From positions 553,244 through 617,243 of the forward strand of contig NGFI01000004.1 in the NCBI GenBank assembly GCA_002215645.1: a stretch of DNA of 64,000 nucleotides, in the 5' to 3' direction. The stretch is from Gemmatimonadetes bacterium 2013_60CM_65_52 (GTDB lineage: Bacteria; Gemmatimonadota; Gemmatimonadetes; Gemmatimonadales; Gemmatimonadaceae). The translations under genes and the position numbers were made by a program. The notes below the pieces were generated by a model, which ran no database searches, was not told where the DNA came from, and was given only the letters and a program-made list of their open reading frames with translations. This document shows, piece by piece, positions 1 through 64,000 of this stretch. Within the stretch, counting starts at the first letter, position 1, and the number at the start of each line of letters is the position of its first letter.

Positions 1-1596
1 GCGGATGAAACCGACGTGGCCGTCGCGCTGCGTATGGACGGATACCTGAAGGAGGGGTCGCGCACGGGCATTCCGATCGGCGTCTATCGGGCCGGCGGTA
101 CGGACTCGGTCATCTATCTCGACGCCGACTTCCTGCTCGGACCCGAAGCGGCGCACATGAACATCAGCGGCGTGTCGGGCCTGGCGACGAAGACGAGCGC
201 GGTCGAGTGGCTCCTGCAATCCATCTTCGCGCATGCGCCGGCGCAGAAGGGGAGTGTGGCGGCCGTCTGCTTCAACGTGAAGGGGCCGGACCTCTGCTTC
301 CTCGATCAACCGGGCGAGATCGACGAAGCCGATCGTCGGCTCTATGAGCAGTGCGGTGTGGCGCCGGAGCCGTTTCAGAACGCGCAGTACTACGCGCCGT
401 ACAAGTCGGACGGCGTTTCCCTGAACACGCTGCGCAGCAACGAGCAACTCCTCGAGAATGTCTCGCCGCTGACGTGGGGCTTGCGCGAGGTCCTTCAGTA
501 CGCCGAAGTCCTGTTGAACAAGGACGACGTGGACGCGAAGGCCGACGCGCTCATCGACTTCATCAAGGAGAACGTCCTCGACAAGCGCTTCGCCGACCCA
601 ATGCTGGAGCGCTCGCACACGGTCGTGTCGTTCGCCGATCTCGACGCGTGGTTCAAGGACGTGCTGCGCAGCCTGGAGCGGAAGGACGACCAGAGCTGGC
701 GCACGCATCACGTGGCGACCATCCGAAAGGTGCGGAATCGCCTCTCGAACATCTCGTTGCGCTGCAAAGGACTCGTCGCCGACGACGGAGCAGCGAGCGA
801 CCTCCCGTTCGGGAGCTTTGAGGACCGCACGGTGTATGTGATCGACGTCGCCGGTCTGGAGGAAGACGCGCAGGATCTCGTCTTCGCGCGCGTCGTCACC
901 AAGCTGCGCGAGCACCTGGAGAAGCACGACCTGGGTGTGCAGCAGGTGGTGGTGTTCGTGGACGAGCTGAACAAGTATGCGCCCGGAGACGGCACGGAGA
1001 CGTATGTCCGCAAGATGCTGCTCGACATCGCCGAACGTGGGCGCTACCTCGGGCTCGTGCTGTTCGGGGCGCAACAGTTCCGCTCACAGGTACACCGGCG
1101 CGTCGTCGGCAACTCGGGTACCGCGGTGTACGGCAGGATGGACGGCGACGAGCTGGCGACCCCGGGGTATTCGGTGTTGAGCCCGGCGATCAAGACGAAG
1201 CTCGCGACTCTCGAGAAGGGCCAGTTGATGGTGCGGCACCCGCATTTCACACAACCGATCTTCGTTCGCTTTCCGCGGCCGGCGATCATGCGCGGACGCG
1301 ATGGCGTACGACAGTATCCTCAGGCGCAGTCTCCATCGTTGCACGCCGCGGTGCTCCGCACGCTGAGGGTTCTCGACGCATCGCTCACGCTCGGCTGGTT
1401 GCAGGACGTGACCGCCCTCGCCACGGACGACGAGATTCTGCGCGCGCGCAACGATGTCGTGCGCACACGTCCCGGCGACGTTCGCAGGGCCTTCGCGGCG
1501 AACTTCCGCGCGACGGTCGCGCCGCGCTCGGCCTCTCGTTCGGAGTCGGTGACGCCGCTGCCGGCCGTGCCCGCCGACGATCCCTACGGATTCTGA
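1..1596 (+). CDS. HerA-like DUF87 ATPase, 5'-truncated by window edge
   Basis: A HerA/FtsK-like ATP-binding protein. The frame is open from base 1 (codons before the GTG at 16 read A-D-E-T-D), so the true start lies upstream. Counting from the GTG at 16, the P-loop is GVSGLATKTS at about residues 52-61, a variant in which the usual glycine before KT is replaced by Thr. A hydrophobic Walker B strand ends in FVDELNKYAP near residue 320, followed by an arginine-rich stretch (ERGRYLGLVLFGAQQ) typical of this fold. HerA ATPases act with the NurA nuclease and with Mre11-Rad50 in end resection. The SbcD and SbcC genes lie downstream on the same strand, which supports a DNA-processing role. NurA is not visible and could lie upstream. 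Confidence 0.8.
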   Translation, partial: ADETDVAVALRMDGYLKEGSRTGIPIGVYRAGGTDSVIYLDADFLLGPEAAHMNISGVSGLATKTSAVEWLLQSIFAHAPAQKGSVAAVCFNVKGPDLCFLDQPGEIDEADRRLYEQCGVAPEPFQNAQYYAPYKSDGVSLNTLRSNEQLLENVSPLTWGLREVLQYAEVLLNKDDVDAKADALIDFIKENVLDKRFADPMLERSHTVVSFADLDAWFKDVLRSLERKDDQSWRTHHVATIRKVRNRLSNISLRCKGLVADDGAASDLPFGSFEDRTVYVIDVAGLEEDAQDLVFARVVTKLREHLEKHDLGVQQVVVFVDELNKYAPGDGTETYVRKMLLDIAERGRYLGLVLFGAQQFRSQVHRRVVGNSGTAVYGRMDGDELATPGYSVLSPAIKTKLATLEKGQLMVRHPHFTQPIFVRFPRPAIMRGRDGVRQYPQAQSPSLHAAVLRTLRVLDASLTLGWLQDVTALATDDEILRARNDVVRTRPGDVRRAFAANFRATVAPRSASRSESVTPLPAVPADDPYGF

Positions 1597-1609
1597 CGGA
1601 ACCGTATCG

Positions 1610-2437
1610 ATGCGCTGGACCGCGACGTCTGCGGCTCTTTCGCTGGTGCTGGCCGCGGTGTCGCGCGCACAGGAGCCGGCGACCGTGCTGCTTCGTCTTC
1701 ACCCGCGGGTCGGAGACACGCTGCACATGGTGCTCGATCAACGGACAGAGGTAAATGCCGTGCCGGTTGCTGGCGCGCCCGCGTCGGCTCGGCCCGTGAG
1801 GACCGCCATCGCGATTCATTCGCAGACCATCGTGCGGTCGGTGCTTGGCGCGAGCACGGTGGTGGTCACCATCGTCGACTCCGTGCGACTCTCGAGCAGC
1901 GACGCACACGCTGCGGCGCGGGCGGCCGACACGCAGCGCGCCCTCGAGGGGCAGCAGATGGAGCTTCAGCTCGGAGCGGATGGCAGGGTGGAGAGCGCCC
2001 GTGACGCGCGAGGTGCCCTCGTGCCACGTCAGGTTGCCGACGCGATGGCGGCGATGCCGGCCGTCTTCCCGCAGAAAGCCGTTCACGTGGGCGAGCAATG
2101 GACGCGCGAGCTCGCGCTGCCGGCATCCGGCCCACTCGCGGGCCCCGGAAGCGGCCGCGCGAAAGCGACGTTCCGGCTCGACTCACTCGGTCGAAGGGGT
2201 TCGGTCGCATTCGTCTCGATGCGTGGAGACATCCTGCCAGAGAGCGGCGGCGCCGTGGCGTTGAGCGGCTCGATTGCCGGCACCATGCAGCTCGACAGGA
2301 ACAGGGGCTGGATGACGGAGTCGCGCGTCCTCGTGACCCTCGAGTCGCTCGTCACTCCGCCGTTGGCCTCCGGGCTCGCGCCAATGCGATTTCTCACTCG
2401 GGTCACGCAGCACCTCAGCACCATGGACAAGCGCTGA
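1610..2437 (+). CDS. Secreted protein of unknown function
   Basis: 275 aa with a short signal peptide (MRWTATSAALSLVLAAVSRAQ, cleavage after about residue 20). The mature part is beta-rich with no enzyme motif I recognise; the opening RVGDTLHMVLDQRTEV pattern resembles DUF6263-type secreted proteins, but that is only a resemblance. It starts 13 bases after the HerA-like gene on the same strand, so it is probably co-transcribed, although an exported protein is an odd partner for DNA repair enzymes. Confidence 0.65.
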   Translation: MRWTATSAALSLVLAAVSRAQEPATVLLRLHPRVGDTLHMVLDQRTEVNAVPVAGAPASARPVRTAIAIHSQTIVRSVLGASTVVVTIVDSVRLSSSDAHAAARAADTQRALEGQQMELQLGADGRVESARDARGALVPRQVADAMAAMPAVFPQKAVHVGEQWTRELALPASGPLAGPGSGRAKATFRLDSLGRRGSVAFVSMRGDILPESGGAVALSGSIAGTMQLDRNRGWMTESRVLVTLESLVTPPLASGLAPMRFLTRVTQHLSTMDKR

Positions 2438-2543
2438 ACTGCCGCTAGACTATGCCAGAGGCACCGGTGAACGCGGGGTAACTCCCGTCGTCGCAATTGT
2501 TTAGCAGCCCGCAACGCACGTTCACGCTCTCGCCCACAAGCGT

Positions 2544-3737
2544 CTGCGCCTCGTACATCTCTCGGACCTGCATCTCGGCTTCCGCCAGTTTCAGCGGTTG
2601 ACTCCGCGCGGAATCAACCAGCGCGAGCATGACGTCGCGCACACGTTCAGGCAGGCGCTGAACAAGATCATCGAGCTCGCGCCGGAGCTGGTGCTCGTTG
2701 CGGGCGACGTGTTTCACCAGGTGCGACCGACGAACACGGCCATCGTGCTGGCGTACGTGGAATTCGCGCGCCTTCGCCGTGAGTTGCCCGACACCGAGGT
2801 CGTGATGATCGCGGGGAATCATGACACCCCGCGCTCGTTGGAGCTCGTGTGCATTCTCCGTCTCTTTCGCTCACTCGGCATTCACGTCGTGGAGTCCAAC
2901 GCGGACGCGCTGGAGTTTCCCGCCCTGGACGCGACCGTGCTCGCCGTGCCCAGCAGCGCATTCGGCCGACAGAGACTCGTGCCGACGGGTGCCTTGCGAT
3001 GGAACGTGCTGCTCATGCACGGACCCGTGGAAGGAGAGATCGGTCCGTATTCACCGCCGACCGGCATTCCGCGACAGGAGATCCCGCAGCGCGACCTCAA
3101 CGCGGAGCAGTGGGACTACATCGCGCTTGGCGAATACCACACGTTCCGCAAGATCGCGGCGAATCAGTTCTACAGCGGCGCCACCGACTACACGGGCAAC
3201 AACGTGTGGGGCGAGAAGATCGAGGAATCGCTCGTTCACGTTCCTGGAAAGGGTCTGATCGAGTTCGACCTCGACACCGGCTCGCACGTATTTCACACGC
3301 TCACTCCCTCGCGGGTCTTCCTGGATCTGCCGGTCATTCGCGCGCGCGGACGTACGGCGGAGGAGATCAACACACTCATTCGCGACACGGTGGACGGCTG
3401 TCCGGGCGGAATCGACGACAAGGTGGTGCGTCTCGTCGTCCACGACATTCCCCGCCACATCGCTCGCCAGCTCGATCAGCGACTTCTGCGTGATTACCGG
3501 CAGCGGGCGCTGCACTTTCAATTCGATCCGCGGCGCCCCGAGCCGTTGCCCACGATGGGAAATGGCGCGCCCGGGCGCCGTCCGTCGCTCATGGATGTGG
3601 TGCGCGACAAGCTGCGCGAGCGCGTCGTGCCAGCCGACGTGGACCGGGATGCGCTGGTCGAGCTGGGCGTGCACTACCTGCGCGAAGCCGAGGAGCGAGA
3701 GACTTACACGACGCCGGTGCTCGGCGCCGAGGTCTGA
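2544..3737 (+). CDS. sbcD: SbcD/Mre11-family exonuclease subunit
   Basis: Metallophosphoesterase nuclease that works with SbcC/Rad50 on DNA ends and hairpins. Metal-binding motifs run in order: SDLHLG, AGDVFH, AGNHDTP, LMHGP and ALGEYHTF. The first motif is encoded upstream of the first conventional start codon (TTG at 2598). The frame is open from 2505 after a TAG and contains no ATG, GTG or TTG before 2598. I therefore place the start at CTG 2544, giving MRLVHLSDLHLG, which matches how the family normally begins; no clear ribosome-binding site is visible. This would make a 397-residue protein. Its stop overlaps the sbcC start (TGATG at 3735-3739), so the two are translationally coupled. Confidence 0.85.
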   Translation: MRLVHLSDLHLGFRQFQRLTPRGINQREHDVAHTFRQALNKIIELAPELVLVAGDVFHQVRPTNTAIVLAYVEFARLRRELPDTEVVMIAGNHDTPRSLELVCILRLFRSLGIHVVESNADALEFPALDATVLAVPSSAFGRQRLVPTGALRWNVLLMHGPVEGEIGPYSPPTGIPRQEIPQRDLNAEQWDYIALGEYHTFRKIAANQFYSGATDYTGNNVWGEKIEESLVHVPGKGLIEFDLDTGSHVFHTLTPSRVFLDLPVIRARGRTAEEINTLIRDTVDGCPGGIDDKVVRLVVHDIPRHIARQLDQRLLRDYRQRALHFQFDPRRPEPLPTMGNGAPGRRPSLMDVVRDKLRERVVPADVDRDALVELGVHYLREAEERETYTTPVLGAEV

Positions 3738-6187
3738 TGCGGCTCAACAGCCTGCACCTCGTCAACTTCCGGCAGCACGTGGACACGCGCATCTCGTTCG
3801 AGCTTGGCTTGACGGGCATCATCGGCACGAACGGATCGGGGAAGTCCACGATTCTGGAGGCCATCGCGTGGGCGCTTTATGGGCAGGATGCCGCTCGGGG
3901 CCGCAAGGACTCCATCCGGACCCTCCGCGCGCCAGCGGGCGCGCGCGTGAAGGTGGTTCTCGATTTCGATCTCGGTGGCCACCGCTACCGCGTTGAGCGC
4001 GGACTCTCGAATGCGGAGCTGTACCTCGACGGATCGGAGTCACCGATCGCGAATTCGCTCAGCGGTGTAACCGAGGTGCTCCGCCGCAGGCTGGGCATGA
4101 GCCGCGACGAGTTCTTCAACACCTATTTCACGGGGCAGAAGGAGCTGGACGTGATGGCGGCGATGCAGCCGTCCGAGCGGGCGCAGTTTCTCAGCCGTGT
4201 ACTGGGCTATGAACGTTTGCGCGTGGCGCAGCGGCTCGTGCGAGACCAGGCCCGGCTGCTGGCCGCCGAAGCGTCCGGCTTGCGGACCGCGCTTCCGGAT
4301 GCGCCGAGTGTCGAACGGATTCACGCCGAATCCGCTGCGAGACTGGCACAGGCCATCAACGCGCACGCGACCAGTGCGGAGCGTCGTGCCGCCGCGCAGG
4401 AGCGTGTGGATCAGATCTCGCCCCGCTGGGTTGCAGCACAACACGAGCGTGAGCAAGCGCAGGAGGCGCTCGCGGAACTTCGCGTCGCGGAGAGTGAGGT
4501 GAGCGCGTATGCGCGCGACGTGGAGCGCATCGGCCGCGAGCTCGCGGATGTCGCGATCGCCGAAGAGGAGCTGCGACGTCTCGCCGAAGAGCTCGCGCCG
4601 CTGGCGGCGTTGAGCGAAGAGCTGCAGCGCCTGGATCGCCTGTTCCGTGATGAGGGGCGGCGCCAGACGCTGCTCGAGAGCGAGCATGCGCTCGGTGAGG
4701 AAGTTCGCCGCCTGCGCGAGCGCCGCGTTCGTCTCGAGACCGCGGCCGCGCACGAAGAGGAAGCGACGCTCGAGCTCGAGCAGCAGCGCTCGCTACTCGA
4801 CCTGGCCGAGGGCGAGTTGGAGAACCGGCGGACCGAGTGGGTTCGCGACAAGCAGGAAGCCGAGACGAAGCGCGCGGCGCTACGTGAGCAGTATGCGGAG
4901 GTGAAGGAAGCACGCGAGCGCCTCGTCGCGGCCGGCGAGGACGGAACGTGCCCCACGTGCGAGCGGCCGCTTCAGGACCATTATCGATCCGTGCTCGATC
5001 ATTTCGACGAGCAGCTCGAGAATCTCGTCGCCGACGGCAAGTATTTCGCGTCTCGCATCGAACAGCTCGAGCACATGCCGGACGACGTGCGCGAGCTGGA
5101 TGAACGTCGGCGGGCCATGTTCGAGGAGGTCGGTCGTCTGGAACGGGCACTGGCCAAGGTGCAGAGCGAAGTGCGCGAGCTGGCGGACGTTGCACGTGAT
5201 CTCCACGCACGAGAGCAACGTTTTGCCCAGGTGGTGGCGGATCGGGAGGCCATCGCCGCGGACTATGACGCCGTGCGACACGCGGCGGCGCGCAAGGAGC
5301 TGGAGCGGCTCAAGCCGCTGGATGCGCGTGCGACGCGGCTCACGACGCAGCTCGAGCGGCAACCCGTGCTCGAGTCCGAACGTGATCGCGCCGCCGCCGG
5401 GCTTGCAAGTGCACAAGCGCGCATTGCAACCCTTTCGGCACGTCGCGACCTGCTCGCGTTTTCCGAGCAGAGCTTCCTCGAGCTGCGTGGGAGTCAGGAA
5501 GCCGCTGTGGCGGAGTTGCGAGCCACCGAGCTGGCGACCGTGGCGACGGAGGGAGAGATGTCCGCCGCGCAGGCGGCGCTCGTTCGCGCAGAACAGACGC
5601 GCGAGGACATGAAGCGCGCGCAGGCGCAGCTCGACGGCCTCGATCGCCAGCGCCGCCTGCATGATGAGCTGGATCGGGCATTCACCGATCTCCGCACGGA
5701 CCTGAACAGCGATCTGCGCCCGGAGATCGGCGAGCTCTCGAGCGGCTTCCTGAAGCAGCTCACGGATGGCCGCTATGACGAGCTGCAACTCGAGGAGGAT
5801 TACACCATGTCGCTCCTCGAGGACAGCATTCCCAAGCCGGTGATCTCGGGTGGAGAGCAGGACATCGCGAATCTCTGTCTCCGGCTTGCCATCTCGCAGA
5901 TGATCGCTGAGCGGGCGGGTCAGTCCTTCTCGCTGTTGGTGCTGGACGAGGTATTCGGCTCGCTGGACGAGTCGCGGCGGCAGAACGTCGTGCAATTGCT
6001 GCGCGGGCTTCAAGACAGATTCGAGCAGGTGATTCTCATCACGCACATCGAGAACGTGCGCGAAGGACTGGATCGCGTCATCAACGTCCGCTACGACGAG
6101 GAGTCGGGGGCATCGGTCGTCACACAGCTCGAGCCCGGTCCGATCGACGAGGAAGAGCTCGCGGCCGCGGCGGAGGTGGGCGACTGA
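3737..6187 (+). CDS. sbcC: SbcC/Rad50-family ATPase
   Basis: 816-residue SMC-like ATPase, the partner of SbcD in double-strand-break end processing. The N-terminal Walker A is GTNGSGKST at residues 30-38. Long charged coiled coils follow, interrupted by a zinc hook CPTC (Cys405, Cys408) that dimerises the complex. The C-terminal half carries the ABC signature SGGEQ and a Walker B ending in LDEVFGSLDE (Asp737, Glu738 catalytic). It overlaps sbcD at its start and the GNAT gene at its stop (TGATG in both cases), so translation is coupled along the operon. It is somewhat shorter than E. coli SbcC and closer in length to archaeal Rad50. Confidence 0.93.
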   Translation: MRLNSLHLVNFRQHVDTRISFELGLTGIIGTNGSGKSTILEAIAWALYGQDAARGRKDSIRTLRAPAGARVKVVLDFDLGGHRYRVERGLSNAELYLDGSESPIANSLSGVTEVLRRRLGMSRDEFFNTYFTGQKELDVMAAMQPSERAQFLSRVLGYERLRVAQRLVRDQARLLAAEASGLRTALPDAPSVERIHAESAARLAQAINAHATSAERRAAAQERVDQISPRWVAAQHEREQAQEALAELRVAESEVSAYARDVERIGRELADVAIAEEELRRLAEELAPLAALSEELQRLDRLFRDEGRRQTLLESEHALGEEVRRLRERRVRLETAAAHEEEATLELEQQRSLLDLAEGELENRRTEWVRDKQEAETKRAALREQYAEVKEARERLVAAGEDGTCPTCERPLQDHYRSVLDHFDEQLENLVADGKYFASRIEQLEHMPDDVRELDERRRAMFEEVGRLERALAKVQSEVRELADVARDLHAREQRFAQVVADREAIAADYDAVRHAAARKELERLKPLDARATRLTTQLERQPVLESERDRAAAGLASAQARIATLSARRDLLAFSEQSFLELRGSQEAAVAELRATELATVATEGEMSAAQAALVRAEQTREDMKRAQAQLDGLDRQRRLHDELDRAFTDLRTDLNSDLRPEIGELSSGFLKQLTDGRYDELQLEEDYTMSLLEDSIPKPVISGGEQDIANLCLRLAISQMIAERAGQSFSLLVLDEVFGSLDESRRQNVVQLLRGLQDRFEQVILITHIENVREGLDRVINVRYDEESGASVVTQLEPGPIDEEELAAAAEVGD

Positions 6188-7161
6188 TGGTCAGCGCGCG
6201 TACCTGGCGTCCGCTGGCGCCGATGGATGGACCCTATCGCGCAAGCGCGGCCGACGTCGGTGCGCTGAACGTGGTGTTCAGCGACGCGTTCACGGAGCGG
6301 TATCGTCGTGACGGCATGGTGGGTGTGCGCGTGCCGAACCTGAATCCTCACGTGTGGCGCTATGCCATCGAGGATGCCGCTGGTGGCGCGATGCTGTGGC
6401 GGGACGCGCGCGGCGAGATCGCCGCCTTCAACATGGTGCACCATTCCGGCGTGGAAGGCTGGATGGGACCGCTCGCGGTGCGCACCGAGTATCAGGGGAG
6501 CGGTGCAGGCAAGGACGTCGTTGAGCGTGGCATCGCGTGGCTCCGCGAAAAGGGAACACGCGTCATCGGACTGGAAACGATGCCGCGTACAATGGACAAC
6601 ATCGGCTTCTATTCCGGCCTTGGGTTTGTGCCCGGACGGCTGACGGTGACGCTCACGCTCGACGCCGCGCATGGCGACGCGACGGCCGAGCTTTTCGGAC
6701 GACTCAACGCGCGCGACCGAGACGACGCAATCATCGCGACGAAGGCGCTCGCGAACGCCGTGTCGCCCGGGTACGACTTCACGCGCGAGATCGAGCTCAC
6801 CGAGACGCTCGCGGTCGGAGATACGGTCCTGCTGCACCAGCGCGGGACGCTGGCGGGATTCGCCGTGTGCCACACGGCTCCGCTTGTTGAGGGGCGCGTA
6901 CGAGAGGAGCTTCGCGTCCTCAAGCTCGTGCTCGCGAGCGACGCGTCGCTCGACCCGATGGTGCGCCTCCTTCGCGATGTCGCAAAGCGGAGCGGCACGC
7001 GCCGAGTCGCATTCCGTATGCAGGGCGAATACGATTGGGCCTACAAGCGCCTGATCGCGCTCGGCGCACGCGTGCGTTGGACTGACCTCCGGATGTCGCT
7101 CGACGGTTACGAGGAACAGCCGCCACGCCTGGGAATGCTGCTCTCGAACTGGGAGATCTGA
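6187..7161 (+). CDS. GNAT-family N-acetyltransferase with tandem domains
   Basis: 324 residues. The N-terminal half has a GNAT acetyl-CoA loop (EYQGSGAGKDVVERGIAWL, about residues 102-120) and the characteristic GFYSGLGFVPG beta-bulge region. The C-terminal half looks like a second, degenerate GNAT fold. Substrate unknown. Its start codon overlaps the sbcC stop, so it is the last gene of the repair operon, but nothing in the sequence ties its activity to DNA repair. Confidence 0.8.
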   Translation: MVSARTWRPLAPMDGPYRASAADVGALNVVFSDAFTERYRRDGMVGVRVPNLNPHVWRYAIEDAAGGAMLWRDARGEIAAFNMVHHSGVEGWMGPLAVRTEYQGSGAGKDVVERGIAWLREKGTRVIGLETMPRTMDNIGFYSGLGFVPGRLTVTLTLDAAHGDATAELFGRLNARDRDDAIIATKALANAVSPGYDFTREIELTETLAVGDTVLLHQRGTLAGFAVCHTAPLVEGRVREELRVLKLVLASDASLDPMVRLLRDVAKRSGTRRVAFRMQGEYDWAYKRLIALGARVRWTDLRMSLDGYEEQPPRLGMLLSNWEI

Positions 7162-7170
7162 GGAGCAGCC

Positions 7171-7515
7171 TTGCCAGGATTCCTAGGGGTCGCAGGTCTC
7201 TGTCTGCTGTGTTGGGGACATACCCTGCGGGCTCAACGATTGGTCCGTGATGACCGATTGCCCTCACTCGGCGCGGGCCGCATCGAGTTATCACGACTCC
7301 AGCCCGATGCTGGCCCTGACGGAACCTGGCGTGGCGCGCGGCTCGGAGCACTCATAGGGGGAGCCATTGGGCTTACCGCCGGTATCATCGCGGATCTCAC
7401 GCAGAAGGGCCCGACAAGGATCTACGGGCTTTCACCCACCGTTGGTCTTCTCGGCGGAGCGTTGAGTGGCGCGGTCATCGGTGGTCTCATCGGACATTCG
7501 GGATCGCGGCCATGA
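7171..7515 (+). CDS. Small secreted or membrane glycine-zipper protein
   Basis: 114 residues from a TTG start nine bases after the GNAT stop. An N-terminal hydrophobic segment (LGVAGLCLLCWGHTLRAQ) looks like a signal peptide. Two glycine-rich hydrophobic stretches follow (GALIGGAIGLTAGII and GLLGGALSGAVIGGLIG), the pattern of glycine-zipper envelope proteins. No function can be assigned. Confidence 0.55.
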   Translation: MPGFLGVAGLCLLCWGHTLRAQRLVRDDRLPSLGAGRIELSRLQPDAGPDGTWRGARLGALIGGAIGLTAGIIADLTQKGPTRIYGLSPTVGLLGGALSGAVIGGLIGHSGSRP

Positions 7516-7673
7516 GCGTCAAATGGAGCCGTGTGACGTTTCGTCTGCCCACCGGTCCTTTTGGTGATGACGGACGAGCTCGGTGGAGCACGTCCGTCAC
7601 ACCGCACGGATCACTGGGCGATGCGGCTCGCGATTCGCTTCCCGCTGCACCCTCTCCATTCGGGAGCTGTCAC

Positions 7674-8063
7674 TTGAACACGCACAACCGCCGGGGCTTT
7701 ACGCTCATCGAACTTCTGATCGTCGTGGTCATCATCGGCATTCTGGCCGCGATCGCGATCCCGAAGTTCGCCAACACCAAGCAGAAGGCGTACATCGCCG
7801 CGATGAAGTCGGATCTCCGCAACCTCGTGACGGCCGAAGAGTCGTTCTTCGCCGACTCGACGAAGTACGTCACCTACGATACGACGCTGCTCAAGTTCAA
7901 GCCCTCGACGGGCGTGAACAACCCGACGATCGTGCCGGGCGCGGGCTACTGGTCGGCGACGGTGACGCACACGCAGATCGCGAGCTTCAGCTGCGGCATC
8001 GGCGTCAACACGACGAACCCGCTGGTCTCCACGGCAGGGGACGGCGAGCCAGTGTGTAAGTAG
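7674..8063 (+). CDS. Type IV pilin-like protein, PilA type
   Basis: Prepilin with a class III signal: short basic leader ending RRG, then FTLIELLIVVVIIGILAAIA, with Glu at +5 of the mature protein. The leader is cleaved and the Phe methylated by PilD in this family. The TTG start at 7674 is supported by GGGAG at 7662-7666, seven bases upstream; a longer frame reaches back to 7512 but adds a sequence unlike any leader. The C-terminal domain has two Cys (within FSCGIG and PVCK) that could form the usual D-loop disulfide. 129 residues. No pilus assembly genes are nearby. A strong hairpin follows the stop codon. Confidence 0.9.
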   Translation: MNTHNRRGFTLIELLIVVVIIGILAAIAIPKFANTKQKAYIAAMKSDLRNLVTAEESFFADSTKYVTYDTTLLKFKPSTGVNNPTIVPGAGYWSATVTHTQIASFSCGIGVNTTNPLVSTAGDGEPVCK

Positions 8064-8088
8064 CGCGGCCTGCTCGCATACCATCGCG

Positions 8089-8115
8089 AACGGCGCGCCG
8101 AGAGGCGCGCCGTTT
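8089..8115 (+). terminator. Terminator hairpin after the pilin gene
   Basis: Perfect 11-bp stem AACGGCGCGCC / GGCGCGCCGTT (8089-8099 with 8104-8114) and a four-base loop GAGA. The U-tract is short (TTT), so this is a GC-strong stem with a weak tail. It lies 26 bases after the pilin stop and before the methyltransferase start. Confidence 0.65.
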
Positions 8116-8132
8116 CCGTCTGACCAGCCACA

Positions 8133-9077
8133 ATGGGCCTCCTCGACTCGCTCAAATTCCGCGTTGGACGCTGGCGCGCCCTGCGTGCGGCAGAGCGTGG
8201 CCTCGCGCCTCCAACGCCCAGGGAGCGCGCGCGGATTGACGCACTGCACGCCGACTTTGCCGAGCTGCCCGTTGCTCCGGTTGATGGACTTGACCCGAAC
8301 GAGGCCGACTGGAACGGCGCCATGAACCGGCTCCGGGAGCTTGGCATGCGCGCCGATCCGCGAGCGTTTCAGCGATGGGACGTCATCGTCGCGCGCATGG
8401 CACACATGGAGTCGCCGGCCACCGCTCCTGAACTGGCGGCGCTCCAGGCTGACGCCGCGTGGGAGACGCGGTGGCGCGACGCGATTCGCGAAGTCGGCGT
8501 CGGCAGGCCCAGCCAATACGCGCCTCATCCGTCCAGCAGCGAAGCGCTGATTCAGACGGTGTACCATGTGCGCGAGCTCGAGGAACTCTCGGCGCGTCGC
8601 GTGGACGAATGGGATGTTGTGGTCGAGTTCGGCGGTGGCTTCGGTGGCCTGTGCCGCGTGATGCACGCACTCGGTTTCCGTGGACGGTATCTGATCTTCG
8701 ATTTGCCGGCGTTCACGCTGTTGCAACGATACTATCTCGATCAGGCCGGCGTTCTCGGCGGCGGAAACGTGCGAGTGACCAGCGACCTCCGCGATCTCGA
8801 TGCATTTGTGAACGGTATCAAGCCGAACGAGCGCGCCGTGTTCTGGGCCACGTGGTCGCTCAGCGAGACGCCAATGACACTGCGTGAGCGCATCAAGCCG
8901 CTCGTGCAGCGGATCGGCAATTATTGCATCGCGTATCAGGGACGGTACGGGGGCGTAGACAACGTTCGCTACTTCACCGACCATTGGATTTCAGGCGAGT
9001 CGCGAATCCGGCGCATCGAACACCGGCCGGACGACTACTACCTTGCGGGCCGTGTGGCGCCTGTCACGGAGGCGTGA
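8133..9077 (+). CDS. Putative sugar O-methyltransferase
   Basis: 314 residues. The SAM-binding glycine loop EFGGGFGGL lies at about 165-173 and is followed by the acidic strand LIFDLPAF, a layout typical of the 'putative sugar O-methyltransferase' family found in surface-polysaccharide clusters. The substrate cannot be read from sequence. Position right after a pilin gene raises the possibility of modifying a surface glycan or pilin glycan, but the terminator between them argues against a shared transcript. Confidence 0.75.
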   Translation: MGLLDSLKFRVGRWRALRAAERGLAPPTPRERARIDALHADFAELPVAPVDGLDPNEADWNGAMNRLRELGMRADPRAFQRWDVIVARMAHMESPATAPELAALQADAAWETRWRDAIREVGVGRPSQYAPHPSSSEALIQTVYHVRELEELSARRVDEWDVVVEFGGGFGGLCRVMHALGFRGRYLIFDLPAFTLLQRYYLDQAGVLGGGNVRVTSDLRDLDAFVNGIKPNERAVFWATWSLSETPMTLRERIKPLVQRIGNYCIAYQGRYGGVDNVRYFTDHWISGESRIRRIEHRPDDYYLAGRVAPVTEA

Positions 9078-9113
9078 TGATCGCAGTCCTTCGCGATGCG
9101 GAAGCCGAGTCCG

Positions 9114-9275
9114 TCAGCGCTCCGGCCGGGAACTTCCGCGCGCGACGATCCTATATATCAGCAGCGATACACCGACGGTGAGCAGCAGGTGTACCCAGCC
9201 GGGCCCCTCGATCACCAGGGCGGCAATGGCCCAGACGACAAGCAGCGCGATTGCGCCGACTATTCCAAGATCCAT
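9114..9275 (-). CDS. Small two-helix membrane protein
   Basis: 53 residues starting MDLGIVGAIALLVVWAIAAL, with two hydrophobic segments and a basic tail (GSSRPER). It resembles the very short Lmo0937/DUF5670-type membrane proteins. The frame extends upstream to 9356, but the ATG at 9275 is preceded by GAGGTGACG, a good ribosome-binding site at suitable spacing, so the short form is preferred. It stands alone on the minus strand. Confidence 0.6.
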   Translation of the reverse strand: MDLGIVGAIALLVVWAIAALVIEGPGWVHLLLTVGVSLLIYRIVARGSSRPER

Positions 9276-9582
9276 CGTCACCTCGCGAATTGACCCGTCA
9301 CGTGACGAGCCGTAGATTTGCGGCGTCAATCTGACGGCACCGGGGCGGAGAGCCACGTTTTTGAGCCGATAAGTCCTTCGAGTGGGTTCGACAATCTATA
9401 CTGACGGCATGCCCCCAGTGCGGGGGAAGCCGGAAGGTGTGGTGAGGGCCTCATAATTTCGACAGGGCTTCAATAAACCCTCTCCGTTCTTTCTGCGGGC
9501 TTCGTTCGGCTCACCAGCCGGGCGGAGCTCGTGGTCGTTCTGGCCCCTGCCGTTCCGGGAATCGCTCCGTCATACTGCATGA
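9276..9582. other. Gene-free stretch with a possible structured leader
   Basis: 307 bases between divergent genes, presumably containing both promoters. A TATACT box sits at 9397-9402 on the plus strand without a convincing -35. A small perfect hairpin CCCCC-AGTGC-GGGGG follows at about 9412-9426, then a G-rich segment and a pyrimidine-rich stretch. This could be a structured 5' leader of the pterin operon, but I find no match to a riboswitch or small RNA consensus that I know. Confidence 0.3.
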
Positions 9583-10005
9583 ATGGCGGATTCCCCACAG
9601 ATCACCGTGACGCGGCGGCTTCTCTTCAACGCCGCGCATCGCGTCCACAATCCGGCGCTCTCGGACGAAGAGAATCAGCGGCTATTCGGCAAGTGCAACA
9701 ACCCGAACTGGCACGGGCACAACTATACGCTCGACGTCTCCGTGCGGGGCACGGTGGACCCGCGAACCGGCTACGTCATCGACCTGAGCGTCCTGAAGCG
9801 AATCGTACAGGATCGCGTGGTCGAGCGAGTGGATCACAGGAACTTCAATCTCGACGTGGACTTCATGAAGGGTGTGATCCCAACGTCAGAGAACATCGTC
9901 GTCGGCATGTGGCGCGAGCTCGCGCCGGCCGTCCAGCCCGGCACCCTCGTGAAGCTGGTGCTGTGGGAAACGTCGAACAACTACGTCGAGTATACAGGTG
10001 AGTAA
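9583..10005 (+). CDS. ptpS: 6-pyruvoyl-tetrahydropterin synthase (PTPS-I type)
   Basis: 140 residues. Converts 7,8-dihydroneopterin triphosphate to 6-pyruvoyl-tetrahydropterin in the family. Zinc ligands His19, His44 and His46 and catalytic Cys38 are spaced as C-x5-H-G-H, the arrangement of animal PTPS; the queuosine enzyme QueD normally has C-x3-H-x-H. Further conserved residues are Asp84-His85 (VDHRNFNL), the PTSEN motif and Glu129 (WETSNN). The stop codon region overlaps the GTP cyclohydrolase start by eight bases, so the two steps of pterin synthesis are coupled. Confidence 0.88.
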
Positions 10006-10627
10006 ACCCGAATCGTCGCGCGCTTCCGCGCCGTCCGTCCTTCCGCTGCACGCCGACGACGCCACGTCGACGGCATACGCGTCCATCGTCCGGGAGCAGC
10101 TCCGGCTTCTCGGTGAAGATCCCGAGCGCGAGGGCCTGGTCCGCACGCCGCATCGCGTGGCGGAGGCCATGGCCTTTCTCACGCGAGGCTACTCTCAGTC
10201 CCTCGAGGACGTCGTGGGTGACGCCCTGTTCGAGGAAGAGCACGAGAACATGGTGATGGTGCGCGACATCGAGCTCTACTCGTTGTGCGAGCACCACATG
10301 CTGCCCTTCTTCGGTAAGGCGCATGTCGCTTACATCCCGAACCGGAAGTTGGTCGGCCTCTCCAAGCTCCCGCGGATCGTGGACATGTTCGCCCGCCGTC
10401 TGCAGGTGCAGGAGCGTCTGACCGAACAGGTAGCGGCCGCCGTCGAAGACGTGCTCCAGCCACTGGGCGTCGGCGTCGTCATCGAGGCGTTTCACATGTG
10501 CATGATGATGCGCGGCGTGGAAAAGCAGAATTCGCGGACCATCACCTCCGCGTTGCGCGGTGTGTTCCGCGAGGATGGCAAGACCCGAGACGAATTTCTG
10601 CGACTGGCGTACAGCGCGCACCGATAG
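9998..10627 (+). CDS. folE: GTP cyclohydrolase I
   Basis: 209 residues from a GTG start. Hydrolyses GTP to 7,8-dihydroneopterin triphosphate, the substrate of the PTPS enzyme encoded just upstream. Zinc ligands Cys97 and His100 are in [11 protein letters not shown] and the third, Cys168, in HMCMMMRGV. The substrate loop [23 protein letters not shown] is intact. It overlaps ptpS and is two bases from the reductase gene, so the three form one operon. Confidence 0.95.
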
Positions 10628-10629
10628 CG

Positions 10630-11352
10630 ATGGGTGCCACGTCGCTGGCCGGGCGCAGTGCGCTTGTCACGGGCGCGTCGCGCGGTATCGGGGCGGCGGT
10701 GGCGCGCCGGCTGGCGGCCGATGGCGTGCGGGTCGCGTTGATGGCGCGCGACAAGGCGGCGCTGACGTCGCTTGCTCATGAGCTGGGGCACGGCGCCGTT
10801 GGTCTCGCGTGCGACGTAAGAGACACGGACACGCTGACGCGCGCAATCGAGCAGCTTCCCGATCTAATGGGCGACATGCCCGACATCGTGGTCAACAATG
10901 CGGGCGCCTTTTTTCTTGCGCCGGCACAGGAAACCTCCGTTGCGGCTTTCGGTGAGACGCTCGCCGTGAATCTCACGGCGCCGTTCGCCGTCATCCGCAC
11001 ACTCGCGCCGGCCATGTCCCGTCGCGGGAATGGACACATCGTCACCATTGGGTCCGTCGCGGATCGTCACATCCTTGCGGGCAACGCAGCCTATGCGTCA
11101 TCGAAGCACGGATTGCGCGCGTTGCACGAAGTGCTTCGCGCCGAGTTGCGCGGCACCGGCGTGCGTGTGAGCCTCGTGTCGCCCGGGCCGGTGGACACGC
11201 CGCTATGGGATGCGGTGGTTACCGACTCCAAGCCGGACTCCACGTCGCGCTCGAAGATGTTGTCGCCTGCCGCGGTGGCCGACGCCGTGCATTACGTGCT
11301 CACAGCGCCGTGGGAGCTGAACGTGGACGAGCTGCGCGTGTCGCGCACCTGA
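10630..11352 (+). CDS. Short-chain dehydrogenase/reductase, possible sepiapterin reductase
   Basis: 240 residues, classical SDR. Cofactor motif TGASRGIG near residue 15, NNAG, catalytic Ser in IGSVAD and Tyr-x3-Lys in AAYASSKHG, then SPGPVDTP. By sequence alone this could be a FabG-like 3-oxoacyl reductase. Position immediately after PTPS and GTP cyclohydrolase (start two bases after the folE stop) makes the final reduction of 6-pyruvoyl-tetrahydropterin to tetrahydrobiopterin the more likely job. That role is inferred from context. Confidence 0.82.
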   Translation: MGATSLAGRSALVTGASRGIGAAVARRLAADGVRVALMARDKAALTSLAHELGHGAVGLACDVRDTDTLTRAIEQLPDLMGDMPDIVVNNAGAFFLAPAQETSVAAFGETLAVNLTAPFAVIRTLAPAMSRRGNGHIVTIGSVADRHILAGNAAYASSKHGLRALHEVLRAELRGTGVRVSLVSPGPVDTPLWDAVVTDSKPDSTSRSKMLSPAAVADAVHYVLTAPWELNVDELRVSRT

Positions 11353-11360
11353 TCGCGTCG

Positions 11361-12026
11361 ATGTTCATCGAGCTGGTCGATGCGTTGCGATGCCCGAACG
11401 CGCACGAGGAGAGCTGGATGGTGGCGTCGAGCGATCGCATGGAGGCGCGTCACATCGTGACCGGCACCGTCGGCTGCCCGGTGTGCTCAGCCGTATTTCC
11501 CATTCGCGAGGGTGTCGTGGATTTCCGCCGCGCCTCGGCGCCTCCGGTGGCACATCGTGCAGCGGGCAGCGCCGACGAGGCCATGCGTCTCGCTGCATTG
11601 CTCGATCTCACCGACGCGCAGGGCTTCGCCGTGCTGCTCGGCGAATGGGGCAATCAGGCGCACGAGCTGCACGGAATTGTGGACACACCGCTGGTGCTCG
11701 TTGACCCTCCGGAGGGCATCACCGGGGCGCCCGGCATTTCCGTGATTCGCGGCGACGGCACCATTCCATTGGCAGAGCGAGCCGCCCGGGCCGTTGCCGT
11801 CGACGCAGCGGACAGCGCGCGCGTGGCCTCCGCGGTGCGCGTGGCGCGCGCGGGCGGGCGAGTCATCGCCCCAGCCACTGCGTCGTTGCCTGATGACGTT
11901 ACCGAGCTCGCGAGGGACGCACGCATCTGGCTCGGTGAACGTCACGCCGCGACGTCGGAGATGGTGTCCCTCCATGTGCGTCGCGGCAGCGCACCAGGCG
12001 CCGAATCACCACGCCCGTTCCCCTAG
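11361..12026 (+). CDS. Protein with N-terminal Trm112-like zinc ribbon
   Basis: 221 residues from ATG 11361, eight bases after the reductase stop. The N-terminal 60 residues have Cys-containing turns (LRCPNAH and GCPVCSAVFPIREGVVDF) that match Trm112-like zinc ribbons. The remainder looks like a Rossmann-type domain with weak methyltransferase features (LARDARIW) but no SAM glycine motif. Function unknown. It ends convergently with, and overlaps by four bases, the acyl-CoA synthetase gene. Confidence 0.6.
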   Translation: MFIELVDALRCPNAHEESWMVASSDRMEARHIVTGTVGCPVCSAVFPIREGVVDFRRASAPPVAHRAAGSADEAMRLAALLDLTDAQGFAVLLGEWGNQAHELHGIVDTPLVLVDPPEGITGAPGISVIRGDGTIPLAERAARAVAVDAADSARVASAVRVARAGGRVIAPATASLPDDVTELARDARIWLGERHAATSEMVSLHVRRGSAPGAESPRPFP

Positions 12027-13864
12027 CCGACCGTTACTTCCTCGTGCTCGCCGGCGTAGAGTGAATCGATGACGGACTTGTACGTCTTGTCGATGACGCG
12101 CCGCTTCACCTTCAGCGTGGGCGTGAGCTCGCCTCGTTCAATGGAGAAATCGTGTTCCAGCAGCGCGATCTTCTTCGGCGTCTCGAACCGCGCGAGCCCT
12201 TGGAGCTTGCCGAGGACTTCCTTTTCCATCTTCGCCTGAATCACCGGCATCTCGAGAAGCTGTGTTCGCTGCGTCCACACGAGGTTCTTGATCTTTGCGT
12301 ACTTCTCGAGCTGCTCCCAGTTGGGCACCACCAGCACCGCGGGGAACTTCCGTTTGTCGCCGATCACCACGGCTTGACTGACGTACTTGTTCGTCTTGAT
12401 GGCGTTCTCGATGGGCTGCGGCGCGACCTTCTTGCCGCCTGCGGTGACAATGATGTCCTTCTTGCGATCGGTGATCGAGAGAAAGTCATCGTGCAGCTCG
12501 CCGATGTCGCCCGTATGGAACCAACGGTCGTCATCGATGGCGTCGCGCGTGGCGTCGGGTTTGTTGTAGTAACCCTTCATGACGTGCGGTCCCCGGGTGA
12601 GGACCTCGCCGTCCGGTGCGATCGTGACCTCCACGCCCGGTACCGGCTTCCCCACGGTACCGATGCGGAACGCCTTCGGCGTGTTGACCGCGATCACGGG
12701 GGACGTCTCGGTGAGCCCGTACCCTTCGAGAATCACCAGCCCGGCGGCATAGAAGAACTTGTTGATCTCGGGTGACAAGGGCGCGCCGCCGGAGACGAAG
12801 TAGCGGAGCTGGCCGCCCGTTCGCGCCTTGAGCTTGCTGAACACGAGCTTCTGCGCGATGCGGTACTTCAGTGCGAGCACCCCCGCCGGCGTACCGCCCG
12901 CAAGCGTCACGTCCGCCCACTGCTCGGCCACCTTTCGCGCCCAGAAAAAGATGCGGCTCTTGATCGCGCCGCCCGCCAGCGCGTTCTCCAGAACGCGCGC
13001 ATACATCTTCTCGTAGAGGCGCGGCACCGAGAGCACGAGCGTCGGACGGACCGTCTGCAAATCGACCGGCACAGTGTCCATGGACTCCGCATATGCGATC
13101 GAGCACCCGACGTGGAACATGAGATAATGGCCGGCCATCCGCTCGAAGATGTGTGAAAGCGGCAGGAAGCTGAGACCGGTGTCGTTGCCGGCGAATGGAA
13201 CCTGAACCGCGCTGGCCATGACGTTCGAGTAGATGTTGTCGTGCGTGAGCATCACGCCTTTCGGCTCACCGGTGGTGCCGGACGTGTAGATCAACGTTGC
13301 GACGTCATCGGGCCGGATGGCGTCAGCCGCTGCGCGGTAGGCGGCACGATGCGTTTCGTCATCCACGCCGGTACCCAGCGACTCCAGCTCCGCGAGCGTA
13401 TGCTCCGCGCCCGGATGTGATGCCTCGGCAAACGTGATGACGTACTTGAGCGCCGGCACGATCTTGCGGATCTGCGTGATCTTCGACGCCTGCGCGGCAT
13501 CGCTCACGAATATCGCGACCGCACCCGAATCCTTCAGGATATACGCTGCTTGTTCGGGAGGCAGGTTAGGGTACAGCGGCACGTCGGTGACGCCCGATGT
13601 GATGCATGCGTAGTCGGCGATGGCCCATTCCGGGCGGTTCTCCGAGAAGATGGCGACGTGATCGCCGGCTCGTATTCCCAGTTCTCGCATGCCCATGGCG
13701 ACACGGCGCACGCGATCGGCGAGCGCGCGGCTCGAGATCGGCTGATACGCGCTATTTACCTTGTGCTGTAGCGCGTTGGGCTTGTCGTGCGTTGCGACGG
13801 CGTCGAGAAAGAGCCTCGCGAGAGTTCCGGGCTCTGAATTGCGCGGGCCACCGGACGTGATCAT
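12023..13864 (-). CDS. fadD: Long-chain acyl-CoA synthetase (AMP-forming)
   Basis: 613 residues. Activates fatty acids with ATP and CoA. ANL-superfamily motifs in order: P-loop YTSGTTGEPKGVM, the GYGLTETSPVI substrate/adenylate motif, WFHTGDIGELHDD and TDRKKDIIVTAGGKKVAP hinge region. The catalytic lysine region near the C-terminus (ERGELTPTLKVKRRVI) is typical of FadD15-like long-chain enzymes. Monocistronic; the gene upstream on the minus strand begins 88 bases away. Confidence 0.92.
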   Translation of the reverse strand: MITSGGPRNSEPGTLARLFLDAVATHDKPNALQHKVNSAYQPISSRALADRVRRVAMGMRELGIRAGDHVAIFSENRPEWAIADYACITSGVTDVPLYPNLPPEQAAYILKDSGAVAIFVSDAAQASKITQIRKIVPALKYVITFAEASHPGAEHTLAELESLGTGVDDETHRAAYRAAADAIRPDDVATLIYTSGTTGEPKGVMLTHDNIYSNVMASAVQVPFAGNDTGLSFLPLSHIFERMAGHYLMFHVGCSIAYAESMDTVPVDLQTVRPTLVLSVPRLYEKMYARVLENALAGGAIKSRIFFWARKVAEQWADVTLAGGTPAGVLALKYRIAQKLVFSKLKARTGGQLRYFVSGGAPLSPEINKFFYAAGLVILEGYGLTETSPVIAVNTPKAFRIGTVGKPVPGVEVTIAPDGEVLTRGPHVMKGYYNKPDATRDAIDDDRWFHTGDIGELHDDFLSITDRKKDIIVTAGGKKVAPQPIENAIKTNKYVSQAVVIGDKRKFPAVLVVPNWEQLEKYAKIKNLVWTQRTQLLEMPVIQAKMEKEVLGKLQGLARFETPKKIALLEHDFSIERGELTPTLKVKRRVIDKTYKSVIDSLYAGEHEEVTVG

Positions 13865-13952
13865 GACGGCCTCCGATGCGGTACTGGCGCGACGAGCTCG
13901 TCGCGGTGGGCGATAATACGGCGCGGCACCACAGCCGCGCCATGCCCCGTGG

Positions 13953-14720
13953 TCAGGGGCCGCGTTTCACGGGGAGAACGAAGCGCACCGGACTGCCGCG
14001 CAACGACTCGCCCCGGAGATTTGTTCCGGCAGCAGTGACCTCCACCGAATCGATGCCCTGATTGGCGGTGATCTGGATCGCGCGCGATGCGCCGGTGGCG
14101 TGCGTGGTGTCTGTCGCACGCGTGAAATCGCCGGTCAGGCCGAATGGCGGCGGAAAGAGGACGAGGGTGGGATCGACGGGGCGTGCGGGCCACAGGCGCG
14201 AAATCCGGTAGCGCACGATAATGCCCTTGACGCTCACACGATTACCGCCGCGCAAACCGGTCACGTTCACCTGAAGCGCGCTCGAGCTCTGGGCCACACG
14301 CAGCGAGTCGATCGTGCCTGATCCAGCCATGGAATCCGGTTGCGGCACTATCTCGAGCGTGGCGGGCGCGGTTTGCAAACGGTCACCCACCCGTCCCACG
14401 AGCTGCACCGAGGCCACCGTGTCCTGCGCGGTCACGCGGCCGTTCGCGTCGATCGATACGACCACCGGAAACGACGACACCAGAAACGACGGCGTGAGTC
14501 CAGTGATGACGCTGTTGTGCTGATCGTAGGCGACGACGGAGAGCACCGCGACATTGCCGAGGCTGTCGCGCAGCACGTCACCCGCTGCGATCGCGGGCGA
14601 CGGCAACAGAAGGGGCGAGATGTACGCGATGTTTCCGGCGAGTGTGGGCACTTCGCCGCACGCCGCAGCAATGCCGGCGGCACCGAGCAGGGTGAGTGCT
14701 CGTACAGCGTTACGCTTCAC
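13953..14720 (-). CDS. Lipoprotein with Ig-like repeat features
   Basis: 255 residues. Signal peptide ends in a lipobox IAAAC with Cys21, so it is probably a lipoprotein. The segment VVVSIDANGRVTAQDTVASV resembles bacterial Ig-like group 2 domains. No catalytic motif. Its start overlaps the ParA-like gene stop by four bases (ATGA), and with the TPR gene it forms a three-gene minus-strand operon. Confidence 0.65.
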   Translation of the reverse strand: MKRNAVRALTLLGAAGIAAACGEVPTLAGNIAYISPLLLPSPAIAAGDVLRDSLGNVAVLSVVAYDQHNSVITGLTPSFLVSSFPVVVSIDANGRVTAQDTVASVQLVGRVGDRLQTAPATLEIVPQPDSMAGSGTIDSLRVAQSSSALQVNVTGLRGGNRVSVKGIIVRYRISRLWPARPVDPTLVLFPPPFGLTGDFTRATDTTHATGASRAIQITANQGIDSVEVTAAGTNLRGESLRGSPVRFVLPVKRGP

Positions 14721-15484
14721 GTCAATCCTGGTTCCAGCAGCTCGGCAAGTCGGACGTACGCGCGCGCGGCCAGGTCGTCTGGCGCACGCAGCGTCACGGG
14801 TTGTCCCGCCGCAAAGGCATCAATCGACGCCATCGTACGCGGAATCTCCACATCAAATAGCAGTTCGCGCGGCAATTGTTCCCGCACGTAGGCTGCCACC
14901 CGCTGCGACACCAGGTTTCCTTCCTCCACCATCGTCAGCAGGATGCCGTCGAGCTTGAGCTGTGAGTTGGTTGATGACGCATCCCGAATCGCACGAAGTA
15001 TCTGCGTAGTGGTTTGAAGGGCGAGCGGCTCCGACTGGAGCGGCACGATGACGTGCTGGCTGAACGACAGCACCCGCCGGGTGACCGAGCCAAGCCCGGG
15101 TGGCGTGTCCACGACGACGATGTAGCCGCGTGTTCGCGCGCGCTCGAACAGCTCGCCGAGCGTCGGTGACGAGTTGAGGCGTTCGCGATAGCTGTCGTGT
15201 TCGGCAGAGTCCGACACGCTTCCGGCCAGGAGCACGCGAAGCCACGGCAGCGGCGTGGGGAGCACCACGTCCTGGAGCTCGTGCGTCCCCGCCAGCACGT
15301 CGGCGAGGCCAGGGGGCTGACCTGTCCCCCCGAGGCCGATGCCATGTCGCACCGCGCCCTGTGGATCTACGTCCACGAGAAGGGTCTTTCGACCACGACG
15401 CGCCAGCGCGCTCGACAGGTTGATGGCCGTGGTCGTCTTGCCCACTCCTCCCTTCTGGCTGACGACGGCGAGGACGGTGCCCAC
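14717..15484 (-). CDS. ParA/MinD-family ATPase
   Basis: 255 residues. Deviant Walker A KGGVGKTT at residues 11-18, followed by LVDVDPQG and the switch strand VVVDTPPGLG. ATPases of this type position DNA or protein cargo on the nucleoid. No ParB gene is adjacent. The neighbours are a TPR protein upstream (sharing one base, stop/start) and a lipoprotein downstream, so an orphan ParA for an envelope or protein cargo is more likely than the chromosome partition ATPase. Confidence 0.85.
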   Translation of the reverse strand: MGTVLAVVSQKGGVGKTTTAINLSSALARRGRKTLLVDVDPQGAVRHGIGLGGTGQPPGLADVLAGTHELQDVVLPTPLPWLRVLLAGSVSDSAEHDSYRERLNSSPTLGELFERARTRGYIVVVDTPPGLGSVTRRVLSFSQHVIVPLQSEPLALQTTTQILRAIRDASSTNSQLKLDGILLTMVEEGNLVSQRVAAYVREQLPRELLFDVEIPRTMASIDAFAAGQPVTLRAPDDLAARAYVRLAELLEPGLT

Positions 15485-15933
15485 TACGCTTCGGGCTGAC
15501 CGGCGGACGTCGAGCCGCGCAGCTCGTCCAACGTCTGTCGCGCGTGGCGGATCCAGCGGTCCGCGTCGGGGCCCGAGGGCGGCGTCTCGAGAAACGCACT
15601 CAGGTGCGACATGGCCGAGCCCGTATCGCCGCGCTTGAGTTGAAGGAATGCGAGACCGTAGTGCGCTCCCGAAAGCTGCGGATCGAGCTCCAGAGCTCGC
15701 CGATAAGCGCGCACCGCCTCCTCCAGCCGTCCGGTCCGCGAAAAGGCAATCGCCATGTTCTGGAGAATGCGCGGATCGTTGGGATGATCGCGCAGTGCGA
15801 GGCGATACGACGTGAGGGCCGCGTCGAAGTCGCCCTGGCGCTCCAGCGCCAGCGCTTCATTCAGATAGTCGAGGCGCTGCGGCTTGAGGCCGCCGTCCGA
15901 CTTGCCGCCGAGCATGCGGCTCAACCAGGACAT
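15484..15933 (-). CDS. TPR-repeat protein
   Basis: 149 residues if started at the ATG 15933 (MSWLSRMLGG); the frame extends to 16032 but the extra 33 residues are proline/arginine-rich and not TPR-like. At least three tetratricopeptide repeats are visible (LNEALALERQGDFDAALTSY, AIAFSRTGRLEEAVRAY, YGLAFLQLKRGDTGSAM). No signal peptide, so probably cytoplasmic. First gene of the operon with the ParA-like ATPase. Confidence 0.7.
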   Translation of the reverse strand: MSWLSRMLGGKSDGGLKPQRLDYLNEALALERQGDFDAALTSYRLALRDHPNDPRILQNMAIAFSRTGRLEEAVRAYRRALELDPQLSGAHYGLAFLQLKRGDTGSAMSHLSAFLETPPSGPDADRWIRHARQTLDELRGSTSAGQPEA

Positions 15934-16114
15934 TCGATGCGCAACGGGGAGGAGAGGAGGAGCTACGGCGCTCGGGGGCCGCCGGCAGGGCCCAGGCTGG
16001 GCAAACATAATTCCGCGGCGCAGGGGGTACAACGCCGACGGTCATTCTCGCGCGCTTCCTGCGCTCCATCCCCGCGGGTAGCTTCAGCCCGGGATCCGGC
16101 CCAGGGAGAGCAAC

Positions 16115-16645
16115 GTGTCGCCACGGAAGACGGCAGGGGATCAGAGCAAGGGCGTCTTCGAGGTCGAGTGGCCGCTGTTCGGCGAGCTGTCGCGGGCGCT
16201 CGCGCTCAAGGTCGTGCGGTCATACGACCCCGAGCTCGTTGTGGGCATCGCGACGGCCGGCGTCGTCCCCGGAGCCGTGATCGCCGCCATTCTCGATCGC
16301 GAGTTCCACTCGATCGTCGTGAGCCGGCGGTATCAGGCGGACGTAGTACGGCAAACGCCCGCGGTATTCGGTGCGGCGCCGACGGCCATCCGCGGAAAGC
16401 GCGTGCTCATCGTGGACGAGACGTGCGACTCCGGCGAGACGATGCGTCTGGCCGTCAGCTCGATCGTGAACGGAGGCGCGTCCGAAGTCCAGACCGCGGT
16501 GGCGTTCCGTACGGGTGAGTACCAACCGCACTATTACGCACTCGCCACCGAGAGCACCATCGTGCTGCCCTGGGACCGGGAAGTCCTGTTCAAGGGCGAG
16601 CTGGTGCCGAATCCGCTCTATCGGGAAACACTCGGCAACCGTTGA
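16115..16645 (+). CDS. Phosphoribosyltransferase domain protein
   Basis: 176 residues, GTG start preceded by GGGAGAG. The PRPP-binding loop is VLIVDETCDSGETMRLA at about residues 109-125, with hydrophobic strands VVGIATAGVVPG and SIVVSRRY typical of type I PRTases. The substrate base is not evident; hypoxanthine/xanthine PRTases and regulatory PRTases share this pattern. Monocistronic, with a convergent gene 13 bases downstream. Confidence 0.8.
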   Translation: MSPRKTAGDQSKGVFEVEWPLFGELSRALALKVVRSYDPELVVGIATAGVVPGAVIAAILDREFHSIVVSRRYQADVVRQTPAVFGAAPTAIRGKRVLIVDETCDSGETMRLAVSSIVNGGASEVQTAVAFRTGEYQPHYYALATESTIVLPWDREVLFKGELVPNPLYRETLGNR

Positions 16646-16658
16646 GCGCCGCGGCGGA

Positions 16659-17213
16659 TCATCCCGCGGCGTATACCGCGCTCTCGTAGTCTGAGCCCGC
16701 GGCCATTCCCTCGTAGACCTGCTGAAGCACTTCGGTGCTGCCAAGGAGGAAACGGCAGCGCTGGGCGCCGGTCGAGCGGCATTCGACCTCCATCACAGCC
16801 AGGGGCGCGCCGGCGATCCGGCCAAAAAAGTCGGCGAACATTCCGCTGGAGAGATGGCAGTACGGGTGATCGAGGCCGGCCTCGGGGGACGCTTCGCCCC
16901 AATCCTCCGAGTCGAGCGTCGCGACCGTGTCGTGCAGGTCCCCAACGGCGAGCGAGCCCCAACCCGCCTCGCGGAAGAACTGCGTCGCATACGTCTGGAA
17001 GTTCCCCACGGAAAGTGATTCGGGATCGGGTGCGCCGCGAGCGCTCAGCCATCCGTGGAACGCGCCGAAAAGCGCCGCGCCACCGGCATATCCCGCCTCC
17101 TGCAGGTAACCGGCAGCGGCCTCCCCGGTGTCGCGCAGGAGCGCGTTACGCAGCGCGGCGAGCGCATCGCGCGTGATCGCCATCATCCCGGATTCCGTGA
17201 GGTCCATGCTCAT
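16659..17213 (-). CDS. V4R-domain protein
   Basis: 184 residues. The C-terminal part shows the 4-vinyl-reductase (V4R) pattern: CHLSSGMFADFFGRIAG followed by MEVECRSTGAQRCRFLLG with a Cys pair. V4R domains bind small hydrophobic ligands and occur in bacteriochlorophyll enzymes such as BchJ and in transcription regulators. There is no DNA-binding domain here and no photosynthesis gene in the window, so the function is open. Confidence 0.75.
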   Translation of the reverse strand: MSMDLTESGMMAITRDALAALRNALLRDTGEAAAGYLQEAGYAGGAALFGAFHGWLSARGAPDPESLSVGNFQTYATQFFREAGWGSLAVGDLHDTVATLDSEDWGEASPEAGLDHPYCHLSSGMFADFFGRIAGAPLAVMEVECRSTGAQRCRFLLGSTEVLQQVYEGMAAGSDYESAVYAAG

Positions 17214-17262
17214 ATCGCTCGCTTCGTGGTCTGTGGATCAGACGTCTCGTTTCGCCCGCCCG

Positions 17263-19299
<2,037 letters not shown>

Positions 19300-20109
19300 T
19301 CAGCCCTTGGCTTCCTCTTCGAACACCTGCATCGCGACGGTCACGAGCCGTTCGAGCTCGTCGTCCGCGGCTTTCGGAAGAAGGGTCTCGGCCCAGGTGT
19401 GCTCTTCACCCTTTGCGTAGCGGTCCAGCAGGCGCCGCATGAATCCGACGAGGGCCACGCGCTGCAACTCGGCCTTGCGTTGCGCGACGTTCACATCCTG
19501 CTGGCTGTGCAGCAGCGACTCGAACCGGTGCGCGTTGCGCAGCGCTTTGGCCGTGTGGGACGCGACGGTCTGGCAGAAGCGGACGTCCGCTTCGCTGAAC
19601 GGTTCCGCCTCACGCTCGGTGCGAAGAAAGATCGCACCGATGACAGACCCCTCCCAGCGGATGGGCACGACGATGATCGAGCGCACGTTGCGCGTATCGA
19701 GCGTCATCCGGATGCTCTTCAGCATCGGCTCCGATGCGGCATCGGGGATGAATACCGTCTCACCGCTCTCGAACGCCCGCTTGAGCTCGGGATAGCGGTT
19801 GAGATCGACGACGAGATTCCGGATGGTCGGATCCTCGTAGCTGGCCACGAGGCGGACCTCATCCTTGTCGCCCGAAAGGAAGATGGCGCAGCGATCGAGC
19901 CCGAACGTCTCGCCGAGCTTGCGTGCGATCGTCTGGAGCACATCCACGAAGTGCAGTGAGCCGGAGACTTCCTGAAGGATGTCCACGACGGCGAGCAGGT
20001 GATCGCGCTCGCGCTGTAGCTCGACGACGCGCACCCTGAGGCGGGCGAGCTCCTCAGCGTGCGGCAGCTCCTCCGTTCGATCCTGTGGCGACTGGAGCGT
20101 CTGATCCAT
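19300..20109 (-). CDS. GAF-domain sensor protein
   Basis: 269 residues from ATG 20109 (MDQTLQSPQDR). A short N-terminal coiled coil (ELARLRVRVVELQRERDHLL) precedes a GAF domain of about 150 residues (RCAIFLSGDKDEVRLVASYED .. VIGAIFLRTE). The C-terminal helix-rich part lacks a kinase, GGDEF or HD-GYP motif, so it senses something but has no visible output domain. The start lies 56 bases inside the 3' end of the GGDEF gene, in another frame. A longer frame to 20484 is an overlap shadow. Confidence 0.75.
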   Translation of the reverse strand: MDQTLQSPQDRTEELPHAEELARLRVRVVELQRERDHLLAVVDILQEVSGSLHFVDVLQTIARKLGETFGLDRCAIFLSGDKDEVRLVASYEDPTIRNLVVDLNRYPELKRAFESGETVFIPDAASEPMLKSIRMTLDTRNVRSIIVVPIRWEGSVIGAIFLRTEREAEPFSEADVRFCQTVASHTAKALRNAHRFESLLHSQQDVNVAQRKAELQRVALVGFMRRLLDRYAKGEEHTWAETLLPKAADDELERLVTVAMQVFEEEAKG

Positions 20110-21109
20110 CGTGTACGTGGTGCGCGTTGAACTCGTCGCTGTCGAACTCGATGACCCGGTTGCGCCCCGTCTCCTTGGCGACGTACAGCGCGTCGTCCGC
20201 CGTGCGCACCAGCGAGTCGCAGTCCTCCACCAGCTCGTGCGGCCAGCCCGACACGCCGAAGCTCGCGGTGCGCTGCAGCGTGCCGCCGGGAAAGGTGAAT
20301 GTATGTCCCTCGATGCGTTTGCGCACCCGGTCGGCGAAGCGCCCCGCCGTCTTGAGCGTCGCGCCCGGCAGGAGGACCATGAACTCCTCGCCACCGTAGC
20401 GTCCGACCCGGTCGATCTCGCGCGCCTCGTCCTTGAGGATTGCTGCGAACTGCTTGAGCACCTCGTCCCCGGCCTGGTGCCCATGGGTGTCGTTCACGCT
20501 CTTGAACTTGTCCAGGTCGCACATCACGACGGCGAAAGGCTCCTTCAACCGTTGCGCGTGGGCAAACATCTCCTCGATCCGGTCGTTGAGATGCCGCCGG
20601 TTGTCGAGCCCCGTGAGCGCGTCCGTCTGCGACATGTACCGCAGCCGCTCGTTGAACTCGAGCAGCTCGCGCTCCCGCTCTTCGAGCGTTTCCTGCAAGC
20701 GCTTGATGCGCAGCATGGACCGCACGCGCGCGCGCAGCTCGGCGAAGTCGATGGGCTTCGTGATGTAGTCGTCGGCGCCCGCTTCGAGCCCCTCCACCTT
20801 GTTCTCCGTGGAGTCGAGCGCGGTCTGCATGATGATCGGGATGAACGGCAGGCTCTTGTCGCCCTTGATCTCTCGTGCGACGTCGATGCCGCTCACCTCT
20901 GGCATCATGACGTCGAGGAGGATCAGGTCGGGCGGCTCGCGCCTGACCATCTCCAGTGCCTCGTTGCCGCTGCGCGCGGACGTCGTCTCGTACCCCCAGT
21001 GCTCCAGGCGCACGCGAAGGACTTCGATGTTGTCCTCGTGGTCGTCGACGACGAGAATCTTGCCGGTATCCGCGGTCGTCGCCTTGGCCGGAGCCGTCTC
21101 AGCCGGCAT
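20054..21109 (-). CDS. Response regulator with diguanylate cyclase domain (PleD-like)
   Basis: 351 residues. N-terminal receiver with phosphoacceptor Asp66 (LILLDVMMP), then a coiled linker and a GGDEF domain. The catalytic motif is GGEEF at 239-243 and an inhibitory I-site RxxD (Arg230 to Asp233) sits exactly five residues before it. The protein should make c-di-GMP upon phosphorylation and be feedback-inhibited. The start chosen is ATG 21109, overlapping the single-receiver gene by 11 bases. No histidine kinase is in the window. Confidence 0.9.
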   Translation of the reverse strand: MPAETAPAKATTADTGKILVVDDHEDNIEVLRVRLEHWGYETTSARSGNEALEMVRREPPDLILLDVMMPEVSGIDVAREIKGDKSLPFIPIIMQTALDSTENKVEGLEAGADDYITKPIDFAELRARVRSMLRIKRLQETLEERERELLEFNERLRYMSQTDALTGLDNRRHLNDRIEEMFAHAQRLKEPFAVVMCDLDKFKSVNDTHGHQAGDEVLKQFAAILKDEAREIDRVGRYGGEEFMVLLPGATLKTAGRFADRVRKRIEGHTFTFPGGTLQRTASFGVSGWPHELVEDCDSLVRTADDALYVAKETGRNRVIEFDSDEFNAHHVHDGSDAPVATGSNGGAAAR

Positions 21110-21497
21110 TCGTCGGGGCGTCCTTGCCGAGAAAGCGCTGCACCTCGGCGACGACCGCCCGGGGCTCGCACGGCTTCGCGAGGTATCCGTCGCAACCGAC
21201 CTCCATCGCCTTCTCCCGATCCGACGCCAGCGCATGCGCCGTGAGCGCGATGATGGGAATGTCGCGCGTCGTGGGATCGTGCTTCAGCACTTGCGTGGCT
21301 TCCCACCCGTCGATGATCGGGATCGAGATGTCCATCAGGATCAGATCCGGCTGCTCCATGCGGGCCTTGGCGATTCCCTCCTCGCCATTCATTGCCTCGC
21401 TGACATCGTAGCCGAAATGCCGAAGGATGGTGGAATAGACGATGCGGTTGTCCTCGTTGTCCTCCACCAGCAGGACCGTTTTTCCGTTTTTCGGCAT
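21099..21497 (-). CDS. Single-domain response regulator (CheY-like)
   Basis: 132 residues: a lone receiver with acidic pocket VEDNED, phosphoacceptor Asp56 (LILMDISIP), conserved Thr/Ala (IALTAH) and Lys (YLAKP). No output domain, so it probably relays phosphate or interacts with a partner; the downstream receiver-GGDEF protein is the obvious candidate. First gene of the minus-strand signalling operon. Confidence 0.9.
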   Translation of the reverse strand: MPKNGKTVLLVEDNEDNRIVYSTILRHFGYDVSEAMNGEEGIAKARMEQPDLILMDISIPIIDGWEATQVLKHDPTTRDIPIIALTAHALASDREKAMEVGCDGYLAKPCEPRAVVAEVQRFLGKDAPTNAG

Positions 21498-21587
21498 GCA
21501 CGGCCCTCACTCGGGGTACAGCGCGGTACCATCGCCCGCGCGGGCTTCGGACGCAATTTCCAAACCAACCTCTGCCACGCCTACACC

Positions 21588-21971
21588 ATGTCCTACGCCG
21601 GCCCCACAGGGAAACGAGGCCCCTCCCGTTCACGAGTCGCCAGCGCCGGCAAAAGGCCGCCCGCCAGGAAGAACGAATCGGACTGGCAGCAGGTTGCGGT
21701 CTTCGGCGCTGGACTGGCGCTCGGTATACTCGTAGGCGCCGGCGCGGCGCTGCTCACCGCGCCCCAGTCCGGTCGCGAAGCGCGTTCGGACATTCGCCAC
21801 TATGCGCGCCGGAAGCGGCGCGCACTCGGACGACGCAGCCGCGATGCATGGCTCGACCTGCGAGACGAGCTGCGAGATGCAGCCCGCTCACTGCGACGCA
21901 GGCGGCGCCGTGCTCCTAACGCACGTCCTGAATCTCCCGCCTCGCCTCCTCCAGATAATGACGATCGTTGA
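21588..21971 (+). CDS. YtxH-like membrane protein
   Basis: 127 residues. A basic N-terminus, one membrane segment (VAVFGAGLALGILVGAGAALLTAP), then the YtxH-type APQSGREARSDIRHYARR region and a strongly basic helical tail. YtxH proteins are general-stress membrane proteins of unknown mechanism. The 3' end overlaps the convergent TPR gene by 56 bases. Confidence 0.65.
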   Translation: MSYAGPTGKRGPSRSRVASAGKRPPARKNESDWQQVAVFGAGLALGILVGAGAALLTAPQSGREARSDIRHYARRKRRALGRRSRDAWLDLRDELRDAARSLRRRRRRAPNARPESPASPPPDNDDR

Positions 21972-22704
21972 ACTCGGCGGGCGCCGTGCGGAGGGCGATC
22001 TCGTATTGCTCGCGCGCCCTGTCGTTCAGATCGCGGGCCGCGTACACGCGCGCGAGATCGAGATGATGGACGATGCGGGCCGGTTCCGCCGCCACTGACT
22101 CCTCCATGAACTTCTGCGCGTCATCCCAGTTGGCGCTGTTGAAGACCTTCCCGCCCAGGAAGGTCTTGGCGAATAATCGCGTGAGTCCACTGAGGCTCAT
22201 GACGTTGTAGTTCCACATGCCCATCACGTGGAGCGCGCCGGCATGCGTCGGTTCGATCCTCAGCGCCGCGAGCGCCTCGCTGCGGACGTCGCCCGCGTAC
22301 CGCACCTGATCGCGCTTGCCGAGCGAGAGCGCTCGGCGACCCAGCGCGCGGGCGAGCTGGAAGTGACCTTCCGCGTCTGCGGGGTTCGCCTCGACCGCCC
22401 TGCGTGCATATTGTTCTGCCACGCCATACAGGCGCTCGCGCTCCTTCTCATCCGTGTTGAACTCGCTCAGATCGACAGCTTCCCCCGTCGCCTTCCACAG
22501 CGCCTCGTATGAGCGCGGGTCGAGCTTCAGCGCTTCTTCGTAATGGCGCAGCGCGCTCTGTGCGTTGAGCGCTGCACGGTCCCGATCGCCGAGCGCGATG
22601 TGCTCCGCCACGGATTGTGCGGCGACGCGCGCGGGGATGATGACGATGGCGGCTAGCGCGGCCGCGCGCACAGCTCGACCCGGCATCGCGAGAGACACGA
22701 TCAT
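21916..22704 (-). CDS. Exported TPR-repeat protein
   Basis: 262 residues with a signal peptide ending ARVAAQ near residue 30. TPR units include SALRHYEEALKLDPRSYEAL, ARRAVEANPADAEGHFQLARAL and AREQYEIALRTAPAEFNDRHYL. Repeat spacing suggests a periplasmic scaffold similar to RMD1-type TPR proteins; no enzyme motif. The tail overlaps the convergent YtxH gene. Confidence 0.7.
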   Translation of the reverse strand: MIVSLAMPGRAVRAAALAAIVIIPARVAAQSVAEHIALGDRDRAALNAQSALRHYEEALKLDPRSYEALWKATGEAVDLSEFNTDEKERERLYGVAEQYARRAVEANPADAEGHFQLARALGRRALSLGKRDQVRYAGDVRSEALAALRIEPTHAGALHVMGMWNYNVMSLSGLTRLFAKTFLGGKVFNSANWDDAQKFMEESVAAEPARIVHHLDLARVYAARDLNDRAREQYEIALRTAPAEFNDRHYLEEARREIQDVR

Positions 22705-22738
22705 GAAAGACTCCAGGAAAGCGGGTAAACGGTCAACA

Positions 22739-22751
22739 GTGAACGGTTCAC
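22739..22751. promoter_or_regulatory. Palindrome upstream of thymidine phosphorylase
   Basis: GTGAAC-G-GTTCAC, a perfect 13-base palindrome, followed at 22753 by another GTGAACGG, and preceded by GGTCAACA. It sits about 45 bases before the deoA start, between divergent genes, where an operator would be expected. No regulator gene is adjacent, so this is only suggestive. Confidence 0.35.
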
Positions 22752-22793
22752 GGTGAACGGCAGAAACACCTTGTATACCCCGGTGCCCGTCTA

Positions 22794-24122
22794 ATGCTCG
22801 CCTTGCGGCTCATCGAGCGCAAACGTGACGGTGGGCGCATCGACGCCGGTGAGTGGCGCGCGTTGGCGAATGCCTATGCGGCCGGCCACATCCCCGACTA
22901 TCAGATGGCCGCCCTGCTCATGGCGTGCTTTCTCCGGGGGCTCGATCGAGCCGAGACGAATGCGCTCACGGACGCGATGCTGCGCAGCGGCGAGACCCTC
23001 GATCTCTCGGAGCTCGGGCGCCCTCGCATCGACAAGCACTCCACCGGCGGCGTTGGAGACAAGGTCTCCATCGTGCTCGCGCCGCTCATCGCGAGCCTCG
23101 GTGTCGCCGTCCCGATGATGTCGGGCCGGGGCCTCGGCCACACGGGCGGCACGCTCGACAAGCTCGATTCCATCCCGGGGTTCGACACCCATCTCTCGCT
23201 CGACACGGCGAAGCAGCTGATCGGCACGCTCAACGCGGCGCTGATGGGTCAGACGTCGACGATCGCTCCGGCCGACCGCAAGATGTACGCGCTGCGCGAT
23301 GCCACGGGCACCGTCGAGTCCATCCCGCTCATCGCCGCCAGCATCATGAGCAAGAAGTTGGCGGAGGGACTCACCGGTCTGGTGCTCGACGTGAAGCGCG
23401 GCTCCGGCGCATTTCTCCCGACGATGGGAATCGAGCTCGCGCAGATGATGATCGAGATTGGCGCGGACCACGATTGTCCCGTGGTCGCGCTTCTTACCGC
23501 AATGGATCGCCCGCTCGGCCGTGCCTGCGGCAATGCGCTGGAAGTGGAAGAGGCCATTCTCGCGCTGCGCGGCGAAGGGCCGCCAGACCTCATGCGCGTC
23601 ACGTACGCGCTTGGCGCGGAGATGCTCGTGCTCGCCGGTGTGACGCGCGACTACGATGACGCGCATCGGCAAATGGAGCGACAGATCGGGACCGGACACG
23701 CGGCCGAGCACTTTCAACGCATCATCGAAGCGCAGGGCGGCAACCCCGCCGTGGTCGACGATCCCGCGATTCTGCCGCAAGCAGCGGAGGTCGAGCTGTT
23801 CAGCGCGCCGCGCCGCGGCTTCGTGTCCCGTGTCGAGCCGCGCGCAATCGGCCGCGGCATCATCGCGCTCGGCGGTGGACGCACGACCATGGAAGACAGG
23901 ATCGATCTCTCTGTTGGTTTCGTCATCACCGCACGGCCCGGTGATTGGGTCGAGCAGGGTGAGCCGCTCGCCACCATTTTCGCGAAGGACCGCCCCGGCG
24001 TCGAACAAGGACGGGCAGCGTTGCGCACCGCCATTCTGATTGCAGACGAAGCCGATCCGCCGTTGCCGCTCGTGTCGCATCGGGTGACCGCGGCGGGTGT
24101 CGAGGTCCTCGAGTCGGCCTGA
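22794..24122 (+). CDS. deoA: Thymidine/pyrimidine-nucleoside phosphorylase
   Basis: 442 residues. Cleaves thymidine (or uridine) with phosphate to the free base and (deoxy)ribose 1-phosphate. The family signature RGLGHTGGTLDKL and the phosphate-binding KHSTGGVGDKVS are intact, as is the Lys-rich active site segment ALRDATGTVESIPLIAASIMSKK. The all-alpha N-domain and the C-terminal barrel-sandwich domain are present, so the enzyme is full length. Monocistronic. Confidence 0.95.
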   Translation: MLALRLIERKRDGGRIDAGEWRALANAYAAGHIPDYQMAALLMACFLRGLDRAETNALTDAMLRSGETLDLSELGRPRIDKHSTGGVGDKVSIVLAPLIASLGVAVPMMSGRGLGHTGGTLDKLDSIPGFDTHLSLDTAKQLIGTLNAALMGQTSTIAPADRKMYALRDATGTVESIPLIAASIMSKKLAEGLTGLVLDVKRGSGAFLPTMGIELAQMMIEIGADHDCPVVALLTAMDRPLGRACGNALEVEEAILALRGEGPPDLMRVTYALGAEMLVLAGVTRDYDDAHRQMERQIGTGHAAEHFQRIIEAQGGNPAVVDDPAILPQAAEVELFSAPRRGFVSRVEPRAIGRGIIALGGGRTTMEDRIDLSVGFVITARPGDWVEQGEPLATIFAKDRPGVEQGRAALRTAILIADEADPPLPLVSHRVTAAGVEVLESA

Positions 24123-24124
24123 CG

Positions 24125-24625
24125 TCAGCGCGGCCGTCCAAAGACCTGCGCGTAGAACCGTCGGCCATTCCTGCCAATGGCCATGCCCGCCCCCATCTCC
24201 GCGTAGCGTGTGGACAGGATGTTCTCACGATGTCCTGTGGAGGACATCCAGCCCGCCACCACGCTGGCCGCGCTGGAGTACCCTTCCGCGATGTTCTCTG
24301 CGGAGGCCAGCATCTTATAGCCCACTGCGGCGAGACGCGTGCTCAGGGTGGGATACCGTGCCTCTGGCAGCTCGTGCGACATGGTGAGCTGCGCGGCCAT
24401 CTGCTCGGCGTGAATCTGCGCGGCACGCATGAGGGCCTCGGAACGTGTCAGTCCGAACAGTCCGTGTGCAGCACGTTCGGCATTCGTGCGCGAGACGATG
24501 TCGCCAGCGATCTCCGGCGTGGGAGAGGCAGACGGTGCGGCGGTTGACGGCGATGTGCCGGCCACAGGCACGGCACAGGCCGATGCGAGTGTCGCCATGC
24601 CCAGCAGAAGAACATGCAGGCGCAT
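24125..24625 (-). CDS. CAP-domain lipoprotein
   Basis: 166 residues. The lipobox LASAC places lipidated Cys at residue 17. After a Ser/Pro/Thr-rich linker comes a CAP/SCP domain with the usual motifs: RTNAERAAHGL, HAEQMAA, AENIAEGYSSAASVVAGWMSSTGHRENIL. The His and Glu of the CAP cavity are present. Bacterial CAP proteins are secreted and mostly of unknown function. It is convergent with deoA with three bases between. Confidence 0.85.
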   Translation of the reverse strand: MRLHVLLLGMATLASACAVPVAGTSPSTAAPSASPTPEIAGDIVSRTNAERAAHGLFGLTRSEALMRAAQIHAEQMAAQLTMSHELPEARYPTLSTRLAAVGYKMLASAENIAEGYSSAASVVAGWMSSTGHRENILSTRYAEMGAGMAIGRNGRRFYAQVFGRPR

Positions 24626-24740
24626 CAGTGTTCTACTCCTGCGTGCGCGTCAACGATCCATTCGACGAAATCCACGAAGACTGGAACAATCCGTGCCGGC
24701 AGAGTGGACCCGCCACGCATCGCCGGGAACGAGGGGGACG

Positions 24741-25019
24741 ATGACCGAAGGGCAGGACACGCGCGACGCCGCGGACGCCATGGGCGACGCGAGAATGAGG
24801 TTTCACAGGGCGCTCCTGCAATCCCATCGCCTGCGCGGGTTCTTCGACGAGCTCGACGATGCTGCCTCGAGCTTCTGCCTGCTGCTCAAGCAACTCGGCT
24901 ACAGCCCGGAACAAACCCTCATCGATGCGAAGAAGGTCATCGACGACGCGCTCGAGGGCCACGACATCCCCACGGCCGAGCGGGCGGTGTTGATGTGTAT
25001 CCAGCAGTACTACAAGTAG
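24741..25019 (+). CDS. Hypothetical helical protein
   Basis: 92 residues from ATG 24741, preceded by GAGGGGG as ribosome-binding site. Predicted helices dominate (ALLQSHRLRGFFDELDDAASSFCLLLKQLGY, TLIDAKKVIDDALEG). No signal peptide or family I recognise. It converges on the M28 peptidase gene. Confidence 0.55.
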   Translation: MTEGQDTRDAADAMGDARMRFHRALLQSHRLRGFFDELDDAASSFCLLLKQLGYSPEQTLIDAKKVIDDALEGHDIPTAERAVLMCIQQYYK

Positions 25020-25053
25020 GTCGGTAGGCCAGCCAGCGACTCCTACTACCGTC

Positions 25054-26757
25054 CTACTGTCTGCATCCGCCCAACGGATCCATCCTCTGTCCATCGATGA
25101 CAAACCTCTGCGGTCGATCCGCAACCGCTCTCGCTACGTCGTACACAAAACCGGCGATGCGCGCGAGGTGATCGTAGTCGATGTACTGCGCCTCGTCCGT
25201 CACCTGGTGATAGTCCGTGTGATAGCCGAGTGAGAAGTACGAGATCGGAATGCCGTACCGCGCGTACATGTAATGGTCGCTGCGGCAGTAGCGATTCATC
25301 GGGTGTCCGTTTGCGTCGAACGACAGGTCGATGTCCATGTGCGGCGTCCGTGCGGCATTGACGGAATCGATCGTCGCGCGCAATCCGCTCGCGAGCCGGC
25401 CGGCCCCGATGAGCTGCACGTTGTTGGGTCCACGCCCCATGACGTCCGTCGCCTTCCCGCGCCCAACCATGTCCATGTTGAGCTGCGTGATGATGGAGTC
25501 GCGCGGGACAGTGGGATGATCGGTGAACCACTGTGAGCCCCACAGGCCCTTTTCTTCTCCCGTATGCGAGACGAACAGCAGCGACCGCCGCGGCTTGTCG
25601 GCGGATGCCGCGAACCGTCTGGCGATTGCGAGGAGCGCGACGGTGCCGGATCCATCATCGTCGGCGCCGTTGTTTACGGAATCGCGACGCACGCCACCGT
25701 GTGCGCGCGTGAGACTGTCGCGAAGAAATGCGATTCTCGCCGCCTCGTCCGCGGTGGGCGCGCGCAACGCGTCCTGCACGCCCTGACGCCGAATGACCAT
25801 GTTGTTGGCCAGCACGGAGTCGTGATCGAGCGCGCGCCGCTCGAGCCCGACGTGATCGTTGTGCGCGCCGATGGCGACGTACGTGTTCCGCAGTTGTGGG
25901 TCGCTCCCTCGTACGATGCCGATGACGTTGCGCGCGGGATACGACGCTGGCATCTCCGTGTACGAGAGGCCGCCGGTAAGACTCGGCGCCGACGTGCCCA
26001 CCGCCACGGCGTCGATGTTGTCCACACCAAACATCCGCGCGGCCACCGTGGGCGTGATCAGCATGATGAGCGGTGCCGAGCCCGTGACGTTGCTGTGGAT
26101 GTGTTCCTGGGAGCTCCGCGCCCTGGCCAGCGACGTGGCTGACATTGCGTCGAGCGACGCGATGGCGACACCCGCCGCATCGGCATACCTGGCTATGGAG
26201 CCTGGGCGATAGAAATACCGGAAGTCGCGCCGGCCGTCGCTGCCCGCAGGAATCGTGAAGACGACGACTTTTCCTGCCACGGCAGACGGCACAATCACCG
26301 ATGGCGCGCCGAGCTGTCCTCCGAAGACCACCTCGACGCCGTCCACGGAGCGAATGCTGCCGCCCTGAGGTACCGCTCGCCCGCCATTCGCATTGATGAA
26401 TGGCAGCACGTCGACGCCGACACGAAGCGGCAGGCCGCGCACCGCGATCGTGCGCGTGGTGTCGAGCCACGCGATGCTGATCGGTACAGTCTGGTAGTAC
26501 GTGCCGCCATCGCCCCCCGGCTCGAGGCCGATGCGACGCATCTGCTCCGCGATCCACGTCGTCGCCTTGAAATCGCCAAGCTGGCCCGCCTCGCGCCCGA
26601 GCATGGAATCGTCGGAGAACGCATACAGCAGGGTGCGCAGCTCCTCGGCGGTGCTCTCACGGGATGCCGGCTGCGTGGTGGTCGTTGATACCGCGCTCGT
26701 ACATCCCGCGACGAGGAGGGTGGCGAAGAACAACTGGCTGACGTAACGCGTCCGCAT
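25054..26757 (-). CDS. M28-family zinc aminopeptidase, lipoprotein
   Basis: 567 residues. The signal peptide ends in a lipobox LVAGC, so it is likely anchored on the periplasmic side. A PA-like insert domain precedes the peptidase domain. M28 metal ligands are visible in order: AHNDHVG (His), NNGADDDGSGT (bridging Asp), SHTGEEKGLWGS (catalytic Glu-Glu), NMDMVGRG (Asp) and GYHTDYHQVTDEA (His). Removes N-terminal amino acids from exported peptides in this family. Confidence 0.92.
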   Translation of the reverse strand: MRTRYVSQLFFATLLVAGCTSAVSTTTTQPASRESTAEELRTLLYAFSDDSMLGREAGQLGDFKATTWIAEQMRRIGLEPGGDGGTYYQTVPISIAWLDTTRTIAVRGLPLRVGVDVLPFINANGGRAVPQGGSIRSVDGVEVVFGGQLGAPSVIVPSAVAGKVVVFTIPAGSDGRRDFRYFYRPGSIARYADAAGVAIASLDAMSATSLARARSSQEHIHSNVTGSAPLIMLITPTVAARMFGVDNIDAVAVGTSAPSLTGGLSYTEMPASYPARNVIGIVRGSDPQLRNTYVAIGAHNDHVGLERRALDHDSVLANNMVIRRQGVQDALRAPTADEAARIAFLRDSLTRAHGGVRRDSVNNGADDDGSGTVALLAIARRFAASADKPRRSLLFVSHTGEEKGLWGSQWFTDHPTVPRDSIITQLNMDMVGRGKATDVMGRGPNNVQLIGAGRLASGLRATIDSVNAARTPHMDIDLSFDANGHPMNRYCRSDHYMYARYGIPISYFSLGYHTDYHQVTDEAQYIDYDHLARIAGFVYDVARAVADRPQRFVIDGQRMDPLGGCRQ

Positions 26758-26816
26758 GAGAGCTCAGGGTTGGTTCCCCTGAATTATCACCGCACGCGGC
26801 GCCCGCCGCCACGGGT

Positions 26817-27209
26817 TTAGTTCCTGTTGTATCGCTGCGTGTATCCGTTGATGACTTCCGTCAGCACGCTGCCGCTCACCGTGCCCTGGTACGTGAAGCC
26901 CGACGTCTGGTCGGTGAAGTCGATGGAGCCGCTGCGGCTGGTGTAATAGCCGTAGTGGCTGTCGCTGTGCCCGTCGTTCCAGAGAGAGATGTCGGTATAC
27001 GACCCATCCCCGTTCAGCGTGAGGGTTTCGTTGATCAGCGTCTGCCCCTGCGAGAACGTGTAGGGCATGGAATAGCCGTTGATGCTCCGGAGCGAATAGT
27101 TGCCCTGCACCGACCCTGTGATGCCGGTGAGATCGACGTTGCAGGCAGCGAGCGTGGACGAGAGTGCCGCCGCTGCTGTCAGCATGAGCGCTCGACGAAT
27201 GAGGTGCAC
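26817..27209 (-). CDS. Small lipoprotein of unknown function
   Basis: 130 residues from a GTG at 27209, with GAGGAGG five bases upstream; a longer frame to 27260 has no such site. Signal peptide ends in a lipobox LAAC. The mature part is a beta-rich, Gly/Ser/Tyr/Thr-rich domain of about 100 residues (NGYSMPYTF, LTLNGDGSYTD, GYYTSRSGSIDFTDQTS) resembling a small lipocalin-like barrel. No assigned function. Confidence 0.65.
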   Translation of the reverse strand: MHLIRRALMLTAAAALSSTLAACNVDLTGITGSVQGNYSLRSINGYSMPYTFSQGQTLINETLTLNGDGSYTDISLWNDGHSDSHYGYYTSRSGSIDFTDQTSGFTYQGTVSGSVLTEVINGYTQRYNRN

Positions 27210-27306
27210 GTGTTCCTCCTCGGTGAGGTTACCTGACCGGGAGTAAGGCAAACGAAGCACCGCGCGTAGACCCCGTGTTTCGCGGGCCGAGCGGATGCGG
27301 TGAACG

Positions 27307-27340
27307 AAAAAGTGGACAGCCCGCGGTGCGGGCTGTCCAC
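27307..27340 (-). terminator. Rho-independent terminator of the gyrB operon
   Basis: Perfect 13-bp stem GTGGACAGCCCGC / GCGGGCTGTCCAC (27312-27324 with 27328-27340), three-base loop, and five T residues after the stem when read on the minus strand (AAAAA at 27307-27311 on plus). It lies 23 bases beyond the gyrB stop. Confidence 0.92.
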
Positions 27341-27363
27341 CTTCGTGGAACCTGTCGGTGCGA

Positions 27364-29385
<2,022 letters not shown>

Positions 29386-29425
29386 CTAAGCGGCCAGCAC
29401 GCCAAACGCAACGGGGCAGCACGCA

Positions 29426-29454
29426 TCCAAGTCATTTGACACCAACGACTTGGA
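29426..29454. repeat. Inverted repeat in the dciA-gyrB gap
   Basis: Eight-base perfect arms TCCAAGTC and GACTTGGA (29426-29433, 29447-29454) around a 13-base spacer. It has no T-tract, so it is unlikely to terminate transcription; an operator or a folded leader for gyrB is possible. The rest of the 29308-29474 gap holds a TATATT box on the minus strand 30-40 bases before gyrB. Confidence 0.35.
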
Positions 29455-29474
29455 AGACTGGCAAAACTGATGCA

Positions 29475-29783
29475 TCACACGCGCCGCAACAGCCACCGAA
29501 TCTTGCGCACCGGCTTCCGGCCCGGCTTCGCATTCAACGCCCGCAACAACTCGGGCTCGAGCATCGACAGCTCATTCATCCAGGCGTTCGTCGTCACGTG
29601 CACGAACAGCGTTCCGTCAGCCGAGATGGACTGCGGCGTCGTCACCGACGCGATCTGCGCGCCGACGAGCGTGTTCCAGTCCGGAATGATCCCCGCCTGC
29701 TCGACCCGCGCCTCGATGCCGGCGTTCTTGAGCACACCGGCAAGCACGTCACCCAATGCCGAAGGCTTCTTACGCGGCGGCAT
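29475..29783 (-). CDS. dciA: DciA-like protein (DUF721)
   Basis: 102 residues. Matches DUF721: KPSALGDVLAGVLKNAGIE, then IPDWNTLVGAQIASVTTP and LFVHVTTNAWMNELSMLEPELLRALN. DciA proteins help load the replicative helicase. Position between recF and gyrB is the common location of this family in high-GC bacteria. The ATG overlaps the recF stop (TAATG). Confidence 0.85.
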   Translation of the reverse strand: MPPRKKPSALGDVLAGVLKNAGIEARVEQAGIIPDWNTLVGAQIASVTTPQSISADGTLFVHVTTNAWMNELSMLEPELLRALNAKPGRKPVRKIRWLLRRV

Positions 29784-30934
29784 TACGCGGCGCCCTCGAG
29801 CGATCCGTCTTCACGTACGACGCCCGCCACGATGCGCCACCGCACGAGCTGGGTCAGCGCGGCCGGAATGTCGCTCTCGCGCGGCACTGTCAGCAGCGTC
29901 TGTCCCATCTGACGCTCCGCGAGCAGCTCCAGAATCCGTGTTGCGCGCCGCACGTCCAACTCGGCGAAGGGATCATCGAGCAGCAGCATCGGCGCGGCGC
30001 CGAGTCTCACGCGCAGCGTTTCACTCTCGAGGAATCGAAGCGCGATCGCCGCGGTCCGCTGCTGTCCGGCAGAGCCGAACGCACGCAGCTCGCGTCCATC
30101 GAGTGTGACCACGAGGTCGTCCCGATGCGGGCCGGTGTGCGTGAGGCAGCGGCGCACGTCCAACGCGCGGCGCTGCTCGAGCCCCGCCGCGAGTGCGCTC
30201 CTCACGTCACTCACGTCCAGCGACCGCGGCTCGAGTGACGACGCATGGCGCATCATGACGACGCCCTGCTCTCCAATCTGCGAGCACGCCTCCGCAAACT
30301 GCGCGGCGACCTCCGCGACCCACGTCACGCGCTCGAGCCAGAGCACCGCGCCGTGTTCCGCGAGCGGCGCTTCCCAAACAGCTACGCGCGCATCGGACGC
30401 GCCGCCTTTCTGCGCATCCCGCAACGCGGCGTTGCGCTGTGCCAAGGCGTGGCGATAGCGCTGGAGGGCGATCAAATACGGCCGCGACGACAACGCGAGC
30501 AGGATGTCCAGGTAGCGTCGTCTCGCGCTCGGCGCGCCGGCGACCAGCTCGACGTCAGCCGGCGAGAAGAGCACGCAGGGCAGGGCGCCCAGCGCGTCGC
30601 TAAGACGTGTCGGCTCGACTCCGTCGAGCTTCACGCGTTTGCGCTTTCCATGCCGCTCGAACCCAGCGGAGATTTCAGCATGCGTCGCCCCCTCCATGCG
30701 CGCCGCCACGTGAAAGGCCGGCGCGCCAAAGCGCACCACGTCCTGATCGCGGGCGCCGCGCACCGATCGCAGCAGATGCAGATAGTAGATGGCCTCGAGC
30801 AGGTTCGTCTTGCCCTGTCCGTTGTCGCCGATCAGGACGGCGCCTTCGGCGGGGATCCGCAGGTCGAGACGCGCCAGGTTCCGAAAGTCGCGAACGCTCA
30901 GTGTCCGGAGCGTGACGCGGGGTCCGTGACTCAC
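29783..30934 (-). CDS. recF: DNA replication and repair protein RecF
   Basis: 383 residues from GTG 30934, overlapping the echA stop by four bases (GTGA). SMC-like ATPase that helps load RecA on gapped DNA. Walker A is GDNGQGKTNLLEA in the first 45 residues, the RecF motif FSPADVELVAGAPSARRRYLD follows, and the C-terminal end carries GSAGQQRTAAIALR and Walker B MLLLDDPFAELD. A much longer frame upstream reads through echA in another phase and is not used. Confidence 0.95.
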   Translation of the reverse strand: MSHGPRVTLRTLSVRDFRNLARLDLRIPAEGAVLIGDNGQGKTNLLEAIYYLHLLRSVRGARDQDVVRFGAPAFHVAARMEGATHAEISAGFERHGKRKRVKLDGVEPTRLSDALGALPCVLFSPADVELVAGAPSARRRYLDILLALSSRPYLIALQRYRHALAQRNAALRDAQKGGASDARVAVWEAPLAEHGAVLWLERVTWVAEVAAQFAEACSQIGEQGVVMMRHASSLEPRSLDVSDVRSALAAGLEQRRALDVRRCLTHTGPHRDDLVVTLDGRELRAFGSAGQQRTAAIALRFLESETLRVRLGAAPMLLLDDPFAELDVRRATRILELLAERQMGQTLLTVPRESDIPAALTQLVRWRIVAGVVREDGSLEGAA

Positions 30935-31710
30935 GTGCCGGTGAACTTCGGCGCGCGCTTCTCCAGGAACGCGCGCATGCCTTCCACTGTGTCGTTCGTC
31001 GCGGACAACAATCCGAAGTAGCCGGCCTCGAGGGCGATCGCATCGTCGAGCGGCATGTCGAGGCCGCGGTCCACCGCTTCGATGCAGTGCGCGAGGGCCA
31101 GCGGTCCGTGCTGGATCATCGACGCGAGCAGCGCGCGCGACACGGTGATCAGCTCGCCGGCGGGCACCACGCGATTCACGAGACCGATGCGCCATGCCTC
31201 CTGCGCGTCGATCGGTTCTCCGCCGAGCAGAAGCTGGAGTGCGCGTCCCTTGCCCACGAGACGAGGCAGGCGTTGCGTTCCGCCGTAACCGGGGACGATG
31301 CCCAGCTTCACCTCCGGCTGGCCGAACTTCGCCGACTCGGATGCGATGCGAACGTGGCAGGCCATCGCGAGCTCGCAGCCGCCGCCGAGTGCGAATCCGT
31401 TGACTGCGGCGAGCGTCGGCTTCGGCGACGTCTCGAACAGGCGAAACGTCCGCTGCCCGCGTTCGGCGCGCGCCTTTCCTTCCGCCGCACTCTGATCCAC
31501 CAACTCGGAGATGTCCGCGCCGGCAACGAACGCACGCCCAGCTCCGGTGAGCAATACGGCACCCACGTCGGCGCGCTCGCGCGCTTCGGTGATCGCCGCG
31601 GCCAGCGCTTCCATCACTGCGTCGTTCAGCGCGTTCAGCTTTTCCGGCCGCTGCAGCGTGATGGTGGCGATGCGGTCGGATACGTCGAAGGTCAGGAGCG
31701 AATCGGCCAT
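30931..31710 (-). CDS. Enoyl-CoA hydratase/isomerase family protein
   Basis: 259 residues from ATG 31710 (MADSLLTFDV). Crotonase fold with oxyanion-hole segments AGRAFVAGADI and NGFALGGGCELAMACH. The catalytic Glu pair region (KFGQPEVKLGIVPGYGGTQRL) is present, consistent with hydratase activity on short or medium enoyl-CoA. It is translationally linked to recF, an unexpected partner, and occupies the place where dnaN often lies. Confidence 0.9.
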   Translation of the reverse strand: MADSLLTFDVSDRIATITLQRPEKLNALNDAVMEALAAAITEARERADVGAVLLTGAGRAFVAGADISELVDQSAAEGKARAERGQRTFRLFETSPKPTLAAVNGFALGGGCELAMACHVRIASESAKFGQPEVKLGIVPGYGGTQRLPRLVGKGRALQLLLGGEPIDAQEAWRIGLVNRVVPAGELITVSRALLASMIQHGPLALAHCIEAVDRGLDMPLDDAIALEAGYFGLLSATNDTVEGMRAFLEKRAPKFTGT

Positions 31711-31749
31711 TGACGGAGTGCGCGGGGGAGGACGGCGATCACGGAATCT

Positions 31750-32829
31750 ATGGATGCGGCCCCCATTTTGCCCTTCAGGCCGCCGCGCATGGCTGAGTGG
31801 ATTCGTCGAACGGGCCCGAAGAGAGGGTTTGACTATCGGCGGCCGGACGGCCGTCCGGTGCGCGACGCGCGCACGCTCGGGCGCATCCGGTCGCTCGTGA
31901 TTCCGCCGGGCTGGACGGACGTCCATATCGCCGCCGGCGCCGCGCACGAGGTGCAGGCCTGGGGGATGGATGCGAAGGGCCGCAAGCAGTATCGCTACCA
32001 CGCGCGCGCCGTGGAGCGTGGACAGTTGCGCAAATACTATCGGGTGCGCGAGCTCGCGAAACAGCTGCCCGCCATTCGCGAACAGGTGCGCGCGGATGCC
32101 ACATCGCCGGCCCGCACTCGGCGCGCTGCCGCGGCTGCGGTCGTGCGTCTCATCAGCGAGAGCTTCTTCCGTGTCGGCAGCGAGCGATATGCCGAGGAGA
32201 ATGGAACGTTCGGCATTGCGACGTTGCGGAAGCGACACGTGAGCGTGGAGCGCGGGCGCGCCGTGTTCACGTACGTCGGCAAGCGGGCCATTCGACAGCG
32301 CCAGGTCGTCGCCAACCGCGATCTCGCGCGGCTCGTGGCGCGCCACCTGACTGCGCCCGGCACGCGTCTCTTTCGCTATCGCGAGGACGGCCGCTGGTGC
32401 GACCTCACGGCGCGCGACGTCAACGAGTATCTGCACGCTACGCTCCGCGTCGGCTTCAGCGCCAAGGACTTTCGCACGTGGGGAGGTACGTTGCGGGCTG
32501 CAACGGTGCTCGCGGAGCTCGGGCCGGCGGTCAGCGATGCGGAAGCGAGGCGCAATGTCACGACCATGCTTCGACTCGTCGCGGCCGAGCTGGGGAATTC
32601 GCCGGCGATTTGCCGGACGTCGTACGTGCATCCCATGGTGCTCGCGCGGTATCTCGACGATGGCGAAGTGATCAGGCTGCCAGCACGCCACGTTGCGAGA
32701 GCGGATACCTACGCGCACTCCCCCGAGGAACGGGCACTGATCCGATTCCTCGACAAGCACTTTCCGGAGCGGCGCCAGCGGAAGCGCGCGGCTGTGCGAC
32801 CCGTAGCTAAGCGCCGGACTGCCCGATAG
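31750..32829 (+). CDS. DNA topoisomerase IB
   Basis: 359 residues, poxvirus-like bacterial type IB topoisomerase, which relaxes supercoils through a 3'-phosphotyrosine. Catalytic residues visible: Lys178 (YVGKRAIRQ), Arg242 (SAKDFRTWGGT) and nucleophile Tyr292 (CRTSYVHP). The N-terminal DNA clamp begins at PKRGFDYRRPDGRPVRD. The C-terminus is basic (RRQRKRAAVRPVAKRRTAR). Divergent from echA and separated by 39 bases. Length is normal for the bacterial family. Confidence 0.93.
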   Translation: MDAAPILPFRPPRMAEWIRRTGPKRGFDYRRPDGRPVRDARTLGRIRSLVIPPGWTDVHIAAGAAHEVQAWGMDAKGRKQYRYHARAVERGQLRKYYRVRELAKQLPAIREQVRADATSPARTRRAAAAAVVRLISESFFRVGSERYAEENGTFGIATLRKRHVSVERGRAVFTYVGKRAIRQRQVVANRDLARLVARHLTAPGTRLFRYREDGRWCDLTARDVNEYLHATLRVGFSAKDFRTWGGTLRAATVLAELGPAVSDAEARRNVTTMLRLVAAELGNSPAICRTSYVHPMVLARYLDDGEVIRLPARHVARADTYAHSPEERALIRFLDKHFPERRQRKRAAVRPVAKRRTAR

Positions 32830-32840
32830 GTTGGCCGCTT

Positions 32841-34616
32841 GTGACCGAACAACCGGACGCAGCGGACCAGGAGAGCGTGATTTCGCGGCAGAGCTTCGCG
32901 TCTGCCGTCACTGCACGCGTGGCCATCGTGCTCCTGGCCGTCGTGCCATTGCTGCCGACGATGCGCGCCGCATTCGTGTATGACGACACGAGCGTCATTC
33001 GCGACAATGCAGTGCTCCGCGGCTGGAGCGCGCTCTGGCGCGTGTGGAGCGAGCCCTATTGGCCGTCCGAGGGGATCAACTCCCTCGGCCTGTATCGCCC
33101 GATGCAGCTCGCGCTGCTGGCGGCGGTCTGGAATCTGAGCGGCGGCTCGCCGCGCTGGTTTCATGCGTACGCGCTGTCGCTTGGCATGCTCGTCGTGCTC
33201 GCGGTATGGTGGCTGCTGAGACGCGCGACTGCTGTGGGCGCGGCCGTCGTCGGCGCCGCGTGGTTCGCGACGCACCCACTTCACGTCGAAGCGACGGCGA
33301 GCGTCGCCAACACGTCGGAGCTGGTGGTTGTTTTGGCGACGATCGGAATGATTCGCGTGTTGTGGTCTTCGTCTGCCGCCGTGCGCGGTTGGGCGCGTCC
33401 CGCCGCGTTCGGAATGCTTGCGGCAGTCGCGCTTGCGACGAAGGAGTCCGGCCTGCTCGCCGTCCCGGTCGCTGCGGTGACTGCCTGGGGATGGGCGCCT
33501 GAATCGCGCTCCGCGGCACGGGAGACGATCGGGCAATTTCTCCGTCGGCACGAGCGCGAATGGCTCGTTGCGCTCGTTTCCGTCGTCGCGATCGTTCTCG
33601 CGCGTCTCGTTGTGCTCGGTGCACCAGTCGCGCACGCGTCGATTGCGGCGCAGGGCCTCAGTGGACTCAGTGCGGCGCAGCGGGTCATCGCGATGATGTC
33701 GCTGTGGCCGCGCATACTCGACATGCTCGTGTGGCCGACTTTGCTCGCGCCGTACTACGGCCCAACGATTCTTCCGACGAACGGCGCGGCGATCGCCGCA
33801 CTGAGTCTTCTCGTCGCCACAGGACTGGCCGGACTCGCTGTGGTCATCGCGAAGCGCGGCGACAGGCGTCCGATCGTTGCGCTGGGCTGGATCGCGATGA
33901 CGTACCTCCCTGCGTCCAACCTGCTCACGGCAACGGGACAGTTGCTGTCGGACCGCACGCTGTTCGGCGCGACCGTTGGCGTCGCCCTGTTGCTCGCATG
34001 GGTGCTCGATCGATTGCCGCTGTTCGCGCGCCGCACTGCGATGATCCTTTGCGTGGTCGTCGTCGCGCGCGACGCCATCGTGGAGACGCATTACGCCGTC
34101 GCATGGACGTCTCACCGTGCCCTTTGGGAGCGTCTCGCCGACGTCTCGCCGAACGAGCACATGAGCTACAAGCTGCTCGGCATGGACGCACGGGCGCGTG
34201 GCGACACGGCGCATGCCGTTGCGTTGCTCGAGCGCGCGCTGACGATGGCGCCGACGGATCGGCAGATCCGTTTCGAGCTCGGCCAGGCATACTATCGAGT
34301 GGGCCGTTACCTGCCGGCAGCGCGGACGCTCGCACCGCTCATGCGTGACGGGGATGCGCGGGCGGAGCCAGGGTTTGCGGCGCTCTACTTCGACGCGGTG
34401 GGGCGGGCCGGCGGACCGGCGGCCGTTGTGGGTGCGACTGCTCCCTATTTGCACTCGGAGACGGCGGCGGTCGCCGCGCTCTTCGGCGGTGTCGCCAAGG
34501 AGCAGCTCGGCGATCGAGCGGGAGCGGACTCGCTTTTCACGCTTGGGTTGCGTCGCAGTCCGGGTAATTCCACGCTGCTCGCGCGGCGTGCGGCGTTGCG
34601 TACTGGCCGGCAATGA
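32841..34616 (+). CDS. TMTC-like multi-pass membrane protein with TPRs
   Basis: 591 residues, GTG start 11 bases after the topoisomerase stop. Around ten hydrophobic segments fill residues 25-430. The pattern FVYDDTSVIRDN, YRPMQLAL and ATHPLHVEATASVANTSE matches DUF1736/TMTC and GT-C glycosyltransferase-like proteins, with a periplasmic DD near the first helix. The last 150 residues are TPR repeats (AVALLERALTMAPTDRQIRFELGQAYY). Probably a glycosyl or mannosyl transferase; the acceptor is unknown. Confidence 0.75.
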   Translation: MTEQPDAADQESVISRQSFASAVTARVAIVLLAVVPLLPTMRAAFVYDDTSVIRDNAVLRGWSALWRVWSEPYWPSEGINSLGLYRPMQLALLAAVWNLSGGSPRWFHAYALSLGMLVVLAVWWLLRRATAVGAAVVGAAWFATHPLHVEATASVANTSELVVVLATIGMIRVLWSSSAAVRGWARPAAFGMLAAVALATKESGLLAVPVAAVTAWGWAPESRSAARETIGQFLRRHEREWLVALVSVVAIVLARLVVLGAPVAHASIAAQGLSGLSAAQRVIAMMSLWPRILDMLVWPTLLAPYYGPTILPTNGAAIAALSLLVATGLAGLAVVIAKRGDRRPIVALGWIAMTYLPASNLLTATGQLLSDRTLFGATVGVALLLAWVLDRLPLFARRTAMILCVVVVARDAIVETHYAVAWTSHRALWERLADVSPNEHMSYKLLGMDARARGDTAHAVALLERALTMAPTDRQIRFELGQAYYRVGRYLPAARTLAPLMRDGDARAEPGFAALYFDAVGRAGGPAAVVGATAPYLHSETAAVAALFGGVAKEQLGDRAGADSLFTLGLRRSPGNSTLLARRAALRTGRQ

Positions 34617-34641
34617 GCGCGGGACGCCGAGGAGATTCCTG

Positions 34642-34953
34642 ATGCGCGGACTATGGTTCGTCGTCACGCTCGGGCCGTCCGCCTTTTCGGGGGACGCATG
34701 GCTGGCCAGCGACAAGATCCAGCACTTCGTGTCCTCGGCGTTTGTACAGGGCATGGGATACGGCACCCTTCGCGCGGCAGGCATTCCTCACGGTGCTGCG
34801 CTTGCAGGCGCCAGCGTCGCCACGGTTGCCGTCGGCGCAGGCAAGGAGATTTACGACGCGGGACATCACGGCGATCCGAGCGTGAAGGACTTCGCATGGG
34901 ACCTTGCCGGCGCGGGCGCCATGACTGTTCTTCTCGTCCACACGAGACGGTGA
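34642..34953 (+). CDS. YfiM/DUF2279-like protein
   Basis: 103 residues. The pattern DKIQHFVSSAFVQGMGYGTLR, AGKEIYDAG and GDPSVKDFAWDLAGAG follows DUF2279/YfiM, a family of small envelope proteins. A short hydrophobic N-terminus may be a signal anchor. Starts 25 bases after the TMTC-like gene. Confidence 0.6.
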   Translation: MRGLWFVVTLGPSAFSGDAWLASDKIQHFVSSAFVQGMGYGTLRAAGIPHGAALAGASVATVAVGAGKEIYDAGHHGDPSVKDFAWDLAGAGAMTVLLVHTRR

Positions 34954-34980
34954 CGCTGCCGCTGTAGGGGAAACACCAGC

Positions 34981-35008
34981 TTCAGCACGGTTCACCGGCC
35001 GCTATATT
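34981..35008 (+). promoter_or_regulatory. Possible sigma70-type promoter of the ccm operon
   Basis: A TATATT -10 box at 35003-35008 with a weak -35 (TTCAGC, 34981-34986) 16 bases upstream, 37 bases before the ccmE start. Only half of the -35 positions match consensus, so confidence is low. Confidence 0.3.
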
Positions 35009-35045
35009 CTGAAGGTCCCTCCATTCGCCAACGGGCGCGGCACGC

Positions 35046-35510
35046 ATGACATCGGCACGCACGAAATTCCTGATCGGGGGCGCTCTCGTGCTCGGGACGG
35101 CCGGCTATCTCATGGCGACGTCCATCAGGGATACGGGCACGTACTATCTCACGCCCTCCGAGCTCGCGACCAAGCTCAGCGCCGACCCTTCGTTGCGGCA
35201 TACCGGTGTGAAGCTCGGCGCGCGCGTCGTGCCCGGCTCCATCACACGTGTTCCGGGCGGAAAGGAATATGCCTTCACGGTCACCGACGGGGCGCAGACA
35301 TATCCCGTCGTCTATCACGGCATCGCGCCGGACACGTTCACCGATGGCGTGGACGTCGTGGTAGAAGGGCGCATGGGTGAGGACGGAACCTTCCGGGCGA
35401 CGACGCTGCTCGCGAAGTGCGCGTCTCGCTATGAGAATGCGCCCGGGCCTCGCCCCGACGTCCCCAAATACCGGGCGACGCCGGGGTACAGGGCCGGGGC
35501 GCGCGCGTGA
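35046..35510 (+). CDS. ccmE: Cytochrome c maturation heme chaperone CcmE, Cys-type
   Basis: 154 residues. An N-terminal membrane anchor (FLIGGALVLGTAGYLMATSI) is followed by the OB-fold heme chaperone domain. Covalent heme binding in most CcmE uses His in a HxxxY motif; here the site reads LLAKCASRYE, so Cys125 and Tyr129 form CxxxY. Cys-type CcmE is known from archaea and sulfate reducers and is thought to bind heme through Cys. Stop and ccmF start overlap (GTGA). Confidence 0.92.
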   Translation: MTSARTKFLIGGALVLGTAGYLMATSIRDTGTYYLTPSELATKLSADPSLRHTGVKLGARVVPGSITRVPGGKEYAFTVTDGAQTYPVVYHGIAPDTFTDGVDVVVEGRMGEDGTFRATTLLAKCASRYENAPGPRPDVPKYRATPGYRAGARA

Positions 35511-37531
35511 TCCTGATTGGCGAGCTGTCGCTGTGGGTCGCGCTTCTCATGGCGGCCTGGGCGAGCGTCACCTCGATTGCGGGCGGCATGCTGGGGCGAG
35601 AGGATCTCGTGACCAGTGGGCGTCGCGGGCTGTACGCCACCTGTGCGATGGTGGTGCTTGCGTCCATCGGATTGTGGGACGCGCTGCTCACGCACGACTT
35701 CTCGTTGAGCTACGTCGCGGGCCACATCAGCGCGAACATGCCGAAGATCTACGTGTTCACCGCGTTCTGGGGCGGGCAGGCGGGATCGATGCTGTTCTGG
35801 GCGCTCATCCTTTCCGTCTACTCGGCGATTGCGGTGTGGTCCGCGAAGGACTCGGCGCGCGATCTCGCCCCGTGGGCCGCCGGCACTCTGGCGGCGATTC
35901 TCGTGTTCTTCATCGCCACCACGTGCTTCAAGGCGAACCCCTTCGACCGGCTTCCGTTCGTACCCGCGGACGGCAAGGGAATGAATCCGCAGTTGCAGAA
36001 TCCCGGCATGGCCATTCATCCGCCGAATCTGTATCTCGGCTATGTCGCGACTGCGGTGCCCTTTGCCTTTGCGATTGCGGCACTCGCAACGCGCCGGCTC
36101 GACGCGACCTGGCTTCTCGTGGTGCGGCGCTGGTCGCTCGTCTCGTGGTTCTTCCTCACCGTCGGCATCACGCTCGGCATGTGGTGGGCGTACGTGGAGC
36201 TTGGCTGGAGCGGTTATTGGGCATGGGATCCGGTGGAGAACGCGAGCTTTCTTCCATGGCTCACGGGAACCGCGTTTCTCCACTCCATCATGATCCAGGA
36301 GAAGCGCGGGATGCTGCGAAAATGGAATGTCGTGCTCGTGGTCACGACGTTCCTGCTCGCCATTTTCGGCACGTTCATCACCCGCAGTGGCGTCATCGAG
36401 AGCGTGCACTCCTTTGCGCAATCTCCGGTGGGCACCTGGTTCGGCACGTTCTTCGTGCTCACCACGGGTGCGACGATCTACTTCGTCGCAACACGGCTCA
36501 ACGATCTCGAGGCGCGCGCGGGCCTCGAGAGCATGGTGAGCCGAGAGGCCGCGTTCCTCTACAACAATCTCGTGCTCGTGGGCATTGCGTTCTCCGTGCT
36601 CTGGGGAACGCTCTTTCCGATTCTCAGCGAGTGGGTGCGCGGATCGAAGATCACGGTGGGCCCGCCATTCTTCAACACGGTCAACGTGCCGTTGGGCTTG
36701 CTGCTGCTCGGTCTCACCGGTGTCGGACCGCTCATCGCGTGGCGCAAGGCATCGCTGTCGAACCTTCGACGGCAGTTCACGACGCCGGTGTTGGTGGGCG
36801 TATTCGCGGGTAGTGCGCTCGTCGCCGTCGGCATGCGGAATGGCCACGCACTGGTCGCCTACACGCTGGCGGCATTCGTCGCCGGCACCATCGCGCAGGA
36901 GTTCTACAAGGGCATCGGCGCGCGCCGTCACATTCACAGCGAGTCGCTCGGCACGGCGACTGTGCGGTTGATCGCGCGCAACCGGCGGCGCTATGGCGGC
37001 TACATCGTGCATGCCGGTATCGTCATTCTCTTTTCGGCGTTCGCAGGGCTCGCGTTCAAGAAGGACCACGACGTGCAGCTCAAGGCGGGCGAGACGAAGG
37101 AGCTGGTGGATCCGCTCGGGCACCGGTGGCGATTCATCAGCCAGGGCGTGTCTACCTCCGAAACGCTGAATCGATTTGTCACAGCCATCGGCCTCGAGGT
37201 CTTTCGCGACGGAAAGCGCCTCGGCATTCTGACCAGCGAGAAGCGCCAGTACTTCGACAGCAACAAGCAGGCGCAATTCGAGCCGGCAACCGAGGTTGGC
37301 ATTCGTACCTCGGCGGCGCTGGACCTCTACGTGGTGCTCGCCGGCGTGCGCGACGATACCGCGGAGTTGCGCATCAGCTTCAATCCCCTCGTGGTCTGGG
37401 TGTGGATTGGAGGAATGATCATGGCGATCGGCGGCTTGATCGTGATGTGGCCGCAGGCGCAGCAACGACGGGCACACGCCGGTTATGCCGCCACGCTGGA
37501 GCCCGCGGGCGACCTCGCAGTGATCTCCTGA
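35507..37531 (+). CDS. ccmF: Cytochrome c heme lyase subunit CcmF
   Basis: 674 residues, GTG start. Many-helix membrane protein with the WWD heme-handling domain: WAYVELGWSGYWAWDPVENASFLPW near residue 230, preceded by GGQAGSMLFW. Conserved His residues for the b-heme are in MAIHPPNLYLGYV and HSIMIQEKRGML. Attaches heme from CcmE to apocytochromes with CcmH. Its stop overlaps the ccmH start (TGATG). Confidence 0.95.
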   Translation: MILIGELSLWVALLMAAWASVTSIAGGMLGREDLVTSGRRGLYATCAMVVLASIGLWDALLTHDFSLSYVAGHISANMPKIYVFTAFWGGQAGSMLFWALILSVYSAIAVWSAKDSARDLAPWAAGTLAAILVFFIATTCFKANPFDRLPFVPADGKGMNPQLQNPGMAIHPPNLYLGYVATAVPFAFAIAALATRRLDATWLLVVRRWSLVSWFFLTVGITLGMWWAYVELGWSGYWAWDPVENASFLPWLTGTAFLHSIMIQEKRGMLRKWNVVLVVTTFLLAIFGTFITRSGVIESVHSFAQSPVGTWFGTFFVLTTGATIYFVATRLNDLEARAGLESMVSREAAFLYNNLVLVGIAFSVLWGTLFPILSEWVRGSKITVGPPFFNTVNVPLGLLLLGLTGVGPLIAWRKASLSNLRRQFTTPVLVGVFAGSALVAVGMRNGHALVAYTLAAFVAGTIAQEFYKGIGARRHIHSESLGTATVRLIARNRRRYGGYIVHAGIVILFSAFAGLAFKKDHDVQLKAGETKELVDPLGHRWRFISQGVSTSETLNRFVTAIGLEVFRDGKRLGILTSEKRQYFDSNKQAQFEPATEVGIRTSAALDLYVVLAGVRDDTAELRISFNPLVVWVWIGGMIMAIGGLIVMWPQAQQRRAHAGYAATLEPAGDLAVIS

Positions 37532-38127
37532 TGCGTCGCCGCGATTTCCTCGCGCGTGCGGCGTCCGGTGGTGTCATCCTCGTCGCGGTGCAGTCGCTGC
37601 GCGCGCAGCAGAACGGACCCGCGCAGGGCAACACGTCGAACTTGTTCGACATGGATCAGGACGCCGCCAAGACGGTACGTCGGGCGGCGAAACCTGGCGC
37701 GCGCGCTCAGGTCACTGACGAGCAGCGCGATGCGCTCGAGCGGCAACTGCGCTGCCAATGCGGCTGCACGCTCGACGTCTATATCTGCCGCACCACCGAC
37801 TTCTCGTGTCAGGTCTCACCCGCCATGCATCGGGACATCATGTCGCTCGTGCGGGGTGGGTATTCCGCGCAGGAGATCATCGACGCCTTCGTGCAGACCT
37901 ACGGTGAAAAGGTGTTGATGTCCCCGAAGCGCGAGGGTTTCAACTGGGCCGGATACGTGGTGCCATTTGCCGCGATCGCCGTGGGCGCGGTGGCGCTCGT
38001 CGGTGTGCTGCAGCGCATGCGGCGCCGCGGCGTGACAATCGGCGCCGCGTCACCTGACGCCCTCGATGTGGTCGCGACATCGGAAGAGCTCGCGCGCATC
38101 GAGGCGGCAATCCACAAGGACGACTGA
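37531..38127 (+). CDS. ccmH: CcmH-family thiol protein with twin-arginine leader
   Basis: 198 residues. Leader MRRRDFLARAASGGVIL fits a Tat-type signal. The thiol region is LRCQCGC (Cys75, Cys77, Cys79), a CxCxC variant of the usual LRCxxCQ, with extra Cys86 and Cys93. The helix-bundle domain GGYSAQEIIDAFVQTYGEKVLMSPKREGF and a C-terminal membrane helix are typical of CcmH/Ccl2. It probably reduces apocytochrome CXXCH thiols. Follows ccmF with overlapping stop and start. Confidence 0.88.
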   Translation: MRRRDFLARAASGGVILVAVQSLRAQQNGPAQGNTSNLFDMDQDAAKTVRRAAKPGARAQVTDEQRDALERQLRCQCGCTLDVYICRTTDFSCQVSPAMHRDIMSLVRGGYSAQEIIDAFVQTYGEKVLMSPKREGFNWAGYVVPFAAIAVGAVALVGVLQRMRRRGVTIGAASPDALDVVATSEELARIEAAIHKDD

Positions 38128-38517
38128 GTGTTGGCCCTCGCACTCGGCACGTTGCTGGCGGTCGGCGCGTTGGCGTTCGTGCTGTTTCCGCTCTTCGCAG
38201 GCTCGCCCCGTGCGACACGCCGGGCCTCGGCGCCTCGGATGTCTGCGGAGCGCGACGCCGTGGCCGCGCTGCGGGAGATCGAGTTCGACCGTGAAACGGG
38301 GAAGCTCTCGCCCGCGGATTACGACGCACTACGCGTTCGCTACACCAAGCAGGCGCTCGACGCGATGCGTCGTGATGCGTCACCGGTATCCGCTGACGAG
38401 GTCGCCGAAGCCGCGATCCGCGCGTACCGTGCACGGCTGGAATGCCCATCGTGCGGCCCGCGCCTCGAACCGGATGCCGTTTACTGCTCCTCGTGCGGTC
38501 GAAGGCTGGCCGCTTAG
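38128..38517 (+). CDS. CcmI-like N-terminal protein with zinc ribbon
   Basis: 129 residues from GTG 38128, directly after the ccmH stop. A membrane helix (ALGTLLAVGALAFVLFPLF) leads into a coiled RDAVAALREIEFDRETGKLSPADY helix of the CcmI/CycH N-terminal type. Instead of TPRs, the C-terminus has two CxxC pairs (CPSCGPRL and CSSCGRRL), i.e. a zinc ribbon. The last gene of the ccm operon. Confidence 0.7.
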   Translation: MLALALGTLLAVGALAFVLFPLFAGSPRATRRASAPRMSAERDAVAALREIEFDRETGKLSPADYDALRVRYTKQALDAMRRDASPVSADEVAEAAIRAYRARLECPSCGPRLEPDAVYCSSCGRRLAA

Positions 38518-38546
38518 GAGGCAGCCGGTCGGCGCGTCCTCGCGCG

Positions 38547-39845
38547 TCACCGAAAGGTTCCTGGGCTCACCTCGTAAACCACCTGGGGCACGCCTGCTTC
38601 CTCGTCCGCGGTCCAGAACCCGAGTTGCTCCGCCCAGCGCAGGGTCTGCAACCGCCGCCCGTTGAGTGTGAGAAATCCCGCTGCGCGCGCCGCGACGACG
38701 CCCAGGCGCCGCAGGTCGCCGAGACCGCGCAGGATGACGGAGTTACGCTCCATCACGATGCGGCGCGCCGTTGCCGGCCCAATTCCGGGCACCCGCACGA
38801 GCGCCGAGCGCGACGCGGTCTTCACCTCCACCGGGAAGCGCTCGGGATGCGATAACGCCCACGCCACCTTCGGCTCCGTCGACAGCGGCAGATTGCCGGC
38901 ATCGTCGTACACCAGTTCCTCAGCCCCGAATCCGTACTGCCTCAGCAGGTAGTCAGCCTGATACAGCCGATGCTCGCGCAGCGCCGGCGTTGCGCGCGCG
39001 TTCTCCAACGGCGTGTCGCGGATGGGGCGAAAGGCGGCGAAATGCGCATGATGAATTCCTCCCCGCGCGTACAGCTCTGTCGTGCGCTCGATCAGCGTGC
39101 GGTCGGAGTCGGGCGTCGCGCCGACCACGAACTGCATCGTCATGCCCGAAGTCCCGCCGGGATGAAGCCGATCGCGCGGCCGGCCGTATGACTCGGCCTC
39201 GCGCTCCCGCACCACGAGCGCGCGGGCATGCTCCAGCGTCGCGAGCGACGTGGCGAAGTTCTTTTCCGGTGCGATGCGCGAAAGGCTTTCACCGCACGGT
39301 GCCTCGAGGTTGAGCGACACGCGGCTGGCGAGCGAGGTGATGCGCTCGATCTGCGCGGTCTCGGCACCCGGCACGATCTTGACGTGGATGTAGCCCTTGA
39401 AGTCATGCCGCTCGCGCAACAACGCGAGCGCGTGGATCAGATCATCCATCACTTTCACCGGGCGCCCGGGAATACCCGTCGTCACGAACAACCCCTCGCA
39501 CCAGCCGCGGCTCAGCGCACCGAGGAAGATGCGCACCAGTTCCTCCGGCTTGAGCAGCGTGCGCGGCATCGAGCGATCGCGCCGCATCGGGCAGTAGTGG
39601 CAATTGAAGGTGCACGCGTTCGTCATCAACACGCGCAACAGCGACATCTTCATCCCCGGCAAGGGACGCAGGTTGCGGATATTGAGAGGTCGAAGCGCGC
39701 CGACCTCGTTTGCATGCCGTAACCGCGGCGGGAGTGGCGCGCTGCCGGTCGCTGGCGAAACCATGCCGGGACTACCCTCGCGGTCGTCCGCGGCGAGCGA
39801 CATCAACAGCTCGAGCTTCTGCTCCAGACCAAGGTTTCGCTCCAC
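38547..39845 (-). CDS. Radical SAM protein with helix-hairpin-helix, putative DNA modification/repair
   Basis: 432 residues from GTG 39845, with GGAGG five bases upstream; the longer TTG start at 39884 lacks such a site. The radical-SAM cluster motif is CTFNCHYC (CX3CX2C). The PGMKMSLLRVLMTNAC region and a C-terminal helix-hairpin-helix (VPGIGPATARRIVMERN) match the 'putative DNA modification/repair radical SAM' family. That family is usually found next to a uracil-DNA-glycosylase-like gene, which is absent in this window. Confidence 0.85.
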   Translation of the reverse strand: MERNLGLEQKLELLMSLAADDREGSPGMVSPATGSAPLPPRLRHANEVGALRPLNIRNLRPLPGMKMSLLRVLMTNACTFNCHYCPMRRDRSMPRTLLKPEELVRIFLGALSRGWCEGLFVTTGIPGRPVKVMDDLIHALALLRERHDFKGYIHVKIVPGAETAQIERITSLASRVSLNLEAPCGESLSRIAPEKNFATSLATLEHARALVVREREAESYGRPRDRLHPGGTSGMTMQFVVGATPDSDRTLIERTTELYARGGIHHAHFAAFRPIRDTPLENARATPALREHRLYQADYLLRQYGFGAEELVYDDAGNLPLSTEPKVAWALSHPERFPVEVKTASRSALVRVPGIGPATARRIVMERNSVILRGLGDLRRLGVVAARAAGFLTLNGRRLQTLRWAEQLGFWTADEEAGVPQVVYEVSPGTFR

Positions 39846-39894
39846 GACTCCCTCCGGCTCGCCCTTCCGGAGGATACCGAACAAAAACCGAAAG

Positions 39895-42300
39895 TCAATG
39901 GAGGCGAACCCTGCGCGCCTTCTCTCGGCATGTCGGCGCCGCAGTGCGGGGCACGCTTACACCCTTTGCGTCCCAGGCAAAACGCGGAGTGGCCGCCGGG
40001 ATCATCCACTGCGCGCACCGCGGGCTCACCAGTTGAAAGCGTCCCGTGAGCACGCTCTCCGAGCTTCCGCCGGCGAAGACCCGAAACACGCCGGGCTCGA
40101 TGACGAGGTGCCCCGCATGATCCGTGAACGCAAGGTCGCGCGCGCCGAGCGCGAACGACATCGTGCGCATTCCACCGGCAGCAAGCGTGATGCGCTGGAA
40201 TCCGCGTAGCTCCTTCACAGGCCGCGTAAGACTCGCCACGACGTCCTGCACATAGAGCTGAACGACTTCGTCTCCTTCGCGCCCTCCGGTATTCGCAACG
40301 TCGACGGAGACGATGATCGAATCACGCGGATGCATGCGTGACGCGCTCAGTCGGAGATTGGAGTACGCGAATGTCGTGTAGCTCAGCCCATGGCCGAAGG
40401 GATACAGCGGTGTCCACGGCAGGTCGAGATACTTGGACGTGTACTTCTCGCTCGCGGTCGGCGGGCGTCCGGTGTTGCGATGGTTGTAGTAGATCGGCAC
40501 CTGTCCCGTCGCGCGCGGCACGCTCACGGGCAGCTTGCCACTCGGGCTCGCGTCGCCGAAGAGGAGATCGGCTACGGCGGTGCCCATCTCGGAGCCGAGG
40601 TACCACGTTTCCAGGATGGCGGGCACGTGCTCGGCTTCCCACGGAATTGCCAGCGGCCGTCCGTTCACGAGCACGAGGACGACCGGCTTGCCCACCGCAC
40701 TCACCCGCTTGATGAGCTCCTCCTGCATTCCAGGGAGCTCGATGCTGGCGCGGCTGCTCGCTTCCGCGCTCTGGTCTTCGCGCTCTCCGGCGACGATCAC
40801 GACCGCATCGGCGTCGCGCGCCGCTTCGACCGCGTGCTGAATGTCACTCGTGTCGCTGGTGACATCCGCGCCGCGGACGTAGGTCACCCCCCCGGAACCG
40901 GCCGCGCGGCGAATGCCGTCGAGCACGGTCACGGCTTCATTCGCGCGGCCCTCCGCCGCCCAGTTGCCGATCATGGATCGCGCGTCGGCCGCCAGAGCAC
41001 CGATGACGACGAGGCTTCCGACTGAGCGCGATAACGGCAGCACCGGAGTGCCGCCAATCGGCGCATTCTTCAGCAACACGGCCGACTCGCGCGCGAGCTG
41101 TCGCGACAGGGCGCGATGTGCCGGCGTGAGCTGTTGCGTCTTCTCTCGCGTGGTGTCGCAGAACCGATACGGATCGGAGAAGAGGCCGAGCGCGTACTTC
41201 GCGCGCAGAATGCGGCGCACCGCGTCGTCCACGTCGTTGAGGGGCACCACGCTGTCCCGAACGAGCCGCGGAAGCTCCGAGACGTAGATGCCGCTCACCA
41301 TGTCGACGTCCACGCCCGCGCGCAGTGCGAGCCGCGCCGCCTCGGCGGAGTCGGCGGCGACACCGTGCGGAATCAACTCCATCACGCCCGTGTAGTCGCT
41401 CACGAGCAGACCCTTCCACTTCCACTGACCGCGCAGGAGATCGTGGATCAAAGCGCGGTTGGCGTGCATGGGCACGCCCGCGATTTCGTTGAATGCCGCC
41501 ATCACCGACCACGTGCCCGCGACCGCGGCCGCGTGGAACGGAGGGAGATAGACGTCGCTCAACGTCGGCCGCGAGACCTCAGCCACGTTGTAGTCGCGGC
41601 CACCTTCGGCGGCGCCATAGGCGACGAAGTGTTTCGCCGTGGCGAGCATCACGTCGGATGGCACGAGTCGGGACGAGTCGGCCGGAGAGCCGTCGCCGCG
41701 AATCATGCCGGAGAGCTCCTGACCCTGAAACCCACGCACTTGGGCGGCGGCCATGGCCGCGCCGAGGTACGGATCCTCGCCCGCGCCTTCGACGACGCGT
41801 CCCCAGCGGGGGTCGCGCGCGATGTCCACCATCGGCGCGAAGGTCCAATGCAGCCCCGAGGCGGTTGCTTCGATGGCGCTGACGCGCGCCGCGCGCTGAA
41901 CCAGCGCGGGATCCCAGCTCGACGCGCTCGCAAGCGGCACGGGGAACATCGTCCGGAAGCCGTGAATGACGTCGCTGGCGAAAAGCAGGGGAATGTGCGA
42001 CCGCGACTCGTTCACGGCGATGCGTTGTAGACCGCACGTGTACGTCGCTCCAAAGACACTGAGAAACGAGCCGACGCGCCCGGCGCGGATGTCCGCCTCA
42101 CCGCCCTCCGGCACCAGTGGACCCGTCAATCCACTGTGGCCGCGATACTGCGCGAGCTGGCCGGCCTTCTCCTCCAAGGTCATCCGAGTGAGCACGGAAT
42201 CCGCAAAGCGCTCCGCACGCCGGTACTGCGTCTGCGCGTGCCCTACGAACGGGACCAGCAGAAGGATGATCGCGACGCAGCGAAGGCGCGCGTTCAACAC
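39895..42300 (-). CDS. bglX: GH3 beta-glucosidase, BglX-like
   Basis: 801 residues from GTG 42300, overlapping the glucanase stop by seven bases; an N-terminal signal peptide (IILLLVPFVGHAQ) marks it as periplasmic. GH3 barrel landmarks: KAGQLAQYRGH, DVIHGFRTMFPVPLA, RDPRWGRVVEGAGEDPYLGA, KHFVAYGAAEGGRDYN and the nucleophile loop LLVSDYTGVMEL. The C-terminal alpha/beta sandwich and fibronectin-III-like domain (PVKELRGFQRITLAAG) complete the protein. It removes terminal beta-glucosyl residues, here probably from oligosaccharides made by the neighbour. Confidence 0.92.
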   Translation of the reverse strand: MLNARLRCVAIILLLVPFVGHAQTQYRRAERFADSVLTRMTLEEKAGQLAQYRGHSGLTGPLVPEGGEADIRAGRVGSFLSVFGATYTCGLQRIAVNESRSHIPLLFASDVIHGFRTMFPVPLASASSWDPALVQRAARVSAIEATASGLHWTFAPMVDIARDPRWGRVVEGAGEDPYLGAAMAAAQVRGFQGQELSGMIRGDGSPADSSRLVPSDVMLATAKHFVAYGAAEGGRDYNVAEVSRPTLSDVYLPPFHAAAVAGTWSVMAAFNEIAGVPMHANRALIHDLLRGQWKWKGLLVSDYTGVMELIPHGVAADSAEAARLALRAGVDVDMVSGIYVSELPRLVRDSVVPLNDVDDAVRRILRAKYALGLFSDPYRFCDTTREKTQQLTPAHRALSRQLARESAVLLKNAPIGGTPVLPLSRSVGSLVVIGALAADARSMIGNWAAEGRANEAVTVLDGIRRAAGSGGVTYVRGADVTSDTSDIQHAVEAARDADAVVIVAGEREDQSAEASSRASIELPGMQEELIKRVSAVGKPVVLVLVNGRPLAIPWEAEHVPAILETWYLGSEMGTAVADLLFGDASPSGKLPVSVPRATGQVPIYYNHRNTGRPPTASEKYTSKYLDLPWTPLYPFGHGLSYTTFAYSNLRLSASRMHPRDSIIVSVDVANTGGREGDEVVQLYVQDVVASLTRPVKELRGFQRITLAAGGMRTMSFALGARDLAFTDHAGHLVIEPGVFRVFAGGSSESVLTGRFQLVSPRCAQWMIPAATPRFAWDAKGVSVPRTAAPTCREKARRVRLH

Positions 42301-43745
42301 CTGTTCTCGATCCAGCCGCCCGTGAAGCCGGCGCGACACAGGCCGCGAACGAGGTAGGGCTGCTTCTTCATCGCCTGCCATACGAGCTCCGTGCGATAGT
42401 TCTCGGCCATGCCGATGATGGGTCCCTGATCGATGCCGAGTTGATTGTCGTCGAACCAACCGGCGTCGGGATAGATGCGCCCGCGCCGCACGCGAATCGT
42501 CGTATCGCGCAGCGTAGGACTGAAGGAGTCGATGAATCCGTAACGATTGAATATCCGCTCGCCATACGTCTCGCGCATCGTGCGAAGTGCGCTGATCGTG
42601 ATGTCCGGAGCGAACGGGATCGAGCCGCCGGTGGCGGTGGGTGCAAGGGTGCCGTCGTCGCGGACGTCACCGAGCGCCGCGCCGCGCGCCCAATAGGTGT
42701 GCAGTCGCCAGGGAGTACCTTCGCGAGTCATCAAGGTATCCTTCGGCCCGTCTGCCGCCGTGAGCCCCCAGATGCGCTCGGAGTAGTCGCGGTAGTGAGA
42801 CGGATTCTCCGTTGCGTACGCGCGCTGCGACAGCGTGGCTCGGCGTGAATTCTCGAAGTAGTCGATGCCGCGCGCGCGCATGTATCCATCGCGGATTCCG
42901 CGAAAGTCCACCCACAGGTGGGAGTATTGATGTCCGAAGAGCGGAGCAAAGTTGACCATCGCGATGCCTTCGAACGTTCCCCACTGATACGTCTCGGTGA
43001 AGGCCGTCCACGCGGAGGCATCCATGGGATGCGTCGGCGATCCGAGTGCGAGCAGGTAGAGCAGCATCGCCTCGTCGTAGCCCTTGTATTCGCTGGTGCC
43101 GAAGCCGCGCTCCGGGCGCCACGACATCGTAACCCGGGAGGACGTCGCCTGCATCCATCTCCAATCAACGCGTCGGTACAGCGAGTCCGCGAGCGCTCGA
43201 ATTTCCGCCTCGGCCGGGTCGGCACGGTCGAAATACTGCTGGCAGAACAGCACGCCACCCATGAGCAGCGCCGTGTCGATGGTGGACAGCTCCGTGTTGC
43301 GATAGCGCTGGCCCGTCCTCATGTCGAGGAAATGGTAGAAGAAGCCATGATGGCCCGTGACACCGACCGAATCAGCACCCTGTGGCGCACGCCAGAAAAA
43401 GCGCAGCGTGGCGAGAACTCGCTGCGCCGCATCGGCGCGCGTCACGTACTGCCGCTCAATGCCCACAGGATACGCAGTAAGAGCGAACCCCACCGCCGCG
43501 ATGCTCGCGAATGGTGGATCCGGTGTTCGATCCGGCGTAAGACCATTTACCGGATTCGACGTTTCCCAGAACCAGTCGAAGGTGCGCCGCTGGAGCGTAT
43601 CGAGAAATGCCAGATTGGACGGGTCTCCAACCGCAGCGACCGTCGTATGATGACTTGCGGGGGCGGGCTTGAGTGCGGCACAGCCCGCGATCAAGCCCCC
43701 TGAGACCACGGCGACGCGGCGAAACACCATGCGAAGACGGGACAT
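42294..43745 (-). CDS. GH144-like endo-beta-1,2-glucanase (glucoamylase-like, PF10091)
   Basis: 483 residues. Signal ends in a lipobox IAGC. The alpha/alpha-barrel landmarks RRTFDWFWETSNPVNGL, HHGFFYHFLDMRTG, GYDEAMLLYLLALGS and GIDQGPIIGMAENYRT match the PF10091 'glucoamylase' family, whose characterised members include endo-beta-1,2-glucanases of GH144. The middle gene of the TonB-receptor locus; its start overlaps the receptor stop (TGATG). Substrate beta-1,2-glucan is an inference from the family and the beta-glucosidase partner. Confidence 0.85.
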   Translation of the reverse strand: MSRLRMVFRRVAVVSGGLIAGCAALKPAPASHHTTVAAVGDPSNLAFLDTLQRRTFDWFWETSNPVNGLTPDRTPDPPFASIAAVGFALTAYPVGIERQYVTRADAAQRVLATLRFFWRAPQGADSVGVTGHHGFFYHFLDMRTGQRYRNTELSTIDTALLMGGVLFCQQYFDRADPAEAEIRALADSLYRRVDWRWMQATSSRVTMSWRPERGFGTSEYKGYDEAMLLYLLALGSPTHPMDASAWTAFTETYQWGTFEGIAMVNFAPLFGHQYSHLWVDFRGIRDGYMRARGIDYFENSRRATLSQRAYATENPSHYRDYSERIWGLTAADGPKDTLMTREGTPWRLHTYWARGAALGDVRDDGTLAPTATGGSIPFAPDITISALRTMRETYGERIFNRYGFIDSFSPTLRDTTIRVRRGRIYPDAGWFDDNQLGIDQGPIIGMAENYRTELVWQAMKKQPYLVRGLCRAGFTGGWIENRC

Positions 43746-46700
43746 CAGAACCGGTAGTTGAGGCCGAGCTGGAAGCGTCTCGCGGCGCCCGGAATGGTCA
43801 AATCGGTGACGACGGAGCGCGCCGTGCCGAACGTGGGGTTTGACTTGATGCTGCCGTCCACGTTGAACGTACCGTAGTTCAGATCATAGCCGTTGAAGTT
43901 CACGTAGTTGAAGACGTTGAACATCTCGCCCACCACTCCCACGCGTTGGCCGCGGACGGTGGTGAAATCCTTCTCCAGGCGCAGGTCGACATTGCGGTAG
44001 CCCCAGTTGCCGATGCCGAGGAACGGCTTGCCGTCAGGCCGATACCAGTTGCGGTCCAGGCCATCGGGGTAATCGTTGCCCGACAGACAATCCTTGTTGC
44101 CGTGCGTGCACGAGTTGGTGCCCGGTCCGAATCCCACGGTGGCGTTGCCCGGCGTTGGAGAGCCGAGATCGATGATGCCGCCGAGCTTGAGATCGAGCGG
44201 AAGGCCCAACAGCCAACTCGCCGTGAGATGGTGTCGCTCGTCGTTTGCCGTCCGATAACGCGTAAAGTCACTCGTGGAAACGATGTTGAGCGCGCTGAAC
44301 ACGTCGCCCGCGCTCGCTTCCTCCGTGGCCTTGGCCAATGTGTACGAGAGCTGCATGCCCCAGTGTGAGTCGTCGCTGTAGCGTTTCTGCGCGGAGAGAT
44401 AGAGGGCGTCGTACCAGTTGCGCGCGTCGTCGCTCGACACGAACACGTTCGAGTACTTGCGCGTCGTCGTGGATGGAAACGCCGCGCAGCATGTGCCATT
44501 GGCATTCCGGTTTGCGCGAATCCACGTAAAGGTGTGGGAGCCGCGCACACCGGTGTAGCTCGCCGAGAGCAGCAGGTCGCCAATGGCCTGACGAACGCCG
44601 CCGCTGACCTGCCGCGCCATGGGCGGAATCATCTCGTTCTTCGTGAGGAAGAGCTCGGGCTGCGGAGCGTTGCCGCTGCGAAGGATTTCCTGCAAGCCCG
44701 CGGGCGTGAGATAGCGGTCCTCCCACTTGATCGTGGGATTGCCGTTCACGGGCGCACCGTTGGCCGAGAAACGGAACGTGTACTGCGTCCACCGCAGGTT
44801 GCCCATCTCATTCAGCGTATTGTTGTAGCGGTTGCGGTCGTAATACAAACCGAAACCGCCGAACAACACGGTCTGTCCCGTGCCGCGGACGTCGTAGGAA
44901 AATCCCACCCGCGGTTGAACGGCGCCCATGAACGGCTTCCGCTGACTGCCGTCGGTGAAGTAGGGCGATGGGTCGCAGAGCTGCTCGGTCTTGCGATTCG
45001 TTCCATCGCAGGCCAGGCCAGCACGATACGCCAGCACCGCGGCGCGCACCGAGTCGGGCGTGACCCAGTCGTTGTTGTTCATGTTGCTCTCGTAGTCCCA
45101 GCGGACGCCGAGATTGAGCGTCACGCGTGGCACGACACTCCAGTCGTCCTGCAGGAACAACCCTGCCTGCTTGTTACGGGCGCCAACGTCGGGATTGCCG
45201 AATCCCGCGACGGCCGAAGTGGGGAAGGCCCAGCTGTTCGTCGCATCGAACGTGTACTGCGGCACGCCACTCAGGTACTTGAGGATGGCGTACTCCAGCA
45301 GATCGACGTTCGCTCCGAGCTTGAAGAGATGGTCGCCGAGGAGACCAGGCAGCGCGTACGTGTAATCGTCGCGCAACGAAAGGCGGTTCTGATTGAAGTC
45401 CTGTCTCGTGCTGCGGCCGCCGATCTTCATCGCGCCGCTGTAGTTGAGGCCGACCTTGCCCTCGTACAGCGGGATGGGATTCCAGTGGTAGAGCTGATAG
45501 CTGACGCTGGCCTCGTTCAGTCCCGCGCCGCGCACGTACGTATGCCGCAGCGCATAGCTCGAGACCGTGTTGTAGAAGTATTCCGCGTTGTCGTAGCTGT
45601 TGGTTCCGCCGAAGCTGCGGACGTCGTACTCATGCCGGAGATTCGCGCTGAACTCGAGCCGATGGTTCTCGCCCGGCACGTAGGTGAGCTTGCCAAAGCC
45701 GAGATGTGAGCGGAATGGCGACTCGAACGTTCCCTCGAAACCGCGCAGGGAGTCGACGAGACGCTGCGGCATGGTGGCCGTGTTGCTGCCGAGCGTGACG
45801 TCGGCCGCACGCGTCTGCAGGTTCCCTTCGTAGGATCCAAAGAAGAACAGGCGATCGTGTATGAGCGGACCGCCGAGACTCCCGCCGAGCTGATATTTGT
45901 CGAGCCGGGGCTTCGGTGCGCACGGCGTCGCGGCGCCCGCCGCAGTCAGTGAGTCGCAGCGTCGCGCAGTGAAGTAGTCGCGCTCGATGGCATTCTTGTT
46001 CTGGAAGAAGCCGAAGGCGTCGCCGGACCAGGTGTTCGTTCCGGACCTGGTCGTCGCGGTAATGATCGCGCTCGTCGCCTTCTGATATTCGGCCTTGTAC
46101 TGCTGCGTGATGACGCGGAACTCCTGGACCGCGTTCTGCGGGAACGGATTGCCCTTGCTGGCGTCTTGTCCGACCGCGCCGCCGGTCAGCACGTCGTTCT
46201 TGAAGCTCGTGCCGTCGATGAAGACGTTGATGTTGTTCGCGCTCTGCGCGCCACTCGTGATGCTGCCGCCGTCGCGCTTCACGCCAGGCGCGAGCAGCGC
46301 GAGGGCGAGAAAATTGCGGTCCGGCAGCGGCGTGTTCTCGATCTGGTCGCGCGTGATGTTGGTGGAGAGCTCTGGCGTGCGACGCTCGACGAGCTGTTGC
46401 GCCGAGCGTGCAGACACGTTCACTCCGGACAACTGCGCGGCGACCCCGAGAAGCGTGAAGTCGATGCTGAGCGACTGCCCAACGAGTGCGCGCACAACCC
46501 GGCGGGTTGGCGCGAAGCCGATCCGGTTCACCGTCAGCTCGTACTCGTCGGGCGCGAGGCCGGGCAGGACGTAGAATCCGCGCGCGGAAGTTCGGACGCT
46601 GCGGCGCGCATTGGTGCTGGTGGCGCGTGCGGTCACGGTCGCGTCGGCAACCGCAGCTCCCGCGTCCGTGGACACCGTTCCCGTCATGCTGGCGGTGGTG

Positions 46701-46804
46701 GTCTGCGCCGCGGCGGAATCGGGGCGCAAGGGAACAAGAATGACACCGAGCACGGCGGCGGCGCAGGCGGTGCGCCGCCGCAGGTTAAACGTTGAAGCAA
46801 TCAT
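43745..46804 (-). CDS. TonB-dependent receptor with N-terminal carboxypeptidase-like domain (Oar type)
   Basis: 1019 residues from ATG 46804; the frame extends to 46930 but the extra part has no signal peptide. Signal peptide ends around DSAAAQ, then a CarboxypepD_reg-like beta domain (TGTVSTDAGAAVADATVTARA), a plug domain (QNAVQEFRVITQQYKAEYQ) and the outer-membrane barrel, ending ARRFQLGLNYRF with the terminal Phe typical of barrels. In the same locus as two glycosidases, it probably imports their oligosaccharide substrate. Confidence 0.9.
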   Translation of the reverse strand: MIASTFNLRRRTACAAAVLGVILVPLRPDSAAAQTTTASMTGTVSTDAGAAVADATVTARATSTNARRSVRTSARGFYVLPGLAPDEYELTVNRIGFAPTRRVVRALVGQSLSIDFTLLGVAAQLSGVNVSARSAQQLVERRTPELSTNITRDQIENTPLPDRNFLALALLAPGVKRDGGSITSGAQSANNINVFIDGTSFKNDVLTGGAVGQDASKGNPFPQNAVQEFRVITQQYKAEYQKATSAIITATTRSGTNTWSGDAFGFFQNKNAIERDYFTARRCDSLTAAGAATPCAPKPRLDKYQLGGSLGGPLIHDRLFFFGSYEGNLQTRAADVTLGSNTATMPQRLVDSLRGFEGTFESPFRSHLGFGKLTYVPGENHRLEFSANLRHEYDVRSFGGTNSYDNAEYFYNTVSSYALRHTYVRGAGLNEASVSYQLYHWNPIPLYEGKVGLNYSGAMKIGGRSTRQDFNQNRLSLRDDYTYALPGLLGDHLFKLGANVDLLEYAILKYLSGVPQYTFDATNSWAFPTSAVAGFGNPDVGARNKQAGLFLQDDWSVVPRVTLNLGVRWDYESNMNNNDWVTPDSVRAAVLAYRAGLACDGTNRKTEQLCDPSPYFTDGSQRKPFMGAVQPRVGFSYDVRGTGQTVLFGGFGLYYDRNRYNNTLNEMGNLRWTQYTFRFSANGAPVNGNPTIKWEDRYLTPAGLQEILRSGNAPQPELFLTKNEMIPPMARQVSGGVRQAIGDLLLSASYTGVRGSHTFTWIRANRNANGTCCAAFPSTTTRKYSNVFVSSDDARNWYDALYLSAQKRYSDDSHWGMQLSYTLAKATEEASAGDVFSALNIVSTSDFTRYRTANDERHHLTASWLLGLPLDLKLGGIIDLGSPTPGNATVGFGPGTNSCTHGNKDCLSGNDYPDGLDRNWYRPDGKPFLGIGNWGYRNVDLRLEKDFTTVRGQRVGVVGEMFNVFNYVNFNGYDLNYGTFNVDGSIKSNPTFGTARSVVTDLTIPGAARRFQLGLNYRF

Positions 46805-46936
46805 TGGGGAAAACACTGGTGGGGAGGGCAGGCGAGCCCAGCAGCACGATCGGCACGGAAACGTGCGCGGGATTAGTTCGGGATCGAGACTATTGTCGGG
46901 CGAAGCGGTACGCAAGTGTTTCTGACACACCTCGCG

Positions 46937-47542
46937 CTATCGCTCCACAGCCTCCAGCCGCCGCTTCGCGATCCCGATCGGCACGATCGTCACTGCCACG
47001 CACAACACCGCCGCAAGGCCGAATCCAACGATCATCTCCGTGGGATCGGTCCGCGTATTGTAGAGGCGCGCCGAGAGATATCCGTACACCGGGCGCGCCT
47101 CGAGCGTGATCACACCCGCGATGAGGCCGACGGACGCGATCATGAACAGCAGCCCGCCGAACGACGTCGGAATCTGCGCCGCATTCTCCGTCTCGAACTG
47201 CGGAAACAGCGTCCCGAACCCGAGCGCCAACCCACACAGCGCCAGCGTCATCATGGTGATCGTCATGACGCTCACCGCGAACATGAAGTCGCTCACCTGC
47301 AGGAGCGCGTTCGTCACGCCGACGATCCCCAGGGCGAGCACGAGCAACGGAAGCGTCCCCACCCAGAACTTCGCCCACAGCAGATCCTTCACCGGCATCG
47401 GGCTCGACCTCAGGAGCCACAGCGTCCGGCCTTCGAGCGAGACACTCGGAAAGATGAATCGTGCCGCGATCGAGGCGAGCACGAACCCGGCAAGCACCAG
47501 GTTCAGGAACGGAATCACGTTGACGAGGGAGAATGCTCCCAA
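46937..47542 (-). pseudogene. Detached 3' copy of the ABC-2 permease gene
   Basis: 201 codons, in frame to the last codon, that correspond to the C-terminal 200 residues of the complete permease at 51762-53462 (shared motifs GFVLASIAARF, FPSVSLEGRTLWLL, GTLFPQFETENAAQ, EARPVYGYLSA). It has no 5' part, no ribosome-binding site and only a TTG to start. It is as GC-rich as the host genes, whereas the same region of the complete gene is AT-richer. I infer it is the original permease end, displaced by an insertion. Confidence 0.8.
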
Positions 47543-47748
47543 AACCCTTTTCCTCCCTTCTTGCTGAGGTCCGGTCTGCGAGAAGGGCAGGCCACCTTCG
47601 CGACCTGTGCCACGTCGAGCTGACCCTCATGCGGCGGGTCTGCATTGGGAGCCCGTCATTGGACAAGCAGTCGGAAGGCGAAAACCTTACATTTCGGATT
47701 CAACTGCCGAGCAGGTTGCTCGATAGCAGCACTGGCTTAAGGGCGCCG

Positions 47749-48699
47749 ATGGATTTACTGACAAACGCAATCGAATCGATTCAGGTGGGCGTGGAGGACT
47801 ACCAAGTGGGCAGCCGTCCCCGCCTAATCTCCGCCGTGCGTAACGTCTACGCTGGAATCCTGTTGCTCTACAAAGAAGCCCTGTTACGTCATTCTCCCGA
47901 GGGGAGCGGCGAAGTCCTGATAAAAGCCAAAATCGCCACGGTAATGGGCTCGACAGGTGAGCTGAAGTTTGTCGGGCACGGCAAGAAGACCGTAGACACG
48001 CAGCAGATTCGAGAACGATTCAAGGACTTGGGAATCGTGACAGACTGGAGTGCATTGAACGCAATCGCTAGCGTGCGTAACGATGTCGAGCATTACTACG
48101 CTGACATCACGAAGGACAGTGTACGCAGTGCAATTGCATCGGCGTTCTTGATCATTCGGACGTTTATCGTCACCGAACTTGAGGAAGACCCGCCGAAGCT
48201 GGTCGGGAGCGCAACCTGGCAGTTGATGTTGGCGGAAAACGAGCTGTACGCCGAAGAGCGCCGGCTATGCAACGAGGCGTTTTCAGTCGTTGAATGGACA
48301 TCAGAAACCCTACGTCAGGGCATTCCGAAACTCAGGTGCTCCAAGTGCGGCTCAGATCTGATGTGCCCGTCGGACGATTGGGCCGATCTTGCCGACGCCA
48401 CACTGGCCTGCCGGGCATGCGGCACCGAGGTCGAGGCCCATCACTTCGTGCCGAAAGCGTTGGATCAAGAACTGGAATGGGAGCGGTATTTGGCGGCTTC
48501 GGACGGAGCCGACGAACCCGTTGGCGAGTGTCCGAACTGCGGCGTCGAGTCTTACGTGTTCGCCGAGGGACAGTGCGCGCTTTGCGGTGAGTCGGCTCAG
48601 ACTGATTGTGCGCGCTGCGGACAGACCATTCCGGCGAGTGAGTTCGGATCTTCTCCGGTTTGCGGTTACTGCGACTACCTGGGGTCGAAGGACGACTGA
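47749..48699 (+). CDS. HEPN-motif protein with three C-terminal zinc ribbons
   Basis: 316 residues from ATG 47749 (AAGGG upstream). The helical N-terminal half ends in VRNDVEHYY, an R-x4-H (Arg110, His115) motif of HEPN ribonucleases. The C-terminal third has six CxxC-type pairs: Cys197/200, 221/224, 261/264, 276/279, 287/290 and 305/308, i.e. three zinc ribbons that could bind nucleic acid or a protein. The frame reaches upstream to 47533 but the added part has no HEPN features. Defence association is inferred from motif and neighbours. Confidence 0.7.
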   Translation: MDLLTNAIESIQVGVEDYQVGSRPRLISAVRNVYAGILLLYKEALLRHSPEGSGEVLIKAKIATVMGSTGELKFVGHGKKTVDTQQIRERFKDLGIVTDWSALNAIASVRNDVEHYYADITKDSVRSAIASAFLIIRTFIVTELEEDPPKLVGSATWQLMLAENELYAEERRLCNEAFSVVEWTSETLRQGIPKLRCSKCGSDLMCPSDDWADLADATLACRACGTEVEAHHFVPKALDQELEWERYLAASDGADEPVGECPNCGVESYVFAEGQCALCGESAQTDCARCGQTIPASEFGSSPVCGYCDYLGSKDD

Positions 48700-48707
48700 A
48701 ATCGCAG

Positions 48708-48745
48708 CTCCGACGTCCACCTCCGACGTCCACTCCGACGTCCAC
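48708..48745 (+). repeat. Three tandem 12-13 base repeats
   Basis: CTCCGACGTCCAC occurs three times head to tail (48708-48720, 48721-48733, 48733-48745, the last two sharing one base). It lies in the gap between the HEPN and AIPR genes, immediately after the HEPN stop. It could bind a regulator or be slippage; it is not a CRISPR. Confidence 0.6.
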
Positions 48746-48965
48746 CGTGTTGACGGACTCGTCAGAAGTCATTAGGATGAACTTGCCTCAGTCAGCACTC
48801 TCGGCGCGAATGCGTTGGAGCCTGCGCTGTAGGTCGTAGCGGCGGCGGCCATTGTGGCTCGCTTGCCAGGAACAGTCGGTTCGGGGACCGGCGCACCGCG
48901 CGCCTGTCCCTGATCCCGATCAACAGGCGGCAGCCATTTGGGGTCTGCTTGCCAACGGAGATTCT

Positions 48966-50147
48966 ATGCACCAGCTTCGCTTTCCGGCGCAGCAGTTTCG
49001 CGCCATGCCCGCACCGAGTGGACGAGCTCGAGTGGGGCTTTTTTATTGCCCGGCATCGGCGATCCCATCCGAGCTGATGGACTGGCGGGATGTGAACCCG
49101 CGCGAGGTAAACCCGCGCAGCGCCACGTACAAGGCGATCGTCAGCACGCTCATGGAGGAGCCCGAGCGCTTCCACGAGCGGAATCGCGGCATCACCGTGG
49201 TGGCCAAGGACGTCACGTTCGATGAGAAGCGGCAGGAGGTTGTGATCAGCCTCGCGGACAAGACACAGCACGGTGTGGTTGACGGCTCGCACACGCTACA
49301 CGCGATCTTGGAAGGTCAGAAACTCATGTCAGACGAGCCCTGGCCGGCGCATGTCTTCATCATTGCCAAGACCGGCATCGATCCGGAGCAGATCGCCGAA
49401 GTCGCCGGTGGCCTGAACACGAGCCAGCAGGTCGATCTCAAGAGTCTCGAGAACCTGCGCGAGCACTTCAAGGGATTGCAGGATGCGATCAAAGGTGAGC
49501 CGTACCACGACCAGATCGCGTACAAGATGAACGAGGTAAAGCCGGTAGACGTCCGCGAAATCCTATACTACCTCGCTGTGTTTGACGCGGAGACGTACAA
49601 CGGTAACCGCCATCCCGTCGCGCTCTTTGGACGTAAAGAGGGAATCGTCCGTGAGTTCGCACGCCAGGCCGAGGAGCCGTCCAGAACGGACCCATTCCCG
49701 ATCCTAATCTCCAAGGCGCCGGACATCCTTCGACTCCGTGATCTGATCGAGAAGGCAGCGTTAGCACAGCAGAACGTCGGTCGCTACAAGGCGAGCAAGA
49801 AGACGCGCATCCGCAGCGAGTCGAATCGTGAGAATACGTTGTACTTCCTCAACGAGAAAACGAACGGGAAGATTCCCCTCGGCTGGATCATGCCGATGCT
49901 CGCCGCGTTCCGTGCCAACGTGGTATGGAACAAGCCGAAGGGGACGTTTACCTGGATCGTCCCAATTGAGGAGTTGGTCGACATGTCGATCGAACGCCTC
50001 GTCGGCGGTATCCTTGAGGTTCACGAGCAAGAGAACAGCCGCCCAGAATTTGTAGGTCGTAATTCTATCGCGTGGCGCATGAGCTACACCACGGTCTCGC
50101 AGTCCATTCTCGAGTGGCAGCTCAAGCGCGAGCGCAAGCGATCGTAG
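48966..50147 (+). CDS. AIPR-family protein (abortive infection phage resistance)
   Basis: 393 residues from ATG 48966 with GGAG upstream. The AIPR pattern is visible in FHERNRGITVVAKDV (residues 69-83) and VVDGSHTLHAI (104-114), the equivalent of the family's N-G-x-Q-T loop; the rest is alpha/beta. AIPR proteins were named from an abortive-infection protein and recur in phage-defence islands, but their activity is not settled. The AIPR assignment is mine from motif pattern, without a search. Confidence 0.7.
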   Translation: MHQLRFPAQQFRAMPAPSGRARVGLFYCPASAIPSELMDWRDVNPREVNPRSATYKAIVSTLMEEPERFHERNRGITVVAKDVTFDEKRQEVVISLADKTQHGVVDGSHTLHAILEGQKLMSDEPWPAHVFIIAKTGIDPEQIAEVAGGLNTSQQVDLKSLENLREHFKGLQDAIKGEPYHDQIAYKMNEVKPVDVREILYYLAVFDAETYNGNRHPVALFGRKEGIVREFARQAEEPSRTDPFPILISKAPDILRLRDLIEKAALAQQNVGRYKASKKTRIRSESNRENTLYFLNEKTNGKIPLGWIMPMLAAFRANVVWNKPKGTFTWIVPIEELVDMSIERLVGGILEVHEQENSRPEFVGRNSIAWRMSYTTVSQSILEWQLKRERKRS

Positions 50148-50158
50148 TGTCAGCCCTG

Positions 50159-50189
50159 GCTGGCGTGGCTCTCACGGGGCCACGCCAGC
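50159..50189 (+). terminator. Hairpin after the AIPR gene
   Basis: Eleven-base stem GCTGGCGTGGC / GCCACGCCAGC (50159-50169, 50179-50189) with a nine-base loop, 12 bases beyond the AIPR stop. There is no T-tract, so it may act as a terminator or an mRNA 3'-end stabiliser. Confidence 0.45.
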
Positions 50190-50331
50190 GCTCCAGTGCG
50201 CAGCGTCGACAAATGCGCCCGAATATAGACGAGCGCTGCGGCCAAACACTTCCGGGGGGCGGATGTTCTCCCGTTGGCCATTACCCAATTCGTGAAATGT
50301 ATTCTGCTCAGGCATCTGCCCGATCCCTCCC

Positions 50332-51120
50332 TTGATTGACAACAACCTGACGGATACCGCTTCAGACGAAGTTACGGAGATCGCGGCAATAAGCGCCTTC
50401 GTGGGGACGATGCGGAGCGTAACAGTTCCGCTAGTGGGAAACGCGCAAACTATGCCCCGAAAGTCAAAATTGGGTTCGGGCGTCCTCCTTCAGCGCGGAC
50501 AGGATTTTCTGTTGCTTACCGTGCAACACCTGTTCAGGAGCGATGCTCAGTGGAGTTTCGAAACTGGCATAACTCACAATCGAGAATCGCTAAACATATC
50601 AATTCGCGATCTTCGCGCGCTCAAGAAACGCGACCTGAAATCTGGGGCGATGCAAGAGATTGATCTCGCGTGGGGCTGGCTCCGCCGAACGGACATGGTC
50701 GAAGGGCTGCAGTCGTTGCCAGACCCGAAACCGAAAATGATTCTTCCTGTGTATGACGGTCCGCTCGATACGGCGGTGATGGAAGACGAGCAGTACGGCT
50801 ATGCCGCGAACAACCGAATAAAATGGAATCCGCAAAGTCGTGAACTAATGCGAGAGCCGTCTTTCGAGGTAGGAATGACGCTCCGTAGCCGTCACGAAAG
50901 CGATGGTACGGTCGAGTTTGAACTCGCGCGAGATCATCAAGGCAACGAGTACTACAATGGTGCATCGGGTGCACCAATCGCAGATAGAAGCGGAAGGATT
51001 GTAGCACTTCTCGTCGGTTCGGCGCCGGGTAACGTCATTATCGGCGTCGAGCTGAGTCAATTCAGCGCACTCTTTGACCTGGATCCACCGCAGTCGCCAC
51101 CTTCCGCTAGCGCCGCCTGA
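50332..51120 (+). CDS. Trypsin-like serine protease
   Basis: 262 residues from a TTG start; no ribosome-binding site is obvious and a GTG at 50400 is an alternative. The chymotrypsin-fold triad is readable: His66 in LLTVQHLF, Asp111 in EIDLAW and Ser212 in GASGAP, so the protease should be active. The segment LGSGVLLQRGQDFLLL is the first beta-barrel strand pair. No signal peptide, so intracellular. It lies in the same orientation as the HEPN and AIPR genes. Its 3' end converges on the XRE gene. Confidence 0.78.
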   Translation: MIDNNLTDTASDEVTEIAAISAFVGTMRSVTVPLVGNAQTMPRKSKLGSGVLLQRGQDFLLLTVQHLFRSDAQWSFETGITHNRESLNISIRDLRALKKRDLKSGAMQEIDLAWGWLRRTDMVEGLQSLPDPKPKMILPVYDGPLDTAVMEDEQYGYAANNRIKWNPQSRELMREPSFEVGMTLRSRHESDGTVEFELARDHQGNEYYNGASGAPIADRSGRIVALLVGSAPGNVIIGVELSQFSALFDLDPPQSPPSASAA

Positions 51121-51188
51121 GTCTTGCGATGGACGTCGATGGTTCTTAGCTGAACGGCCGTGTGCATGCGGAACCGTTGGCGATTGAA

Positions 51189-51380
51189 CTACTCGCCAAT
51201 GCTTACGAAGTACGCCAGCGGCTTGTTGTAGATACGCGCAAATTGAAGCGCCTCGATAATGTCAACACGCCGCTCTCCAGATTCGCACTTCGAGACAAAC
51301 GACTGTGGCTTTCTGAGCGCAGCCGCAGCTTCTGTCTGCGTCAGTCCAGACTGTCGGCGCGCCTTCCTAAGACGCTGCAA
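51189..51380 (-). CDS. XRE-type helix-turn-helix protein
   Basis: 63 residues. The Cro/C1 helix-turn-helix is clear: LRKARRQSGLTQTEAAAALRKPQSFVSKCESGERRVDIIEALQFAR. The only listed start is a TTG (51380); the frame continues upstream to a stop at 51411-51413 through AQYIAENISF with no ATG or GTG, so a rare start is possible. The palindrome at 51464-51479 lies just upstream and is its likely operator. Confidence 0.75.
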   Translation of the reverse strand: MQRLRKARRQSGLTQTEAAAALRKPQSFVSKCESGERRVDIIEALQFARIYNKPLAYFVSIGE

Positions 51381-51463
51381 GAAGCTGATATTCTCTGCTA
51401 TGTATTGAGCTCAAGGTTCGGCGCGCCAATAGGTAGGGCAGGACCTTGCGCCGGGAGATCAAG

Positions 51464-51479
51464 TATCCCAAATGGGATA
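51464..51479. promoter_or_regulatory. Palindromic operator TATCCC-N4-GGGATA
   Basis: Perfect inverted repeat TATCCC AAAT GGGATA between the divergent XRE gene (51380) and the small ORF starting at 51498. XRE repressors of toxin-antitoxin and phage-type systems, such as HipB (TATCC-N8-GGATA), bind closely similar sites, so autoregulation by the XRE protein is likely. Spacing here is six bases between TATCC and GGATA. Confidence 0.65.
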
Positions 51480-51497
51480 TCATTTTCTCAATAGCAC

Positions 51498-51710
51498 ATG
51501 CGCAAGCTTAGAGATGGCTGTGACAAGAGCAGGGAGCGCGTGAGCGAGCTACTCTTTTCGCCTGAAGTACTCGCGGCCGCAGAGGCCGTGCGCCTTGAGC
51601 AGAAGGATGAGTATCAGTCCACCAGGCGTGAGCTTCTATACAAGCAGCCGTTGTTCGAAGCGCTTCTGCGCGAAGCGGCTGAATTGAGTCGAAAGCGCGA
51701 GGGCAGATAG
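51498..51710 (+). CDS. Small helical protein of unknown function
   Basis: 70 residues, highly charged, one long helix (VSELLFSPEVLAAAEAVRLEQ, ALLREAAELSRKREGR). It begins 18 bases after the operator, possibly on a leaderless transcript since no ribosome-binding site is seen. A toxin, antitoxin or accessory role is possible, but I recognise no family. Confidence 0.4.
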   Translation: MRKLRDGCDKSRERVSELLFSPEVLAAAEAVRLEQKDEYQSTRRELLYKQPLFEALLREAAELSRKREGR

Positions 51711-51748
51711 GGTTGCACAGCGCCGGATGGCGTTCAATTGAGCAACCC
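51710..51748. terminator. Hairpin between the small ORF and the permease 3' end
   Basis: Arms GGGTTGC (51710-51716) and GCAACCC (51742-51748) around a 25-base loop that can itself fold (CGCC-GGAT-GGCG). It sits between convergent genes and close to the island's right side, so it may be a bidirectional terminator. A 25-base loop makes this tentative. Confidence 0.35.
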
Positions 51749-51761
51749 GCTGCGCGCGCTA

Positions 51762-53462
51762 TCAGCGCTCGACTTCCTCAAGGCGCCGCCGAGCGATGGA
51801 AATGGGAATGACAGTGGTAACGATGCACAACAGCGCTGCCAAACTGAAGCCAACAACCATATCCGTCATGTCTGTCGCAGTTCCGTAGAATTGCGCAGAG
51901 AGATACCCGTACACGGGTCGTGCTTCGAGTATTAACACTCCGGCGATAAGGGAAATCGCCGCGATCATGTACAAGAGTCCCCCGAATGATGTCGGAATTT
52001 GCGCAGCGTTTTCCGTCTCGAACTGCGGAAATAGTGTTCCGAATCCCAACGCGAGACCACAGAGTGCCAGCGTCATCAGCGCAATTGTCATGATCGAAAC
52101 CGCGAACATGAAATCGCTCACCTGAAGGAGCACGTTCGTCACGCCGATAATCCCGAGCGCCAAGATCAATAGGGGTAGAGTCCCAACCCAATACTTGGCC
52201 CAAAGCAAGTCAGGCACCGGCATAGGGCTGGACTTGAGCAGCCAAAGGGTCCGTCCCTCAAGGGAAACGCTCGGGAAAACGAACCGCGCGGCGATCGATG
52301 CGAGCACGAAGCCCGCCAATAACATGTTGGCGAACGGGACCGTATTTCGGAGAAAGAACGTGACGCCCTCGCCGCGCAGCGGCAGATACTTGATGTTGAA
52401 CACGTACACGATGACGAGCACGGCGAGCAGGATGAGCTGCGACCACTGCGTCGTGTCCCGAAAGAAGAGGCGAAGCTCCTTGAGGATCAGCTCCCGGCGA
52501 AGCACGCCCAATGGCGCCAACAACCGGTAGGCCGCGCGCCCCATCCGCGAGCTCCTCGCCCAGCGCTGCGCGCTCTCCTGCGCCTTGCTGAATCCATCCA
52601 GGTACAGCGCGCGATGCACGAGCGCACCGAGGACGAACGCGGCCGCGGCCGTGCTCCAGAGCAGGTAGATCGGCAGATAGTCCGGCCGGTTGTCGAGCCA
52701 GCCGAGCACCGCGCGCTGCACCCACTCGCTTGGCATGAACGGCGACGTCGGCGTCCGCAGCACCGTCACGAAGTCCACGAGCGAACGAAATCCTTCAGGG
52801 CGGGCGAGACGCTCGGGCCGCACGACGCGAAAGAGCAACACGATGCCGCCCGCGGCCAGCACCGCGATGACGCTCAGAATGTCGCGCGTGCGTCGCGCCG
52901 GAAACACGTTCACGAGGATGAGCGTGATCGCGCTGCCGATGACCGCCGGCACCAGGAGAAACGGCAGAAACACGGTGGCGACGAGCACGGGAAACGCGAA
53001 TCCGCCGTGATATGCCACGCCGAACGCGGCAAACATCGGCACCGACATGAGCACCACCATCCAGCTCGATGCCACCGCCGTCTCGAGCAGTTTCGCGGCG
53101 TACAGCGTCAGCCAATCCACTGGCCCGGCGACGAGCAGGTCCAGATCGCGCGCGAGAAAGAAGCTCGACAGCGCGGTGATGATGTTCGAGAGCAGCAGGA
53201 TCGAGAAAAACCCGATGAGAATGACGCCAAGCAGCTTGCCCGCCAGAAATGGACCGAGGTCGGGCACGTTGCGGAAATACACGAGCAACCGGTAGAGCAC
53301 GGCGTAGATGAATGCCCAGAAGCCGAAACCGATGATGCCCAGAATCGTGAAACGCGCCCCGCGTCCACGCTGACCGGCCAGCGTGCGCGCGCGCGCCGTG
53401 AGCCACTTCGGTAGCAGGACGAAACCGAGCGACGGATCGGGACGCGACTCGGCGTCAGGCAT
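51762..53462 (-). CDS. ABC-2 type permease, chimeric 3' end
   Basis: 566 residues from ATG 53462, overlapping the ATPase stop by eight bases. About a dozen membrane segments. Residues from the RNTVPFANMLLAGF segment to the C-terminus correspond to the detached copy at 46937-47542, but with synonymous changes throughout and lower GC; bases before about 52345 differ in composition from bases after. The upstream part matches neighbouring genes. The protein is intact. It works with the adjacent ATPase; substrate unknown. Confidence 0.85.
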   Translation of the reverse strand: MPDAESRPDPSLGFVLLPKWLTARARTLAGQRGRGARFTILGIIGFGFWAFIYAVLYRLLVYFRNVPDLGPFLAGKLLGVILIGFFSILLLSNIITALSSFFLARDLDLLVAGPVDWLTLYAAKLLETAVASSWMVVLMSVPMFAAFGVAYHGGFAFPVLVATVFLPFLLVPAVIGSAITLILVNVFPARRTRDILSVIAVLAAGGIVLLFRVVRPERLARPEGFRSLVDFVTVLRTPTSPFMPSEWVQRAVLGWLDNRPDYLPIYLLWSTAAAAFVLGALVHRALYLDGFSKAQESAQRWARSSRMGRAAYRLLAPLGVLRRELILKELRLFFRDTTQWSQLILLAVLVIVYVFNIKYLPLRGEGVTFFLRNTVPFANMLLAGFVLASIAARFVFPSVSLEGRTLWLLKSSPMPVPDLLWAKYWVGTLPLLILALGIIGVTNVLLQVSDFMFAVSIMTIALMTLALCGLALGFGTLFPQFETENAAQIPTSFGGLLYMIAAISLIAGVLILEARPVYGYLSAQFYGTATDMTDMVVGFSLAALLCIVTTVIPISIARRRLEEVER

Positions 53463-54213
53463 CCAGAACCTCGACCAGCTCGCGCGCGGCGTTCTCGCCA
53501 GTGAGTCGCAGGAAGATCTGCTCGAGTCCCTCCGTGCCGTGCTCTGCGGTTTCGCGAAGCTCCGGGATCGTGCCGGCCGCGCGAATGCGCCCCTTCGCAA
53601 TGATGGCGACGCGATCGCACAGACTCTCCGCCACCTCGAGCGTATGCGTGGACATCATGATCGTGTGACCGCGCCGCGTGTACTCGCGGAAAAGGTCCTT
53701 CAGAATGCGGGCCGCCTTCGGATCCAGACCGACCATGGGCTCGTCCACCACGATCACTTCGGGTCGGTGCACGAAGGCACTCGAGATGATGAGCTTCTGC
53801 CGCATCCCGTGGCTGTAGCTCTCCACCAGCTCGTCGCGCCAATCCTCGAGGTCGAACAGAGCCATCAATTCCCGCGCGCGATGCTCCACCTCGTCGCCCT
53901 GCTGCTCGTACAGCCCCGCTACGAACCGGAGAAACTCGGCGCCGGTGAGCTTCTCATATATGAATGGCCGGTCCGGAATGAATCCGAGCCGCATCTTTGC
54001 TCCGATCGGATCGGTGGCCAGGTCCACGCCCGCAATGGAGATGCTCCCGGCCGTTGGCTTGAGGATGCCCGCGATCATTCGCAGCGTCGTCGTCTTGCCG
54101 GCGCCGTTCGGCCCGAGGAAGCCGAACAGCTGGCCGCGCGGCACCTCGAGGTCGATGGAGTCGACCGCCGTGAACGTGCCGTATCGCTTGGTGAGGCTCC
54201 GCAGGTTGATCAT
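53455..54213 (-). CDS. ABC transporter ATP-binding protein
   Basis: 252 residues from ATG 54213 (MINLRSLTKRYGTF); the frame runs further upstream without ABC features. Walker A GPNGAGKTTT, Q-loop region, signature SYSHGMRQK (a variant of LSGGQ common in ABC-2 exporters), Walker B VIVVDEP and switch STHTLE are all visible. Powers the ABC-2 permease encoded just downstream. It follows the transglutaminase gene by five bases. Confidence 0.93.
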   Translation of the reverse strand: MINLRSLTKRYGTFTAVDSIDLEVPRGQLFGFLGPNGAGKTTTLRMIAGILKPTAGSISIAGVDLATDPIGAKMRLGFIPDRPFIYEKLTGAEFLRFVAGLYEQQGDEVEHRARELMALFDLEDWRDELVESYSHGMRQKLIISSAFVHRPEVIVVDEPMVGLDPKAARILKDLFREYTRRGHTIMMSTHTLEVAESLCDRVAIIAKGRIRAAGTIPELRETAEHGTEGLEQIFLRLTGENAARELVEVLDA

Positions 54214-54218
54214 CGGTG

Positions 54219-55781
54219 TCAGCGTGAAGACAAAACGGTGATGTGCAAGGCACCCATGAGTCGCACCAGCTCGACCTGCTTGTTCAGCCCGCCGACCACG
54301 AAGCGAATGTGAGACGCATCGGCCGGGAATTGTCCGAACGTCGGATCGACGGCCACCCATCGCTCGAGCCAGATCTCGGGCCACGCGTGGTAGTAGAACT
54401 TGCCCTCCACATACGCGAGGCCCGCGGCGACGCGCGCTGGAATGCCCGCGGCACGAGCCAACGCCACGAACAACTGTGAATGCTCGTTGCAGTCACCCAC
54501 GCGTGATCGCAGCGTACCCACGGCGCTCGGCACGCCGACCGTGACTCGCTTTGCGAGGGAGTCGTAGAGCCAGGTATTGATGCGTTGCGCAACGACACGT
54601 GGATCCGTGTCTGTTCCTCGAAGACGTGTCGCCAGCGCGACGATGGAGGGATCATTCACTTCCAGGAGCGGCTCCGCGTCGAGATAGACGCTCATCACCG
54701 TGGCGCGTGCGCCGTTCGGAAGCACGTATGCCGCCTTGAGCGACGACGGCTCCTCGCGCGTGACCGTCAGCGTGTCGCCTCGCAGGCGCTGGCGATATCC
54801 CTTGACGTCGAATCCCGCGAGATCCACGCCGTCGAGGCGCATGACGAGCTGCTGAAGATTTTCGCGCAACGTCTTATTTGCGCTGAGCGCAGTCGTCTCG
54901 TAGATGTCGCGGTCCGCAGACACCGCGGTGCCGCGCCGCAGTGCATCGGTTTTCCAGTTCTCGAAGGCCACCTCGTACGGCCGGCGCTCGAGCGTGAGAC
55001 CGAGAACCTGTGTCGCCCGGACGACGCGTCCCTGCTCGTCCACCCACCCGGAAAACCCGGCGGACGCGTTCCCCTCGGAGCCGAGCTTCCACGCGCGTAC
55101 CGTGTCCGGCAGGGCGCCGCGCCATCGCGAAGACGCGGCATCGAACACGCTGCTGTCCTGCACCACGAAGATGCTTTCCGCTTCGACGCGCACGCGTGCG
55201 TCCTTCGTGCTCATACTCGCAAGATCGAATACGGGAAGCGTGTACGTCTTTCCAACCTTCGGCCGCTCACCCAGAGCCACCGCGAGCGGAACGAGCGTCG
55301 GCAGCAGCATCGGGCCTGACAGATGTACGCGTTGCGTATCCGGCGCCACGCCGCCTGTGCCGCCGATCGCCAGCAGCAGCAGTGTGTCGCCGAGCACCTT
55401 TCCGGACGCTCTCAGCGGAGAGAGATCCGCGTCGACGTCGGCGGTAAAGCTCGTGACGCGCAGCGCGCGGGTGAGGTGCACGGCGATTCGCGCGCTCGCG
55501 CGATGGATCTTCCCTGCCACCGGCAGGTCGGCGACGAGGTAGTCCTGAATGTTGATGGTTGAGCCGGCCGTATCGATCGTCGTGGACGCGAAGCCGATCT
55601 GCTCGCCTTTCTGGAGAACGGCGTAAAATGTCGCGCCGGGCGTAACGCGAAGACCCGCCTCGGCCAGTTGCTCGGTATGTGGCCGGAAGAGTTCGCGCTG
55701 AAGGAGGACGCCAAGTCCGCCGAGCCAGAACACCAGGATGCCGACGGCCCACAGGATGCGCCGGTCCGGGAGGCGCGTCAC
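54219..55781 (-). CDS. Exported transglutaminase-like protein
   Basis: 520 residues. One N-terminal membrane segment (ILWAVGILVFWLGGLGVLL) anchors a large periplasmic part. The transglutaminase/protease-like triad is Cys431 (GDCNEHSQLF), His465 (YYHAWPEIW) and Asp479 (VAVDPTFGQFPAD), all intact. The 300-residue N-terminal region is beta-rich without a known domain. It sits directly upstream of an ABC-2 transporter and downstream of a TPR gene. Confidence 0.87.
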   Translation of the reverse strand: MTRLPDRRILWAVGILVFWLGGLGVLLQRELFRPHTEQLAEAGLRVTPGATFYAVLQKGEQIGFASTTIDTAGSTINIQDYLVADLPVAGKIHRASARIAVHLTRALRVTSFTADVDADLSPLRASGKVLGDTLLLLAIGGTGGVAPDTQRVHLSGPMLLPTLVPLAVALGERPKVGKTYTLPVFDLASMSTKDARVRVEAESIFVVQDSSVFDAASSRWRGALPDTVRAWKLGSEGNASAGFSGWVDEQGRVVRATQVLGLTLERRPYEVAFENWKTDALRRGTAVSADRDIYETTALSANKTLRENLQQLVMRLDGVDLAGFDVKGYRQRLRGDTLTVTREEPSSLKAAYVLPNGARATVMSVYLDAEPLLEVNDPSIVALATRLRGTDTDPRVVAQRINTWLYDSLAKRVTVGVPSAVGTLRSRVGDCNEHSQLFVALARAAGIPARVAAGLAYVEGKFYYHAWPEIWLERWVAVDPTFGQFPADASHIRFVVGGLNKQVELVRLMGALHITVLSSR

Positions 55782-55785
55782 CCGA

Positions 55786-56535
55786 TCACCGCTGGTGCAA
55801 TTCGCGCGAGCGGCGATGCGCCGCGGCCGCCTCCGTCGGGCGCCCCAGCCGATCCAGCACGATGCCCATGCCCTTCAGGGCGCGGACGTTCGACGGCTGC
55901 AACTGCACGGCGGCTTCAAATGCCGCGAGCGCCGCCGGCAAATCGTCGATGTGATTGTACGCCTCGCCGAGATAGTATTGCGCGTCGGCGCGCTCGGGGG
56001 CGGCGGCCACGGCGGCGAGCAGCGGTTCGATGGCCTCCCGCCAGCGAGCACGCTTGGAAAACAGCGTGCCGAGCTGGATCTGTACGTCTGCACTTTGCGG
56101 CTCCGTTCGCGCGGCGTGCCGCAGCGCCTCCTCCGCGTCGTCGAATCGGCCGCGCGAGGCCAGCAGCGTGGCACGTGCACAGAGGAGCTGCACGTCGTCG
56201 GGCGCCGTATCGAGCGCCCGACCGAGCTCGGCCAGGGCGCCCTCCGGATCGCCGCGCCGCTCGAGCAGCGCGGCGAGAAGGGATCGTGCCCTGGTATCCG
56301 CGGGATCTTTCGCGAGCAGGCCGCGAAGGCGCGCGAGGGCGGCGCCGGATTCACCGCGCGCGGCCATCTCGGTCGCTTCGTCGACAGCGTCCTCGGTGTG
56401 CTCCGGCGCCCGATCGTCTGCCGCCGACAGCGGCAGCTCGAGCTCGCCATGCGACTCGTCATGCTGCACCGGGCCGGCGCCGCTCGTTCGCTCGTTGCGA
56501 TTCTCCGAATTCAGCTGCGACATGCTGCGGCTCAT
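55786..56535 (-). CDS. TPR-repeat protein
   Basis: 249 residues. A Ser/Asp/Glu-rich N-terminus is followed by at least four TPRs (ALARLRGLLAKDPADTRARSLLAAL, ALAELGRALDTAPDDVQLLCARATLL, QYYLGEAYNHIDDLPAALAAFEAAVQLQPSN). No signal peptide. AGAAGGAG lies directly before the first ATG and 12 bases before the second (MSQLNSEN), so the exact start is uncertain. First gene of the transglutaminase/ABC operon. Confidence 0.75.
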   Translation of the reverse strand: MSRSMSQLNSENRNERTSGAGPVQHDESHGELELPLSAADDRAPEHTEDAVDEATEMAARGESGAALARLRGLLAKDPADTRARSLLAALLERRGDPEGALAELGRALDTAPDDVQLLCARATLLASRGRFDDAEEALRHAARTEPQSADVQIQLGTLFSKRARWREAIEPLLAAVAAAPERADAQYYLGEAYNHIDDLPAALAAFEAAVQLQPSNVRALKGMGIVLDRLGRPTEAAAAHRRSRELHQR

Positions 56536-56551
56536 CTCCTTCTAGCGTGGC

Positions 56552-56887
56552 TCAAGCGAGGGCCAACGTCGTCTCGGAATTGATCCAGTCCAGATACTTC
56601 GGGTTGCCGGCAGTCACCGGCAACGCCAGCAATTCCGGCACCTTGTACGGATGCAGCTCCTCGAACGCGATCTGCAACGTCTCCAGCCGTGCCGAGCGCG
56701 TCTTGAGGAGTACGATCGCCTCCTGTTCGTCCGCGATCTTTCCCTGCCACCGGTAGAGCGAGCGTCCACCGGGCATCACGGTTCCGCATGCAACGAGCCG
56801 GCGCTCCAGGAGGGCTCGCACCAGCTTTACCGCTTCGTCCGTGGAAGAGAGCGTCGTCATCACGACGATGGCATCGGAGTGGGGCAT
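56552..56887 (-). CDS. cutA: Divalent-cation tolerance protein CutA
   Basis: 111 residues from ATG 56887 (MPHSDAIVVMTT); a longer frame to 56923 is less typical. CutA landmarks: LLERRLVACGTVMPG, LYRWQGKIADEQEAIVLLKT and EELHPYKVPELLALPV. Forms a trimer; role in metal tolerance is from the family. It is divergent from uvrA. Confidence 0.93.
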   Translation of the reverse strand: MPHSDAIVVMTTLSSTDEAVKLVRALLERRLVACGTVMPGGRSLYRWQGKIADEQEAIVLLKTRSARLETLQIAFEELHPYKVPELLALPVTAGNPKYLDWINSETTLALA

Positions 56888-57052
56888 GTCCAAGTCGGAG
56901 CGTGAGGGGAGGCATCCGGGCACGACGAGATCGCGGCCGGTAATCTAATGCACGCGGACCGCCGGCATCCCGCTGCGCCATGCGGGCAAGCACGCACTCA
57001 CTCCAACCCGCGTCTTGTCTCACCACGGTCCGGAAGCGACTTTTCCCTGGTT

Positions 57053-59893
57053 ATGGCAGAAGACGCATTGATCGTCCGCGGCGCGCGCGAGCACAACCTC
57101 CGCAACGTGGACGTCACCATCCCGCGGGACCGCCTCACGGTCATTACGGGGCTGTCGGGGTCGGGCAAGTCCTCGCTGGCCTTCGATACCATCTACGCGG
57201 AAGGCCAGCGGCGATACGTCGAGTCGCTCTCCGCCTACGCGCGGCAGTTCCTCGGCCTCATGGAGAAGCCGGACGTCGATGCCATCGACGGTCTGTCGCC
57301 CGCCATCTCGATCGAGCAGAAGACTGCCGGCCACAACCCGCGGTCGACCGTCGGAACAGTCACCGAGATCTACGATTATCTGCGCCTGCTCTACGCGCGC
57401 GCGGGTACGCCTCACTGCCCGAGCTGCGGGCGGTCGGTGCAACGGCAGAGCCCGGCGCAGATCGCCGAATCCGTCCTCGCGTGGACCGACGGAACCAAGA
57501 TCGAGGTGCGCGCTCCGCTTATTCGCGGACGCAAGGGTGAATTCCGCGAGCTCTTCGAGACGGTGCGCAAGCAGGGCTTCATCCGCGCGTACGTCGATGG
57601 AGCGCTCATCGAGGTGGCCGATCCGCCGAAGCTGAACCGGCGGCAGAATCACGACGTCTCGGTGGTCGTCGATCGGCTGGCCGTTCGCGCCGATGACCGC
57701 ACGCGACTCACCGATTCCCTGGAGACTGCTCTCAAGCTCGCCGACGGACTCGTCGAAGTGTTCAACGCCCAGGCAGAAACGGTCGAGACCTTCTCCGAGC
57801 GGTACGGTTGCCCGGTCTGCGGCATCTCCATGCCGGAGCTGGAGCCGCGCCATTTCTCGTTCAACTCGCCGTTCGGCGCATGCACGAAGTGCGGCGGACT
57901 CGGCACGCGGAGGCGCGTTGCCGAAGAGCTCATCCTCGGCGATCCGCGCATCTCGATTCTCGAGGGCGTCGTGCTGCCGTGGGGCGAGCCGACAGGCTAT
58001 CTGCGCAAGGTGGTGCTGCCCACGCTCGCGCGGCAGTTCAAGTTCGACCTCAATGCTCCCTGGGGCGAGCTCGCGAAGTCCGTGCGCGATTGTCTCCTGT
58101 ACGGTGACTCGTCGACCGGCAAACGTAAAAAGGCCGACGGCCATTGGGAGGGCATCATTGCCAACGTCGAGCGTCGCTACGAGGACAGCGACTCCGACAT
58201 GGTGCGGATGGAGCTCGAGGGATACATGCTTGCCGTCCCGTGCTCCGCATGCCACGGCCACCGCCTCAAGCCCGAGTCGCTTGCGGTGACGGTGCATGGG
58301 CGCAACATCGGCGAGGTCGTCGACCTTCCCATCACGGAGTCGCTCGCATTCTTCGAGAGCATTCCGATGCGCAGCGCGAGCCGTGCGATCGGGCTCGATT
58401 CGGAAATTGCGATGCCGATCCTGAAGGAGGTGCGCGAGCGTCTCCGTTTTCTGGTCGACGTCGGGCTCGACTATCTCACGCTCGGACGCGCGGCCGAATC
58501 GCTGTCCGGAGGAGAAGCGCAGCGCATCCGCCTCGCCACGCAGATCGGCTCGCGCCTTGTGGGCGTTCTGTACATCCTCGACGAGCCGTCCATCGGCCTG
58601 CATCAGCGCGACAACGCTCGGCTCCTCGCGACGCTCGAACAATTGCGCGACCTGGGCAACACCGTCATCGTCGTCGAGCACGACGAGGAGACCATGCGCG
58701 CCGCGGACCATCTGATCGACATGGGACCCGGCGCGGGCAAGCACGGCGGTGAAGTGATCGCGGCCGGCACGGTGGAGGAAATCATCCGTGCGGAGCGTTC
58801 GATCACGGGCCGCTACCTGAGCGGCGCGACGAGCATTGCTGTCCCTTCCGTACGCCGAAAGCCGGACCCAAAGCGCCAGATCAGAATCCAGAACGCACGC
58901 GAGCACAATCTCCGCAACGTGAACGCGGAAATTCCCCTCGGCCTGTTCGTCTCGGTCACCGGCGTGTCAGGATCGGGAAAGAGCAGCCTCATCGAGGATA
59001 TCCTGCATCGGTCGCTGGCGCGGCATTTCTACCGCGCGCGCGTCATCCCCGGGGTGCACGACCGCATCACTGGTCTGGAGCACGTGGACAAGGTCATCGA
59101 CATCGACCAGAGCCCCATCGGGCGCACTCCGCGCTCCAATCCCGCGACGTATACGGGACTCTTCACGCCCATTCGCGAGCTGTTCGCCGAGCTGCCCGAG
59201 GCAAAGATTCGCGGATACGGTCCGGGACGCTTTTCCTTCAATGTGAAAGGCGGCCGCTGCGAGGCGTGTCAGGGCGATGGTCTCGTGAAGATCGAGATGC
59301 ACTTTCTGCCCGACGTCTACGTGCCGTGCGAGGTATGCAAGGGCAAGCGGTACAACCGCGAGACGCTGGAGGTGCGCTTCCGCGGCCAGAGCATCGCCGA
59401 CGTCCTCGAGATGACCGTGGAAGATGCCCTCGCGTTCTTCGAGAATCAGCCTCGCGTGCGTCAAAAGCTCGAGACGATGAACGACGTCGGCCTCGGTTAC
59501 ATCCATCTGGGTCAGAGCGCCACGACGCTCTCCGGTGGTGAAGCGCAGCGCATCAAGCTCGCCACCGAGCTCTCCAAGCGCGACACGGGGCGCACGTTGT
59601 ACATCCTCGACGAGCCGACCACGGGTCTCCACTTCGAGGACGTGCGAGTTCTTCTCGAGGTGTTGCATCGCCTCGTCGATCGAGGGAACACCGTTCTGGT
59701 CATCGAGCACAATCTCGATGTCATCAAGACGGCGGACTGGATCATCGATTTGGGGCCAGAGGGCGGTACGCGCGGCGGGACGATCGTCGCGACCGGCGCG
59801 CCGGAGGACGTGGCGCGCATCGAGGCATCACACACTGGGCGGTACTTGAAGTCGCTGCTCGACAAGCGAGTGGCGCAACGAAAGGCAGGTTGA
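57053..59893 (+). CDS. uvrA: Excinuclease ABC subunit A
   Basis: 946 residues from ATG 57053. Nucleotide-excision repair damage sensor. Two ABC modules: Walker [16 protein letters not shown] and [15 protein letters not shown], signatures [16 protein letters not shown] and [16 protein letters not shown], Walker [15 protein letters not shown] and [14 protein letters not shown]. Zinc modules CPSCG, CPVCG with CTKCGG, and [32 protein letters not shown] are complete. Standard length. Confidence 0.98.
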
Positions 59894-59899
59894 CGGCCA

Positions 59900-60568
59900 T
59901 TGGTCTCCCTCCTCGACATCATCGGCCCCGTCATGGTCGGCCCGTCGTCCTCGCACACCGCGGGGGCGTGTCGGCTCGGGCTGTTGGCTCGGGGCCTCGT
60001 CGGTGGGACACCGGAACGTGCTCGTGTCGAGCTGCACGGATCCTTTGCTCGTACGGGAGAAGGCCATGGCACCGATAAGGCGATCGTCGGTGGACTGATG
60101 GGTTTCCGTCCCGACGACGCCCGCATCCGCGAAGCGCTCGAGATCGCCGAACAGGAGGGGCTGGACTATCGCTTCGAGAAGACCACTCTCGCCGCCGACG
60201 CGCATCCCAACACGGCGCGATTCACGCTGGAGCTCGGCAGCAGACACTCCGTGATGGTCGGCTCGTCACTCGGCGCGGGACGGGTGCTGCTTACGGAGAT
60301 CGACGGCTATCCGGTGGAGGTCACCGGCAACCAGCACACCATCGTGCTCGTCGCCGAGGACATCAAGGGCTCCGTTGCGCGCATCGCGACGATCCTCGCA
60401 CAGAATGACCTGAACATCGCCACGCTTCGCCTTACGAGAAAGGAACGCGGTGGCGACGCCTTCATGGTCATCGAGCTCGATGAAGCGCCGGGGGAATCCA
60501 CTCGCGACGCGATTCGCGGGCTGCCGTGGGTTCGTTGGTCGTATCGGTTGGACAAGGTGAGTGCCTGA
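59900..60568 (+). CDS. sdaAB: L-serine dehydratase, beta subunit
   Basis: 222 residues from TTG 59900, six bases after the uvrA stop. The serine-binding loop GPSSSHTAGACRLG and the GSFARTGEGHGTDKAIVGGLMGF pattern identify the beta chain of the iron-sulfur-dependent enzyme that deaminates L-serine to pyruvate. A C-terminal ACT domain (VLVAEDIKGSVARIATILAQNDLNIATLRL) may sense serine. Stop overlaps the alpha-subunit start. Confidence 0.93.
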   Translation: MVSLLDIIGPVMVGPSSSHTAGACRLGLLARGLVGGTPERARVELHGSFARTGEGHGTDKAIVGGLMGFRPDDARIREALEIAEQEGLDYRFEKTTLAADAHPNTARFTLELGSRHSVMVGSSLGAGRVLLTEIDGYPVEVTGNQHTIVLVAEDIKGSVARIATILAQNDLNIATLRLTRKERGGDAFMVIELDEAPGESTRDAIRGLPWVRWSYRLDKVSA

Positions 60569-61446
60569 TGTACAAGGCCCTGGCGGACGCCATCCGGGAC
60601 GCCGAAGCGCAGGGCATCTCGTTGTCGCGTCTGGCGCTCGAAACGGAATCCCGGGATCAGGGGCGTAGCGTCGACGACATCCGGTCCGTGCTGCAACGCG
60701 CGCTCGACGTCATGCGTGGTGCCGTGGATCGCGGCATGACGGGCGATCTCATGTCCGCGTCGGGACTCGTGGGCGGCGACGCCGCGAAGCTGCGCACCGG
60801 ACCCGCGGGACCCCTGTCCGGAACGCCCTTTCGCGACATCCTCGCGCGCGCACTCGCTGTGCAGGAGGTGAACGCGGCGATGGGTGTCATCGTCGCCGCG
60901 CCGACCGCTGGCGGTGCGGGCGTGCTCCCCGCCGTTCTTACCGGCCTCGCGGCTGCGCGTGGCATCGGTGACGACGGCGTGGTCAGCGCCCTGGCGGTCG
61001 CGGGCCTCATCGGTGCCGTCATTGCGGAGCGTGCGTCGTTGTCCGGAGCGGAAGGTGGTTGTCAGGCCGAGACTGGCGCGGCGGCCGCGATGGCCGCCGG
61101 CGCCGCTACCGAGATGCTTGGCGGAACGCCGACGCAAGCCGGACACGCCACGGCACTCGCCCTTCAGGGCACGCTCGGCCTCGTGTGCGATCCGTTAGGC
61201 GGGCTGGTCGAGCTGCCATGCGTCTTTCGCAATGCAACCGGATCGGCCATCGCACTGACGGGCATCGAGCTCGCGCTGGCCGGTGTGGAGTTCAGAATCC
61301 CGGTGGATGAGGTGATCGACGTCATGGGAGAGATCGGGCGGTCCATGGACGTGAAATATCGCGAGACTGCCGGTGGAGGGCTCGCTGCCACGCCGACGGG
61401 GCGCCGGCTTGCGCGCGAGCGTCTGGTTCAGATCAAGCGCGGTTGA
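60568..61446 (+). CDS. sdaAA: L-serine dehydratase, alpha subunit
   Basis: 292 residues from ATG 60568 (overlaps the sdaAB stop). Cysteines for the [4Fe-4S] cluster are in GCQAETGAA and LVCDPLGGLVELPC, and the APTAGGAGVLPAVL substrate loop is intact. With the beta subunit it forms the catalytic complex. The split two-subunit form is common outside Enterobacteria. Confidence 0.95.
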   Translation: MYKALADAIRDAEAQGISLSRLALETESRDQGRSVDDIRSVLQRALDVMRGAVDRGMTGDLMSASGLVGGDAAKLRTGPAGPLSGTPFRDILARALAVQEVNAAMGVIVAAPTAGGAGVLPAVLTGLAAARGIGDDGVVSALAVAGLIGAVIAERASLSGAEGGCQAETGAAAAMAAGAATEMLGGTPTQAGHATALALQGTLGLVCDPLGGLVELPCVFRNATGSAIALTGIELALAGVEFRIPVDEVIDVMGEIGRSMDVKYRETAGGGLAATPTGRRLARERLVQIKRG

Positions 61447-61568
61447 GGCAACGGCTACACACCTTGTCCCGACGCGCAATCTGCCCGTAGCTTGACCGTG
61501 TAACGCGCACGTGAAACGCATGGCGTGCGCGCGCCGTAGTGAACGCAACCACTGCTTCGGGTGCGCAG

Positions 61569-61973
61569 ATGCTCACGAAAGACGACATCGAAAGCTTTCT
61601 CGTTCGCCTGAGCACGACGGGCGCGACGTATACGGAAGTCCAGCCGGGCTTCTGGATCGTCAGGCCCAGCCCCGACAGCGAGCTGTCGATTGCCGTGAAC
61701 TACTCGCCACCCGTTGTGCTGCTCCGAGTGAACGTCATGAACCTGCCGGACGACCCCGCGCAAACCGCCACGCTCACGCGGCGCTTGCTCGAGCTCAACG
61801 CGTCCGACCTGCTGCACGGCTCCTACGGCATTCAGGAAAACCAGATCGTTCTCACCGAGGCGCTCGAGCTGTCGGCCCTCGACTACGAGGAATTTCTCGC
61901 GACCTACGAGAGCATGACGCTCGCGCTGGCGTCGCATCTGCGCGAGCTCGGCTCGTTCCGCGAGGCACGCTGA
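61569..61973 (+). CDS. YbjN-domain-like protein
   Basis: 134 residues from ATG 61569; a GTG at 61539 would add ten residues. The TKDDIESFLVRLSTTGATYTEVQPGFWIV opening and LLRVNVMNLPDDPAQTATLTRRLLELNA follow the YbjN / type III chaperone-like fold. Directly before pspA (three bases apart), which suggests a role with the envelope stress protein. Confidence 0.6.
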   Translation: MLTKDDIESFLVRLSTTGATYTEVQPGFWIVRPSPDSELSIAVNYSPPVVLLRVNVMNLPDDPAQTATLTRRLLELNASDLLHGSYGIQENQIVLTEALELSALDYEEFLATYESMTLALASHLRELGSFREAR

Positions 61974-61976
61974 CCC

Positions 61977-62756
61977 ATGGGCATCTTCGATCGTTTCTCA
62001 CAGCTCTTCAAGAGCAACATCAACGACCTCATCTCGCGCGCGGAGGACCCCGAGAAGATGCTCACGCAGATTCTCGAGGATATGCGCGGGCAGCTCGTCA
62101 AGGCGAAGCAGCAGGTCGCCGTCGCGATTGCCGACGAGAAACGGCTGCGCGACCAGGCCGACACCGAATACAAGAACGCGAAGGACTGGGAAGGCCGTGC
62201 CATGCTCGCGGTGCAACAGGGCCGCGACGACCTCGCCAAGCAGGCGCTGCTCCGCCACGGCGAGCATCTGTCGCACGCGCAACAGTATGAGCAGACCTGG
62301 GAGACGCAGCGCACCGAGTCCGAGAAGCTCAAGAACTCGCTTCGCGATCTGAACGACAAGATCGAAGAGGCGAAGCGCAAGAAGAACCTCCTCATCGCCC
62401 GCCAGCGCCGCGCTCAGGCCCAGGAGCGCATTCAGCAGACGATGTCCTCCCTCTCCGAGAAGAGCGCCTTCGAGGCATTCGCCAGGATGGAAGAGCGCAT
62501 CGAGACCAACGAACGGCAGATCCGCGCCGCGTCGGAAATCGAGGAGGAGTTCACCGGCGACACGCTCCAGCGCGACTTCAAGCAGCTCGAGAAAGGAGCC
62601 GCGAGCCTTTCGGTGGACAATCAGCTCCTCGCGCTCAAGCAGAAGATGGGCATGCTCGGAGCCGGCGGCACGGCCAACAAGGCGCTGGGAACCGGGCAGC
62701 AGGAGGAGGAAGTGCACGCCGAGATCGACCGGCCGGGCGAAGGCAAGCCGCGCTGA
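61977..62756 (+). CDS. pspA: PspA/IM30 family membrane-maintenance protein
   Basis: 259 residues. Opens MGIFDRFSQLFKSNINDLIS, the amphipathic helix and start of the PspA family, then long coiled coils (KQQVAVAIADEKRLRDQADTEYKNAKDWEGRAML) to residue 200. The C-terminal 40 residues are Gly/Gln-rich and acidic. ESCRT-III-like protein that protects the inner membrane. No PspF or PspBC here, so regulation differs from E. coli. Stop overlaps the AI-2E transporter start. Confidence 0.93.
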   Translation: MGIFDRFSQLFKSNINDLISRAEDPEKMLTQILEDMRGQLVKAKQQVAVAIADEKRLRDQADTEYKNAKDWEGRAMLAVQQGRDDLAKQALLRHGEHLSHAQQYEQTWETQRTESEKLKNSLRDLNDKIEEAKRKKNLLIARQRRAQAQERIQQTMSSLSEKSAFEAFARMEERIETNERQIRAASEIEEEFTGDTLQRDFKQLEKGAASLSVDNQLLALKQKMGMLGAGGTANKALGTGQQEEEVHAEIDRPGEGKPR

Positions 62757-63943
62757 TGGACGAGGGCAAGGAACGGGCGAGGTTTCGGTTCGGCCCGATC
62801 CTCGCCGCCTCCGTCTTCACCGTTCTCCTCGTCTGGCTCACCGGTCAGGTCGTCGAGGTCTTTCTTCTCCTCTTTCTCGGCATCCTGATCTCGCTCTATC
62901 TCGGTGCGCTCGTCGGCGTGCTCCATCGCCGCGCGCACATCCCCGAGCGGCTTGCGTTCATTCTTGCGCTCGTGATCACCCTCGGCGCTCTGGCGCTGCT
63001 CGCCTGGACGCTCGTACCGCCGCTGATCCAGCAGACGCAGGAGCTCGTAAAGGTCCTCCCGGCGTACATCGAGGGTTGGGAGACCGCCATCGACCGCCTC
63101 GTGGCACGTGTCCCGTCGCTGCAATCCGTGTATCCGCCGGGCGAGCACAAGCTCCTGCTCGCGGTCTATCAGCAGGTCTCCGCGCAGTTCAGCAACGTGG
63201 TCCCGAAGGTCCTCGGTGTCGCGCAGATCGTGGTCAGTCTCTTTTCCGTCATGGTGATGGGACTGTACCTCGCGGTGCACCCGGCCCTGTATCGCGAGTG
63301 GCTCATCGCGCTTTTTCCCCCCATCCACCGGGACCTCGTCCGTGACGTGATCTCGGACTGCGCCGACTCCCTGCGCGCATACATCGTCGGTCTCCTGCTG
63401 TCCATGACGTTTCTCGGCACACTCAGCGCCGCGGGGCTCTCGATGTTGCAGGTGCCCTACGCGTTGACGTTCGGCGTGTTCACGGGACTCGCCACCATCG
63501 TTCCGTTTTTCGGGTCTCTCCTTTCGACGCTGCTGCCGGCGCTCTTCGTGCTCACGGCGCCGCACGGTGGCACCCGGGCCCTGTGGGTCATCGGGCTTGG
63601 GATATTTGTCCATCTCGTCGAGGGCAACTTCGTCTCGCCGTACATCATGTCGCGGAAGGTGGACCTTCCCCCGGTGCTCACCATCTTCTTCGTGCTCATC
63701 GTCGGCCGGTTGCTCGGTCCGCTGGGGCTTCTCGTCGCCGTGCCCTTGCTCTGCGTCCTCATGGTGGTGGTGCGCCGCATCCTGCTCTCCCGCATCTATG
63801 AAGGAAAGGGCTTCCGCCGCACCACGCGCGAGCGGGCGCTTCTGCTCCGGCTCCCGGCGTCCGAGGGCGGCGTCATCGTCCCGCCGACGTCACTCGATGT
63901 GATCACGCTGCTCGAGCGTCGCACGCCGGTGGCCGCCGCTTAG
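62756..63943 (+). CDS. AI-2E family transporter (PerM-like)
   Basis: 395 residues. About eight membrane segments: paired N-terminal helices, a central soluble region (residues 90-150, coiled ELVKVLPAYIEGWETAID), and a C-terminal group including LGIFVHLVEGNFVSPYIMSRKVDLPPVL, the family signature. Substrates are uncertain; members export diverse small molecules. Overlaps pspA (TGATG). Confidence 0.9.
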   Translation: MDEGKERARFRFGPILAASVFTVLLVWLTGQVVEVFLLLFLGILISLYLGALVGVLHRRAHIPERLAFILALVITLGALALLAWTLVPPLIQQTQELVKVLPAYIEGWETAIDRLVARVPSLQSVYPPGEHKLLLAVYQQVSAQFSNVVPKVLGVAQIVVSLFSVMVMGLYLAVHPALYREWLIALFPPIHRDLVRDVISDCADSLRAYIVGLLLSMTFLGTLSAAGLSMLQVPYALTFGVFTGLATIVPFFGSLLSTLLPALFVLTAPHGGTRALWVIGLGIFVHLVEGNFVSPYIMSRKVDLPPVLTIFFVLIVGRLLGPLGLLVAVPLLCVLMVVVRRILLSRIYEGKGFRRTTRERALLLRLPASEGGVIVPPTSLDVITLLERRTPVAAA

Positions 63944-63954
63944 ATTTGGCGGGC

Positions 63955-64000
63955 ATGATCCACAGCGCTCCCACAAATCTTCGCTATCTCATTCTCGCGG
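63955..64000 (+). CDS. Start of a gene running off the window (tentative)
   Basis: An ATG at 63955 opens a frame reading MIHSAPTNLRYLILA to the last base, with no stop. It begins 11 bases after the transporter stop in the same direction. Too short to identify. Confidence 0.35.
   Translation, partial: MIHSAPTNLRYLILA

What the first reader, a model, noticed from the sequence alone, without database searches (positions are those of the whole stretch)
46937..52350. Gene cluster inside a duplicated, chimeric ABC permease gene
The last 201 codons of the permease gene exist twice in the same orientation: intact 3' end of the complete gene (51762-52365) and a detached copy (46937-47542). The detached copy is host-like in GC, whereas the complete gene turns AT-richer exactly in that region. 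Between them lie genes unlike the neighbours. This reads as an insertion that carried its own permease 3' end and so restored the gene, leaving the original end stranded beside the TonB-receptor operon.
Basis: partly seen in the sequence, partly recalled or inferred. Interest (0 to 1): 0.8.

Follow-up and report, generated by a model that had tools for sequence, protein, structure and literature searches.

The report
Defence-gene insert carrying replacement permease end
In an uncultured Gemmatimonadota bacterium, a 4-kb block of probable anti-phage genes has landed inside a transporter gene but brought its own copy of the last third of that gene, so the transporter stays whole while the original gene end is left behind as a fragment; a related species has the same kind of insert at the same spot with different cargo.

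Summary
The last ~199 codons of an ABC-permease gene (PF16949) exist twice in the same orientation, at 46937-47537 and 51762-52361 (79% aa, 73% DNA). Seven same-genus genomes have one uninterrupted gene. The detached end has normal host composition and divergence, and genes that follow the intact permease in relatives lie beyond it. The complete gene switches from host-like to AT-rich, diverged sequence at codon ~415, exactly where the detached copy begins; a change-point test blind to the detached copy found codon 416. The acquired end shares its composition with the genes between the copies: AIPR, a PADLOC candidate (PDC-S64), a trypsin-like protein and a small XRE regulator. A second genome of the genus has an insert at the same codon with unrelated cargo (ParA, TIR-like effector) plus a related XRE gene. 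A third genome of the family has a detached end at codon ~508. No integrase domain was found in either sequenced insert. This is a gene-end-restoring insertion, like e14 in icd, but small, defence-loaded, integrase-less and carrying an unusually long gene end. Whether an outside site-specific recombinase or single-crossover homologous recombination made it is open.

The parts
52362..53462 (-). 5' part of the permease gene (PF16949 ABC_tran_2), host-like; the start is uncertain (ORF opens at 53600 but overlaps the ATPase gene)
   Evidence: Pfam E 1.2e-111 over the whole protein; genus-like identity and GC3 0.86 up to codon 413
51762..52358 (-). acquired 3' end of the complete permease gene, codon 415 to stop, AT-rich and diverged
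   Evidence: GC3 0.67, 4-fold differences 0.60-0.72 to the genus; blind change point at codon 416; inside the genus in the tree but on a long branch
52352..52382 (-). junction between host 5' part and acquired 3' part (attL-like): GTCACGTTCTTTCTC^CGAAATACGG in gene sense
   Evidence: codon alignment with seven same-genus genes
46937..47537 (-). detached original 3' end of the permease gene, frame intact
   Evidence: genus-like identity along its whole length, GC3 0.88; 83-88% aa to same-genus permeases
47525..47545 (-). junction between cargo and detached 3' end (attR-like): GGGAGCATTCTCCCTCGTCAACG in gene sense
   Evidence: homology to intact genes begins at codon 413-415 here, and at the same codon in G001
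47749..48699 (+). zinc-ribbon protein, PADLOC candidate defence family PDC-S64 (ORF open from 47533; ATG at 47749 matches homologues)
   Evidence: PADLOC E 2.3e-47; found in 4 of 177 family genomes
48966..50147 (+). AIPR (abortive infection phage resistance) family protein
   Evidence: Pfam PF10592 E 1.2e-21, 78 bits against cut-off 25; only one other of 60 genomes has a relative, at a different locus
50332..51120 (+). trypsin-like protein (weak)
   Evidence: Pfam Trypsin_2 E 0.0016, below the curated cut-off
51189..51380 (-). small XRE-family helix-turn-helix protein; the only gene shared with the G001 insert
   Evidence: Pfam HTH_3 1.5e-9; 47-53% aa to the G001 insert's HTH, E 1.5e-11; 10 of 177 family genomes, in the genus only in the two insert carriers
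51498..51710 (+). 70-aa ORF, no relatives found
   Evidence: no PADLOC/PHROG hit, no convincing tblastn hit in related loci

Best explanation
A ~4.8-kb DNA element (4.2 kb of probable anti-phage cargo plus ~600 bp of permease 3' end) inserted conservatively between codons 414 and 415 of a core ABC-permease gene. Because the element carried an in-frame permease 3' end at one border, the host gene was regenerated as a chimera (host 5' two thirds, element 3' third), and the host's own 3' end was displaced to the far side of the cargo. Shown: two copies, coincident junctions, host-like detached end, cargo-like end in the complete gene, uninterrupted alleles in relatives, and a second insert at the same codon with other cargo. 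Inferred: the insertion is site-specific, by a recombinase supplied in trans or since lost, because both inserts join at the same few nucleotides without deletion. Also inferred: the carried gene end keeps the insert harmless and so selectable for its defence cargo.
For: Intact single-copy genes in seven same-genus genomes. Detached start and the blind change point in the complete gene coincide at codon ~415. The detached end is host-like in GC3 and synonymous divergence, and the acquired end resembles the cargo. Genes that follow the intact permease in G003, G009, G018 and other relatives lie beyond the detached copy in the window. G001 carries an insert with its detached end starting at the same codon, cargo unrelated except for an XRE gene. 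Detached copies in both genomes still show normal protein-level constraint (first/second-position differences 0.09-0.15 with 4-fold 0.42-0.56), so each detachment is recent and not inherited from a common ancestor. The native site reads TCACGTT-10 bp-AACGTGA, a perfect 7-bp inverted repeat, in the window genome. No comparable gene-end copy near 713 other genes.
Against: No integrase, resolvase or transposase domain in six-frame scans of either cargo. No identical core of useful length shared by the two junctions, and the cargo-side arm resemblance is not significant (p 0.03-0.25). The inverted repeat is not conserved in all same-genus genes. G122 has a detached end starting at a different codon, ~508. 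No free element, phage, plasmid or viral contig carries the gene end. In G001 the two ends are nearly identical next to the junction and diverged further on, which points to homologous exchange.
Confidence: 0.55

Rival explanations
1. Same acquisition, but by homologous recombination: donor DNA from a related species, holding the permease 3' end followed by defence genes, circularised and integrated by a single crossover in the permease (or recombined on one side and joined illegitimately on the other). The shared gene end is duplicated and no recombinase is needed.
For: No integrase in either insert. The acquired end comes from within the genus. G122's breakpoint differs. G001's copies are a mosaic (p 0.019 near the junction, 0.138 further on). 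Experimental precedent: single crossovers of circularised partially homologous DNA in E. coli left gene-end duplications of 109-950 bp (PMC3240628).
Against: A crossover should fall anywhere in the shared 600 bp and leave the start of the detached copy donor-derived; in the window both switches lie within a few codons of the very start of homology and the detached copy is host-like from its first codons. Two recent inserts joined at the same ~3 nt are unexpected.
Confidence: 0.33
2. The complete gene is wholly native and fast-evolving at its end; the detached copy and the cargo are what came in.
For: In the 3' protein tree the complete gene's end groups with G001, G005 and G009 as the 5' part does, while the detached copy branches just outside them.
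Against: DNA support for these placements is weak (28-69% bootstrap), and the detached copy's distances and composition are those of the 5' part while the complete gene's end is off in both. It gives no reason for a switch at codon 415 of the complete gene. Synteny resumes on the detached copy's side.
Confidence: 0.07
3. Old tandem duplication of the gene end in place, with later gain of genes between the copies and drift of one copy.
For: The direct-repeat arrangement alone.
Against: No two-copy arrangement in seven other genus members. A non-coding copy kept since before genus divergence should have decayed, but the detached copy is constrained, and it is the functional copy that is AT-shifted and diverged.
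Confidence: 0.03
4. Assembly artefact joining two strains' permease loci.
For: The window comes from a draft genome in 14 contigs; in some other MAGs, such as G453, extra copies are strain overlap.
Against: Both junctions lie inside a 623-kb contig, and G001, a separate assembly, shows its cargo, detached end and part of the second copy on one contig with the same breakpoint.
Confidence: 0.02

Closest known systems
Gene-restoring prophages (e14 in icd, Gifsy-1 in lepA, Phi297 in yecE of enteric bacteria; PMC4632033)
   Same: Insertion inside a protein-coding gene with gene function retained; as I recall, the element carries an alternative gene end and the displaced host end lies at the far border.
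   Different: Those are prophages, normally with their own integrase; here ~4.2 kb of cargo, no integrase or phage structural genes found, and a carried end of ~600 bp (a third of the gene), longer than the e14/phage 21 icd segment as I recall it.
Single-crossover integrants with gene-end duplication, related to homology-facilitated illegitimate recombination (PMC3240628)
   Same: Foreign DNA flanked by a partial duplication of the target gene's end, 109-950 bp in the experiment; no recombinase gene needed.
   Different: Here both copies switch origin at the very border of homology, and two genomes share that border.
Core defence hotspots of Pseudomonas aeruginosa (cDHS1/2; PMC10250203)
   Same: Defence genes of changing identity at one conserved chromosomal place, often with no recognisable mobility gene; spread by flanking homology proposed.
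   Different: cDHS lie between core genes and are large (cDHS1 median 26 kb); here the site is inside a core gene, the insert is ~4 kb, and it is occupied in 2 of the 9 same-genus genomes in which the gene was found.
SCC elements in rlmH of staphylococci (own knowledge)
   Same: Site in the 3' end of a core gene, gene preserved, variable defence/resistance cargo.
   Different: SCC carry ccr serine recombinases and preserve only a few terminal codons.

Membership tests
Gene-restoring integrative element (e14/icd type) | inserted within a coding sequence, host end displaced beyond the cargo | tested here: met
Gene-restoring integrative element (e14/icd type) | element carries an in-frame gene end that restores the reading frame | tested here: met
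   intact 612-aa ORF, cargo-like last 198 codons under purifying constraint
Gene-restoring integrative element (e14/icd type) | independent elements use the same site | tested here: inconclusive
   window and G001 join at the same codon; G122 joins at codon ~508
Gene-restoring integrative element (e14/icd type) | encodes a tyrosine or serine integrase | tested here: not met
   six-frame Pfam scans of both cargos
Gene-restoring integrative element (e14/icd type) | identical core sequence at both junctions | tested here: inconclusive
   only TTCT..CTC shared; arm motif p 0.03-0.25
Gene-restoring integrative element (e14/icd type) | excises as a circle | not testable with these tools
   no reads; no free form in phage, plasmid or viral collections
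Homology-facilitated illegitimate recombination | recipient DNA deleted at the illegitimate joint | tested here: not met
   no permease codon is missing between the two host parts
Single-crossover integration of circularised DNA | gene-end duplication flanking the insert | tested here: met
Single-crossover integration of circularised DNA | start of the detached copy is donor-derived | tested here: not met
   window detached copy is host-like from its first codons; G001 cannot be told
AIPR family (PF10592) | profile match above curated cut-off | tested here: met
   78 bits against 25; anti-phage activity not tested
ABC_tran_2 permease (PF16949) | profile match above curated cut-off, ABC ATPase gene adjacent | tested here: met
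   375 bits against 25.7; ATPase at 53455-54384
PDC-S64 candidate defence gene | PADLOC profile match | tested here: met
   E 2.3e-47; the family itself is only a candidate

The most novel reading that the evidence does not exclude
A family of small, integrase-less defence islets in Gemmatimonadaceae targets a fixed point in a core permease gene, carries the last third of that gene as a passport that keeps insertion harmless, and moves by a recombinase supplied in trans or by host recombination between the ~600-bp gene-end repeats, with cargo exchanged between genomes.
Probability: 0.3. Interest if true: 0.65.

Novelty: new variant of a known kind. Interest (0 to 1): 0.45.

Why it matters
Defence genes often sit in islands with no visible mobility gene, and how such islands move is an open question. 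Here the junctions are still readable: the insert, the displaced host end, the replacement end and the empty site in relatives can all be aligned to the codon. That gives a testable case of integrase-less defence-gene acquisition at a protein-coding site, and a signature (a detached core-gene end next to AT-rich cargo) that can be searched for in other genomes.

Tried and rejected
Search for a mobile carrier of the permease end in viral contigs, phages and plasmids: nothing. Six-frame search for a hidden integrase in both inserts: none. Shared attP arm (AAAGGGTTTT) beside both detached copies: not significant. The XRE gene as a marker of one site-specific element family: in other genera it sits beside other defence-like genes at unrelated loci, so it reads as a companion of defence islets, not of this site. 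The 70-aa ORF as shared backbone: no homology. Contig breaks near codons 380-455 in G386, G320, G292 and G314 as further insertions: G320 is plain assembly overlap (100%), G386 is an 82% overlap of uncertain meaning, the rest uninformative. G453: collinear strain copy. G046: 3' part only, near a CutA-type gene on an otherwise continuous contig, probably a deletion; not pursued. Origin of the acquired end outside the genus: not supported by the tree.
Full report
Observation. The window belongs to a Gemmatimonadaceae-type genome (4.2 Mb, 14 contigs; the window lies in a 623-kb contig; related records are named Gemmatimonadaceae/Gemmatimonadetes). A permease gene of Pfam family PF16949 (ORF 51762-53600 on the minus strand, 375 bits) is complete, and its last ~199 codons occur again at 46937-47537 in the same orientation (79-80% aa; 73% DNA). 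Among 713 other genes of at least 200 aa in 1.26 Mb of the window and related loci, none has such a detached C-terminal copy nearby.

Which copy is the original. Seven same-genus genomes (G002-G005, G007-G009) have one uninterrupted gene. Codon alignment with them shows three things. The complete gene is genus-like up to codon 413 (4-fold differences 0.43-0.49, GC3 0.86). From codon 415 it is diverged and AT-rich (4-fold 0.60-0.72, GC3 0.67). The detached copy is genus-like over its whole length (4-fold 0.42-0.51, GC3 0.88). A change-point search that used only the complete gene and the relatives placed the divergence switch at codon 416 (best range 409-420; not reached in 300 permutations; no comparable switch in seven control genes). 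The detached copy starts at codon 413-415. The acquired end matches the cargo in composition (GC3 0.67 against 0.56-0.77), not the host genes around it (0.78-0.88). Genes that follow the intact permease in relatives lie beyond the detached copy in the window, from about 39.7 kb in G003 and 35.7-37.3 kb in G003, G009, G001 and G018. So the detached copy is the original end and the end now used by the complete gene was acquired. One point goes the other way. In the protein tree the acquired end falls inside the genus with G001/G005/G009, and the detached copy just outside them. The DNA trees give little support to these placements, and the acquired end has a long branch (0.47 against 0.18 for the 5' part). 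The donor is therefore a relative within the genus or an element that took its gene end from one.

Detachment is recent. The detached copy keeps an open frame, and its first/second-position differences (0.09-0.12) relative to 4-fold differences (0.42-0.51) are those of the intact gene (0.11-0.15 with 0.43-0.49). The acquired end shows the same kind of constraint, so it has been a working gene end.

Cargo. Between the copies lie a zinc-ribbon protein matching the PADLOC candidate PDC-S64 (E 2e-47), an AIPR protein (E 1e-21), a weak trypsin-like protein, a small XRE regulator and a 70-aa ORF without relatives. These genes are rare among relatives: PDC-S64 in 4 of 177 genomes, AIPR in 2 of 60 including the window's own genome, the XRE gene in 10 of 177. 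Six-frame Pfam scans found no integrase, resolvase or transposase.

A second insert at the same codon. G001, another genome of the genus, has on one contig a detached end (L034 7275-7874), ~4.4 kb of cargo and the end of a second copy up to the contig edge; the rest of the complete gene starts another contig. Its detached copy begins at the same codon as in the window, within about 3 nt. Its cargo is different: ParA-like, TIR-like effector (PADLOC E 7e-10) and a 136-aa protein, again without an integrase. The only shared gene is the XRE regulator, in the same place and orientation (47-53% aa, E 1.5e-11); in the genus it is found only in these two genomes. The two acquired ends are not each other's closest relatives (69% DNA). 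In G001 the two ends are 98% alike over codons 415-452 but 86% over codons 510-612, which suggests exchange between the copies.

A third case. G122, another genus of the family, has a complete permease and a detached end starting at codon ~508, 87% identical to its complete gene's end, abutting AT-rich DNA (GC 0.52-0.61 against about 0.65). So at least three genomes have a detached permease end, out of 149 (of 179 in the family) in which the end was found, but not all at one codon.

Mechanism. Acquisition of foreign DNA together with a replacement gene end is well supported (I put it near 0.88). The recombination step is inferred. For a site-specific step: the switch in the complete gene and the start of the detached copy coincide, no host codon is lost, the detached copy is host-like from its first codons, and two recent inserts with unrelated cargo share the joint. 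In the window genome the native site is TCACGTT-10 bp-AACGTGA, a perfect inverted repeat, though not conserved in all relatives. Against it: no recombinase, no clear common core, a different joint in G122, and no free element in phage, plasmid or viral collections. The main rival is single-crossover integration of donor DNA, for which there is a direct precedent: in E. coli, circularised molecules with a partial gene end integrated and left gene-end duplications of 109-950 bp (PMC3240628). That rival predicts a donor-derived start of the detached copy, which the window does not show.

Comparison with the known. Prophages that keep their target gene working, such as e14 in icd and Gifsy-1 in lepA (PMC4632033), do the same thing to the gene. 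The present inserts differ in carrying no integrase, in being about 4 kb and defence-loaded, and in carrying a third of the gene. P. aeruginosa core defence hotspots (PMC10250203) share the changing defence cargo and the frequent absence of mobility genes; spread by flanking homology is proposed there. I therefore call it a new variant of a known kind: it works like a gene-restoring element, but it fails the integrase criterion of that class, so it is not filed as a member.

Limits. Most relatives are draft metagenome-assembled genomes; no reads were available; the genus has ten genomes here. Defence function rests on family assignments only.

Noticed in passing
window 39895-46930: A ~7-kb block (glycoside-hydrolase-like ORF, PF10091 glycoamylase-like protein, TonB-dependent receptor) lies between the detached permease end and the point where synteny with relatives resumes; relatives have only ~0.7-2 kb there, so it may be a separate acquisition.
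   Followed up: partly
L034 7275-12655 and L035 1-1361 (G001): Second insert at the same permease codon with ParA-like and TIR-like genes; the two gene ends are nearly identical beside the junction and 14% diverged further on.
   Followed up: yes
L122 8599-8988 / L139 (G122): Detached permease end starting at codon ~508 beside AT-rich DNA with a 603-aa ORF; its complete gene is on another contig, so the arrangement between the copies is not visible.
   Followed up: partly
L036 ~9250-9830 (G046): Only the last ~190 codons of the permease are present, fused to an unrelated upstream ORF near a CutA-type gene; the ATPase and 5' part appear to be missing. The homology starts close to the same codon as the inserts.
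   Followed up: no
L158 5489-7586, L156 730-4195, L159 6630-8047, L162 2509-3851: Relatives of the small XRE gene sit beside KAP-NTPase-like, large-ATPase and other defence-like genes at unrelated loci in other Gemmatimonadaceae, with no obvious integrase nearby.
   Followed up: partly
L164 1434-9715 (G349): Two PDC-S64-like genes about 7 kb apart in one contig.
   Followed up: no

Follow-up and report, generated by a model that had tools for sequence, protein, structure and literature searches.

Analysis of this locus raised the question of whether three consecutive genes on one strand, encoding a HEPN-zinc-ribbon protein, an AIPR-family protein and a candidate trypsin-like protease, work together as a single and previously undescribed defence system. 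A preliminary description of the locus had proposed such a system as a candidate. It had also set beforehand what would speak against it, namely a lack of conserved co-occurrence of the genes beyond this genome, or loss of the HEPN or protease active site across homologues. The window, by which we mean the whole stretch of DNA that was analysed, comprises 64,000 nucleotides of contig NGFI01000004.1 of Gemmatimonadetes bacterium 2013_60CM_65_52.

Gene content of the locus

The three genes, and the two small frames that follow them, were annotated as listed below.

47749–48699, + strand: HEPN-zinc-ribbon protein of the PDC-S64 family, 316 aa; predicted RNase (R110, E114, H115) with C-terminal zinc ribbons
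48966–50147, + strand: AIPR-family protein, short form, 393 aa, with the motifs VVDGSHT and NTSQQV
50332–51120, + strand: candidate trypsin-like serine protease, 262 aa from a TTG start, with H66, D111 and S212; an orphan in the collections searched
51189–51380, − strand: small XRE-type helix-turn-helix protein, 63 aa, at the right end of the island and divergent to the 70-aa frame
51498–51710, + strand: small open frame, 70 aa, at the right end of the island, which may not be a gene

The three intact same-strand frames of the preliminary description were all present, and the gap lengths that it gave were exact: 266 bases between the HEPN and AIPR genes (48700–48965) and 184 bases between the AIPR and protease genes (50148–50331). 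When the island sequence was shuffled 200 times, the longest open frame averaged 170 codons and reached a maximum of 294, compared with 316 (HEPN), 393 (AIPR) and 262 (protease) codons for the real frames. The HEPN and AIPR frames are not products of chance, because both have database matches. The protease frame is shorter than the longest frame obtained by shuffling and thus, by length alone, is not beyond chance. GC content at third codon positions was 0.675 for the HEPN gene, 0.774 for the AIPR gene and 0.578 for the protease gene. Scans for promoters and terminators returned counts that were not clearly above those of shuffled sequences.

An island inserted in an ABC-permease gene

The preliminary description had placed the genes on an island, and they do lie on a mobile, GC-poor insert within a permease gene. 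The insert and the parts of the permease gene were delimited as follows.

46937–47536, − strand: displaced native 3′ end of the ABC permease gene, 199 aa; 79–82% nucleotide identity to intact genes of the genus
47537–52346 (right edge approximate), no strand: inserted island of ~4.8 kb; GC content ~0.57, against 0.65 outside; breakpoint in common with genome G254
51762–52346, − strand: 3′ end of the intact permease gene, a replacement of foreign origin; 71–72% nucleotide identity to the genus, GC content 0.552
52347–53600, − strand: 5′ part of the same intact gene, native; 77–79% nucleotide identity to the genus, GC content 0.654

Comparison with the intact genes of seven congeneric genomes identified the permease fragment to the left of the island as a C-terminal piece. 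The intact permease gene to the right of the island proved to be a chimera, with 1254 native nucleotides at its 5′ end and 585 divergent nucleotides at its 3′ end. From this split in identity and GC content we infer that insertion of the island near codon 414 of the gene displaced the native 3′ end and put a foreign one in its place, leaving the permease gene intact.

In G254, which belongs to the same genus, the end of the displaced permease fragment coincides in the alignment, give or take a few bases, with that of the fragment described here. Of 148 family genomes, only the one studied here and G254 had a displaced fragment that was broken at this point. A wider insertion hotspot was rejected on the basis of this count (2/148), and a third candidate for the same breakpoint, G305, was rejected because it is cut by the end of its contig. 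The island at this breakpoint in G254 (locus L029, contig C226, positions 7275–12655) has other cargo, including ParA-like and TIR-effector-like proteins. Neither island showed an integrase. The island is a case of a gene-repairing insertion in a transporter gene, and two species of the genus have such an insertion at one and the same breakpoint.

Co-occurrence of the three genes

We gathered 98 loci around relatives of the HEPN gene (genomes, plasmids and viral contigs; 1.53 Mb in total) and 14 loci around relatives of the AIPR gene. Profile searches recovered the expected gene in all loci, which served as positive controls. The same searches detected an AIPR gene in none of the 98 HEPN loci and a HEPN gene in none of the 14 AIPR loci, with the reservation that the loci had been found by conserved peptide patterns, so that very remote arrangements may have escaped detection. 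The protease was found in neither the 98 HEPN loci nor the 14 AIPR loci.

The wider collections gave the same picture. The search of 249 phylum genomes gave one further genome with a clear HEPN relative and two further genomes with clear AIPR relatives; it also gave a weak and partial AIPR match in one more genome and a spurious HEPN match in G142, confined to the zinc ribbon. No other genome of the 249 carried two of the three genes. HEPN relatives were found in 13 plasmid records and AIPR relatives in 47 (40 of them listed). No plasmid record among those listed held both, and the protease was found in none. Of 50 genomes checked, one (G310) holds both a HEPN-zinc gene and a clear AIPR gene of the short form, the latter outside the 10-kb flanks of the former.

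The claim of an undescribed three-gene system thus failed on these counts: neither the HEPN loci nor the AIPR loci held either of the other genes, and conserved co-occurrence beyond this genome was looked for and not found. We have struck this false three-gene system from the list of candidates. As one combined reading, we consider it likely that the island was acquired horizontally and inserted in the 3′ part of the ABC-permease gene, that its three genes are independent cargo and not one system, and that the HEPN-zinc protein stands alone as a new member of PDC-S64, a candidate family already catalogued.

The trio could still be a real but rare defence system, in which, for example, the protease would free a HEPN or AIPR toxin upon sensing infection. 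The shared strand and short gaps, the active-site motifs in the HEPN protein and the protease, and the recurrence of each domain type in defence would all be in keeping with this idea, and co-directional genes would allow a joint function in this strain alone. We nevertheless regard it as highly improbable. No pair of the genes was kept in any of the gathered loci, the 66%-identical AIPR relatives and the 51%-identical HEPN relative occur without the other two genes, codon composition is unlike among the three genes, and gaps of 184–266 bases do not suggest translational coupling. Of the defence links proposed earlier, those of the individual genes were retained, as the family of the HEPN protein is listed as a defence candidate and AIPR proteins are defence-linked, but the link of the trio as one system was not.

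The AIPR protein and the protease candidate

The assignment of the second protein to the AIPR family was confirmed by a match to PF10592 (E = 1.2e-21, 78.1 bits vs a curated cut-off of 25). Its start codon was set at ATG 48966, as in its two 66%-identical relatives. The possibility that it is MzaE of the MZA system was rejected, given a score of 14.8 bits vs an equivalog cut-off of 1050. A DndB/ParB-like fold was suspected for the protein, but a structure model based on five sequences was poor (pLDDT 66) and had no meaningful match in the PDB. AIPR/AbiU1 proteins have been linked to restriction operons (PMC2292703, PMC3506569). Short-form AIPR genes were found on small plasmids with only a helix-turn-helix gene and, in G046, in a defence-like neighbourhood. 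On Firmicutes plasmids (L112–L116), a small divergent helix-turn-helix gene was located directly 5′ of the short AIPR gene in five of five cases, a possible two-gene module. AIPR genes were also located within phage contigs, near terminase or HNH genes (L139, L140); the family is carried by phages too.

The identification of the third protein as a trypsin-like protease stood in part. The frame is intact and has its candidate catalytic residues in the order H66, D111 (in IDLAW) and S212 (in GASGAP, matching GxSGxP), but the match to the Trypsin_2 profile (E = 0.0016, 19.6 bits) is below the curated cut-off of 27.6. The order of the motifs and the weak profile match hint at a trypsin-like identity. 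No relatives of this protein were found in plasmids, phages, viral contigs or the 249 phylum genomes, and none in the 50 HEPN-bearing genomes, where the search had no positive control. As it has no homologues in these collections, its absence elsewhere is uninformative alone. We regard both the AIPR gene and the protease gene as separate cargo, with functions that are less certain.

Identity and conservation of the HEPN-zinc protein

The start of the HEPN gene was placed at 47749, where a 51%-identical relative, when aligned, begins as well. The protein had been described as a HEPN protein of the R-x4-H type with three zinc ribbons, and both features were found. The sequence RNDVEH at residues 110–115 corresponds to the Rx4-6H motif of the HEPN superfamily with a polar residue after R. 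Six CxxC pairs (197/200, 221/224, 261/264, 276/279, 287/290 and 305/308) make up three zinc-ribbon-like units, which weakly resemble those of ribosomal protein eL37 and of transcription factors.

The same protein had been taken to be part of something undescribed; it is, however, an already catalogued candidate, PADLOC PDC-S64. It gave a full-length match to the model PDLC05058 (E = 2.3e-47; P0001 residues 74–358 on profile positions 9–288 of 305), and six of its plasmid relatives match the same PADLOC models. PDCs are candidates derived from a guilt-by-embedding approach, and most of them are without experimental validation (PMC12988326). Our literature search returned no paper naming PDC-S64 and no experimental work on proteins of this family.

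Alignment of 56 sequences showed R110, E114 and H115 to be invariant, as were eight cysteines of the zinc ribbons; N111 and three further cysteines were nearly so. All 84 relatives with an open frame that reaches across the motif site kept the pattern R[NT]xxEH (two fragments were left out), and the full R-N-x-x-E-H motif persisted in relatives down to 23–28% identity. Loss of the HEPN active site across homologues was thus looked for and not observed.

Predicted structure

The AlphaFold model of the HEPN-zinc protein had a mean pLDDT of 94.8. It predicts an all-helical HEPN fold in which helix 3 (residues 100–116) ends in the RNDVEH motif, with a beta insert between helices 2 and 3. The same motif position and beta insert have been described for the superfamily in a survey of HEPN proteins (PMC3710099). 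Among the PDB fold matches listed, a probability of at least 0.6 was reached only by the HEPN-fold structures 8xdj, 8xeh and 1jog; the matches to HEPN proteins had a TM-score of ~0.5 (by target length) and poor E-values (0.8–0.95).

Distribution of HEPN-zinc relatives

Relatives of the HEPN-zinc gene were found on plasmids, in prophages and in genomes beside defence genes. The most frequent neighbour family, which corresponds to phage baseplate genes, was detected in 11 of 92 HEPN loci; as even the commonest neighbour reached only this number, the gene has no fixed partner. In the prophage contigs L124, L126, L129, L131–L134 and L136, HEPN-zinc genes adjoin baseplate and tail-fibre genes, at what appears to be a recurrent cargo spot.

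Elsewhere, the relatives adjoin type I restriction genes, IetA and IetS, MADS components and Shedu. Their surroundings on plasmids include AbiE, TIR, Shedu, an S8 peptidase with an ATPase, and DUF499/DUF1156 genes. IetA/IetS genes (ATPase and subtilase) were repeatedly located near HEPN-zinc genes (L084, L090, L012, L065 and L067). These named cases, taken without a background rate, give the impression that defence genes are enriched around HEPN-zinc genes.

Proposed mechanism of the HEPN-zinc protein

By analogy with characterized HEPN proteins, the HEPN-zinc protein most likely acts alone, as an RNase of abortive infection. Its HEPN dimer would stay inactive until infection, when the C-terminal zinc ribbons would bind either a trigger or an RNA or ribosome target. 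R110, N111, E114 and H115, in an active site that is probably composite and formed from two subunits, would then cleave host or phage RNA, and this cleavage would arrest the growth of the infected cell and so provide phage resistance. We propose metal-independent cleavage because the biochemistry of HEPN RNases is established (PMC3710099). Given that there is no antitoxin partner, the protein would have to control itself, most obviously through its zinc-ribbon tail, which may sense infection or guide the nuclease to RNA or the ribosome. No published mechanism was found for such a zinc-ribbon/HEPN sensor-effector fusion.

Two other functions were weighed against this proposal. A regulatory or RNA-binding HEPN protein that is not an RNase effector would agree with the loss of activity in some HEPN families (PMC3710099) and with the weak resemblance of the zinc ribbons to eL37 and transcription factors, but retention of the full R-N-x-x-E-H motif among 84 relatives, down to the lowest identities, is the pattern of a catalytic site, and we judge this alternative unlikely. 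The closest solved folds, 8xdj and 8xeh, are HEPN-MNT toxins, which would fit the toxin half of a HEPN-MNT-type toxin–antitoxin pair; this reading is disfavoured and carries very little weight, as the island has no MNT nucleotidyltransferase and no constant partner was found in the 92 loci.

For the family as a whole, we give an even chance to the broader proposal that PDC-S64 proteins form a widespread immune family whose members each act as a single protein, with zinc ribbons that sense phage infection and then activate the HEPN RNase, and that hosts and prophages alike carry them against competing phages. A catalogued but undescribed family gains a testable function, with its catalytic residues, zinc ribbons as the likely sensor and a well-predicted fold made explicit.

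Comparison with known systems

The AIPR protein of the window matches the AIPR/AbiU1 family (PF10592). It differs from its five relatives on Firmicutes plasmids, which have a divergent helix-turn-helix gene upstream, whereas it has none. The protease candidate shows a weak and fragmentary likeness to LmuA of Lamassu; this identity was rejected, as the match was only partial (E = 0.0013 over 44 residues) and the island genes do not include LmuB.

PADLOC lists PDC-S64 as a single-gene putative defence candidate without a domain description, to which the HEPN motif, zinc ribbons, fold and solitude of the gene are added here. A distant PDC-S64 member (L016) matches the HEPN families DUF3644 and HEC-08, both at 1e-16 to 1e-18, and this ties PDC-S64 to families already known by name as HEPN proteins, although the window protein itself matches neither family at E ≤ 1. 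With RloC, PrrC and RNase L (KEN domain), the window protein has in common an R-polar-x3-H motif at the end of helix 3 and, by analogy, probably metal-independent RNA cleavage. It differs from them in having zinc ribbons in place of an ATPase or a 2-5A sensor.
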